Positions 1 through 38,296 of a DNA stretch of 38,296 bases are shown here, piece after piece. Source of the DNA: Thermoflexus hugenholtzii JAD2. GTDB taxonomy: Bacteria > Chloroflexota > Dehalococcoidia > UBA2979. How positions within the stretch are numbered: the stretch's first letter is position 1; the number at the start of each line of letters is the position of its first letter. The DNA is taken from NCBI GenBank assembly GCA_945903275.1, contig CAMDNW010000017.1:1-38296 (forward strand), written 5' to 3'. The notes under the pieces are model-generated. The model saw only the letters and a list, made by a program, of their open reading frames with translations. It did not search any database and was not told the DNA's origin. Both the position numbers and the translations under genes were made by a program.

Positions 1-381
1 GATGGTGATGGCGGTGCTGGCGGAGCGCGCGCGACCGAGGTCGACGCGCAGTTTGCCGTCACCGGCGGTGAACTTGAGCGCGCGGCCGGCGGCGTCGGTG
101 ACCGAGGCGACATCGAGTTCGATGGCATCGAAGACTGCCTCGCGGAGGCCGTCGTTGCGAGGACGGAAGGTGGTGGTGGCCTTGCCGCGGACGAGGCCGC
201 GGGGGATATTGAAGGCGAACTCTAGGCGCTGGTGGTCGACGGTCAGCGGGCGGTCGCGGCCCCAGACCGGCTTGTCGCCGGGGATGTTGAACGGGCGGCG
301 GTCGGCCAGTCCGGCGTGCGTGGTGAGCGCACCGCAGGCCAGCAGACCACCATCGAAGAGTCCCGTTTCGAATTCAGGCAT
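1..381 (-). CDS. M1-family metallopeptidase-like protein, N-terminal part (runs off the window)
   Basis: The minus strand is open from an ATG at 381 to the window edge, giving 127 codons with no stop. A good ribosome site (GGAGGTG) lies just upstream at 385-392. The text has the look of the N-terminal beta domain of M1 aminopeptidases: a short lead-in (HAGLADRRPFNIPGDKPVWG) followed by alternating strands such as DHQRLEFAFNIPRGLVRGKA and TTTFRPRNDGLREAVFDAIE. The HExxH zinc site and the catalytic domain would lie outside the window, so activity cannot be judged here. The gene leads away from the pseudogenes at 461-1452. The family call rests on the overall pattern only; another beta-sandwich protein is possible. 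Confidence 0.6.
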   Translation of the reverse strand, partial: MPEFETGLFDGGLLACGALTTHAGLADRRPFNIPGDKPVWGRDRPLTVDHQRLEFAFNIPRGLVRGKATTTFRPRNDGLREAVFDAIELDVASVTDAAGRALKFTAGDGKLRVDLGRARSASTAITI

Positions 382-460
382 CCCGCACCTCCATCGTCAG
401 ATCGCGTGGCGAGTATTGCGGGCAAGGCCGAGGCTGTAAACGTGCGGCAGCAGAACATGT

Positions 461-943
461 TCAAGATGCGGCGGCAGGCCAGATTTCCCGCACCAGCGCC
501 CAGCCGAGCGTTTCGCGGGCGGCGGTGCTGGAGCAGCGGTACGACCGTGACCGGGGCGCTTCGGGGTCGCGAGGCGGCCTCGCCAGCCCGAAGCGATCCG
601 CGACCCCGTCGAGGTAGTCGCCGTTGCGGATGTGCTCGGCGGTGATATCGAACACGCCCTCGCGTAGCGGGGAGCGCAACGAGGTGACGACCGCGTCCGC
701 GTAGTCATCAACATGCACGTACGAGACCCAGTTCTGGCCGTCTGCGGGGACGCGCTCGGCACCGGAGCGCAGGTTGGCGATGGTGTGATCCTAGAAGGTA
801 TCCGGCCCGACGAACGCGCCGCCTCGCAGGATGATCCAGCCGACACGCGCGGAGTCGAGGCCGCACACCATCGCTTCCATCACTGCGTGCGGGGGCGGGC
901 CTGCGGTGTCCGGGGCGCGGTAGAACGGCGTGGCTTCGTCCAC
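461..943 (-). pseudogene. Extended SDR (NAD-dependent epimerase family) remnant with an in-frame TAG
   Basis: Read on the minus strand from about 943, one frame gives a recognisable C-terminal two thirds of an extended SDR/epimerase: VDEATPFYRAPDTAGPP, then ARVGWIILRGGAFVGPDTF, a TAG stop at 791-793, then DHTIANLRSGAERVP and NWVSYVHVDDYADAVVTSL. It ends naturally near ETLGWALVREIWPAAAS. Related proteins usually have Gln where the stop lies, so a single CAG-to-TAG change explains it. The N-terminal Rossmann half with the glycine-rich NAD site and the YxxxK catalytic pair is missing; the frame is closed by a TGA at 944-946 just where the facing pseudogene begins. This is a truncated, non-functional gene. 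Confidence 0.75.
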
Positions 944-1452
944 TCACTCGTCGCCGCTGCCGCGCGGATTATCCGGGCAGTCTCGGTGTAGGTGCCGGTG
1001 GACTTCGAGGGTGGCTACCAACTCGAGCCCGCGCAGATCGCACAACGGCTGATCGCGATCGGTGCGGCAGACATGAACCTCGAAGACTCGGATGACCACA
1101 GCGACGCGCCGACCGTGGACGCTGAGCAGCACGCGGAACGGCTTGCGGCGGTGAAGGCTGCGGCGCGGGCTGAGGGCGTGGATCTAGTGCTCAACGCGCG
1201 CGGCTCTATCTCGAGGCAGGCGCTGACTGCATCTATCCGATCACGCTGGCCGCGCCAGAGACGTTGCCAGCGATCATTGCGGTATGTGGCGTCATCAACG
1301 TGAATGTCCGCGGGGGCGTTCCTGTCTCGCTCGCGCAGGCGGAGCGCCTGGGAGTGCGTCGCGTTTCGTACGCGGCCAGCCTGTTCCGGGAGACGGTGAC
1401 GGCCCTCGAAGGCCTCATGGCCGAGGTGCAGGCGGAGGTTACGGCTCTTTGA
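938..1452 (+). pseudogene. Isocitrate lyase/PEP mutase family protein, decayed
   Basis: The plus strand carries pieces of an isocitrate lyase/phosphoenolpyruvate mutase superfamily barrel in order. ARIIRAVSV is followed by a TAG at 989-991 and then VPVDFEGGYQLEPAQIAQRL with INLEDS-like text (ADMNLEDSDDHSDAPTVDAE). LVLNAR follows. After about 1200 the homology jumps to another frame, RLYLEAGADCIYPITLAAP, and continues to VINVNVRGGVPVSLAQ and the natural end at 1452. The stretch normally found between the LxLNAR strand and the AGAD strand (roughly 20 residues) is gone, so there is an internal deletion with a frameshift as well as a nonsense codon and a lost N-terminus. The 5' end touches the SDR remnant on the other strand. 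Confidence 0.75.
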
Positions 1453-1504
1453 GTGAAACTTCGCGCGCCTTTTCTCCGTCCGCCTTGCACGCTACCCTCC
1501 CTCG

Positions 1505-2731
1505 GTGACTGCACCGACGCCACGATGGACTGAGGCCGATTTCGAGCGCTTGCTGGCGCCCGTGACGCGGCAGTTGGTCGCGCCGACCTCGCTGTCGCCA
1601 TTGCCATACGACCTCAATGCGGGGGTGCCGGACGACGCCAGCCTGCCGTCTCGCGAACTGGCTGAGGCGGCGGTGCGGGCCATTGAGCAGGATCCCGCGG
1701 GGGCGCTGACCTATGGCGGGGCGCTGGGGTACGAACCGCTGCGGACGTGGATCGCGGCCCGGTATTCGCAGGAGACCGGCCTGAACGTCACTCCGGCGCA
1801 TCTGACGCTGACCTCGGGGAGTGCGCACGCGATCGACAACATCGCGGCGGCGTTCATCGCGCCGGGGGACGTGGTGATCACGGGCGCGCCGACGTACCCC
1901 GGTGCGATCCGGTCGTTCCGGGCGCGCGGAGCGCGCATTGTCGATGTGCCGCAGGACGAAGATGGCATCGAGATGGTGTCGCTCGCTTCCACGCTGGAGC
2001 ACCAGCGTGCGATCGGCGTGCCCGCGAAGTTGATCTACGTGATCGCGAACTACGACAACCCGAGCGGATCGACGCTACCGGTACACCGGCGTGAGGAACT
2101 CGCGCTCCTGGCGGCGCGCTACCACGCGCTGGTAGTGGAGGACGATGCATACACCGGCATCGACCTGGAGGGGCCACCGCCAACCTCGCTGTACCAGATC
2201 GCACGGGGCGAAGGCATCCTGCGCGTGGGGACGTTCTCGAAGACGATTGCGACAGGGTTACGTGTCGGATGGGTGCTGGCTGACCCGGCGATCGTGCGTG
2301 CGCTGGCGTACATGCGCTTCGACAATGGCTCAACGCCGTTCGTGCAGCGGATGGTGTACGAGTACCTCCAGACCGGCGTGTACGACGCACACGTGGAGCA
2401 GTTGCGCGCGATCTACAAGGAGCGCCGCGATACGGCGCTCGCAGCGGTACTGGAGCACTGCTCCGATTACGTGACGTGTGATGTGCCGCGTGGCGGGTTC
2501 TTCCTCTGGCTGACGCTGCGCGCGGGCCTCGACGCTATGCGAGTGTTCGAGACCGCGAAGACGTACGGAGTCGCGGTCACGCCGGGGCACGGCTACTACC
2601 CGAACGGCGGCGGCGAGAACCGCATCCGCCTCGTGTTCTCGGCGCTGCCGCCGGATGAGTTGCGGAAGGCGGTCGTGCTGTTCGGCAAGGCCTGCGCGGA
2701 GGTGGCGGCGGGTACGCTCGCTTCCCGCTGA
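1505..2731 (+). CDS. PLP-dependent class I/II aminotransferase (MocR/LysN-like fold type I)
   Basis: A 408-residue enzyme expected to move an amino group between an amino acid and a 2-oxo acid with pyridoxal phosphate. The fold type I landmarks are in order: SGSAHAIDNIA (cofactor phosphate region, about 104-114), ANYDNPSG with Asn185, VVEDDAY with Asp213/214 and Tyr216, the Schiff-base lysine Lys246 in TFSKTIATGLRVGWV with the phosphate-binding Arg253, and a C-terminal NRIRLVFS for substrate carboxylate binding. Its relatives include 2-aminoadipate and valine-pyruvate type transaminases; the substrate is not readable. Translation starts at GTG 1505, with no clear ribosome site. It stands alone, 52 bases after the decayed PEP mutase-like gene. 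Confidence 0.88.
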   Translation: MTAPTPRWTEADFERLLAPVTRQLVAPTSLSPLPYDLNAGVPDDASLPSRELAEAAVRAIEQDPAGALTYGGALGYEPLRTWIAARYSQETGLNVTPAHLTLTSGSAHAIDNIAAAFIAPGDVVITGAPTYPGAIRSFRARGARIVDVPQDEDGIEMVSLASTLEHQRAIGVPAKLIYVIANYDNPSGSTLPVHRREELALLAARYHALVVEDDAYTGIDLEGPPPTSLYQIARGEGILRVGTFSKTIATGLRVGWVLADPAIVRALAYMRFDNGSTPFVQRMVYEYLQTGVYDAHVEQLRAIYKERRDTALAAVLEHCSDYVTCDVPRGGFFLWLTLRAGLDAMRVFETAKTYGVAVTPGHGYYPNGGGENRIRLVFSALPPDELRKAVVLFGKACAEVAAGTLASR

Positions 2732-3089
2732 GGCGGCATTCGCCGAGATTCCATAGGATGTTCGTTCTTCCGGAGTATGGTGGCGTCACGTCGCTGTCAC
2801 GCGTGCGTTCATATAAGAGCGGAGTACAGAGGAACGCCCCGTAGGGACGACGATCTCGCCACCAAGACCCGCGATCACCGCCAGACGAGTGCGCCACACC
2901 AGCAGCGCCCCACGCGGGGCCAGTACGAGCGGTAGCCCGGCGTAGGGGATGAAATTTAGCGCGACATCGATCACCTACACAGGGGACGACCTTCCCTGTG
3001 GGTGAGTGATTCCAGTATCAGCCATATCGCCGAGTCCGGCAGCCTCGGGGTACCTCGCGCGCCCCAGCGCTAACGGGGATACTGCGGGT
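2732..3089. other. 358-bp gap with one strong hairpin; no convincing gene
   Basis: Between the aminotransferase and the FabL-like gene. A hairpin lies at 2972-3004: CACAGGG at 2978-2984 pairs with CCCTGTG at 2994-3000, and CACC/GGTG extends it past a 2-base bulge. No T-tract follows, so it may be a terminator relic or a leader structure. A 62-codon hydrophobic minus-strand frame (2786-2974, GTG start, no ribosome site) and an in-frame upstream extension of the reductase from 3006 exist, but neither has support. The first part, around 2760-2830, is AT-richer and could hold a promoter, though no clear -35/-10 pair is visible. Confidence 0.4.
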
Positions 3090-3872
3090 ATGTATCCATC
3101 ACTGGCAGGCAAGCGTGCCGTCGTCTTGGGCGGCTCTCGCGGCATTGGGCGGGCGATCTCGCTGCGCCTCGCGTCCGAGGGCGTGCATGTGCTGGTGAAC
3201 TATGTGCGCTCGGACACCGAGGCGGAGGTGACTGCGGCCGACTGCCGCGCGCGCGGCGTGGAGTCCGAGGCGGTGCGCGCCGACGTAGGCGACACGGCGG
3301 CGTTGCAGGTGTTGTTCGCGCGCGTCGAGGGGTGGGGCGGCCTCGACTTCCTGATCAACAACGCCGCGCGCGGCCTCGAACGGCCACGGCCGGCGATCGA
3401 CCAGCGGCCGAAGCACCTGCACGAGACGATGGACGTGAACCTGTTCGGGCCGTGGACGGCGACGCAACTGGCGGCTCCGATCATGGAACGGCGCGGCGGC
3501 GGTGCGGTGGTGAACCTGCTGTCGCCGGGCGCCTGGCAGTACATGCCGGACTACTCGGCGGTAGCAGTGAGCAAAGCCGCGCTGGAGTCGCTCACGCGCT
3601 ATCTCGCGGTCGAACTGGTGCCTCGAGGTATTCGCGTGAACGGGCTGTCGGCGGGGTGGGTAGAAGGTTCCGAAGGCGAGCACTCGTATCGCGCGGACAT
3701 CTCGAACAAGGTGCGGCCACACGTGCCGGCGGGCCGCAACGTCGCGCCCGATGACATCGCGAACGCGGTGGCGTGGCTGTGCTCCGATCAGGCCTCGATG
3801 TTTGTGGGAGAGACGGTGCACCTCGACGGTGGCTTCGCCATCGCGGCATGGCGCACGGTGCTCGGGACGTAG
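3090..3872 (+). CDS. fabL: Enoyl-ACP reductase, FabL-like SDR
   Basis: A 260-residue short-chain dehydrogenase, probably the NADPH-dependent enoyl-[acyl-carrier-protein] reductase that completes each fatty-acid elongation round. The cofactor loop is GGSRGIGRAI near the N-terminus, and NNAARG follows the fourth strand. The catalytic segment is YSAVAVSKAALESLTRYLAVEL, in which Tyr and Lys are separated by six residues as in FabI/FabL, not by three as in ordinary SDRs. The wording around it closely resembles Bacillus FabL. The end GETVHLDGGF is also typical. I place the start at ATG 3090 because the upstream in-frame 28 codons have no SDR character. An SDR of other function cannot be ruled out, but the Y-x6-K spacing argues for the reductase. 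Confidence 0.75.
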   Translation: MYPSLAGKRAVVLGGSRGIGRAISLRLASEGVHVLVNYVRSDTEAEVTAADCRARGVESEAVRADVGDTAALQVLFARVEGWGGLDFLINNAARGLERPRPAIDQRPKHLHETMDVNLFGPWTATQLAAPIMERRGGGAVVNLLSPGAWQYMPDYSAVAVSKAALESLTRYLAVELVPRGIRVNGLSAGWVEGSEGEHSYRADISNKVRPHVPAGRNVAPDDIANAVAWLCSDQASMFVGETVHLDGGFAIAAWRTVLGT

Positions 3873-3881
3873 CGCGCCGCG

Positions 3882-4394
3882 ATGGACACGATGCAGTGGC
3901 GCGACATCCTGGGGACGATCGTGCTCGCCTTGGTGCTGTCGCCGCTGTTCCTGTTCCAGTTCCGGGCGGAGCGCCGCCGCCGCGACCTAGCGCAGGCAAT
4001 TGCGGCTGAGGGACGGGCTGCAGGCGAAGCCGCCGCAGCGCGAGCGAGCGGGCAACACGTCGCCATCGTGATCCCGGTTGGGTGGGATGTGCGTGCGAGC
4101 GCAGAACGAGAGCCGGCGCTGCTGGTGCGTAACTTCGGGCCGGAGTTCGCGCAACACGTCCGCGCTGTCGCGCGAACTGAGGCGGAGCAGGTCAGCGCCT
4201 CGGCGCGCTTCGTGCGCCCGCCGGAGGGGACAGTGGAGCTCACCGAGATCGACGAGGGGCACGATGACCTGTGGCCGGACGATCCGCCGCCCCGGCTGCG
4301 CTCCACGCGTCATGCATGGATGCGCGTGACGTGGGCGAACAGCGACGGTACGCAGGGCGACTCGCTGTGGATGCGGGTGCGACGGCTGACGTAG
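3882..4394 (+). CDS. Membrane-anchored protein of unknown function
   Basis: A 170-residue protein starting 9 bases after fabL on the same strand, so likely co-transcribed. Residues about 9-27 (DILGTIVLALVLSPLFLFQF) form one membrane segment followed by a basic stretch (RAERRRRDL), which predicts an N-terminal anchor with the short N-terminus outside and the rest in the cytoplasm. Residues 35-57 are Ala/Glu/Arg rich and probably helical. The remainder is soluble with no motif I recognise. It ends in TAG at 4392-4394, just before a hairpin shared with the converging HIT gene. Function is unknown. Confidence 0.65.
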   Translation: MDTMQWRDILGTIVLALVLSPLFLFQFRAERRRRDLAQAIAAEGRAAGEAAAARASGQHVAIVIPVGWDVRASAEREPALLVRNFGPEFAQHVRAVARTEAEQVSASARFVRPPEGTVELTEIDEGHDDLWPDDPPPRLRSTRHAWMRVTWANSDGTQGDSLWMRVRRLT

Positions 4395-4423
4395 CGCTCA
4401 CGCTTGCTTGGGTCGAGGCTCGC

Positions 4424-4447
4424 CGAACGGGCCGGGCCGGCCCTTCG
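4424..4447. terminator. Hairpin between converging genes
   Basis: CGAA(c)GGGCC and GGCCCTTCG form a stem of nine pairs with one bulged C and a 5-base loop (arms 4424-4433 and 4439-4447). It sits between the plus-strand membrane protein and the end of the minus-strand HIT frame at 4449. It could stop transcription from both sides, although there is no run of T. Confidence 0.45.
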
Positions 4448-4448
4448 C

Positions 4449-4982
4449 TTAACCATCGATCCTTCGAATCTGTGCGTCGCTGATGCCGCTCAGTTTGAGT
4501 TTCTCCTGGAGTGCACGAATGATTGTGGTCATCAGGGCTGGCGAAATCTGCCGGTAATGCTCACGGTCAAAGTTGTAGGGCTGGCCAAAGAAGTCGTCCT
4601 AGAAGCTCATTGCTTCGCCTGTTTCTGAATCGGTCAGGGTGATGGGATTTCTGTAGCACGGCAGCACGTGCCAGTGCGTATGTCTGCCTTCAGCGCCAGC
4701 GAAGTTCATGTAGCACGCGAGATTGATGAGCTTGCGCGGTTCTGTGGGATCAAGTGCGTCCTTGAGCGCTCGCTCGAACGACCGCTCAAAGCGGCCAAAC
4801 TCGATCCAATGATCCTCAGTCCATTCACTCAGCGCAGGGATGCGCTCGTGTGTTGAGATGACCAGTCTGCCCGGGGTTCTCTGATCCCGTGTGTCTAGGC
4901 GCGCCTTGAATAGCCGCGTACGAGCGATGCCGGCAGGGTCGGGGCCGAACGGCATGCAGACCGGGCAGTTTGAGGCTTCCAT
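4449..4982 (-). pseudogene. HIT-domain protein interrupted by an in-frame TAG
   Basis: The minus-strand frame from ATG 4982 (an upstream in-frame start at 5030 is also open) gives a histidine-triad protein: a CPVC zinc-like pair at the start, GRLVISTHERIPALSEW, and the catalytic HTHWHVLP motif, the mark of nucleotide hydrolases and transferases of the HIT superfamily. After GEAMSF a TAG at 4599-4601 closes the frame. The same frame then continues with protein-like sequence (DDFFGQPYNFDREHYRQISP to LSGISDAQIRRIDG) up to a TAA at 4449-4451. The original protein was therefore about 177 residues and the present one loses its last 50 or so. The catalytic motif lies before the stop, so a shortened active product is possible. 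A sequencing error would also give this picture. Confidence 0.65.
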
Positions 4983-5099
4983 GTTCCGGCCTCGATTCAC
5001 TCCCAACAGGCCGAGGCGGCCGAGAGTCAATCTACAACAACTGCACTCGCTGGCAGCGGTTAGTTCTACCTAGAGACTTTGCACTTTCCGTCTCGTGTA

Positions 5100-5990
5100 T
5101 TACGAGGCGAAGGCGGCGAGCGTTTGCGTGTAGTTGAGGGGGCGGCGGCCGAGGGGGAAGCGGCGGGAGGGGTCGCGGCAGACTTGCGGTTCTTGCAGGG
5201 TTTCGAGGAGCAGGCGCGCCTCGCGATGCGGGAGGCGGCCAAGCGTCCAGGCGAGTTGCTCGCCGATGAGGACACCGGAGCTGGGGAGCGGGAGGTAGAT
5301 GCGGCGGCGGCCTCTGGACTGGCCGAAGGCGCGCACCATCGCGCCGATCGTAGTGCGTTCCGCGCCGCAGATATCGAAGGAGCGGCCGTCGAGTTCGGGG
5401 TCGAGTGTGGCCATGGTCAGGGCTACGGTTACGTCGGAGAGTGCGACAGGTTCGGCCTCGGTGTTGCGCCAGTTGAAGAGCGGGACGACGGGGGAGCGGT
5501 CGACGGAGCGGCGGAGCAGTTCGAAGAGCGTGCCGCCGCGGCCGACGATCAGCGGGGCGCGCAGGATCACGTGGCGCAGGCCAGACTGCCGCACCGCGAG
5601 TTCGACCGCCCAGCGCGCCGTGAGGTAGCGGGCGCGGGCTGCTTCGTCCGCCGCGACGCAGCCAAGGAAGACGACGCGCTGCACACCGGCGGCGCGGGCG
5701 GCGAGCATGGTGTTCTGCACGGCCTCCACGTCGTTGGCGACGACATCACCCGCGCGGTCGAGGGTGTGGACGAGGTAGACGAGCGTCTCGACGCCGCGCA
5801 CCGCGCCGTCGAGGCCGCGCCGCGAGACGAGGTCGGCGGTGGCCACCTCGACGCCACGCTCGCGGAGGCGGAGCGCGTCGAACTCGGAGCGGACGAGGGC
5901 GCGGACAGGTGTGCCGGTGTCCTCGCGCGCCAGTTCAGCGAGCAGCGCCTGCCCGACGAAGCCTGATGCGCCTGCGACGAGGATGGTCAT
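5100..5990 (-). CDS. NAD(P)H-binding protein, atypical SDR (NmrA-like)
   Basis: A 296-residue Rossmann protein. It opens with the dinucleotide site MTILVAGASGFVGQALLAEL (GxxGxxG) and has VVFLGCVAADEAARARYLTA after the fifth strand, then RAPLIVGRGGTLFELLRRSV. The catalytic YxxxK pair is replaced by YLTARWAVE, as in the complex-I NDUFA9/NmrA-like atypical SDRs, which act as redox sensors or chaperones or bind nucleotide without known catalysis. It lies 27 bases downstream of ilvD on the same strand and is probably read from the ilvD transcript. No role in branched-chain amino acid synthesis is implied by the sequence. Confidence 0.75.
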   Translation of the reverse strand: MTILVAGASGFVGQALLAELAREDTGTPVRALVRSEFDALRLRERGVEVATADLVSRRGLDGAVRGVETLVYLVHTLDRAGDVVANDVEAVQNTMLAARAAGVQRVVFLGCVAADEAARARYLTARWAVELAVRQSGLRHVILRAPLIVGRGGTLFELLRRSVDRSPVVPLFNWRNTEAEPVALSDVTVALTMATLDPELDGRSFDICGAERTTIGAMVRAFGQSRGRRRIYLPLPSSGVLIGEQLAWTLGRLPHREARLLLETLQEPQVCRDPSRRFPLGRRPLNYTQTLAAFAS

Positions 5991-6017
5991 CCAGCGACCT
6001 CGTGCCTGCCGCCCTGC

Positions 6018-7700
6018 CTAGCGCGTCACCGCGCCTTCGGCGGCGCTGGAGACGTGGCGGGCGTACTTGGCGAAGACGCCGGAGGCGTAGCGCGGCTCGG
6101 GGGTCGTCCAGGCAGCGAGGCGGGCGGCGAGTTCTTCGGCGCTGATCTCCACATCGAGGCGGCGGTTGGGGATGTCGAAGGAGATGATGTCGCCTTCGCG
6201 GACGGCGGCGATGGGGCCGCCGACGGCAGCCTCGGGGGCGACGTGGCCAGCCATCAGGCCGCGGGTCGCGCCGGAGAAGCGGCCGTCGGTGATCAGCGCC
6301 ACCGACTCGCCGAGGCCCTCGCCGACGAGGGCGGCAGTGACGCCGAGCATCTCGCGCATCCCGGGCCCGCCAACGGGGCCTTCATTGCGGATCACTACCA
6401 CGTCGCCTTGGTGAATCTGGCGGGCGGCGACGGCAGCGAAGGCGTCCTCCTCGCGCTCGAAGACACGCGCGGGGCCTCGATGCTCCATGCGCTCGTGGCC
6501 AGCGACCTTGATCACGCAGCCGTCGGGCGCGAGGTTGCCCTTGAGGATCACGAGGCCGCCGGTCGGCTTCAGCGCCTTGTCGACCGGCAGAATCACTTCC
6601 TGGCCGGGGGCCTCGACGGCGTCGGCGGCTTCCTGCTCGATGGTGCGGCCGGTGACCGTCATCACATCGCCGTGGAGTTTGCCCGCCTCGAGCAGCCGCT
6701 TGGCGAGGAGCGGGGTGCCGCCCGCGCGATCCATATCGAGCGCCACGTAGCGGCCACCGGGACGGAGGTCGCCGATCAGCGGCGTGCGCTCGCTGATGGT
6801 GTCGAAGTCGTCGATGTCTAGTGCCACGCCTGCCTCGCGCGCGATGGCTAGCAGGTGGAGGACAACGTTAGTGGAGCCGCCGGTAGAGGCGGCGCAGATG
6901 ATGCCGTTCTCGAGCGACTGCCGCGTCACAATGTCGCGCGGCCTCACGCCTCGGCGCAGCAAATCCATCAGCAGTTCGCCGGTGCGGATGCCGACATCGT
7001 CCTTGCGGGGGTCGGTGGCGCCGACGGTGGCGGTGCCCATGGGCGAGAGGCCCATGAACTCCAGCACAGTGGCCATCGTGTTCGCGGTGTACTGCGCGCC
7101 ACAGGCTCCCGCGCCGGGGCAGGCGGCCATCTCGAGGGCGGTGAGGCGCTCGTCGCTCAGGTTGCCAGCGGCGTGCTGGCCGACGCCCTCGAACACGTCC
7201 TGAATAGTGACATCGTGGCCTTCCCACTGTCCGGGGGCGATGGAGCCGCTGTAGAGCACGAGGCTGGGGATGTTGAGGCGCAGCGCGGCCATCGCCCCGG
7301 CGGGGATGGTCTTGTCGCAGCCGACGAGGATTACTGCGGCATCGAAGGAGTAGCCGATGCCGCAGAGTTCGATGGAGTCCGCGATCACCTCGCGGCTGAT
7401 GAGGGAGGCCTTCATGCCCTCGGTGCCCATGGAGATGCCGTCGCTGATGGAGATCGTGTTGACCTCCATGGGTGTGCCGCCAGCGGCGCGGATGCCGTCC
7501 ATCACGCGCTGGGCGAGGGCGCGCTGGCTGAAGTTGCAGGGCATGGTGCCGATCCACTCGTGGGCTACCATGACCAGCGGCTTGCGCATGTCCGGCTCGG
7601 TCAGCCCCACGGAGTAGAAGTAGGAGCGCGCCGCGGCGCGGCCGGGGCCGTCCATGAGGGTGCGGCTGCGGTGGCGGGGATCGAAAGGCGTGTTGGTCAC
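6018..7700 (-). CDS. ilvD: Dihydroxy-acid dehydratase
   Basis: A 560-residue enzyme of isoleucine, valine and pantothenate synthesis that removes water from 2,3-dihydroxy-3-methyl acids to give the 2-oxo acids in the cytoplasm. The three cluster-binding cysteines are Cys55 (TMPCNFSQ), Cys128 (VGCDKTIPA, with the metal-binding Asp129 and Lys130) and Cys200 (CPGAGACGAQYTANT). The C-terminal ITDGRFSGATRG motif is present. Three conserved cysteines suggest a [2Fe-2S] type. The start is GTG 7700, preceded by GAGGAG with 6 bases between; a longer in-frame stretch upstream of it is not coding. The gene diverges from the UspA gene across a palindromic promoter region and is followed by the NmrA-like gene. 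Confidence 0.95.
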   Translation of the reverse strand: MTNTPFDPRHRSRTLMDGPGRAAARSYFYSVGLTEPDMRKPLVMVAHEWIGTMPCNFSQRALAQRVMDGIRAAGGTPMEVNTISISDGISMGTEGMKASLISREVIADSIELCGIGYSFDAAVILVGCDKTIPAGAMAALRLNIPSLVLYSGSIAPGQWEGHDVTIQDVFEGVGQHAAGNLSDERLTALEMAACPGAGACGAQYTANTMATVLEFMGLSPMGTATVGATDPRKDDVGIRTGELLMDLLRRGVRPRDIVTRQSLENGIICAASTGGSTNVVLHLLAIAREAGVALDIDDFDTISERTPLIGDLRPGGRYVALDMDRAGGTPLLAKRLLEAGKLHGDVMTVTGRTIEQEAADAVEAPGQEVILPVDKALKPTGGLVILKGNLAPDGCVIKVAGHERMEHRGPARVFEREEDAFAAVAARQIHQGDVVVIRNEGPVGGPGMREMLGVTAALVGEGLGESVALITDGRFSGATRGLMAGHVAPEAAVGGPIAAVREGDIISFDIPNRRLDVEISAEELAARLAAWTTPEPRYASGVFAKYARHVSSAAEGAVTR

Positions 7701-7810
7701 GGGGTGCTCCTCGGCAGGCTGGCGGTAGTTGGACGAGGGCGATGGTACCGCCTGCCGGCGGTGCGGAGGGCGCGACAAGCAGGTGCAGTCCACGTCAGCG
7801 CGTCTATAAC

Positions 7811-7823
7811 TTGTATAATACAA
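7811..7823. promoter_or_regulatory. Palindromic operator overlapping a -10 box, between ilvD and uspA
   Basis: TTGTATAATACAA is a perfect inverted repeat (6+1+6) that includes a consensus TATAAT at 7814-7819. This places a plus-strand start near 7826, about 28 bases before the uspA ATG. The palindrome also gives TATTAT on the other strand, towards ilvD. No good -35 hexamer is seen at 17 bases, which suggests an activator or an unusual promoter. Its symmetry and position over the -10 fit a repressor site. Confidence 0.5.
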
Positions 7824-7854
7824 CGCGCCACGGCGACTTCCACGAGGAGACGAC

Positions 7855-8334
7855 ATGTACAAGAAGATTCTGCTCACCCACGACGGGTCAGAGGTGGCGG
7901 CGCTAGCCGTCCCGCACGCGGCGATGCTGGCGAAAGCCGCAGGCGCGCCGATCGTGGTCGCGCAGGTGGTCGATTCGGTCGCCCAGTTCATGACAAGAAT
8001 GGAGCCGCTCATCGAGCCGATGCTGGTGGGTGCGATGACGGTCGATCTGGCCGAGAAATCTGCGAAGGGCCAGCGAGGCGCGGCGCAGGCGAATCTGGAT
8101 CAGGTCGCTGCGGTGCTTACTAAGGAGGGCGTGTCTGGCGTGAGCACGTTGATCATCGAAGGGTCCGCAGGCGCCTCGATCATTGATGCGGCGAACAGCG
8201 AAGGCGCGGACGTGATCGTGATGGCGACGCACGGCCGGAGCGGCCTTGGGCGCGTGCTGCTAGGGTCGGTCGCCGAGCACGTGGTGCGGCATGCGGCCAA
8301 GCAGGCGGTGCTGCTGGTGCGGGCGGCTTCGTAG
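7855..8334 (+). CDS. Universal stress protein, UspA family
   Basis: A 159-residue single-domain Usp protein. It begins MYKKILLTHDGSEVAALAVP, has Asp in the adenine-binding first strand, and ends with the ATP-binding signature THGRSGLGRVLLGSVAEHVV, the G-x2-G-x9-G(S) form seen in ATP-binding members. These proteins respond to starvation and stress. A ribosome site (GAGGAGACGAC) precedes the ATG. The gene is monocistronic, tail to tail with DUF3090, and has its own palindromic promoter at 7811-7823. Confidence 0.9.
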   Translation: MYKKILLTHDGSEVAALAVPHAAMLAKAAGAPIVVAQVVDSVAQFMTRMEPLIEPMLVGAMTVDLAEKSAKGQRGAAQANLDQVAAVLTKEGVSGVSTLIIEGSAGASIIDAANSEGADVIVMATHGRSGLGRVLLGSVAEHVVRHAAKQAVLLVRAAS

Positions 8335-8341
8335 GACGCTC

Positions 8342-8884
8342 CTAGCGGGAGGGTTCCTGCTCGTCCGGGCCGGGGATTTCCAGCACGACGGAGTGCCCAT
8401 CCGCGCCGGGGCAGAAGTGCTGATTGTCAGGCTCCATCGGCTGGCCGCAGAGCGGGCAGCGGGGCCGGCCGGCCGAGGCGGCGACGGTGATAGCCCGCAC
8501 CAAACCCATCGCCGCGCTGCGTGACATCTCCATGCGGAAGGTCGGCGTGTCACCGCGTTCCATGCCCGACTGGTCGTCGGCGAGGAAGACAAGGCGGTCG
8601 GGACTCGGCTGGTAGTCGATGCCGATGCGCACCAGTTGCATGTCGATATCGGGGCGGTCGGTGAACTCGCCGACTTCGGTGGGCCGCGGGAGGGTCTCGC
8701 CGCGGTGCTCGACGCGTTCTGCGATGAGTTGCGAGATGCTACGGCCGAGGGCGGCGAGTTGTTCCTTTTCGAGCCAGAGCGAGGCGTAGTTCCCTCCGGC
8801 ACGGGCGCGGATGCGGAACGTGCGGTGGCCCGGCGCGCCGAGCGCCTCCGCGTCAATCGCGTCCACTAGGCCAAAGTCGATCAT
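8342..8884 (-). CDS. DUF3090 family protein
   Basis: A 180-residue protein of the DUF3090 family found in Actinobacteria and Chloroflexota. Visible parts are GAPGHRTFRIRARAGG and SLWLEKEQLAALGRSIS near the start and a C-terminal zinc-ribbon-like RCPLCGQPMEPDNQHFCPGA (CxxC...C). The start is ATG 8884 with GGGAGG five bases upstream; frames extending further upstream lack family character. In other genomes the family often lies beside a phosphoglycerate-mutase-like phosphatase; none is here. The function is unknown; the zinc knuckle suggests a structural metal. Confidence 0.82.
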   Translation of the reverse strand: MIDFGLVDAIDAEALGAPGHRTFRIRARAGGNYASLWLEKEQLAALGRSISQLIAERVEHRGETLPRPTEVGEFTDRPDIDMQLVRIGIDYQPSPDRLVFLADDQSGMERGDTPTFRMEMSRSAAMGLVRAITVAASAGRPRCPLCGQPMEPDNQHFCPGADGHSVVLEIPGPDEQEPSR

Positions 8885-8956
8885 GCGTCCTCCCGACATG
8901 CTGGAGCGTACCAGCACGGGGAGTCGGGTCAACCCGCGGGCCTGCGAGCACGAGTA

Positions 8957-8973
8957 TGCTTGCAATGTAAGCA
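8957..8973. promoter_or_regulatory. Inverted repeat upstream of the DinB gene
   Basis: TGCTTGCAATGTAAGCA has perfect 5-base arms (TGCTT/AAGCA) around a partly symmetric core and lies 27 bases before the likely GTG start of the DinB gene, overlapping a possible -10 (TATGCT, 8955-8960). It looks like a small dimer-binding operator. No -35 box is evident. Confidence 0.35.
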
Positions 8974-8999
8974 CTGTGGCGGCGGAGAAAGAGGCAACC

Positions 9000-9497
9000 G
9001 TGACGGCCAAGTTAGTAGGGGCGATCTTTGACATGTGGCGGGATGTGGATCGCTGCTTCGAGGGGCTTTCGGGAGAGGATGCACTGAAGCAGCACACCGG
9101 CGGGAGCGCGTTTGCGTGGACGCTGGTACACATCGCTGGCTTCGAGGACGGCCAGATCAACGTGCGCATACGCGGCAGTGAGCGGCACCCGGTGCTGCTG
9201 GATCAGTTCGAGCGGTTCCGCGAGACGCCTGGGCAGGCGGACTCGTGGGTGGCGATCCAGCAGGCGGTGGCGGACATGCGGGCGGAGTTGCGCACATACC
9301 TCGACGCGCTGACAGACGAACAACTGGCGACGACGATGGCGCCGCCGACGCGCAACGGGCCAGAACAGCCGTTGCAGTACCTCCTCTGGCGCGATATCGC
9401 ACATGCCTACTACCACATCGGCGAGGTCGCGGCGAAGCGCGACCAGTTGGGACAGCGGACGGGCGACTACCCAAGTGCGTGGGAGCACGCGTTCTAG
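9000..9497 (+). CDS. DinB-like four-helix bundle protein
   Basis: About 165 residues from GTG 9000 (ribosome site AGAGG six bases upstream; other GTG codons slightly upstream, for example 8976, are possible). The DinB/YfiT-like pattern is visible: a first-helix KLVGAIFDMWRDVDRCFEGL, WTLVHIAGFEDGQIN with one candidate metal histidine, and DIAHAYYHIGEVAAKRDQLG supplying two more histidines near the end. Related proteins are metal-dependent thiol transferases or stress proteins; some use mycothiol or bacillithiol. The substrate is unknown. It lies just before the response regulator on the same strand, 27 bases away, but has no obvious phosphate role. Confidence 0.75.
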   Translation: MTAKLVGAIFDMWRDVDRCFEGLSGEDALKQHTGGSAFAWTLVHIAGFEDGQINVRIRGSERHPVLLDQFERFRETPGQADSWVAIQQAVADMRAELRTYLDALTDEQLATTMAPPTRNGPEQPLQYLLWRDIAHAYYHIGEVAAKRDQLGQRTGDYPSAWEHAF

Positions 9498-9524
9498 CGG
9501 GCCAGCAGCAGAGAGTGATGTGAC

Positions 9525-10226
9525 GTGAGCAACATTCTGGTGATCGAAGACGATCGCTCGATCCTAGAGACGGTCTCCTACAACCTGAAGCGCGAAGGTC
9601 ACACCGTTCGCACGGCCGAGGACGGTGTGACCGGATTGCGCCTTGCGCGTGAGGCACAGCCGGACCTGATCGTGCTCGACCTGATGTTGCCGCGCATGTC
9701 GGGCCTAGATGTCTGTCGGCAGGTGCGGTCGGAGATGCCGGTACTGATCGTGATGCTCACCGCGCGGGACGAGGAGAGCGCGAAGGTCGTGGGGTTGGAG
9801 ATCGGGGCCGACGACTACGTCACCAAGCCGTTCTCCATGCGTGAGTTGATGGCGCGCGTACAGGCGCTGCTCCGCCGCGATCGGCTCTCGCGCGAGTCGG
9901 CCGAGTCCGATAGCGCGGCGCCCGCCTCCACGCTGGAGGTGGGCGCCATCGTGCTCGATGCGACGGCGCACGAGGTGCGGCGCGGTGGTCAGCCGATCCC
10001 CGTGCGACCTAAGGAGTACGACCTCCTTGAATACTTCATGCGACATCTGGGGCAGGCGCTGTCGCGCGACCAAATCCTTGAGGCGGTGTGGGGGTACTCG
10101 TATAGCGGCGGGACGCGGACGGTCGATGTTCACGTGCGTTGGCTGCGCGAAAAGTTGGAGGCCGATCCAGGACAGCCGACGCACATCCTGACAGTGCGCA
10201 GCGTCGGCTATAAGTTCGTCCCGTGA
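9525..10226 (+). CDS. OmpR/PhoB-family response regulator
   Basis: A 233-residue regulator: an N-terminal receiver (acidic pair Asp9/Asp10 in VIEDD, phosphoacceptor Asp52 in IVLDLMLP, Lys101 in YVTKPF) and a C-terminal winged helix (PVRPKEYDLLEYFMRHLGQALSR and VDVHVRWLREKLEADP). Starts at GTG 9525 and overlaps the kinase gene by four bases (GTGA). Its position directly before the kinase and the pst-phoU genes, with Pho-box-like repeats upstream of pstS, indicates that it is the PhoB/PhoP-type regulator of phosphate starvation. The assignment is by context, since OmpR-family members look alike. Confidence 0.92.
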   Translation: MSNILVIEDDRSILETVSYNLKREGHTVRTAEDGVTGLRLAREAQPDLIVLDLMLPRMSGLDVCRQVRSEMPVLIVMLTARDEESAKVVGLEIGADDYVTKPFSMRELMARVQALLRRDRLSRESAESDSAAPASTLEVGAIVLDATAHEVRRGGQPIPVRPKEYDLLEYFMRHLGQALSRDQILEAVWGYSYSGGTRTVDVHVRWLREKLEADPGQPTHILTVRSVGYKFVP

Positions 10227-11431
10227 ACACGCGGTATCGCGGAGCATCTCGTGCTGGACTGCTCGGCGGCATGCTGGCGATCGCGGTATGGCTGCTCCCG
10301 CCGCTGTGGTCCGCTCCGCTGGTCGCCGCAGCCGTTGTCGCGCTCGCGCTGGGGGTGCGACCGCAGCCAGGCGGCGCACCGAGCACGACCATGGCTAAGG
10401 TGCATGCCGCTGACCACGATCTGCGCAGCCTGATCGCGCCGCTGGCCGAAGGTGTGCTGCTGTTGGATGGGGCGCGGGCCGTGGTGGCCGCGAATCGGGC
10501 TGCCGCGGGAATCCTTGGCCGACCGTTCGAGGGGCTGGCAGGTGCCTCGTTGATCACGGCGACACGGGATCACGACCTGGCGGAGATTGCGCGAGCGGCG
10601 AGCGGTGTGGCGGTGCCAGTGCATTTGTCGGCGACCGGGCACGATTTAGTAGCGACGGCGACCGAGGTCGATGCGGGCGCGGTGCGCACGCTGCTGGTGA
10701 TGCAAGACATCACCGAACTGGAGCGCGCACGCCGGGCGCGTGCCGATCTGGTGGCGAACATGTCGCACGAGTTACGCACGCCGATCGCGGCGGCGCGGGC
10801 GCTGGCGGAGACGTTGCAGTCCGGTGTGGATGACGAGGTGGAGCGGACGCGGTTCCTCGATCGTCTCGAAGGTGAGATTGCGCGGTTGGGCGAGATGGTG
10901 GAACGGCTGCTGCGACTCTCGCGGCTGGAATCCGGCACCGAGTCATTCACGACGTCGCCGCTCGACGTGGGGGCCTTGCTCACGACAGCTGCGGAACGTA
11001 TGGAGCCGCTGGCGCGGCAGTACGACGTGCGTATTGCGGTCATGCTCGCGGATACGCCTCTGGTGATCGGGGATCGCGATCGGGTGCTGGAGGTGCTTTC
11101 GAACCTGCTCGACAACGCGCTGAAGCACAGTCCTGCGGGATTGCATATCGGACTCAGCGCGCACCTCGACGATGAGCAGGCGGGGAGGGTGCGGCTTGAG
11201 GTGGACGACGACGGACCGGGCATTCTGCCAAGCGATCGTGAGCGGGTATTCGAGCGGTTCTACACGGGCGATCGCGCGCGCGGTTCGGGCGGCGGTACCG
11301 GTCTGGGCTTGGCGATCGCGCGGCACATCGTGCAGCGTCTGGGGGGTCGCATCTGGGTGGCAGACCGCTCGCCGGGGGCGACGCTGTGCTTCACGCTGCC
11401 GGTGGCAGAGGCGACGGACGCGCCTCGATAA
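10223..11431 (+). CDS. Sensor histidine kinase, PhoR-like
   Basis: A 402-residue membrane kinase. Two hydrophobic spans (about 11-31 and 32-46) form an N-terminal hairpin with almost no external loop, as in PhoR, which senses through the Pst transporter and PhoU and not through a periplasmic domain. A PAS-like region (about 66-165, LIAPLAEGVLLLDGARAVVA) follows, then the dimerisation helix with His182 in NMSHELRTPIAAARALAETL, and the ATPase boxes: N box LSNLLDNALKHSP, DDDGPGI, and GGGTGLGLAIARHIV. The GTG start overlaps the regulator stop, so the two are translationally coupled. Confidence 0.92.
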   Translation: MNTRYRGASRAGLLGGMLAIAVWLLPPLWSAPLVAAAVVALALGVRPQPGGAPSTTMAKVHAADHDLRSLIAPLAEGVLLLDGARAVVAANRAAAGILGRPFEGLAGASLITATRDHDLAEIARAASGVAVPVHLSATGHDLVATATEVDAGAVRTLLVMQDITELERARRARADLVANMSHELRTPIAAARALAETLQSGVDDEVERTRFLDRLEGEIARLGEMVERLLRLSRLESGTESFTTSPLDVGALLTTAAERMEPLARQYDVRIAVMLADTPLVIGDRDRVLEVLSNLLDNALKHSPAGLHIGLSAHLDDEQAGRVRLEVDDDGPGILPSDRERVFERFYTGDRARGSGGGTGLGLAIARHIVQRLGGRIWVADRSPGATLCFTLPVAEATDAPR

Positions 11432-11466
11432 CGCGCGGCCCTCGGCCGTGATGAGCCGGTGCGGAC

Positions 11467-11499
11467 GTTCCCCAGACGTTAATGCGGCGTTTACCCCCG
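11467..11499 (+). promoter_or_regulatory. Pho box: three 11-bp direct repeats upstream of pstS
   Basis: GTTCCCC, GTTAATG and GTTTACC begin at 11467, 11478 and 11489, exactly 11 bases apart, the spacing of PhoB/PhoP binding units. The third matches the GTTCACC-like unit of Gram-positive PhoP boxes best. An inverted pair TGTACAT (11514-11520) and ATGTACA (11539-11545) follows where the core promoter would be. The array lies about 70-105 bases before the pstS start. I infer that the regulator at 9525 binds here. Confidence 0.65.
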
Positions 11500-11570
11500 G
11501 CCCGGACGATGTCTGTACATGCGAAGTCCATCCGAAGTATGTACATCGTTGGTAGTGGAGGAAGCAGCAT

Positions 11571-12686
11571 TTGACGACGAATGACGGATTGGTGCGCGCA
11601 GGTCTGCTCGCAGCTGCCTCGGCAGTTGCGGCGCTGGCACTCGCGTGTGGTACTGGCGACAGCGGTAGGAGCGGAGAAGCCGCGAGCACCGCTGCCTCGA
11701 AGGGTTCGCCGACTGCTGAGGCAGGCAAGCCGATTGAGCCAAGCAACAAGGCCGCGCTGGCGACGCTCACAGGCAACATCGTCATCGACGGGTCGAGCAC
11801 GGTGTACCCGGTGACTCAGGCCGCCGCCGAGGAGTTCCGTAACTACGCCAAGAATGTCCGCATCAGCGTCGGCATTGCCGGCACGGGCGGCGGCTTCAAG
11901 AAGTTCTGCGCCGGTGAGACGGACATCCAGGACGCCTCGCGGCCGATCAGTCAGACCGAGGCGATTGCGTGTGCCGACAAGAACATCCAGTACATCGAAC
12001 TGCCAGTCGCTTTCGACGGGCTGGCCGTCATTGTGAACCCCAAGAACACCTGGGTGACCTGCCTGACCAAGGCGGAACTCAAGAAGATGTGGGAACCGGC
12101 CGCCCAGGCTAAGATCAATAACTGGAAGCAAGTTCGCGACTCGTTCCCGGACAAGCCGCTGAAGCTGTTCGGGCCTGGTACGGACTCGGGCACGTTCGAC
12201 TACTTCACCGAAGCCATCAACGGCACGGCGAAGGCCAGCCGTGGAGACTTCCAGGCGTCCGAAGACGACAACGTGCTGGTCTCGGGTGTGGCCGGCGACG
12301 AGGCTGCGCTCGGCTACTTTGGGCTGGCGTACTACAGCGAAAACAAGAGCAAGTTGAAGCTCGTCAGTGTGGACAACGCGGGAGACGGCAAGTGCATTAC
12401 GCCGTCGATTGCGACGGTGAACAACGGGACATACCTGCCCCTCAGCCGCCCGATCTTCATCTACGTGAAGAAGTCGGTCGCCGAACGACCTGAGGTGAAG
12501 GCCTACGTCAATTTCTACCTGAGCAAGTCCTTCACGCCGCTCGTCGAGTCGCGCGAGGTGGGCTACGTCTCACTGGGTGACAAGTTCTACGACGCCATCG
12601 CCAAGCGGTTCAACGCTGGCACCGCCGGAACCCTCTTCCCGAAGGGTGCTGAAGTTGGCGCAACGCTTGACCGCTATCTGCAGTAG
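11571..12686 (+). CDS. pstS: Phosphate ABC transporter substrate-binding lipoprotein
   Basis: A 371-residue extracellular phosphate receptor tethered by lipid. The signal peptide ends in a lipobox LALAC (Cys26), followed by a Ser/Ala/Gly-rich linker. The phosphate-binding parts are [40 protein letters not shown], and [16 protein letters not shown]. The start is TTG 11571, with GGAGGAAG at a spacing of about 8; no ATG or GTG is available in frame. It heads the pstSCAB-phoU run and sits behind the Pho-box-like array. A 16-bp hairpin separates it from pstC, which would allow the receptor to be made in excess over the permease. Confidence 0.95.
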
Positions 12687-12706
12687 CGACTGCGGATGCA
12701 TATAAT

Positions 12707-12745
12707 GCGACGTGGGCAGCCGGACTGAACGGCTGCCCACGTCGC
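12707..12745 (+). terminator. 16-bp perfect hairpin between pstS and pstC
   Basis: GCGACGTGGGCAGCCG (12707-12722) pairs perfectly with 12730-12745 across a 7-base loop, followed by a short T-rich TGTTCGTT. It starts 20 bases after the pstS stop and ends 34 bases before pstC. It probably acts as a leaky terminator or mRNA 3' stabiliser, lowering pstCAB expression relative to pstS. Confidence 0.8.
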
Positions 12746-12779
12746 TGTTCGTTCCAATAGCGTGTAGGCAGGGCGCTCG

Positions 12780-13703
12780 ATGCAGTCAGGCTGGTCCGAG
12801 CACAATCTGTACCGGCGCAACTGGGCGCGGGATCTCCGCGAGCGGTTGATTGCCGGGGTGTTGCTCATTGCGGCGACGGTTGGCGTGCTCACGACGCTGG
12901 GCATCATCCTGTCGCTGGCCAACGAAACGATTCAGTTCTTTCGTATCGTCTCGATTGTGGAGTTTCTGACGAGTACGTCATGGACGCCACTGTTCTCCGT
13001 GCAGACCTTCGGCATCTGGCCGTTGATCACGGCGACGGCGCTGACCTCGGCGATCGCGGTAGCTATCGCTGTCCCGCTGGGGCTCATTTCGGCGGTGTTC
13101 TTGAGCGAGTTCGCGCCGCCGCGGGTGCGGTCGATGCTCAAGCCAGCGCTGGAAGTGCTCGCGGGCGTACCGACGGTGGTGTACGGCTTCTTCGCGCTGA
13201 TTGTGGTAACGCCGTTCTTGCAGCAGTTCATCCCAGGACTGAGTACGTTTAACTCACTGAGCGCCGGTCTTGTGATGGGCATCATGATCGTCCCGCTGGT
13301 TTCCTCGCTGTCGGAGGACGCGATGTCTTCTGTGCCGCAGAGCCTGCGCGAGGCGGCGTACGGCCTTGGCTCGACACGGTTCGAAGTGGCGACGCGCGTG
13401 GTGCTGCCGGCGGCAACCTCTGGCATTGTGGCGTCGATTATCCTCGCGCTGTCGCGTGCAGCGGGCGAGACAATGGTGGTGGCGATTGCGGCGGGGCAGA
13501 ACCCGACGTTCACGCTAGACCCGACGGTGCCGGTGATGACGATGACCTCCTACATCGTGCAGGTGAGCCTGGGTGACACGCCGTATGGCTCGCTCTCCTA
13601 TCTGACGATCTTCGCTGTGGGGTCGACGCTGTTCGTGATGACCTTCCTCATGAACGTGATCAGCCACTGGGTCGTGCGGCACTTCCGTGAGGTGTACGAC
13701 TGA
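12780..13703 (+). CDS. pstC: Phosphate ABC transporter permease PstC
   Basis: A 307-residue inner-membrane subunit with about six membrane spans, the first at residues 22-48 ([20 protein letters not shown]). The permease loop that docks on the ATPase is [20 protein letters not shown], the EAA motif. [15 protein letters not shown] and [15 protein letters not shown] are typical of PstC. It overlaps pstA by one base (TGATG). The start is ATG 12780, with a weak GCAGGG upstream. It forms the heterodimeric channel with PstA. Confidence 0.95.
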
Positions 13704-14605
13704 TGAGTATGCAGACACCGGCCACCCAGTCGATGTTCCAGCCGAATCAGATGATGCGTCGGGTAATGGGCGGCGCCTTTGTCGGGGTCGGGGTGATCAG
13801 CATCCTGATCTCACTGGGCATGCTCGTGTACCTCGTACTGGACGTGGCGATGCGCGGGTTGCCGTGGATCGATTGGCAGTTCCTGACTAGTTTCGATTCG
13901 CGGTTCGCCGAGCGCGCCGGGATTCTAGCGGCGATCGCCGGGACAGCGTTCATGATGACGATGACCATCGCGGTTTCTCTGCCGATCGGCGTGATGGCGG
14001 CGATCTATCTGCAGGAGTATGCGAAAGAGTCCTGGCTGAAGTCATTCATCCAGATCAACATCTCGAACCTCGCGGGTGTGCCCTCGATCATTTATGGCCT
14101 GCTCGGCCTGACGATTTTCGTGCGCTACATGATGATGGGGCGCAGTGTGCTGGCTGGAGCGCTCACCATGGCGCTGCTGGTGCTGCCGGTGATTGTGGTC
14201 GCCACGCAGGAGGCGCTGCGCGCGGTGCCATCGAGCATCCGTGACGCCTCGCTGGCGCTCGGGGCGACGCGGTCGCAGACGATCTGGCACCACGTGTTGC
14301 CACAGGCGTTCCCGGGGATTCTGACGGGGAACATCCTCGCGGCCTCGCGGGCGATTGGCGAGACAGCGCCGTTGGTCACGATCGGGGCGCTGACGTACGT
14401 ACCGTTTACGCCGGAGAGCCCGCTGGATCGGTTTACGGTGCTCCCCATCCAGATTTTCAACTGGACATCTAAGCCACAGGCCGAGTTTCACGATCTGGCG
14501 GCAGCCGGGATTGTGGTGCTGCTGCTCGTTCTGCTGACCATGAACTCCATCGCGATCTTGCTCCGACAACGGGTAGGCGGCACATCTCGCAGAAGGATCG
14601 GATAA
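13703..14605 (+). CDS. pstA: Phosphate ABC transporter permease PstA
   Basis: A 300-residue partner of PstC with six predicted membrane spans; the first is at about residues 21-45. Typical PstA text is [20 protein letters not shown], the EAA loop [20 protein letters not shown] and [20 protein letters not shown]. Its ATG at 13703 shares a base with the pstC stop, so translation is coupled; an ATG at 13709 is a second choice. It ends 2 bases before pstB. Confidence 0.95.
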
Positions 14606-14607
14606 TA

Positions 14608-15483
14608 ATGACAATGACAGGTCAGTCCATCCGGGACATGTTGGGACGCCGCATGATAGAACTCCGTCCCAGCGTGGAGGTTCGCGCAGGTTCCGCGCTG
14701 CCCGAGAACGACGTGGTCGAAGACCCAGTGATCCGGATCAGTGACCTCAACCTTTGGTACGGGAAGAAGCAGGCACTCGGTGGCGTGAGCCTGAGCATCC
14801 CCCGGAAGAAGGTCACCGCGTTGATCGGGCCGTCTGGCTGCGGGAAGAGCACGCTGCTCCGGTGCATGAACCGGATGAACGATTTGATCCCGAACGTCCG
14901 GGTGCAGGGCAGCGTCGAGATTGAAGGCGCGAACATCTACGCGTCCACCATCGACCCGGTCGAAGTGCGCCGGGTGGTGGGGATGGTGTTCCAGAAGCCG
15001 AACCCGTTCCCGAAGTCGATTTATGAGAACGTCGCCTTCGGCGCGCGCATCAACGGCTACAAAGGCGATATGGACGAATTGGTTGAGCAGGCGTTGCGGC
15101 AGGCGGCGCTGTGGGATGAGGTCAAGGACGATCTGAAGAAGTCAGGACTGGCGCTATCCGGCGGGCAGCAGCAGCGGCTGTGCATCGCCCGTGCGATCGC
15201 GGTGAACCCAGATGTGGTGCTGATGGACGAGCCGTGCTCGGCACTCGACCCAATAGCGACGCAGCGTATCGAGGACTTGATGCGCGAACTGGCGGAGCGC
15301 TACACGATTGTGATCGTGACGCACAACCTGCAGCAGGCAGCGCGCGTCTCAGACCGCACCGCGTTCATGTTGGCCGCCGATGACCTAGTGGGCCGCCTTG
15401 TGGAGTACGGGGCGACCGATCAGTTGTTCACCAACCCCAAGGACGAGCGCACAGAGGCGTACATCACCGGCCGCTTTGGCTAG
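14608..15483 (+). CDS. pstB: Phosphate ABC transporter ATP-binding protein
   Basis: A 291-residue ATPase that powers phosphate import. Walker A is GPSGCGKST (74-82), the Q-loop is [20 protein letters not shown], the signature is [17 protein letters not shown] and Walker B is [13 protein letters not shown], with His in [25 protein letters not shown] is typical of PstB. It carries about 40 extra residues before the ATPase domain starts at [15 protein letters not shown] at 14608 is preceded by AAGGA. A later in-frame start could give the usual length near 250, for example at Met16. Confidence 0.95.
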
Positions 15484-15507
15484 TGTGGGGCCCGAAGGAG
15501 GCCGCTG

Positions 15508-16173
15508 ATGCCACGCGAGCAGTTCCAGAAGGGTCTTCAAGACCTGCAGGACGGTGTGCTGGAGATGGGGTCGATGGTCGACCGCCAGATCGAGCGTGCG
15601 CTGCAGTCGCTGGTCGGCCGTGATATCCCGCTGGCTGAGGCGATTGTTCGTGACGATGACGAGGTGAACCGGACGCGGTTCCATCTGGACAATGTCTGCC
15701 TTTCGTTGCTCACGCAGCAGGCGCCGATGGCAAGCGATCTGCGATTGATCATCTCGGTGCTCTCGATGGTGTCTGAGTTAGAGCGCATGGGCGATCATGC
15801 GGAAGGCATTGGGCGCATCGTGATCCTGATGCAGGACGAGCCGCTGGTGAAGCCACTGGTCGACATTCCGAAGATGGCGACAGAGGCGCGCCGGATGCTC
15901 AAGGACGCGCTGGATGCGTTTGTGCAGCGGGACGTGAACAGCGCCTACGCTGTGGGGCAGGCGGACACAGTCGTCGATGACCTCTATGACACGGTGTACC
16001 ATGACCTCTTGGAGATCATGGTGCGGGATCCATCGACGGTGGAATCGTGTACCCACCTACTGTGGGTGGCGCACAACCTAGAGCGCATCGCGGATCGGGC
16101 GACGAACATCGCCGAGCGTGTGGTGTTCACGGTGACCGGCATGATGCCGCAGATGGATGTCTCTCGGTACTAG
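15508..16173 (+). CDS. phoU: Phosphate signalling protein PhoU
   Basis: A 221-residue all-helical protein made of two PhoU repeats, each ending in the metal-binding E/DxxxD-type helices: VSELERMGDHAEGIGRIV in the first and VAHNLERIADRATNIAERVV in the second. It links transporter state to the PhoR-type kinase and limits phosphate uptake. The ATG at 15508 has an excellent AAGGAGG site 9 bases upstream. It closes the phosphate operon; the next gene begins 161 bases later behind a separate promoter. Confidence 0.95.
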   Translation: MPREQFQKGLQDLQDGVLEMGSMVDRQIERALQSLVGRDIPLAEAIVRDDDEVNRTRFHLDNVCLSLLTQQAPMASDLRLIISVLSMVSELERMGDHAEGIGRIVILMQDEPLVKPLVDIPKMATEARRMLKDALDAFVQRDVNSAYAVGQADTVVDDLYDTVYHDLLEIMVRDPSTVESCTHLLWVAHNLERIADRATNIAERVVFTVTGMMPQMDVSRY

Positions 16174-16210
16174 CGGCAGCCTCGATACGCGCGGTTGGCT
16201 TCGGTAGGGC

Positions 16211-16245
16211 TTGACGAAGTGAATACCCCTGATAGCATTGGTATT
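16211..16245 (+). promoter_or_regulatory. Promoter with an inverted-repeat operator before the sulfite reductase gene
   Basis: TTGACG (16211-16216) and TAGCAT (16233-16238) are 16 bases apart and form a fair sigma-70 promoter. An inverted repeat AATACC (16222-16227) and GGTATT (16240-16245), separated by 12 bases, brackets the -10 box. This is a fitting site for a dimeric repressor of sulfur assimilation (for example of the Rrf2/CymR type, an inference). The leader to the ATG at 16335 is about 90 bases. Confidence 0.5.
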
Positions 16246-16334
16246 GCTTCTCGCCTATCTTGACCGTATTACTCGTGAATAAGATTTCGATTAGGAGGCG
16301 AGGCCAAGCCAGCCGATTGCCGTGGAGAGCCGCT

Positions 16335-18125
16335 ATGACCACGACTGCGAAAACCGACCTGCCGGGTTATGTGATCCCGATCTTGGATAAGGAATTCGAT
16401 GACTTCGCGACGGAGGCCCACGCGTTCCTTGCAGGTGAGCGCGAGGAATTGCAGTTCATCGGCTTCCGGTTGAAGCAGGGCGTGTACGGTCAGCGCCAGC
16501 CGACGCGCCAGATGATCCGCGTCAAGTTGCCGTTCGGTGGCGTCTCGGCGGAGCAGATGGACGCTTTCGCGGTAGTGGCCGAGGAGTACGCCCCGCTCGG
16601 CAAGGGCCACATCACCACTCGCCAGAACTTCCAGTTCCACCACATCCCGCTCCAGCGGATGATCGAGGTGCTCCGACTGATCGGCGATGCGGGGCTGTCC
16701 TCGCGCGAGGCGTGCGCGAACACTGTACGCAATGTCACGGGCGACCCATACGCAGGCGTGCGCGATGACGAGCCATTCGACATCACCCCGTACGCAGGCG
16801 CGTTCGTGCGGTACTGGGTGCGCAACGAGATCAGCCAGTTGCTGCCTCGCAAGTTCAAAGTGGCCTTCACCGGCAGCGAGCGTGACGAGGCGATTACCGA
16901 TATCCACGACCTCGGCTTCATCCCCGAGATACGGGATGTGGCTGGGGTGCCGACCAAGGGCTTCCGCATCGTGGCCGGCGGCGGCTTGGCGATCATGGCG
17001 AAGCACGCGATCGTCGTGTGCGAATGGTCGCCGGTGAGTGAGTACCTGAAGGTCTCAGAAGCGGTGATGCGCATCTTCAACGCGGCCGACGAGTTGCGGA
17101 AGAACCGTGCGAAGGCGCGCCTGAAGTTCCTCGTGCACCGCGTTGGCGCCGAGAAGTTCAACGAGATGGTCGACGAGGAACTGCAGAAGCCATGGGCGCA
17201 GAAGCAGATTCTGCCTGACGATCTGCTGTATATCGATGATGAAGAGGCTGACGCGCCCGCACCGCTGGCGAATGCGCCACAGCCGACGGCGGCTGACCGC
17301 GACGCCTTCGAGCTGTTTGTGCGGACGAACGTGCGCACACAGCGGCAGGCTGGCTACGTCACGGTGGAGGCGCGTGTCCCACAGGGCGACCTCGTGCCAT
17401 CGCAGTTCCGCGGCATCGCGGACATCATGCGGACGTACGGCAACGGCCGCGCGCGCACATCGGTGAACCAGAACTTCATTCTGCGCTGGATTCCGGAGGG
17501 CAGCGTCTACGCCGTCTGGAAGGCGCTGGGCGAACTGGAGCTGGCGGACAAGGGCGCAGGGCAGATCTACGACGTGGTCTCGTGCCCCGGCACGGACTCC
17601 TGCAAGTTGGGCATCACCTGCTCGATGGGGCTCAATCGCGCCCTCTCGGACAAGGTGCAGGAACTGAACATCGTTGACCCGGCCACGCTGCGGATGCGCC
17701 TCAACGTGAGTGGATGCCCGAACTCGTGCGGGCAGCACCACATCGGGTCGATCGGCTTCCACGGTGCGGCGATCAAGGCATCGAACAACGACGAGCGGCA
17801 GGTGCCCGCGTACCACATCTTTGTGGGCGGGACGCGCGGCGAAGGCCACATCCGCATCGGCGACCTGCTCAAAGCCCGCGTGCCCGCGAAGCGTGCGCCG
17901 CAGGTGGTGGAGCGCTTCGTGAACTACTACCAGGCGAACCGGGCCTCGGCGGACGAGGAGTTCACCGCGTTCGTCGAGCGCGTCGGTACGGCGCCGTTTG
18001 AGGCGGTCGTGAAAGACCTGACGCTGCCGCCGGAGTTTTCCGTGCACAGCATGCAGGAGTTCATCGACTGGGAGCGCGACGGGCTGTACGTCCTGGAGCG
18101 CGGTGAAGGCGAGTGCGCGGTCTAA
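16335..18125 (+). CDS. Ferredoxin-dependent sulfite (or nitrite) reductase
   Basis: A 596-residue siroheme and [4Fe-4S] enzyme that reduces sulfite to sulfide (or nitrite to ammonia) with six electrons. The two half-repeats are visible: RQPTRQMIRVKLPFGGVSAE in the first and GYVTVEARVPQGDLVPSQFR in the second. The cluster/siroheme cysteines are Cys417 and Cys423 (CPGTDSC) and Cys461 and Cys465 (GCPNSCGQHHIG). The start is ATG 16335 after GGAGA. Position before cysD and cysN argues for sulfite as substrate; nitrite reductases share all of these motifs, so substrate is by context. The gene sits 67 bases before cysD in the same direction. Confidence 0.88.
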   Translation: MTTTAKTDLPGYVIPILDKEFDDFATEAHAFLAGEREELQFIGFRLKQGVYGQRQPTRQMIRVKLPFGGVSAEQMDAFAVVAEEYAPLGKGHITTRQNFQFHHIPLQRMIEVLRLIGDAGLSSREACANTVRNVTGDPYAGVRDDEPFDITPYAGAFVRYWVRNEISQLLPRKFKVAFTGSERDEAITDIHDLGFIPEIRDVAGVPTKGFRIVAGGGLAIMAKHAIVVCEWSPVSEYLKVSEAVMRIFNAADELRKNRAKARLKFLVHRVGAEKFNEMVDEELQKPWAQKQILPDDLLYIDDEEADAPAPLANAPQPTAADRDAFELFVRTNVRTQRQAGYVTVEARVPQGDLVPSQFRGIADIMRTYGNGRARTSVNQNFILRWIPEGSVYAVWKALGELELADKGAGQIYDVVSCPGTDSCKLGITCSMGLNRALSDKVQELNIVDPATLRMRLNVSGCPNSCGQHHIGSIGFHGAAIKASNNDERQVPAYHIFVGGTRGEGHIRIGDLLKARVPAKRAPQVVERFVNYYQANRASADEEFTAFVERVGTAPFEAVVKDLTLPPEFSVHSMQEFIDWERDGLYVLERGEGECAV

Positions 18126-18192
18126 CGGACGCCGGACCACGGGGCACTATGCGAGTGTGCAACGCGCTCTGGCGCGGCAGGGAGTTTTGTTC

Positions 18193-19110
18193 ATGACGAT
18201 TGCCGCGCCGGCCGACTTGTTACATCTCGCCGTCCTTGAAGCCGAGTCGATCCACGTGATCCGCGAGGTAGCGGCGGAGTTCGAGCAGCCGGGGATGTTG
18301 TTCTCAGGCGGCAAGGACTCGATTGTCATGTTGCGCCTCGCGGAAAAAGCGTTCTGGCCGGCGCGCATCCCGTTTCCGGTAGTGCACATCGACACCGGGC
18401 ACAACTTTCCGGAAGTGGTCGAGTATCGCGACCGGCGCGTGGCCGAACTCGGCGTGCGCCTAGTGGTGGGGTCGGTGCAGGAGGCGGTGGACAGCGGGCA
18501 GCTGGTTGATGAGACGGGTCCGCGCGCCTCGCGCAACCGGCTACAGACGCCGGTGCTGCTCGGTACGATTAAACAGCAGCGGTTCGACGCGGTGTTCGGT
18601 GGGGCGCGACGCGACGAGGAGAAGGCACGCGCGAAAGAGCGCGTGTTCTCGTTCCGCGACGAGTTCGGCCAGTGGGATCCAAAAAACCAGCGGCCGGAGT
18701 TGTGGAATCTGTACAACGGCCGCCATCGCAAGGGTGAGCACATCCGCATCTTTCCGCTCTCCAACTGGACCGAACTTGATATCTGGCAGTACATCGCGCA
18801 GGACGGTATCGAGATTCCCTCGATCTACTACGCGCACGAGCGCGAGGTGTTTGAGCGCGACGGGATGCTGATGGCGACGAACTCGTTCGTGCCGCGTTAC
18901 CCATCGGAGCAGCCAGCCATGCAGTCGGTGCGGTATCGCACGGTGGGCGACATGACCTGTACGGCCGCCGTGAGCAGCGAGGCGCGCACGGTGGACGACG
19001 TGATCGCGGAAATCCTCGTGACGCGCATTACGGAGCGGGGCGCGAGCCGGGCGGACGACAGGTTCTCCGAGGCGGCGATGGAAGACCGCAAGCGCGAGGG
19101 CTACTTCTAG
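18193..19110 (+). CDS. cysD: Sulfate adenylyltransferase small subunit
   Basis: A 305-residue PP-loop enzyme that joins sulfate and ATP to give adenosine 5'-phosphosulfate, with CysN hydrolysing GTP to drive it. The PP-loop is SGGKDS (38-43), followed by VVHIDTGHNFPEVVEYRDR, GGARRDEEKARAKERVFSFR and the family C-terminus DRFSEAAMEDRKREGYF. The ATG at 18193 has GGGAG upstream. Its last base is shared with the GTG of cysN, as expected for a heterodimer made in equal amounts. Confidence 0.95.
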   Translation: MTIAAPADLLHLAVLEAESIHVIREVAAEFEQPGMLFSGGKDSIVMLRLAEKAFWPARIPFPVVHIDTGHNFPEVVEYRDRRVAELGVRLVVGSVQEAVDSGQLVDETGPRASRNRLQTPVLLGTIKQQRFDAVFGGARRDEEKARAKERVFSFRDEFGQWDPKNQRPELWNLYNGRHRKGEHIRIFPLSNWTELDIWQYIAQDGIEIPSIYYAHEREVFERDGMLMATNSFVPRYPSEQPAMQSVRYRTVGDMTCTAAVSSEARTVDDVIAEILVTRITERGASRADDRFSEAAMEDRKREGYF

Positions 19111-20372
19111 TGGAACTGCTCCGGTTCGCCACCGTCGGCTCCGTCGACGATGGCAAAAGCACCCTAATCGGGCGACTGCTCTACGACTCCAAGTCGATCC
19201 TGCAAGACCAGTGGGCCGCGATCGAGGCGACCAGCCAAGCGCGCGGCGACGAGTATGTGAACCTGGCGCTGCTGACCGACGGCCTGCGCGCCGAGCGCGA
19301 GCAGGGCATCACCATCGATGTCGCGTACCGCTACTTCTCGACGCCGAAACGGAAGTTCATCATCGCGGACACGCCGGGGCACGTGCAGTACACACGCAAT
19401 ATGGTGACGGGCGCCTCGACGGCCGACCTGGCGCTGATCCTGATCGACGCGCGACAGGGAGTGCTCGAGCAGTCGCGACGGCACGCCTTCATCTCGTCAC
19501 TGCTCGGCATCCAGCACCTCGTGGTGTGCGTGAACAAGATGGACCTGGTCGAGTACAACGAGGCCGCGTACAAGGCGGTGTGCGAGGAGTTCGCGTGGTT
19601 CCTGAGCCGCCTCGATGTGAACGAGGTCACGTACATCCCGGTTTCGGCGTTGCGCGGCGACAACGTGGTGGAGCCGTCGGATGCGATGCCGTGGTACAGC
19701 GGAAAACCGCTGTTGCAGCACCTCGAAGAAGTCGAGGTCGTGCCGGACGTGATGGGCGCGGACGCGCGCTTCCCGGTGCAGTACGTGATCCGGCCGATGC
19801 GCGAGGAGTTTCACGACTACCGCGGTTACGCGGGGACGGTGGCGGGCGGCGTGCTGCACGTCGGCGATCTGGTGACGGTGCTCCCGAGCGGCCGGCAGAC
19901 GCGCATCCGCAGCATCGACACGCACAGTGGCCCACTGGAGGCAGCCGCACCGCCGATGTCGGTGACGGTGCAGCTCGACGACGACATCGATGTTTCGCGC
20001 GGCAACATGATCGTGGCGGCGGATACACCGCCCGAGATGGCGCAGGATGTCGAGGCGTGGGTGTGCTGGATGTCGGAGCAGGGGCGGCTCACGCCGGGTA
20101 CGCGCTACGCGATCAAGCACACGACGCACAGCACGCGCGCGATCGTGCGTGATATCCACTCACGCCTCGAAATCAATACGCTGGCCGAGAACATCGACGT
20201 GGAGGGCCTGTCGCTGAACGAGATTGGCCGCGTGGTGCTCCGTACGCAGGAGCCACTGGCTTTCGATGCGTACCGGACGAACCACAGTACTGGCTCGTTC
20301 ATCCTGATCGATGCGGTCACGAACGCGACGGTGGCCGCCGGGATGTTGCTCGGGGCCGTCCCAGCTTCCTGA
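19110..20372 (+). CDS. cysN: Sulfate adenylyltransferase large subunit, GTPase
   Basis: A 420-residue EF-Tu-like GTPase subunit of ATP sulfurylase. The G motifs are GSVDDGKST (10-18), DTPGH (87-91), NKMD (142-145) and SAL near 170; the CysN marks LLTDGLRAEREQGITIDVAY and RPMREEFHDYRGYAG are present. There is no fused CysC kinase domain at the end, and no cysC or cysH follows. The GTG start overlaps the cysD stop by one base. A strong hairpin 160 bases downstream ends the operon. Confidence 0.95.
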   Translation: MELLRFATVGSVDDGKSTLIGRLLYDSKSILQDQWAAIEATSQARGDEYVNLALLTDGLRAEREQGITIDVAYRYFSTPKRKFIIADTPGHVQYTRNMVTGASTADLALILIDARQGVLEQSRRHAFISSLLGIQHLVVCVNKMDLVEYNEAAYKAVCEEFAWFLSRLDVNEVTYIPVSALRGDNVVEPSDAMPWYSGKPLLQHLEEVEVVPDVMGADARFPVQYVIRPMREEFHDYRGYAGTVAGGVLHVGDLVTVLPSGRQTRIRSIDTHSGPLEAAAPPMSVTVQLDDDIDVSRGNMIVAADTPPEMAQDVEAWVCWMSEQGRLTPGTRYAIKHTTHSTRAIVRDIHSRLEINTLAENIDVEGLSLNEIGRVVLRTQEPLAFDAYRTNHSTGSFILIDAVTNATVAAGMLLGAVPAS

Positions 20373-20528
20373 CGTATTCGTTTGGCATCGTTCTCTCCAT
20401 TCATTCCCACGACATTGCGGTTCCTGCGACTGTTCGGCGGCGGGCCGGGCGTCCTGTACCTGTTCGCCGTCGCGCTGCGGTTACTCGCGATGTCGGCTGC
20501 GGGCGTCGCCTCGCTGCTTGCCTCTGGG

Positions 20529-20568
20529 GCGCTGTCGGGATCGCCGCCACCGGCGATCCCGACAGCGC
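20529..20568 (+). terminator. 18-bp perfect hairpin after cysN
   Basis: GCGCTGTCGGGATCGCCG (20529-20546) pairs completely with 20551-20568 across a CCAC loop. It lies in a 241-base gap between cysN and the DUF72 gene in which I see no gene. No T-run follows, so it is a GC-rich, possibly Rho-independent-like or stability hairpin that separates the two transcription units. Confidence 0.7.
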
Positions 20569-20613
20569 TGCGGCTTGGTGATGGCTACCGCTCGCCTCGT
20601 GTAGCCTGCGCAC

Positions 20614-21591
20614 ATGGCGGCTCGCATCCTGATCGGCACCGCGTCGTGGTCGGATAGGCCGCTGATCGATAGCGGGCGGTTCTACCCGCCGGAAGCGCGG
20701 TCGGCGGAAGACCGGCTCCGCTATTACGCCTCACAGTTCCCGCTCGTCGAGGTGGACTCGCCGTACTACGGACTGCCGGTGATAGAGACGGTGCAGCGCT
20801 GGGCCGAGCGGACGCCGGCCGGCTTCGTGTTCGATGTGAAGTCGTATTCGCTGTTCACGGAGCATCCGACGCCGGTGGAGCGGCTGCCGAGGATGCTACG
20901 TGAAGTGCTGCCCGCCTCGTTGATCGGGAAGCGGCAGTTTTACCGCGAGCAGGCGCCGCCAGAGTTCATTGACCTGTGCTGGTCTACGTTCAGCGATGCG
21001 CTGCTGCCGCTGTACGACGCGGGGAAGTTGGGCGTAGTGCTGTTCCAGTTCCCGAAGTGGGTGACGCCGAACGCCGCCGCGCATCGGTACATCGAGGAGA
21101 TACGCGAACGCCTCGGGCACTATCGGGGGGCGGTGGAGTTCCGGAACGGGCAGTGGCTTGATGCGGAGCACCGTGAGCAGACGTTCGCGCTGCTGGGTGA
21201 CTGCGACCTGTCGTATGTGTGTGTCGATGAGCCGCAAGGCTTCGCATCCTCGGTGCCGCCGGTGGTAGCGGCGACGAACCGGTTGGCGATCGTGCGCTTC
21301 CACGGCCAGAACGGCGCGATGTGGGAGCAGCGGACGCAGACCGCCTCGGAACGGTTCGACTACTACTACAGCGAGGCGGAGATGGCCGGATGGGCATCGC
21401 GTGTCGCTTCGCTGGCGGCGGAGAGCGACGAGATGCACCTAGTGATGAATACGAACAACCATGATCAGGGGCCGGTGAACGCACGGTTGCTTACGGATGG
21501 TTTACAGAAGTCCGGAATCACGATGGTAGAGTGGAAGCCACTCAGCGCGGAGCAGGTGCCGGTAGACAAAGGGCAGGGGCGGCTGTTGTGA
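20614..21591 (+). CDS. DUF72 family protein (YecE-like)
   Basis: A 325-residue TIM-barrel-like DUF72 protein. Signature parts are ILIGTASWSDRPLIDSGRFY at the start, FPLVEVDSPYYGLP (the usual VEINSTFY strand), FVFDVKSYSLFTEHP, VVLFQFPKWV, GAVEFRNGQWL and VMNTNNHDQGPVNARLL at the end. Biochemical function of the family is not established; structural similarity to endonuclease IV-type barrels has been noted. Its stop overlaps the next start (GTGA), so the two genes are translationally coupled. Confidence 0.88.
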   Translation: MAARILIGTASWSDRPLIDSGRFYPPEARSAEDRLRYYASQFPLVEVDSPYYGLPVIETVQRWAERTPAGFVFDVKSYSLFTEHPTPVERLPRMLREVLPASLIGKRQFYREQAPPEFIDLCWSTFSDALLPLYDAGKLGVVLFQFPKWVTPNAAAHRYIEEIRERLGHYRGAVEFRNGQWLDAEHREQTFALLGDCDLSYVCVDEPQGFASSVPPVVAATNRLAIVRFHGQNGAMWEQRTQTASERFDYYYSEAEMAGWASRVASLAAESDEMHLVMNTNNHDQGPVNARLLTDGLQKSGITMVEWKPLSAEQVPVDKGQGRLL

Positions 21592-22520
21592 GCGATTCCC
21601 CAGAAGCATTGCGGATGCCCTCGCGACGCGGATTCCTGCGGCTGACCGCCGGTGCGGCGGCGCTTGCGCTGCTGGGGTGCGGGAGTGGGGCATCGGCGGC
21701 CTCGAAGCCGATGACTCCGGCGCTGTCCGCGGCCGCCCAGACCGTGCCTGCCACGCCCGTGCCAACGCCGCGTCCGGTGCCGAAGGCGGGCCGCTTCGAG
21801 TGGACGATGCAGTCCGGCACGCCGTGGGAGACGCCGCTGGTCGTCACGCACAGCGGTGTGCGCGGGCCGTCCGTGCTCGTCCTCGGCGGCGTACACGGCA
21901 ACGAGCCGGGCGGCTGGCTGGCGGCGGAGCAGGTGGCAGACTGGCAGCCGGCGATCGGCAGCCTGCTGGTCGTCCCGCGCGCGAACATCCTCTCGACGCG
22001 CGCGCTGGAGCGGACGCTGCCACACCTCGGCGACTTGAACCGGCTGTACGGCAGCACGACCGACATGCCGATGGCGAAGATGGCGAGCGAGATCATCGGT
22101 CTCTCGACGCAGTTCCACGTGGACTTCCTGCTGGACATGCACGAGTCGTGGGGTTTCTATGCGGAGCGCGCGCAGAACGGCACGGCGTTTCTCGGACAGA
22201 CGATCTCAAGCGGTCAAGGGCCGGCGGTCGGGATCGAACAGGTTGTGCGTGACCGCGCAAACCAGACAGTGGGCGGTGGCCGCGACCGGCTGCTCTCGCG
22301 CGATGAAGTGCTGATGCTGAGAGCCACCCAATCGCCGAACTCATACCAGAATTTCAATACGTGGCGCGGCGGTACGAGTTCGCTTAGCGCAGGCCAGTAT
22401 GTCGCGGGCCTCACGCCAATTCTTGTAGAGATGGGACAGATGGATCAGCCGGTGAGCCGGCGTGTGGAGTTGCATCTCACGGTCGCACGCGCGCTACTCG
22501 ATTCGCAGAGCATGCTGTAA
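21588..22520 (+). CDS. Tat-exported lipoprotein with an M14/succinylglutamate-desuccinylase-like domain
   Basis: A 310-residue secreted protein. The N-terminus holds a twin-arginine motif SRRGFLRLT followed by a hydrophobic stretch and the lipobox ALLGC (Cys31), then a Pro/Thr/Ala linker to about residue 65. The catalytic-type domain has zinc ligands HxxE in GGVHGNEPGGWLAAE and a later histidine in LLDMHESWGFYAE, the pattern of M14-family amidohydrolases such as AstE/aspartoacylase and carboxypeptidases. NSYQNFNTWRGGTSSLSAGQ is not assigned. The start is GTG 21588, overlapping the DUF72 stop. Folding in the cytoplasm before Tat export fits a metal enzyme. Substrate unknown. Confidence 0.75.
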   Translation: MSDSPEALRMPSRRGFLRLTAGAAALALLGCGSGASAASKPMTPALSAAAQTVPATPVPTPRPVPKAGRFEWTMQSGTPWETPLVVTHSGVRGPSVLVLGGVHGNEPGGWLAAEQVADWQPAIGSLLVVPRANILSTRALERTLPHLGDLNRLYGSTTDMPMAKMASEIIGLSTQFHVDFLLDMHESWGFYAERAQNGTAFLGQTISSGQGPAVGIEQVVRDRANQTVGGGRDRLLSRDEVLMLRATQSPNSYQNFNTWRGGTSSLSAGQYVAGLTPILVEMGQMDQPVSRRVELHLTVARALLDSQSML

Positions 22521-22613
22521 GGGCGGCTGCACGATCGCTTCGGTATACTGATGGTGGGCGGGATACATGACAGTGGCCGGCGCGCAGTCGCGCGCGGGAG
22601 GTAATTATCCCGC

Positions 22614-23399
22614 ATGACGGTGTCGTGTCCCTTCTTCATGCTTCGTTGGGCGCTTGCCGCAATTGCTGCGGTGCTGTTGCCGGTGGTGATCGCGCTGACG
22701 GTTGCCTCGACGCCCGCGTGGGCGGCGCTGGAGCCGGGCACCTCAGCGATTGTGCGCGCGGACGGCGACTGCCTGCGGCTGCGGGCGCAGCCGGGTCTGC
22801 AGAACACGGTGGTGCTCACCTGTATTCCTGATGGCAGCGTGGTCTCGGTGCTGGCAGGTTCGGTGGCCGCCGATGGGTTCCAGTGGCAACGAGTGACATT
22901 CGGGAGCCAGACGGGTTGGGCGGTGGATCAGTACCTACAGCCGTTCTCGATCCCGCCAGGCGGTTCGCCGCCGCCGGTGACGCAGCCGACGGCTGCGCCG
23001 ATCCCTACAGCCATACCGACCGCGCTGCCCACGCCGGGATTCTCAGGGACTGTGCCAGCCTCGGGCATTGGGCTGGCGGTATGGAGCGGCGGGCCGATCG
23101 ACCGGATGCCGCCGGTGGCCCTAGGGCGCGGTTGCGCGCTGCGTGCAGTGTGGATCGCGGTGGGCGGTGAGTTCGTTGGCTACGTGTTTGGCGCGCCGGC
23201 GATCGTGAATACGCAATGGGCCGGGCAGTATCCCGACGGAAGCCTGCCGGTGCAGACGCCGGTGATCCTGGTCTGTGCGACCGGCGCTCCGCCGCCAGCT
23301 TCGACCCCATCGGGGCCACCGCCCACGGGGCCGGTCGCGACGCCGGGGGTGCCGCCGGGGATGCCACCGGGGCCACCGGGGCCAGCGGGGAACGGCTAG
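22614..23399 (+). CDS. Secreted SH3-domain protein with proline-rich linkers
   Basis: A 261-residue exported protein. The signal peptide spans about residues 9-37 and ends near ASTPAWA-A. A bacterial SH3 domain follows (about 40-103: GDCLRLRAQPGLQNTVV, VTFGSQTGWAVDQYLQPF), then a Pro/Thr linker, a second compact domain (about 145-220, GIGLAVWSGGPIDRMPPVAL to NTQWAGQYPDGSLP) and a Pro/Gly-rich tail with short PPG-like repeats. Such proteins often bind cell-wall or surface polymers. The GGAGG site is 12 bases from ATG 22614, so the ATG at 22638 (MLRWALAA) is an alternative. Its TAG overlaps the stop of the converging ABC gene (CTAG, 23396-23399). Confidence 0.75.
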   Translation: MTVSCPFFMLRWALAAIAAVLLPVVIALTVASTPAWAALEPGTSAIVRADGDCLRLRAQPGLQNTVVLTCIPDGSVVSVLAGSVAADGFQWQRVTFGSQTGWAVDQYLQPFSIPPGGSPPPVTQPTAAPIPTAIPTALPTPGFSGTVPASGIGLAVWSGGPIDRMPPVALGRGCALRAVWIAVGGEFVGYVFGAPAIVNTQWAGQYPDGSLPVQTPVILVCATGAPPPASTPSGPPPTGPVATPGVPPGMPPGPPGPAGNG

Positions 23400-25213
23400 C
23401 GAGCGGAGGCTGCGGCCTCGGCTTCTACCAGCTGAGCGGAGAACTGTTCGTTGTAGAGCGAGGCGTAAAGGCCATCGCGCGCGAGCAGTTCCGTGTGCCG
23501 CCCGCGTTCCACGATGCGGCCACGGTCGAAGACGAAGATCACGTCAGCGGAGAGCACCGTGGAGAGCCGGTGCGCGATCACCACGGTGGTGCGGCCCTGC
23601 GCGAGGATGGCGGTGGACTCGCGAATCTCACGTTCGAGACGTGAATCGAGGGAGGCGGTGGCCTCATCGAGTACCAGCACGGGCGGGTCTTTGAGGATCG
23701 CGCGGGCGATCGCCACCCGCTGCTTTTCGCCGCCGGAGAGGCGATAGCCGCGTTCCCCCACGACGGTGGCGAGGCCTTCAGGGAGGCGCTCGATCATCTG
23801 ATCCAGGCCGGCGGCGTCCGCCGCGGTGCGCACCTCGTCATCGGTCGCCTCGAGGCGGCCGTAGCGGATGTTCTCCAGCAGCGAGGTGTGGAACAGGAAG
23901 GTGTCCTGCATCACCGCGCCGACGGTGCGGGCGATCGAGGCGAGCGTGAGGTCGCGCATATCGTGGCCGTCGAGTAGCACGCGGCCGTGTGTGGAGTCGT
24001 AGAAGCGCTGTAAGAGATAGGTGACGGTGGTTTTGCCTGCTCCCGAGGGGCCGACGAGCGCGACGAGCTGGCCAGCCTCGATATGCAAGTCGATGTCGTC
24101 GAGTGCGGCGGGGGCGCCCGGTGCATAGGCGAACGAGACGTGCTCGAAGGTGATCTCGCCGCGGATGCTGTCGAGGCCGATGGCGCTGGGGCGCTCCTGC
24201 ACATCGAGCGGCAGGTCGAGGTACTCGAAGATGCGCTCGAAGAGGGCGAGCGAGGCGAGGATCGTCGTGTTGACGCGGGCGATCGCCGCGAAGGGCTGGA
24301 AGACACGCTGGGTGAGCACCGCGAGCGCAACGACCGAGCCGAGCGAGAGGTCGCCGCCGATCACCTCGCGCGCACCGAACCAGTAGACGACGGCTGGAGC
24401 GAGGCCACCGAAGAGGCTGGTGGCCATGTTGAACCAGCGGCCGGCGATCATGCGGCGCAGCGAGAGGCCGCGCAGGTTGCGGTTGTGCTCGTCGAAGCGG
24501 GACGCCTCGTGCTCTTGACGGCCGAAGGTCTTCACGAGCATAGAGCCAGAGACGGAGAGCGTCTCCTCAAGTTGTGATTGCAGCCGCGCGCTTTCTTCGT
24601 ACCACTCGCGCATCAGGCGGCGCTGGATCTGGCCGATGGCGATGGTGGGGAAGACCCAGAAAGGGAGAATGAAGAGCGCGAGCAGCGTGAACTGCCAGTG
24701 CAGCGAGAACATGAGTGCAAGCGCGACGGTGAGCGTGAGGGCGTTGCGGACGAACTCGGTGTAGGTGCCGGTGACGGCCTCCTGTACGCCGTTCACGTCG
24801 GTGGAGACGCGGGAGAGAATTTCTCCGGTGCGGGTTTGCGTGAAGAAGCGCACGGAGAGTTGCTGCAGATGGTCATGCAGATCGGAGCGCAGGCGGAACA
24901 TCACGCTCTGGCTGATGCTCTGATTGAGGAAGCCGATCGCGACGCCGAGCAGGCCAGACGCCACGATGGTGAGCACGAGCAGCGCGAAGAGGCCATTGAC
25001 GCTGCGGATGTCGCCGTCAAACGGGATGGCGGCATCGATGACGCGCTTGATCAGCAGCGCGGGTAGCAGGTCGAGCACGGCCTCGACGCCGATGAGGACG
25101 CCGAGGGCCAGCGCAGAGCCTCGATGCGGGCGGAACATGCCGAACACGCGCCGGCAGAGCTGCCACTTGGAGCCCATCGGCCGCTGATCGCGTACGCGCA
25201 TCCGTGATTGCAT
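23396..25213 (-). CDS. ABC exporter, fused membrane and ATPase domains
   Basis: A 605-residue half-transporter of the ABCB/MsbA type that would act as a dimer. Six membrane helices occupy about residues 30-330, with the coupling region RTGEILSRVSTDVNGVQEAV. The ATPase domain follows: GPSGAGKTT Walker A, LSGGEKQRVAIARAIL signature, PVLVLDEATASLDS Walker B and the His switch in VVIAHRLSTV. The substrate is unknown; lipids, peptides and drugs are all common in this group. The first ATG is 25213; Met5 or Met13 are alternatives. The gene begins 22 bases from a tRNA 3'-half remnant. Confidence 0.9.
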   Translation of the reverse strand: MQSRMRVRDQRPMGSKWQLCRRVFGMFRPHRGSALALGVLIGVEAVLDLLPALLIKRVIDAAIPFDGDIRSVNGLFALLVLTIVASGLLGVAIGFLNQSISQSVMFRLRSDLHDHLQQLSVRFFTQTRTGEILSRVSTDVNGVQEAVTGTYTEFVRNALTLTVALALMFSLHWQFTLLALFILPFWVFPTIAIGQIQRRLMREWYEESARLQSQLEETLSVSGSMLVKTFGRQEHEASRFDEHNRNLRGLSLRRMIAGRWFNMATSLFGGLAPAVVYWFGAREVIGGDLSLGSVVALAVLTQRVFQPFAAIARVNTTILASLALFERIFEYLDLPLDVQERPSAIGLDSIRGEITFEHVSFAYAPGAPAALDDIDLHIEAGQLVALVGPSGAGKTTVTYLLQRFYDSTHGRVLLDGHDMRDLTLASIARTVGAVMQDTFLFHTSLLENIRYGRLEATDDEVRTAADAAGLDQMIERLPEGLATVVGERGYRLSGGEKQRVAIARAILKDPPVLVLDEATASLDSRLEREIRESTAILAQGRTTVVIAHRLSTVLSADVIFVFDRGRIVERGRHTELLARDGLYASLYNEQFSAQLVEAEAAASAR

Positions 25214-25235
25214 GAGGCGATGCTACTCTCGGTGC

Positions 25236-25279
25236 GGCGCCCACGGCAGGATTCGAACTTCCGACCAGCGGATTAGAAG
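25236..25279 (-). other. 3' half of a tRNA-Arg (UCU), possible integration (att) scar
   Basis: On the minus strand these 44 bases read as a tRNA from the anticodon loop (CTTCTAA, anticodon TCT) through stem TCCGC, variable TGGTC, T-arm GGAAG-TTCGAAT-CCTGC and acceptor CGTGGGC with trailing GCC. The bases upstream (revcomp of 25280 onward) do not form the 5' half of the anticodon stem, a D-arm or an acceptor strand, so the gene is cut at the anticodon loop. Two of five T-stem pairs are mismatched, so it is decayed. Tyrosine-recombinase elements commonly target tRNA anticodon or T arms and leave such 3' halves at one end. Confidence 0.6.
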
Positions 25280-25568
25280 TTGTACGACGAGGGTGATCAT
25301 CAATCCCGTTGGGTACCGCTTGGCCCTATTCAGTAAGGGATGGAAGCGGCGGCGATGCCGTCCCATACCCGTCCGTGGCAGGTCGCGGTGACGAGTTTAG
25401 GGCCAACTTGGGGCCAAGGCCGTGGAACTGGCCCTCGCCGGGCGCGACCAGTATTCGTTTCTTGTTTTTCGGTGGTGCGTGCGGCTTTGGGCGTTGACAT
25501 GCCCTCGTGGTTGTCCGACGCTCCGGCGGCCTTAGCACAGCGTCGTGCCGGGGTAGAGGGAGCATGAG
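25280..25568. other. Gap between the tRNA remnant and the alcohol dehydrogenase gene
   Basis: No intact gene. A minus-strand frame ending at 25326 contains FHGLGPKLALNSSPRP, which resembles the low-complexity GPKLxPN tail on some actinobacterial and related phage or island integrases; it lies next to the tRNA scar as an integrase end would. This is weak. A TTGACA at 25494-25499 has no matching -10 at the right distance. The ribosome site of the downstream gene (GAGGGAG, 25556-25562) closes the gap. Confidence 0.25.
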
Positions 25569-26633
25569 ATGAAGACCCGCGCCGCCGTACTTGTCGAGCA
25601 TGGCCAGCCGCTGGCGATTGAGGAGATCGAACTCGGGAACCCCGGCCCGTTCGAGGTGCTGGTGAAGCTATACGCCTCGGGGATTTGCCACTCGCAGTTG
25701 CACCAGATCCACAATCCGGCGCAGGCGCGCCCGGCACTCCTCGGGCATGAGGCGACGGGGGTTGTGGTCGCGAAAGGGCGCGATGTCACGCACGTGAAGG
25801 AGGGCAACCGCGTCATGGTGACGTGGGTGCCGCGCGACATCACGCCGGAGACGGCGGTGCTGAATCGGTCATCGTTCTCGTTCCGGGGAGCGACGCACCA
25901 GGCCGCCGGCGCGTACACGTGGGCTGAGCATGTGCTGACGCACGAGCAGTTGGTGTTGCCGCTGGATCCCTCGGTGCCCATCGACGTGACCGCGATCATC
26001 GGGTGCGCGACGGTGACGGGCGTGGGCGCGGTGCTGGGGACGGCGCACGTAAAGCCGGGGCAGACAGTCGCGGTGTTCGGCGTCGGTGGTGTGGGGATCA
26101 ATGTGATCGCGGGCGCGAAGATAGCGCAGGCGGGCCGCATCATCGCGGTCGACCTCGCGGACGACAAACTCGCGTGGGCGAAGGAGTTCGGCGCGACGGA
26201 CGTGGTGAACGGGAAGACCAGCGACCCCGTCGAGGCGATCCGCGCGCTGACCGGCGGCGGCGTGGACTTCGCGTTCGACGCGATCGGCATGGAGTCGGTG
26301 ATCAACCAATGCCTGGAGTCGATCACGCCGGGGATCCTCGGCGCGCGACGAGGCGGCACGGCGGTGGTGGTGGGGATTCCGCAGGGGCCGGTGACGCTGA
26401 AGCCTCGGCTGTTCCCCACAGGCGAGCGGCATCTGATCGGGTCGCTGGGCGGATCGAGCCACCCAATCGAGGACTACCCGCAGTACGTCGAGTGGTACAA
26501 GCAGGGCGCGCTGCCGCTCGACAAGATGGTGACGAAGATCTATGAGGGCCTCGACCACATCAACGAAGGCGTGCGGGCGCTGGAGCAGGGCGAGATCATC
26601 GGCCGTTCGATCATGGTGTACGCACGGCCGTAG
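25569..26633 (+). CDS. Zinc-dependent alcohol dehydrogenase family protein
   Basis: A 354-residue medium-chain dehydrogenase, NAD(P)-dependent. The catalytic zinc site is Cys40 (SGICHSQLH), His60-Glu61 (GHEATG) and Cys146 (IGCATVTGVGA). The Rossmann motif is VFGVGGVGINVI (about 169-180), followed by IIAVDLADDKL, the acidic residue favouring NAD. The structural zinc lobe normally carrying four cysteines is absent: residues 87-110 read VPRDITPETAVLNRSSFSFR without a cysteine. Closest in layout to class III/mycothiol-type formaldehyde dehydrogenases and other MDR alcohol dehydrogenases; substrate not readable. GAGGGAG lies 6 bases before ATG 25569. Confidence 0.88.
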   Translation: MKTRAAVLVEHGQPLAIEEIELGNPGPFEVLVKLYASGICHSQLHQIHNPAQARPALLGHEATGVVVAKGRDVTHVKEGNRVMVTWVPRDITPETAVLNRSSFSFRGATHQAAGAYTWAEHVLTHEQLVLPLDPSVPIDVTAIIGCATVTGVGAVLGTAHVKPGQTVAVFGVGGVGINVIAGAKIAQAGRIIAVDLADDKLAWAKEFGATDVVNGKTSDPVEAIRALTGGGVDFAFDAIGMESVINQCLESITPGILGARRGGTAVVVGIPQGPVTLKPRLFPTGERHLIGSLGGSSHPIEDYPQYVEWYKQGALPLDKMVTKIYEGLDHINEGVRALEQGEIIGRSIMVYARP

Positions 26634-26691
26634 TCTCCGTTGTCCGTGTCGTCCGCCTTGGTCGACCTCACAGCTGATTACTCAAGCACGA

Positions 26692-27207
26692 CTATCCTTC
26701 AGGCAGACTGTCCTGATTACGCGGAGAGCGATCCTCGCTGCCGACGCAGCCGGGAAGGTCCTTTCTGCGACCGCAGTTCCTGGTCAGTCTTTCGATCCGT
26801 CGAAGAGCGATGGCGCACACGATCGCGTAGGGCAAGGCCAGTATGGGGATTCCAAACGAGACTCGGCTATGTTGCGGCCCCAGTGGCTGGACAAGATGCG
26901 CGGTGACCGGGATCCCAAGTACGCGCCACTCCCAAGACCTGCCCTCGGTCACTTCTGTGATCTCGAATGGAAGCCAGATACCCGCCACTGTCAGAACTCG
27001 CCCGTGCAACCCCGAGCGCAGCGGAAGGCCTCGTGGTTGCACGTCCCGAATCGAGGGTCCCCACTGCAGCCAAAGTTCCATGTCGCTGATCACCCGCCAA
27101 CAGGTTTCGGGACAAGCAGCGATTGTTCGAGCGATGTAAAAGCGGCGGAGTGGTTGCCGGACGATCCAGCGAATTCCTCTGCTGATCGCACTTAACCGCA
27201 CAAGCAT
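26692..27207 (-). CDS. SRPBCC-superfamily protein (polyketide cyclase/START-like)
   Basis: A 171-residue protein whose centre follows the SRPBCC helix-grip pattern: ARTIAACPETCWRVISDMEL (first strand and helix), WLQWGPSIRDVQPRG, GRVLTVAGIWLPFEITEV, WEWRVLGIPVTAHLVQP. Such domains bind hydrophobic ligands; the ligand is not known. A C-terminal helix (ALRRIERL) is followed by an unusual basic, low-complexity tail of about 28 residues. ATG 27207 has GGAGGG four bases upstream, better than an in-frame ATG at 27231. It is alone on this strand; about 200 bases to the next gene contain no feature beyond an imperfect hairpin (CTTCAGCT/AGCCGAAG, near 27375-27400). Confidence 0.65.
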   Translation of the reverse strand: MLVRLSAISRGIRWIVRQPLRRFYIARTIAACPETCWRVISDMELWLQWGPSIRDVQPRGLPLRSGLHGRVLTVAGIWLPFEITEVTEGRSWEWRVLGIPVTAHLVQPLGPQHSRVSFGIPILALPYAIVCAIALRRIERLTRNCGRRKDLPGCVGSEDRSPRNQDSLPEG

Positions 27208-27407
27208 TTGCCCTCCGTTCTCAGTTCCCATGCCTCAACGGGACGTACCACGCCGCGCGAGGACACCGCCTCCGGTGCCTGTCCGTCGTTCGGGTAGCGC
27301 TCCCCGGCAACCGAGGTCTACGCAGCACGCCCTAGCCACACACACCCAGCACCCCGGAGCAACAACCGTGACAAGCTTCAGCTCCGCTAAAGCCGAAGAC
27401 TGGTCGC

Positions 27408-27989
27408 CTAGCTGTCATGAGCACGCATTACTTTTTCGAGCGCCTCCAAGATGGCAGCGTTGGTCGGGTGGTCGCCGGCAAAGGCGCTGCGTTGTGCCCA
27501 TACCAACTCTCCACCGGGGCACACGATGAACACCCCGCCAAGTTGTCTCTGGTCGCCGAGCGCATCCATCCGTGCCAACTTTTGGCGATGCCCGTTGATC
27601 AGTGCGCGTAGGCCCGGCACAAATTGCCGAGGGTCGAGGAACGCGAGGAGAGATGGGCGGCGCACTTGCAGCGATCGGTACACCGCACGCTGCGGGTCGG
27701 TCAGCACAGGCGTCGTGATCGCGTAGTCCTCTGCGAAAAAGCCCGCCATCTGCGGCGAGCCGCTGCCCACAATCACGAGCTCAGCGCCTGCGACGTGGAT
27801 GGCCTCGACGATCGCTCGCAGCGTAGAGACCTGCTCCTTGCAGAAAATACAGCCGAAGTGTCGGATGAGCGCCAGCACTACCGGCCGGTCTGCCCACACA
27901 GTCCCAAGCCGAACGGACGACCCGTCCGGACGCAGCACCTCAAGGTTGCCCGCACCCGCTTCGATATTTTCCTGCACCTGAGTTCGCAT
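27408..27989 (-). CDS. Peroxiredoxin-like AhpC/TSA protein (PRXL2/AAED1-like)
   Basis: A 193-residue thioredoxin-fold protein. The active-site strand reads LIRHFGCIFCKEQVSTLR with a CxxC pair (Cys47, Cys50), as in the PRX-like2/AAED1 group that reduces peroxides or resembles bacterial AhpC/TSA antioxidant enzymes. It keeps the later parts VIVGSGSPQMAGFFAEDY, VLTDPQRAVYRSLQVRR and GGVFIVCPGGELVWAQRS. A fine ribosome site (GAGGAGGGG) precedes the ATG. It follows the MerR/B12 regulator by 35 bases on the same strand and is probably in its operon, which suggests a role in defence against light-generated oxidants. Confidence 0.82.
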   Translation of the reverse strand: MRTQVQENIEAGAGNLEVLRPDGSSVRLGTVWADRPVVLALIRHFGCIFCKEQVSTLRAIVEAIHVAGAELVIVGSGSPQMAGFFAEDYAITTPVLTDPQRAVYRSLQVRRPSLLAFLDPRQFVPGLRALINGHRQKLARMDALGDQRQLGGVFIVCPGGELVWAQRSAFAGDHPTNAAILEALEKVMRAHDS

Positions 27990-28024
27990 TTTCCCCTCCT
28001 CGCACGGGAACCACGCCGCATCGC

Positions 28025-28927
28025 TTACGCGGAGTGCTTCCCGGACAGTTGTGTCGCAACCATGGTCGCCGCCGCGACCACGGACGTCGGCAACCTCACC
28101 GCCGCCAGGACGTCGGCCTCTTCATCGCGCGCTTGGATGATCGCCTGTCCGCCGACGTAGAGGCGCATGCTGCCGCCGACGCCATGTAGAGCTGCGAGCG
28201 CAATTCGAGCTACCGGTAGCGATGCAGCGCTCGTGATCGACAAGCAGAGTGCATCGAATCGGGTGCTGCGAGTCGCCTCTACGAGCGTGGCAGTCGGGAC
28301 GTCCGCGCCGAGGTAGGCGACCCGCAGCCCAGTGCGCCTGAGCAGCAATGCGAGCGCAAGCGCGCCGAGGTCGTGTCGCTCATCCTCAGGGCAGGCGACC
28401 AGCACGTGCGGCGCAGTACGGAGAGGGGCGATGAGCGCGTGAAAGCGTGCCGCGAGCCAGAGACGGGCGGATTCGACGAGCAAATGCTCTGCCGCGACGG
28501 TCATGGCAGATCGTTCCCAGCGCTTCCCCGCCTCGACGAGAGCCGGAAGCACGAGATGCTCGATAGCGGACTCAATGCCCATCGTGCTTTCTGCGACGTT
28601 GAGCGTCTCAAGCACGAGCGATTCGTCATACGTCTGCGCGGCGTCCACTAGGGCCAGCACGCCATCGATAACCACCGGCACAGCGGCAGGCAGGATCGAC
28701 GTGGTCACCGCTTCATCGTGTACGGCAGATGCAGCCGAGGCCGCACTGAGCCCGGAGGCTACGAGAGCCGCCATCCGGCGAATCAGTGCGAGGTCACCCT
28801 CGGTGTACATCCGGCGTCCGGTCGAGCCGCGCCCCGGCGCGGGTACTCCATAGCGACGCTCCCACGTCCGCAGGCGATGAGTCGAGACACCAGTGGCAAG
28901 CGCGGCCGCGGCAACTGTGTATATCAC
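28025..28927 (-). CDS. MerR-family regulator with cobalamin-binding domain (CarH/LitR-like photoreceptor)
   Basis: A 300-residue repressor. Residues 3-59 form the MerR winged helix (LATGVSTHRLRTWERRYGVP, GRRMYTEGDLALIRRM). A four-helix cap follows with Trp137 and Glu147-His148, the W-x9-EH motif that contacts 5'-deoxyadenosylcobalamin in CarH. The Rossmann cobalamin part carries ERHDLG (183-188; His185 the lower-ligand type ExHxxG), LSITS and YVGGQAI. In CarH/LitR proteins the dark tetramer represses carotenoid and light-stress genes and light breaks the cobalt-carbon bond. The start is placed at GTG 28927, where a strong promoter predicts a leaderless mRNA; an in-frame ATG at 28984 lies upstream of the -35 box. 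It shares an operon with the peroxiredoxin-like gene. Confidence 0.88.
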   Translation of the reverse strand: MIYTVAAAALATGVSTHRLRTWERRYGVPAPGRGSTGRRMYTEGDLALIRRMAALVASGLSAASAASAVHDEAVTTSILPAAVPVVIDGVLALVDAAQTYDESLVLETLNVAESTMGIESAIEHLVLPALVEAGKRWERSAMTVAAEHLLVESARLWLAARFHALIAPLRTAPHVLVACPEDERHDLGALALALLLRRTGLRVAYLGADVPTATLVEATRSTRFDALCLSITSAASLPVARIALAALHGVGGSMRLYVGGQAIIQARDEEADVLAAVRLPTSVVAAATMVATQLSGKHSA

Positions 28928-28933
28928 GTTGGA

Positions 28934-28962
28934 ATCATACAAATTAGTCACTTCTTCGTCAA
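28934..28962 (-). promoter_or_regulatory. Sigma-70 promoter of the MerR/B12 gene, predicting a leaderless transcript
   Basis: On the minus strand TTGACG (28957-28962) and TATGAT (28934-28939) are separated by exactly 17 bases. The normal distance puts +1 at about 28927, the first base of the GTG that opens the MerR homology. No ribosome-binding sequence would then be present. Confidence 0.7.
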
Positions 28963-28972
28963 TATATTTGAC
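28958..28972. promoter_or_regulatory. Inverted repeat joining two divergent -35 elements
   Basis: GTCAA-TATAT-TTGAC is a perfect 5+5+5 palindrome. One arm is the -35 of the minus-strand regulator promoter; the other gives TTGACA (28968-28973) for the plus-strand gene run, although its -10 at 17 bases (GAAAAT) is poor. It could be the site through which the MerR/B12 protein represses both directions (inference). Confidence 0.5.
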
Positions 28973-29073
28973 ACTCATCGTCATTACGACGAAAATGAAG
29001 CAGTAGAACGAACAAGTTCTGACGAAGTTGACCAGAAGGGTAACGCTCGGTCAGCAGATAAGAGGGGTACGCC

Positions 29074-30000
29074 ATGTTGGTCGCAATCACCGGTTCGAAC
29101 GGACTCATTGGGACCGCGCTGCGGCGCTCGCTCGAACAGGACGGGCACACGGTGCGGGCACTGCGCCGCGGGACTGCACTCGAGGGCGGCGATTACGACG
29201 TCAACACTCGTTGGTTTGCCAGCGATGCGCTGGCCGGGGCCGACGCGGTGGTGCACCTCGCAGGTGCCTCCATCGGCACCGCACGCTGGACCGCTCAGCG
29301 TCGTTCTGAACTGCGCAGTAGTCGCATCGACTCAACTCAGCTGCTCGTGGATGCGATCGGCGCGCTGGATCGCAAGCCGCGTGTGCTCGTCGTTGCCTCT
29401 GGGATTGGCTACTACGGCGATGCGGGAAACAGCGTGGTGGACGAATCCACCGCAATGGGGAAGGGGTTCCTTGCTGAGCTCGTGCGCGAGTGGGAAGAAG
29501 CGGCGCGGCGCGCGGAGGCGCTGGGCGTGCGCGTGGTTTCCCCGCGCTTTGGCATCGTACTGGCGAAGGATGGAGGTGCCCTCCCGCAGATGGTACTGCC
29601 GTTCAAGCTCGGTTTCGGCGGGCCCATTGGCAGCGGGCGGCAGTGGATGTCGTGGGTTTCGCTCGCGGACGTCGTCGGGGCGTTGAAACTCCTGCTCCAG
29701 GACGAACGCGCGAGTGGCCCCGTGAACGTCGTCGCGCCCGAGGCCACCACCAACAGCGGGTTCGCGCGCGCGCTCGGGAACGTGCTACACCGTCCCGCGT
29801 TCGCACCGGCTCCGGCGTTTGCCCTACGCCTAGTGCTTGGCTCGGGGCGGGCTGATGAACTGCTGCTCGCGAGCCAGCATGTCGTCCCAAAGCGGCTGAG
29901 CGAACTGGGGTACGTGTTCCGGCACACCGACCTGCGCCAAGCGCTGACCGCTGCACTGCACTCTGAAGAAGCCTCGCCTCCGCTGGCATCGGCCGACTAA
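29074..30000 (+). CDS. TIGR01777 family NAD-dependent oxidoreductase (YfcH-like)
   Basis: A 308-residue extended-SDR-like protein: ITGSNGLIGTALRRSLEQ nucleotide site, VVHLAGASIGTARWT, VVASGIGYYGDAGNSVVDES and SPRFGIVLAKDGGALPQMVL, all standard in the TIGR01777/YfcH group. The C-terminal DUF1731-like segment ends LSELGYVFRHTDLRQALTAA. No enzymatic reaction is established for the family. It is the first gene of the run divergent from the MerR/B12 regulator. Its TAA overlaps the ATG of the next gene by one base. Confidence 0.9.
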   Translation: MLVAITGSNGLIGTALRRSLEQDGHTVRALRRGTALEGGDYDVNTRWFASDALAGADAVVHLAGASIGTARWTAQRRSELRSSRIDSTQLLVDAIGALDRKPRVLVVASGIGYYGDAGNSVVDESTAMGKGFLAELVREWEEAARRAEALGVRVVSPRFGIVLAKDGGALPQMVLPFKLGFGGPIGSGRQWMSWVSLADVVGALKLLLQDERASGPVNVVAPEATTNSGFARALGNVLHRPAFAPAPAFALRLVLGSGRADELLLASQHVVPKRLSELGYVFRHTDLRQALTAALHSEEASPPLASAD

Positions 30001-30476
30001 TGAGCATCCACCGATTCGAGACGACCCATCTACTTCCTATCCCGCGCGACGAGGCTTGGCGATTCTTCTCCAATCCCCGCAACCTGGCCCGGATCACGCC
30101 ACCCGAGATGGGCTTCACGATCACCTCGGAGGTAACAGACGAGGTCTACCCCGGAATGATGCTCACGTACCGCATCCGCCCGCTCTTCAACATCCCGGTC
30201 ACGTGGGTGACTGAAATCAAGCACGTGACGCCCGGCGAGCGGTTCGTCGATGAACAGCGCGCCGGGCCGTACGCGATGTGGCACCACGAGCACCACTTCG
30301 GCGACATCGAGGGAGGCACAGAGATGCGGGACATCGTGCATTATGCCGTGCCCGGCGGCCCACTTGGCGATATCATCAATCGCTGCCTTGTGCAGCGGAA
30401 AGTGGCAGAGATCTTTGCGCACCGGAGCCGTGTACTTGACGGCATGTTCGGTGCAATCGCGCACGATCCGAACTGA
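30000..30476 (+). CDS. SRPBCC family ligand-binding protein
   Basis: A 158-residue SRPBCC protein, coupled to the TIGR01777 gene by TAATG. Pattern: HRFETTHLLPIPRDEAWRFF, NPRNLARITPPEMGFTITSE, MMLTYRIRPLFNIPVTWVTE, then PYAMWHHEHHFGDIEGGTEM and VHYAVPGGPLGDIINRCLVQ. In many bacteria this SRPBCC type accompanies or is fused to the TIGR01777 domain. It probably binds a hydrophobic small molecule; no catalytic residues are assigned. Confidence 0.85.
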   Translation: MSIHRFETTHLLPIPRDEAWRFFSNPRNLARITPPEMGFTITSEVTDEVYPGMMLTYRIRPLFNIPVTWVTEIKHVTPGERFVDEQRAGPYAMWHHEHHFGDIEGGTEMRDIVHYAVPGGPLGDIINRCLVQRKVAEIFAHRSRVLDGMFGAIAHDPN

Positions 30477-30540
30477 TCGGTGACAGCGTAGCCATGTGCA
30501 GTAAGCATGCGAGCGGCTATGACGGATAGGAGGCTAGGAA

Positions 30541-30945
30541 ATGGGTCAGACGACGACGGCAGTGGTGGCGACGCTGCTCAGCATGGGAGTGCTGGATGCT
30601 ATCTGGCTGTCCACGATGACCTCGCGACTGTATCGCAGAGAGATGCCTTCGCTGCTCCTTGAGACGCCGAGCTGGCCTCCTGCCGTTGCGTTCTATCTTC
30701 TTTACGCTGTGGGTGTCGTGCTGTTGGTCGTGCGTCCGGCGCTTGATGGCGACTGGACGGCCGGTCGAGTGGCGGGCATGAGCGCGCTCCTCGGGCTTGT
30801 GGCCTACGGCACCTATGACCTGACTAATCAGGCGACGCTGCGTGGGTGGTCAACGCTCGTCACCATGGTAGACCTCACGTGGGGAGCCACGCTCACCGCA
30901 GTGGTCGCTACGGTAGCAGTCGCGGCCGCTCGCCGTTTCGGGTAG
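30541..30945 (+). CDS. DUF2177 family membrane protein
   Basis: A 134-residue integral membrane protein with four spans (about 5-27, 46-66, 74-93, 107-130). The family mark AYGTYDLTNQATLRGWSTLV and VDLTWGATLTAVVATVAVA are present, as is the early LDAIWLSTMTSRLYRREM. DUF2177 genes often occur in light- or stress-inducible clusters with the neighbours found here; function unknown. Excellent ribosome site (AGGAGG). Confidence 0.85.
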   Translation: MGQTTTAVVATLLSMGVLDAIWLSTMTSRLYRREMPSLLLETPSWPPAVAFYLLYAVGVVLLVVRPALDGDWTAGRVAGMSALLGLVAYGTYDLTNQATLRGWSTLVTMVDLTWGATLTAVVATVAVAAARRFG

Positions 30946-31007
30946 CGAGCCCGATGCGGGTCACGTAAATACCGGCGCAATCTGCCGGATCAAGGGGGAG
31001 CGTGGCG

Positions 31008-32006
31008 ATGTCCGCATTGGCTACGAGCGTCGACCACGCGCTGGAATGGCCCGTCGTGACCTCATTCACACGCATTGGCTGCGCGGTACGGCGGCGCGTC
31101 GCGCGCTGGAAACCGCTGGAGGCATACGACCTGAGCGGACGCGTGGCACTCGTCACCGGGGCTACTTCCGGAATCGGCTTTGCCGCGGCCGAGGCGCTGC
31201 TGCGGATGGGGGCCCATGTGATCGTCCTTGGCCGTGACGCAACGCGTACTGAAAGTGCTCAGCGCCAGCTGGCGAGTCGCACCGGAAGCGAGCGCGTCTC
31301 CATGGTGCTGGCGTCGATGGACGACGCAGATGAGGTGCGTCGGGCGGCGGATGAGGTGATGGCGCAGCATGCGAGACTCGACATTCTGGTGCACAACGCC
31401 GGAGCGCTCGCTACGGGCTATCAGCCCTCTCCGATGGGTGTCGAGGTGACGTCAGCCGCCCAACTCGCAGGGCCGTTTCTACTGACCGGACTGCTGATGG
31501 AACGTCTCGCGGCAGCCGCGCCTGGTCGCGTCATCAGCGTTTCGTCCGGCGGTGCGTACCTCGTGCCACTGACGGTCTCTGGGCTCGAGCCCGCCCCCGC
31601 TGAGTTCGACGGCAGCAGGCAGTACGCCCGCGCCAAACGCGCGCAGATCACCCTCACCGAACTTTGGGCCGAGCACACACGCGGGCGCTCGCTCGTGTTT
31701 CAGACGATGCACCCGGGCTGGGTGGATACGCCAGGGCTCGCGGCATCACTGCCTCGCTTTCACGGCATGCTGCGCCCGCTGCTGCGGTCTCCGGAGGAGG
31801 GCGCGGACACGATCGCGTGGCTGGCTGCTGAGTCGGAAGCAACACAGACGAACGGAGCCTTTTGGTGCGACCGCGTGCCACGACCGGCGCATCGCCTCGC
31901 ACGGACACGCGCCATGGACACCTCAGAGCGGCGTGCACGGCTGTGGGCGTGGTGTGAGACGACCAGCGGTTGGCGGCTGCCACCAGCACGTGTGGCGGGA
32001 GGCTGA
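31008..32006 (+). CDS. SDR family oxidoreductase, DHRS12-like
   Basis: A 332-residue short-chain dehydrogenase. The cofactor site is TGATSGIG (50-57), HNAG is at 129-132, ISVSSGGAY supplies the catalytic Ser, and YARAK (Tyr206, Lys210) is the active pair. A long N-terminal stretch (about 40 residues) and a basic C-terminus with FWCDRVPRPAHRLARTRAM match the DHRS12-like group. ATG 31008 is chosen because AAGGGGGAG lies 7 bases before it and only 1 base before the GTG at 31002. It precedes the FAD gene by two bases, so they are one operon. Substrate is probably a lipid or terpenoid; not shown. Confidence 0.85.
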   Translation: MSALATSVDHALEWPVVTSFTRIGCAVRRRVARWKPLEAYDLSGRVALVTGATSGIGFAAAEALLRMGAHVIVLGRDATRTESAQRQLASRTGSERVSMVLASMDDADEVRRAADEVMAQHARLDILVHNAGALATGYQPSPMGVEVTSAAQLAGPFLLTGLLMERLAAAAPGRVISVSSGGAYLVPLTVSGLEPAPAEFDGSRQYARAKRAQITLTELWAEHTRGRSLVFQTMHPGWVDTPGLAASLPRFHGMLRPLLRSPEEGADTIAWLAAESEATQTNGAFWCDRVPRPAHRLARTRAMDTSERRARLWAWCETTSGWRLPPARVAGG

Positions 32007-32008
32007 CC

Positions 32009-33268
32009 ATGCACATCGCGATCATCGGCGGCGGTGTCAGCGGGTTGATCACGGCTTACCTCGCTCAGCGCAGTCATCGAGTGGAGCTGTTCGAGGCGCG
32101 CGAGACCGCCGGTGGCCACGCAAACACCGTGGCCGCGCGTGACGACACCGGTGAGGAAGTGCCCCTAGACGTCGGGTTCGTCGTCTACAACGAGCGCACC
32201 TACCCGGTGTTCAGCCGGCTCCTGCGCGAGCTTGGTGTTGAGACTCTGCCGTCCGACATGTCGTTCGGCTTCAGCTCTGAAGAGGATGGGTTTGAGTACA
32301 GTAGCCGAGGGTGGCGGGGGTACCTCGGTAGCCCACGCAACCTGTTCAGTATCCGCCGGGCGATCATGGGCCTCGATGTGCTCCGCTTCCAGCGGGACGC
32401 GCGCAGAGTGCTCCGGCATGACCTGCTGCACGATGTCCCGTTTCAGGATTACCTGCATAGAGGACGGTATGGCAGCGACTTCCGGCAGCGTGTGATCATC
32501 CCGCTCATCGCCTCCACGTGGTCTAACTCCCCGGCGGACGTGCTGGCCTTCCCCACGAATTACCTGTTTCGATTCCTGGAGCAGCACGGCGTGCTGGCGT
32601 TGGGCAGCATCCCCGAGTGGCGGAGTATCGTTGGCGGTGCACGCACCTACATCGACGCGATCCTTCGTACTCTCACTCCCGGAAGCGTCCACTGCGGCAC
32701 CCCAATCATCGGAGTGACCCGACAGTTGGGTGGGGCGTGTCTCGCGTTTCCGGATGGCGAGGAGCGTCATTTCGACGCTGTGGTCCTCGCGTGCCACGCC
32801 GATCAGGCGCTCGCTCTGTTGGGTGATGCATCCCCCGAAGAACGCGAGGCGCTCGGCGGGTTCGCGTACACGCGCAACCATGTGGTCCTGCATACCGACA
32901 AGCGCGTGCTGCCGCGAAGCCAGTGGGCGCGAGCGGCATGGAACTTCCATCGTATCGAACAGAAAGGATCGCCAACCACGCTGACGATGAGCTACGACCT
33001 GAACCGACTGCAGGGCATCCCCGGACCCGAGACCTACTGTGTCTCGGTGAACCCAGGCGACAACGTCGATCAGTCGCGCATCATCGCCGAGTTTGACTAC
33101 TCTCACCCGGTCTACTCGATACGTACCATTGATAGTCAGAGACGATTGCAAACGCTGCAGGGTGTGCGTCAGACATACTTTGCCGGCGCACATCTCGGTT
33201 ACGGCTTTCATGAGGATGGCGCCCGCTCCGGGGTCGAGGTCGCGGAACGGCTCGGTGTTTCTTGGTGA
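32009..33268 (+). CDS. FAD/NAD(P)-dependent amine-oxidase-fold oxidoreductase
   Basis: A 419-residue flavoprotein. It opens with MHIAIIGGGVSGLITAYLAQ and FEARETAGGHANTV, the FAD site. DVGFVVYNERTYPVFSRLL and AWNFHRIE are typical of the group next to DUF1365. The C-terminal TYFAGAHLGYGFHEDGARSG, the second FAD-binding part, is intact. In several bacteria this gene, DUF1365 and a cyclopropane-synthase-like methyltransferase are adjacent and are linked to unusual membrane fatty acids under light or singlet-oxygen control. The methyltransferase is not here. ATG 32009 has CGGGAGG 6 bases upstream, and the GTG of DUF1365 overlaps the stop. Confidence 0.85.
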   Translation: MHIAIIGGGVSGLITAYLAQRSHRVELFEARETAGGHANTVAARDDTGEEVPLDVGFVVYNERTYPVFSRLLRELGVETLPSDMSFGFSSEEDGFEYSSRGWRGYLGSPRNLFSIRRAIMGLDVLRFQRDARRVLRHDLLHDVPFQDYLHRGRYGSDFRQRVIIPLIASTWSNSPADVLAFPTNYLFRFLEQHGVLALGSIPEWRSIVGGARTYIDAILRTLTPGSVHCGTPIIGVTRQLGGACLAFPDGEERHFDAVVLACHADQALALLGDASPEEREALGGFAYTRNHVVLHTDKRVLPRSQWARAAWNFHRIEQKGSPTTLTMSYDLNRLQGIPGPETYCVSVNPGDNVDQSRIIAEFDYSHPVYSIRTIDSQRRLQTLQGVRQTYFAGAHLGYGFHEDGARSGVEVAERLGVSW

Positions 33269-34080
33269 CCGGCACGTCTGCGGCACTGCGCTCGCATTTG
33301 CTTGCGGGGACGATTCGGCATCGTCGCTCGCGTGTCACGACGTATGACTTCACGCACCATGTCTGGTATCTCGCACTCGATCTCGATGAGCTAGACGCAG
33401 TGGACCGCTGTTTCTGCCTGCTGTCGGTCAACCGCCGCAATCTGCTTACGTTAAACGATAGTGACCACCTCGAGCGCGGCCACGAGGGCCTGCGCGAGGC
33501 GATCGCACGCCGGCTACGGGTTCACAATCTTGACCCGAATCAGACGCGCGTCACGCTGATCGCGTACCCGCGCGTGCTTGGCTACGTATTCAACCCGGTG
33601 TCGTTCTACCTCTGCCGCGATCGTGACGACATGCTGTGCCTTGTGCTCGCCGAGGTGCACAACACCCATGGGGATCGTGAGATCTACGACTTCACACCTG
33701 TCGGTGAGAGTGGTCCGGTGTTCAAAGGCATCGCGGACAAGCGGATGTATGTCTCACCGTTCATTGCTCCCGTGGCACGTTATGAGTTGCTCGCATGGGA
33801 GGCCGGCGACCGACTGACGATCACGATCCGTGAGCTCGAGGGGGATAGCTCTACACTGTTCGCACGGCTACAGGTGCGGCGAATGCCGCTGACAGGCCGA
33901 CAACTGCTGAGCTTGCTTGCTCGAGACCCGCTCGTCCCTCTGAAGACATCGGCGCTAATCTTCTGGCACGCGCTCCGCCTCTGGTGGCGCGGCGTGCCGT
34001 GGCAGCGTTACCAGAGGGCGCGCAAGCTTGAAGTTGAGAATGTAGTCGATCGAGGCCACTCGCCATCTGTAGGCAAGTGA
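33265..34080 (+). CDS. DUF1365 family protein
   Basis: A 271-residue protein recognised by HLLAGTIRHRRSRVTTYDFT, LIAYPRVLGYVFNPVSFYLC and VLAEVHNTHGDREIYDFT. The family has no proven reaction but is almost always beside the FAD oxidoreductase, as here, where the GTG start overlaps the preceding TGA by four bases. It is the last gene of the run and is followed by a hairpin and an IS remnant. Confidence 0.9.
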   Translation: MTGTSAALRSHLLAGTIRHRRSRVTTYDFTHHVWYLALDLDELDAVDRCFCLLSVNRRNLLTLNDSDHLERGHEGLREAIARRLRVHNLDPNQTRVTLIAYPRVLGYVFNPVSFYLCRDRDDMLCLVLAEVHNTHGDREIYDFTPVGESGPVFKGIADKRMYVSPFIAPVARYELLAWEAGDRLTITIRELEGDSSTLFARLQVRRMPLTGRQLLSLLARDPLVPLKTSALIFWHALRLWWRGVPWQRYQRARKLEVENVVDRGHSPSVGK

Positions 34081-34097
34081 ACCGCCCCGGGTTTGCT

Positions 34098-34127
34098 GGA
34101 GGCTCTCGCTATTGCGTTCCAGCCTCC
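34098..34127 (+). terminator. Inverted repeat after the DUF1365 gene
   Basis: GGAGGCT (34098-34104) and AGCCTCC (34121-34127) can pair across a 16-base loop, starting 17 bases after the DUF1365 stop. No T-run follows. A plausible end of the light-cluster transcript, or the edge of the IS remnant. Confidence 0.4.
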
Positions 34128-34128
34128 G

Positions 34129-34260
34129 CTAAGATCTGCTCAGGGTAATCGCGGTCTCGAACTCTGCTGGCGGGAAGCAGCCGCTGGCGCCGAAGAAGCG
34201 GCAGTGAATGTACCAATCGACCCACATCAGGATGGCGAGTGCGATATTTTTCAGGCTAGG
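34129..34260 (-). mobile_element. IS3-family transposase C-terminal remnant
   Basis: A minus-strand frame contains MWVDWYIHCRFFGASGCFPP followed by AEFE. This matches the end of IS3-type integrase domains (WVDWYNHRRLxGxLGYxPPAEFE). The catalytic DDE core is absent and several invariant positions are altered (NHRR to IHCR), so it is a decayed fragment. No inverted-repeat ends were found. The rest of the 425-base gap up to 34505 has no gene; another minus-strand frame at 34381-34506 (ESWLLQAAYRGIDSML, then NYDEHRAYAVKRVHRL and TAG) looks protein-like but is unidentified and runs into the MFS start. Confidence 0.6.
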
Positions 34261-34505
34261 GGACTGTAGCCAAGCGATGAGTGCCACCGGATCTGGATGT
34301 ACTTTTTGCACCATGCCTCGGTCAAGACCTGCGCTTCTAGTAGCGAGTCTAACCTCTTGATGGTCGTTGCCTGCTCGGTGCTACAGACGGTGCACGCGTT
34401 TCACTGCGTATGCACGGTGCTCGTCGTAATTTGGCAGCATGCTGTCGATGCCGCGGTACGCTGCCTGCAGCAACCAACTCTCCAGTTCTGTCGTGAAGGA
34501 GATGT

Positions 34506-35813
34506 ATGAGCACCGAGTCGCCGGCCCGTTCTGGGCCAGCCTCCGACAGCCGAAAACGAGACGGCATCTTCTATGGCTACTGGATCGTGGCGGCTGGCTT
34601 CGTGCTTTCGGCCGTCAACGCCGGCCTCTATTTCTATGGCTTTGGAGCGTTCTTCAAGACTATCACCGAGGAACTTGGCACGAGCCGTGCCGTGCTCTCA
34701 GGGGCGTTCTCGCTAGCACGGCTCGAAGGTGGCCTCATCGGGCCGGCCGAAGGTTGGGCCGTCGACCGCTTCGGCCCGCGGAAAGTGCTCTACGTCGGTA
34801 TCCCGCTGATGGCAGCCGGCTTTGTGCTCATGAGCCAGGTGACGTCCGTGCTGATGTTCTACGTGGTCTTCATCTTCTGTCTTTCCCTCGGCAGCGCCCT
34901 TGCCTCGGTCGCCCCCTGCTCGGCGGCGGTGGCGAACTGGTTCGATCGCAAGCGCAGCCGGATGCTGGGCGTGATGCTCGCAGGCGTCGGTTTGGGCAGC
35001 GCGGTGGTGCCAGGCGTCACATTACTCATTACCTATACCGGCTGGCGCAACGCTCTGGTGATTCTCGGCCTCGTCACCATCGTGGTCGGATTACCGTTGG
35101 CCGCGGTGATGCGGCACAAGCCGGAGCCGTACGGCTACTACCCCGACAACGAGGCACCAGCAGGTGATGGCGTCGAGCGAGGCGCGGAGGGCGCCCTCGT
35201 GCCTATTCAAGATGACGGACTTACGGCGCGGGAAGCGCTACGTACCTCTGCCTTTTGGTTCATGGCTTCTGCTTTCGCGGTGCGGGTCGGTGTGACCGGG
35301 TCGGTTGCCCTACATTTCATCCCATTCCTCAGCGACATGGGCATCGGTCTGAACGTCGCCGGCCTCATGGTCACGATGCTGGGTATCATCGGCATCATCG
35401 GCCGCCTCGGTTTTGGCTGGCTGGGCGACATCTTCCCGAAGCGCTATGTCGTGGCCGGCGGACTCTGCTCGCTAACTATGGGCATGCTCGCGCTGGCCTT
35501 CGCCACCTCGCTCTGGCATGTGGTGCTTGCGCTGCTGCTGTACGCGCCGGCCTACGGCGGACTAGCGACGATGATGTTCGCCATGCGCGGCGAGTACTTC
35601 GGAAGGAAATCCTTTGCGACGATCCAAGGGTTCATGGGTTCGGTGCTCGTGTTAGGGACCGTGAGCGGGCCTATCTACGCTGGCTGGATCTTCGACGTCA
35701 CAAAAAGTTACCGTCTCGCCTTCATCACCTTCGCTATCGCGTCTGCCCTGTCGATCCTGCTCATCCTCGCAGCCCGCAAGCCTGTGCGTGCAATCTCTGT
35801 GGCCGCGGCCTGA
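34506..35813 (+). CDS. MFS transporter (oxalate/formate antiporter- or MCT-like)
   Basis: A 435-residue 12-helix transporter of the major facilitator superfamily. The first helix starts at YGYWIVAAGFVLSAVNAGLY. The cytoplasmic loop 2-3 motif is GWAVDRFGPRKVLYVG, and a repeat of it (GWLGDIFPKRYVVAGG) lies between helices 8 and 9. A hydrophilic central loop (about 195-240) divides the halves. The layout resembles monocarboxylate/oxalate-formate antiporters; the substrate is unknown. AAGGAG precedes ATG 34506. Heliorhodopsin starts 81 bases downstream and may share the transcript. Confidence 0.88.
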   Translation: MSTESPARSGPASDSRKRDGIFYGYWIVAAGFVLSAVNAGLYFYGFGAFFKTITEELGTSRAVLSGAFSLARLEGGLIGPAEGWAVDRFGPRKVLYVGIPLMAAGFVLMSQVTSVLMFYVVFIFCLSLGSALASVAPCSAAVANWFDRKRSRMLGVMLAGVGLGSAVVPGVTLLITYTGWRNALVILGLVTIVVGLPLAAVMRHKPEPYGYYPDNEAPAGDGVERGAEGALVPIQDDGLTAREALRTSAFWFMASAFAVRVGVTGSVALHFIPFLSDMGIGLNVAGLMVTMLGIIGIIGRLGFGWLGDIFPKRYVVAGGLCSLTMGMLALAFATSLWHVVLALLLYAPAYGGLATMMFAMRGEYFGRKSFATIQGFMGSVLVLGTVSGPIYAGWIFDVTKSYRLAFITFAIASALSILLILAARKPVRAISVAAA

Positions 35814-35894
35814 GCTCGCACTGCACGACCGTGATGCCAAGCGGAGGGCACAAGAGTATGAGGAGCGTATGATGGCGCAATGGGAGGTCGCCTC

Positions 35895-36659
35895 ATGACG
35901 AACGACGAGACTTCGCAACGGTTTCGGAGACTCTGGCAGTACAACCTAGCGATGGCTCTGCTCCACGGCGTGCAGGGCTCTGCCCTCCTCATTCTCAGCA
36001 ATGACTTCACGCTTCCCGTCACCGCGACCTTTATGGAAGGCCCGCCTGGTAGCGGTGTGCCGGACCCAACGACGCTGTTCGGTCTTCCGATCGGGCTTAC
36101 GGTCGCCGCGTTCGTCCTGATTTCCGCCGCCGCTCACGCGATCCTCGTGCTGCCCGGCGTGTTCGGTTGGTACCGGCGCAATCTCGAGCGAGGCCGAAAC
36201 GATGCGCGCTGGATCGAATACTCGATCAGTTCCTCGATCATGATCGTGCTGATTGCCATGCTCACGGGTATCAGTGACGTCGCGGCCGTAATCGCGCTCT
36301 TTGGCGTCAATGCATCAATGATCTTTTTCGGGTTGGTGCAAGAACATTCAGGTCGTCCAGGCGAGAGTAGCCTACTGCCGTTCTGGCTCGGCGCGATCGC
36401 TGGTGCCTTCCCGTGGATCGCGATCGCCGTCTACATCTGGAGCCCAGGGACAGCCGCCGATCCACCCGGCTTCGTGTACGGGATCTTCGTTTCGCTTTTT
36501 GTCTTCTTCAACGTGTTCACGCTGAACATGTGGCTCCAATACCGGCGGATTGGCGCATGGCGCAACTACTTGTTTGGTGAGTCGGTGTACGTATTGCTCA
36601 GTCTCACCGCCAAGTCTGCCCTAGCCTGGCAAGTATTCTTCCCGACGCTTTTGGGTTAG
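35895..36659 (+). CDS. Heliorhodopsin
   Basis: A 254-residue seven-helix retinal protein. The retinal Schiff-base lysine is Lys240 in SLTAKSALAWQ on the seventh helix; the counterion is Glu108 in RWIEYSISSSIM on the third. Other residues known from heliorhodopsin 48C12 are at matching places: His24 and Gln27 in ALLHGVQG, His81 in SAAAHAI, and Ser236. The text also fits (IALFGVNASMIFFG, NVFTLNMWLQYRRIGAW). Heliorhodopsins sit inverted in the membrane and act as slow light sensors, not pumps. ATG 35895 has GGGAGG 7 bases before it; a longer start at 35880 contains that ribosome site. A TATGAT at 35868-35873 may be a -10 box. No carotenoid cleavage gene is nearby. Confidence 0.95.
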   Translation: MTNDETSQRFRRLWQYNLAMALLHGVQGSALLILSNDFTLPVTATFMEGPPGSGVPDPTTLFGLPIGLTVAAFVLISAAAHAILVLPGVFGWYRRNLERGRNDARWIEYSISSSIMIVLIAMLTGISDVAAVIALFGVNASMIFFGLVQEHSGRPGESSLLPFWLGAIAGAFPWIAIAVYIWSPGTAADPPGFVYGIFVSLFVFFNVFTLNMWLQYRRIGAWRNYLFGESVYVLLSLTAKSALAWQVFFPTLLG

Positions 36660-36758
36660 TTAGAGTCCGCTTTTATACCCACAGATGTACCCACTGGGTC
36701 TTGGTACTCGGTGGTATTAGGGTGGTGTTTAGGTGCGGTTCTGAATCTGCGCGGGGTA

Positions 36759-36829
36759 GCATCGGGATCCTCTCCAAACACCAGGCGACGTGCAGGATAT
36801 CCCGATGCCCGCTGGCCTATCGTCCTGCA
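36759..36829. terminator. Two overlapping hairpins between converging heliorhodopsin and ABC permease genes
   Basis: GCATCGGGAT (36759-36768) pairs perfectly with ATCCCGATGC (36799-36808) across 30 bases, and TGCAGGA (36791-36797) pairs with TCCTGCA (36823-36829). The second lies inside the first loop and beyond it, so the two are partly exclusive. They sit in the 157-base gap and over the permease stop. The first could terminate both transcripts; competing folds could also be incidental. Confidence 0.4.
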
Positions 36830-37560
36830 TCTGGCGGAGTACCACCGCGGCCCCCGGCATTCGTGACGGTGGCCGCGGTGCGGCGCTCGGGGCCGGCCTC
36901 CAGGCGTTGCGCGATGAGCGAGAGCCCGTATGACGGTATGAAGTACATGGCCGCCACAATCGTCAATACCTCGACGGGATTGCCGTACGTGGGGGTGTCA
37001 TAGATCACCCGCGCGCTCCGAGACAGTTCGAGGATGCTCAGCACGCTCGCGAGCGATGTGTCCTTGAACAGCGTGATCAACTGGCTGACGACACCCGGCG
37101 CCATCCGCCGCACCGCGATCGGGAGCGCGACATATCGCATCGATTGCAGATAGCTCAACCCCAGCGCGCGCGCGGCTTCCATGATTCCAGATGCGATCGA
37201 GAGGATGCCAGCTCGCACGATCTCGGCGACTACCGCGCTGTTGTACAACGTGAGTGCGATCACTACCGACGTGACTGGGCCGATTTTGAGCGGCGTCCGG
37301 GCCGAGCCGAAGAAGACAAAGAAGATCAGGAGGAGCAGTGGCATAGCGCGGAACGTCTCGATGTATGCGGTGGCAAGCCAGCGGATGACGCGCGGGCGAG
37401 CGAGTCGGCCGACTGCCATCGTTATGCCGACAAGCAAGCTGAGCAGCATGCTGATGACGGCCATCCGGACTGCGAGCGCGAAGCCATCGAGCAGGAAGCC
37501 CCAGATCGCCCAGCGCGTGAACGGTTCCCAGCCAGCGCCGACTGTCAGCACGTCGTTCAT
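36817..37560 (-). CDS. Polar amino acid ABC transporter permease (second subunit)
   Basis: A 247-residue permease of the His/Glu/Gln/Arg/opine family. Membrane text begins with FLLDGFALAVRMAVISMLLS. The EAA docking loop is GIMEAARALGLSYLQSMRYV, and FKDTSLASVLSILELSRSA is typical. ATG 37560 overlaps the stop of the upstream permease (ATGA), so the two subunits are coupled; a longer in-frame start at 37602 lies inside the previous gene. The Gly/Pro-rich C-terminal tail is longer than usual. The ATPase and binding protein are outside the window. Confidence 0.9.
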   Translation of the reverse strand: MNDVLTVGAGWEPFTRWAIWGFLLDGFALAVRMAVISMLLSLLVGITMAVGRLARPRVIRWLATAYIETFRAMPLLLLIFFVFFGSARTPLKIGPVTSVVIALTLYNSAVVAEIVRAGILSIASGIMEAARALGLSYLQSMRYVALPIAVRRMAPGVVSQLITLFKDTSLASVLSILELSRSARVIYDTPTYGNPVEVLTIVAAMYFIPSYGLSLIAQRLEAGPERRTAATVTNAGGRGGTPPDAGR

Positions 37561-38270
37561 CGCACGCGTGCCATTCTGCGCTCCAGCCGGCTCGATGCCC
37601 ACGCAAGTGGGAGTGTCAACGACAGGTACAGCAGCCCGGCCACACCGAACAGCTCGAAGGTCTGGAAGTTTGACTGTTGGATACGGTCGGCCGCCGCCAG
37701 CAAGTCGATTACACCAATGACTGACACTAGGGCGCTGTTGCGGAAGAGCGCGCTGAGGATGCTTGTTAGCAGCGGCACGGCGATGCGGAATGCCTGCGGG
37801 ACGACCACGTGCAGCCGTGTCTGCATATACGTGAGGCCCAATGCGCGTGCCGCCTCAGTCTGGCCGTAGTCCACCGAACGCAGGGCACTGCGCAGTGCTT
37901 CCGTCGTATACGCGCCGGTGTACAGCGTGAGCCCCAGTACCGCAGCTTGCACCGGCGACAGTAGCCAGTCGATGGTTCCGAGGTACGGGAGGTGCGTGTC
38001 GAGCGAAGGCAACTTCGGCAACGCGAAGAACCAGAAATAGAGCTGCACGAGGAGCGGCGTATTCCGGAACACCTCCACGTACGCGCCACACGCGAGGCGC
38101 CCTAACCGCCAGTCCGACGTGCGTACGAGTGACAGGATCACGCCCAACACGAGCGCAAGCGCCATCGACGTCACAGTGAGGGCGATGGTGACTTGGTACC
38201 CGCGAAGCAGTGCCGGATAGTGCAGCCATAGTTGTTCGGCAACGGCGCCGAAAAAAGCGATCAGCCCCAT
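37557..38270 (-). CDS. Polar amino acid ABC transporter permease (first subunit)
   Basis: A permease of about 237 residues, partner of the previous one. Helices start at LLRGYQVTIALTVTSMALAL, the conserved FRNTPLLVQLYFWFF is present and the EAA loop is QTEAARALGLTYMQTRLHVV. ATG 38270 is chosen by family length, but the frame stays open to the window edge and GTG 38282 is a further option. Neither has a clear ribosome site. The substrate in the family includes glutamate, glutamine, arginine and histidine; not readable here. Confidence 0.88.
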   Translation of the reverse strand: MGLIAFFGAVAEQLWLHYPALLRGYQVTIALTVTSMALALVLGVILSLVRTSDWRLGRLACGAYVEVFRNTPLLVQLYFWFFALPKLPSLDTHLPYLGTIDWLLSPVQAAVLGLTLYTGAYTTEALRSALRSVDYGQTEAARALGLTYMQTRLHVVVPQAFRIAVPLLTSILSALFRNSALVSVIGVIDLLAAADRIQQSNFQTFELFGVAGLLYLSLTLPLAWASSRLERRMARVR

Positions 38271-38296
38271 AACGTCTCGCACACACCCATGAGGTG

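Follow-up and report, generated by a model that had tools for sequence, protein, structure and literature searches.

Genome comparison indicates that, across the Chloroflexota and some Actinomycetota, heliorhodopsin (HeR) genes have repeatedly come to lie next to the gene of a cobalamin-photoreceptor regulator, to form an operon with it or to share its promoter. This recurring pairing, together with the common promoters and operons found in relatives, makes it look as if CarH-type light regulons have recruited HeR again and again. From the operon or promoter that carH and HeR have in common in several relatives, it seems that production of one light sensor is often under the control of the other. 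Two light-related units are predicted in the window (the whole 38,296-nucleotide stretch of DNA analysed, from an uncultured Chloroflexota bacterium), and the reading that we prefer, with a probability of about two in three, is that HeR recurs as a member of CarH-type light-defence regulons, in which the B12 receptor would set the amount of HeR. The genes, their key residues, the recurrence and the common promoter elements in relatives were read from sequence. No report of recurrent CarH-type control of HeR was found in the literature.

Two light-sensor genes and their surroundings

The initial annotation had placed two different light sensors, a MerR-B12 protein and a HeR, within 9 kb, and both genes were confirmed (Table 1), their spacing (28984 to 35880-35895) being 6.9 kb. 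The regulator is composed of MerR_1, B12-binding_2 and B12-binding domains (Pfam) and aligns over its full length with the Thermus CarH structure 5c8d (E=1.1e-26). It contains both the W-x9-EH (W-ERSAMTVAA-EH) and E/DxHxxG (ERHDLG) motifs and keeps GxxW, the equivalents of W131, E141, H142 and H177 (the lower-ligand His) and GxxxP; three members of the SignatureFinder set GxxW/EH/GxxH/GxxxP (PMC11796333) are present, while GxxH reads DExH with the ligand His kept. Its score against the NCBIfam CarH equivalog (121.2 bits) is below the cut-off of 400, and by sequence the protein is CarH-like, outside that narrow equivalog. Translation probably starts at GTG 28927 rather than at 28984, because in the longer ORF the opening codons overlap with the carH promoter. 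The genome of the window (G000) encodes a CobA-type cobalamin adenosyltransferase; a PduO-type enzyme was searched for and was absent.

What heliorhodopsins do is still a matter of debate. The protein of the window matches the family profiles over its full length (PF18761, E=9.1e-99; NCBIfam NF038020, 313.9 bits against a cut-off of 100), and alignment to 48C12 predicts K240 (TM7) as the Schiff-base Lys and E108 as the Glu counterion. Its start is probably ATG 35895, with GGGAGG upstream. Neither phytoene synthase nor Blh was found in this genome (for Blh, control genomes gave no match either), and therefore retinal would need to be imported.

Table 1. Features of the window around the two light-sensor genes
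Feature	Position	Strand	Evidence
SelL-related/AhpC-TSA_2 redox protein	27408..27989	-	PF13911 E=2.3e-14; NF040769 124.6 bits, cut-off 120
CarH/LitR-type MerR-B12 photoreceptor regulator	28025..28984	-	Pfam; alignment to TtCarH 5c8d
carH promoter TTGACG-17-TATGAT	28934..28962	-	contains motif TTGACGAAGAAGTGAC at 28947-28962
Divergent-operon promoter TTGACA-17-GAAAAT	28968..28996	+	promoter search
TIGR01777 NAD-dependent epimerase	29074..30000	+	318.5 bits, cut-off 207
SRPBCC-like small protein	30000..30476	+	named from its own sequence and homologues near other HeR genes; no Pfam match
DUF2177 membrane protein	30541..30945	+	Pfam E=1.5e-37
Short-chain dehydrogenase (SDR)	31002..32006	+	Pfam E=4.3e-26
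FAD-dependent amine-oxidase-like oxidoreductase	32012..33268	+	Pfam, NCBIfam
DUF1365 protein, final gene of CarH-type operon	33262..34080	+	Pfam E=1.9e-62
Degraded IS3-family transposase remnant, between the two units	34129..34314	-	no Pfam match; recognised by tblastn, E=2e-4, 46.7% to IS3 family transposases
MFS transporter (oxalate/formate-antiporter/monocarboxylate type)	34506..35813	+	Pfam, NCBIfam
Heliorhodopsin (HeR)	35895..36659 (ORF opens 35880)	+	Pfam, NCBIfam, key residues

The window carH is divergent from an operon (29074-34080) of a kind already known for photo-oxidative stress under LitR/CarH. The redox gene follows carH in the same orientation after 35 bp and is a probable member of the carH operon, and the MFS gene is a probable operon partner of HeR. 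The two photoreceptors had been said to frame one set of membrane, redox and peroxide-defence genes; membrane and redox genes do lie between them, but not as one unit, since the IS3 remnant sets the CarH operon apart from the MFS-HeR pair, and the peroxide-defence candidate (the SelL-related/AhpC-TSA_2 gene) lies outside the frame, downstream of carH. The gap between the DUF1365 end and the MFS start is 425 bp and holds the remnant; terminator-like sites are no commoner in it than in shuffles, and it has no strong terminator.

Recurrence of the pairing

A codon-position score replaced longest-ORF calling, which in its greedy form misses carH and many HeR genes at such G+C, and HeR neighbourhoods were then scanned in six frames. 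Cobalamin-photoreceptor regulators were found at most 12 kb from 13 HeR loci in 12 genomes (Chloroflexota, Thermomicrobiales and Acidimicrobiia, the Actinomycetota loci having been picked up because their HeR resembles that of the window). Twelve of these loci have a CarH-type regulator within about 8 kb and the remaining one, in genome G028, at 11.6 kb; the expected number of such loci is about 0.2. Motif and counts were found post hoc. Within the class of the window organism, HeR is present in 16/33 genomes with a MerR-B12 CarH vs 60/360 others (Fisher p=7e-5), and carH lies at most 12 kb from HeR in 7/16 genomes having both (p=2e-10). Six-frame matches to W-x9-EH such as L285, L006 and L136 were discarded as antisense or low-complexity chance matches.

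Three or more types of DNA-binding domain occur among the HeR-linked cobalamin regulators, and the HeR tree forces at least seven changes of the B12-linkage label. Most HeR loci have no B12 regulator, and none lies within 10 kb of the closest relatives of the window HeR (L002, L003, L004, L105 and L109). A photolyase gene is found near HeR in L169, L171 and L155, and a CMAS gene in L014. The survey of HeR neighbourhoods for MerR-B12 genes proposed in the initial annotation thus showed the pairing in many genomes, including relatives with common promoters; of the combined cobalamin and retinal locus suggested there, the recurring genomic association is supported and shared regulation in this genome is not.

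Promoters, proposed control and alternatives

Only two sigma-70-like promoters were found in 27.9-36.9 kb, the divergent pair at 28934-28996, which makes the region 28930-29070 a real candidate for footprinting, as had been proposed; nothing CarH-like was found at 35800-35894, the other proposed target. The divergent pair is conserved in relatives G024, G028, G013 and G010, and the plus-strand element recurs, by eye, before the divergent gene in G024 and G028. The motif TTGACGAAGAnnnGAC occurs as exact copies in the genome of the window only at carH. In G013, a relative of the same family, its only two exact copies precede carH and HeR, and in G028 (same family) the sole exact copy precedes HeR. 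A scoring matrix built from carH promoters alone (five training sites, the G013 and G028 carH promoters included) gives the HeR promoters of G013 and G028 37.4 and 33.3 bits, the next best sites scoring 18.2 and 11.3. In the window it gives 35.8 bits at carH vs best scores of 1.7 before MFS and 4.2 before HeR, that is, no CarH-type site before either gene. In other genomes, carH and HeR diverge from one common operator-bearing promoter with 11-bp direct repeats (G304 and G327), or carH overlaps HeR as one operon with TGTACAGAG repeats 11 bp apart upstream (G203); the direct-repeat test is clear in G203 and G304 and weaker in G327. The f33 carH motif CTTGTCAAGnTTTTGCC was not found at other f33 HeR loci. 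The general 11-bp repeat test detected no significant periodicity in the operator of the window family, and for this reason a textbook CarH operator is not claimed there.

In the proposed mechanism, CarH loaded with AdoCbl would sit in the dark on an operator over the -35 boxes of the two divergent promoters (28934-28996) and thereby keep both carH-redox and the TIGR01777/SRPBCC/DUF2177/SDR/FAD/DUF1365 operon repressed; on illumination AdoCbl would be cleaved and CarH released, so that both transcription units would be induced. The MFS-HeR pair would form a second unit adjoining this photo-oxidative-stress unit, with the B12 receptor setting the amount of retinal-based receptor made. We infer the light response and the repression, as well as any effect of HeR on its MFS or redox partners. 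A broader version, which we modestly favour, is that cobalamin-photoreceptor repressors act directly on HeR genes in several independent lineages, in a two-tier arrangement where green/blue light, via CarH, would switch on synthesis of the retinal receptor and its redox and repair partners, the same role being filled by three or more types of DNA-binding domain. HeR would then be part of the photo-oxidative stress response, its role could be tested with ordinary footprinting and dark/light expression experiments, and CarH regulons would extend past carotenoids and repair to another photoreceptor; unrelated DNA-binding domains on the same B12 sensor do occur beside HeR.

For the window itself, direct CarH control of HeR is not supported, because no CarH-type site precedes HeR or MFS and the IS3 remnant lies between the units. 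It is doubtful that such control acts through an undetected operator or read-through from the DUF1365 end into MFS-HeR: the common strand, the lack of a strong terminator and the HeR genes directly under CarH promoters in other genomes would agree with it, and the 425-bp gap with its remnant and the motif missing at both genes speak against it. The same remnant at the junction, the MFS and HeR genes without a CarH site and an HeR clade not B12-linked elsewhere also fit chance neighbours: IS-mediated rearrangement would have brought an MFS-HeR unit beside an ordinary CarH locus with which it has no connection, and coupling would be confined to other genomes. This has some weight but is on the whole unlikely, given a pairing that recurs far above chance, including in G013 and G028 with their common promoters.

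Instead of an operator, the common motif might represent a conserved peptide at the N-terminus (IDEE...) or a simple promoter copied by recombination, as it can be read as codons ('YIDEEVT', 'LDEDST', 'HIDEEST') in the window carH and G013. This is improbable: the G028 motif is about 110 bp upstream of the HeR ATG, in a frame that soon hits a stop, the G028 carH loses the peptide reading and keeps the promoter pattern, and every copy coincides with a -35 box plus spacer, 16-17 nt from a TAnnnT box. There is an even slimmer chance that the MerR-B12 protein senses B12 (or the AdoCbl level) and not light, which would suit the D for G in its GxxH signature and the Glu after the Trp, vs His in TtCarH (PMC11796333, PMC8156234), although the retained W131, E141, H142 and H177 equivalents and GxxxP, and the light-stress targets of characterised LitR systems (PMC9758184), point to a photoreceptor.

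Comparison with known light-responsive systems

Class I CarH/LitR proteins are AdoCbl photoreceptor repressors of Thermus, Bacillus megaterium and Myxococcus (PMC8156234). The window protein shares with them the MerR HTH, four-helix and Rossmann B12 domains, W-x9-EH and the lower-ligand His, as well as a promoter overlapping at the -35 and a divergent target operon. In contrast, it is distant from Thermus CarH (under the NCBIfam equivalog cut-off), no carotenoid genes were found near carH nor phytoene synthase in the genome, and its putative operator lacks the clear 11-bp direct repeats, three or four of which cover the promoter in class I systems. The light-inducible operons of Pseudomonas LitR comprise phrB, SDR, FAD oxidoreductase, ufaM and folE (PMC9758184); the window regulator is likewise adjoined by SDR and FAD oxidoreductase genes, together with others whose function is not known, and photolyase, folE and a CMAS-type methyltransferase are further members in relatives, whereas the window operon has neither photolyase nor a ufaM/CFA-type fatty-acid methyltransferase and adds the redox gene behind carH.

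A combined locus, called unusual in the initial annotation, is not wholly without precedent. In the searched text of PMC11109279, 'MerR family regulator' is one of ten HeR neighbour groups; MerR, DUF2177, SDR, photolyase and ABC transporter are given there and in that of PMC8612252 as HeR neighbours, with a proposed oxidative-stress link. The window has MerR, DUF2177 and SDR near HeR in the same way; MerR neighbours as cobalamin photoreceptors, or common promoters, were not found in the searched text of either. In Pseudomonas mendocina, a class II LitR without a complete B12 site is paired with a short LOV protein that acts on it by protein contact (PMC9758184). The window resembles this system in that a LitR-family repressor is paired with a second photoreceptor gene, but its second receptor is a retinal protein of the membrane, and the link, judged from sequence, would lie at the promoter.

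Two photoreceptor genes in separate units

The initial annotation had proposed two photoreceptors for the window, a B12 photoreceptor and a heliorhodopsin (HeR), and both are genuine according to domain profiles and to alignments with Thermus CarH (5c8d) and 48C12 HeR, respectively. The window (contig C17) comes from a genome of 1.75 Mb (97% complete, 29 contigs), whose nearest HeR-bearing relatives are Dehalococcoidia/Chloroflexota metagenome genomes; its ORFs were annotated by Pfam, NCBIfam and PDB. The regulator matches 5c8d along its whole length (E=1.1e-26), conserving GxxW, W-x9-EH, the lower-ligand His (ERHDLG) and GxxxP, with an Asp replacing the Gly of GxxH. It scored 121 bits with the narrow NCBIfam CarH model (cut-off 400), and is therefore CarH-like rather than an equivalog. 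The HeR, which likely starts at 35895, contains the counterion E108 and the retinal-binding K240 (numbered from that start, aligned to 48C12 HeR).

The carH gene is followed, 35 bp downstream and on the same strand, by a SelL-related redox gene, and is divergent from six genes that code for a TIGR01777 epimerase, an SRPBCC-like protein, DUF2177, an SDR, an FAD oxidoreductase and DUF1365. The only sigma-70-like promoters found between 27.9 and 36.9 kb are the divergent pair of carH and this operon; shuffled sequence also gives two on average, so that their support rests on position and conservation. The long ORF overlaps the carH promoter with its first codons, and the transcript therefore probably starts at or just before the GTG at 28927, from which the protein begins VIYTVAAAALATGV. 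The relatives G013, G024, G028 and G010 have the same carH layout, with an ATG at the position of this GTG. The second unit is composed of an MFS transporter gene, which ends 67-82 bp before HeR, and HeR itself. The gap between DUF1365 and MFS, where the two units join, is 425 bp long and contains a degraded transposase. Genes further to the left belong to ordinary metabolism and are outside the finding.

Features of the window and of loci containing HeR in other genomes
Feature	Sequence	Coordinates	Strand	Remarks
Histidine kinase; periplasmic binding protein + ABC permease; nitrite/sulfite reductase	window	10223-20369		further left
Alcohol dehydrogenase-like gene, SRPBCC protein (26692-27231)	window	25569-27231		left of locus
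carH ORF	window	28025-28984	-	MerR_1, B12-binding_2, B12-binding (Pfam)
Predicted carH promoter	window	28962-28934	-	TTGACG-17-TATGAT, sigma-70-like
Predicted divergent-operon promoter	window	28968-28996	+	TTGACA-17-GAAAAT, sigma-70-like
Degraded IS3-family transposase	window	34129-34314	-	tblastn E=2e-4
HeR ORF	window	35880-36659	+	PF18761 E=9.1e-99; NF038020 313.9 bits (cut-off 100)
Two binding-protein-dependent ABC permease genes	window	36817-38294	-	converge on HeR; amino-acid type by eye
Regulator	L019 (Acidimicrobiia)	10838-11704		HeR then regulator, same strand; excisionase-like HTH (HTH_17, Pfam)
Regulator	L014 (Thermomicrobiales)	1192-2097		HeR then regulator, same strand; excisionase-like HTH by alignment
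Regulator	L155 (G212)	2113-3024		near HeR; CarH-type cobalamin domain fused to Cro/C1-type HTH (HTH_3, Pfam)
Homologue of L155 regulator	L156 (G212)	2563-3492		near HeR; W-x9-EH kept
Homologue of L155 regulator	L167 (G265)	11179-12068		near HeR; W-x9-EH kept
DICT-domain sensor gene	L169 (G013)	8186-9289		divergent from HeR
DICT-domain sensor gene	L171 (G028)	8044-9162		divergent from HeR
TIGR01777-SRPBCC pair	L103 (G008)	9473-11856		divergent from HeR
TIGR01777-SRPBCC pair	L115 (G022)	1485-3849		divergent from HeR
SelL/AhpC-TSA_2-type gene	L116 (G004)	10340-10891		divergent from and touching HeR

Promoter elements in the window and its relatives

A combined photosensory locus had also been considered, although shared regulation of CarH and HeR is unsupported in the window genome, because no CarH-type site was found ahead of MFS or HeR (best scores 1.7 and 4.2 bits, versus 35.8 at the carH promoter, with a matrix built without the window). 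In the window's family, the TTGACGAAGAnnnGAC motif extends over the -35 box into the spacer; the window genome has a single exact copy, at carH, G013 has two, at carH and at HeR, and G028 has one, at HeR, whereas no exact copy was found in seven further family genomes searched. A matrix of five carH promoters, those of G013 and G028 among them, gave 37.4 bits for the HeR promoter of G013 (38.0 for its carH) and 33.3 for that of G028, with next-best sites of 18.2 and 11.3, respectively. The G028 motif lies about 110 bp upstream of the HeR start and, read as codons, soon runs into a stop, indicating that DNA, and not a peptide, is conserved.

In the known CarH operator, the promoter is overlaid by three or four direct repeats of 11 bp (PMC8156234). 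The divergent carH/HeR gap of genome G304 contains three 11-bp units (TTGTCAAGGTT/TTGCCAAAAGT/CCGTCCAGAGT) over the carH -35, with a weaker counterpart in G327, and on the reverse strand of these gaps a TTGACA is available to HeR. Repeats (TGTACAGAGAC/TGTACAGAGTC) are also found upstream of carH-HeR in G203.

Recurrence of cobalamin-domain regulators near HeR

HeR was detected in 76 of 393 genomes of the class and in 56 of 400 of the phylum, and a similarity search of genome contigs gave 67 HeR loci; neighbourhoods were inspected for 174 loci, 162 of which had HeR sequences that were distinct and long enough to use. Surveyed for regulators with a CarH-type cobalamin domain, they showed that the pairing recurs beyond the window. 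carH overlaps HeR on the same strand in G203, is divergent from it in G304 and G327 (gaps of 105 and 137 bp), and in G013 belongs to a same-strand series HeR, MpaB-like, carH, photolyase. It is truncated by the contig end near HeR in G280, and lies 11.6 kb from HeR in G028, with photolyase, DUF1365, FAD and SDR genes between. A CarH-type cobalamin-domain regulator is also near HeR in G533 (locus L276), and the L155-type regulator has, judging by its sequence, a non-MerR architecture of B12 photoreceptor. The G212 loci also have photolyase, folE, fasciclin and NmrA-type genes close by.

MerR-B12 CarH is present in 33 genomes of the class, 16 of which contain HeR, versus 60 of the 360 others (Fisher p=7e-5), and in 7 of these 16 both genes are at most 12 kb apart, where about 1% each was expected (p=2e-10; the class). 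All HeR neighbourhoods together contain 12 cobalamin-photoreceptor regulators versus about 0.2 by chance, an expectation that uses a rough upper estimate of regulator density. All of these figures ignore kinship and were computed post hoc. A single inherited pairing is insufficient as an explanation, since the regulator-neighbour label needs 9 changes on a FastTree HeR phylogeny, at least 7 of them forced by well-supported branches, although part of these changes may be losses.

Other genes recur beside HeR. The DICT-domain sensors have a predicted light response. In G008 and G022, from the window's family, no carH adjoins HeR, and the TIGR01777-SRPBCC pair represents typical CarH-regulon genes adjoining HeR once more. 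In several genomes of the class (loci L106-L108, L110, L111, L160), a DUF2177 gene precedes HeR by 21-58 bp in the same orientation, probably as a DUF2177-HeR operon. The L116 SelL/AhpC-TSA_2-type gene, with an equivalent in L004, is 44% identical to the redox gene downstream of the window carH.

Predicted light response and known systems

Known CarH sits on its promoter in the dark as an AdoCbl-bound tetramer; in the light, the Co-C bond is cleaved, the tetramer breaks up and the promoter becomes free (PMC8156234). Under this model, carH-redox and the six-gene operon of the window would be induced by light, and HeR would be induced too in G013, G028, G304, G327 and G203. A CobA-type adenosyltransferase, found in the window genome, could supply AdoCbl. 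Phytoene synthase was not found in this genome, so that its HeR would need imported retinal. Because published HeRs modulate neighbouring gene products such as glutamine synthetase (PMC9529153), photolyase (PMC9769723) and an ABC transporter (PMC11109279), the MFS or redox partners could be, by analogy, candidate targets of the window HeR.

The six-gene operon resembles the light-inducible cluster controlled by LitR in Pseudomonas, although the photolyase and the fatty-acid methyltransferase of that cluster are missing (PMC9758184). A LitR-LOV pair has been published (PMC9758184), as have a MerR group among HeR neighbours (PMC11109279) and a link between HeR and oxidative stress (PMC8612252). 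No report connecting HeR with a cobalamin photoreceptor was found in the accessible text of literature outside subscription journals. CarH-type light regulons are themselves known, and those that include a heliorhodopsin would be a new form of them.
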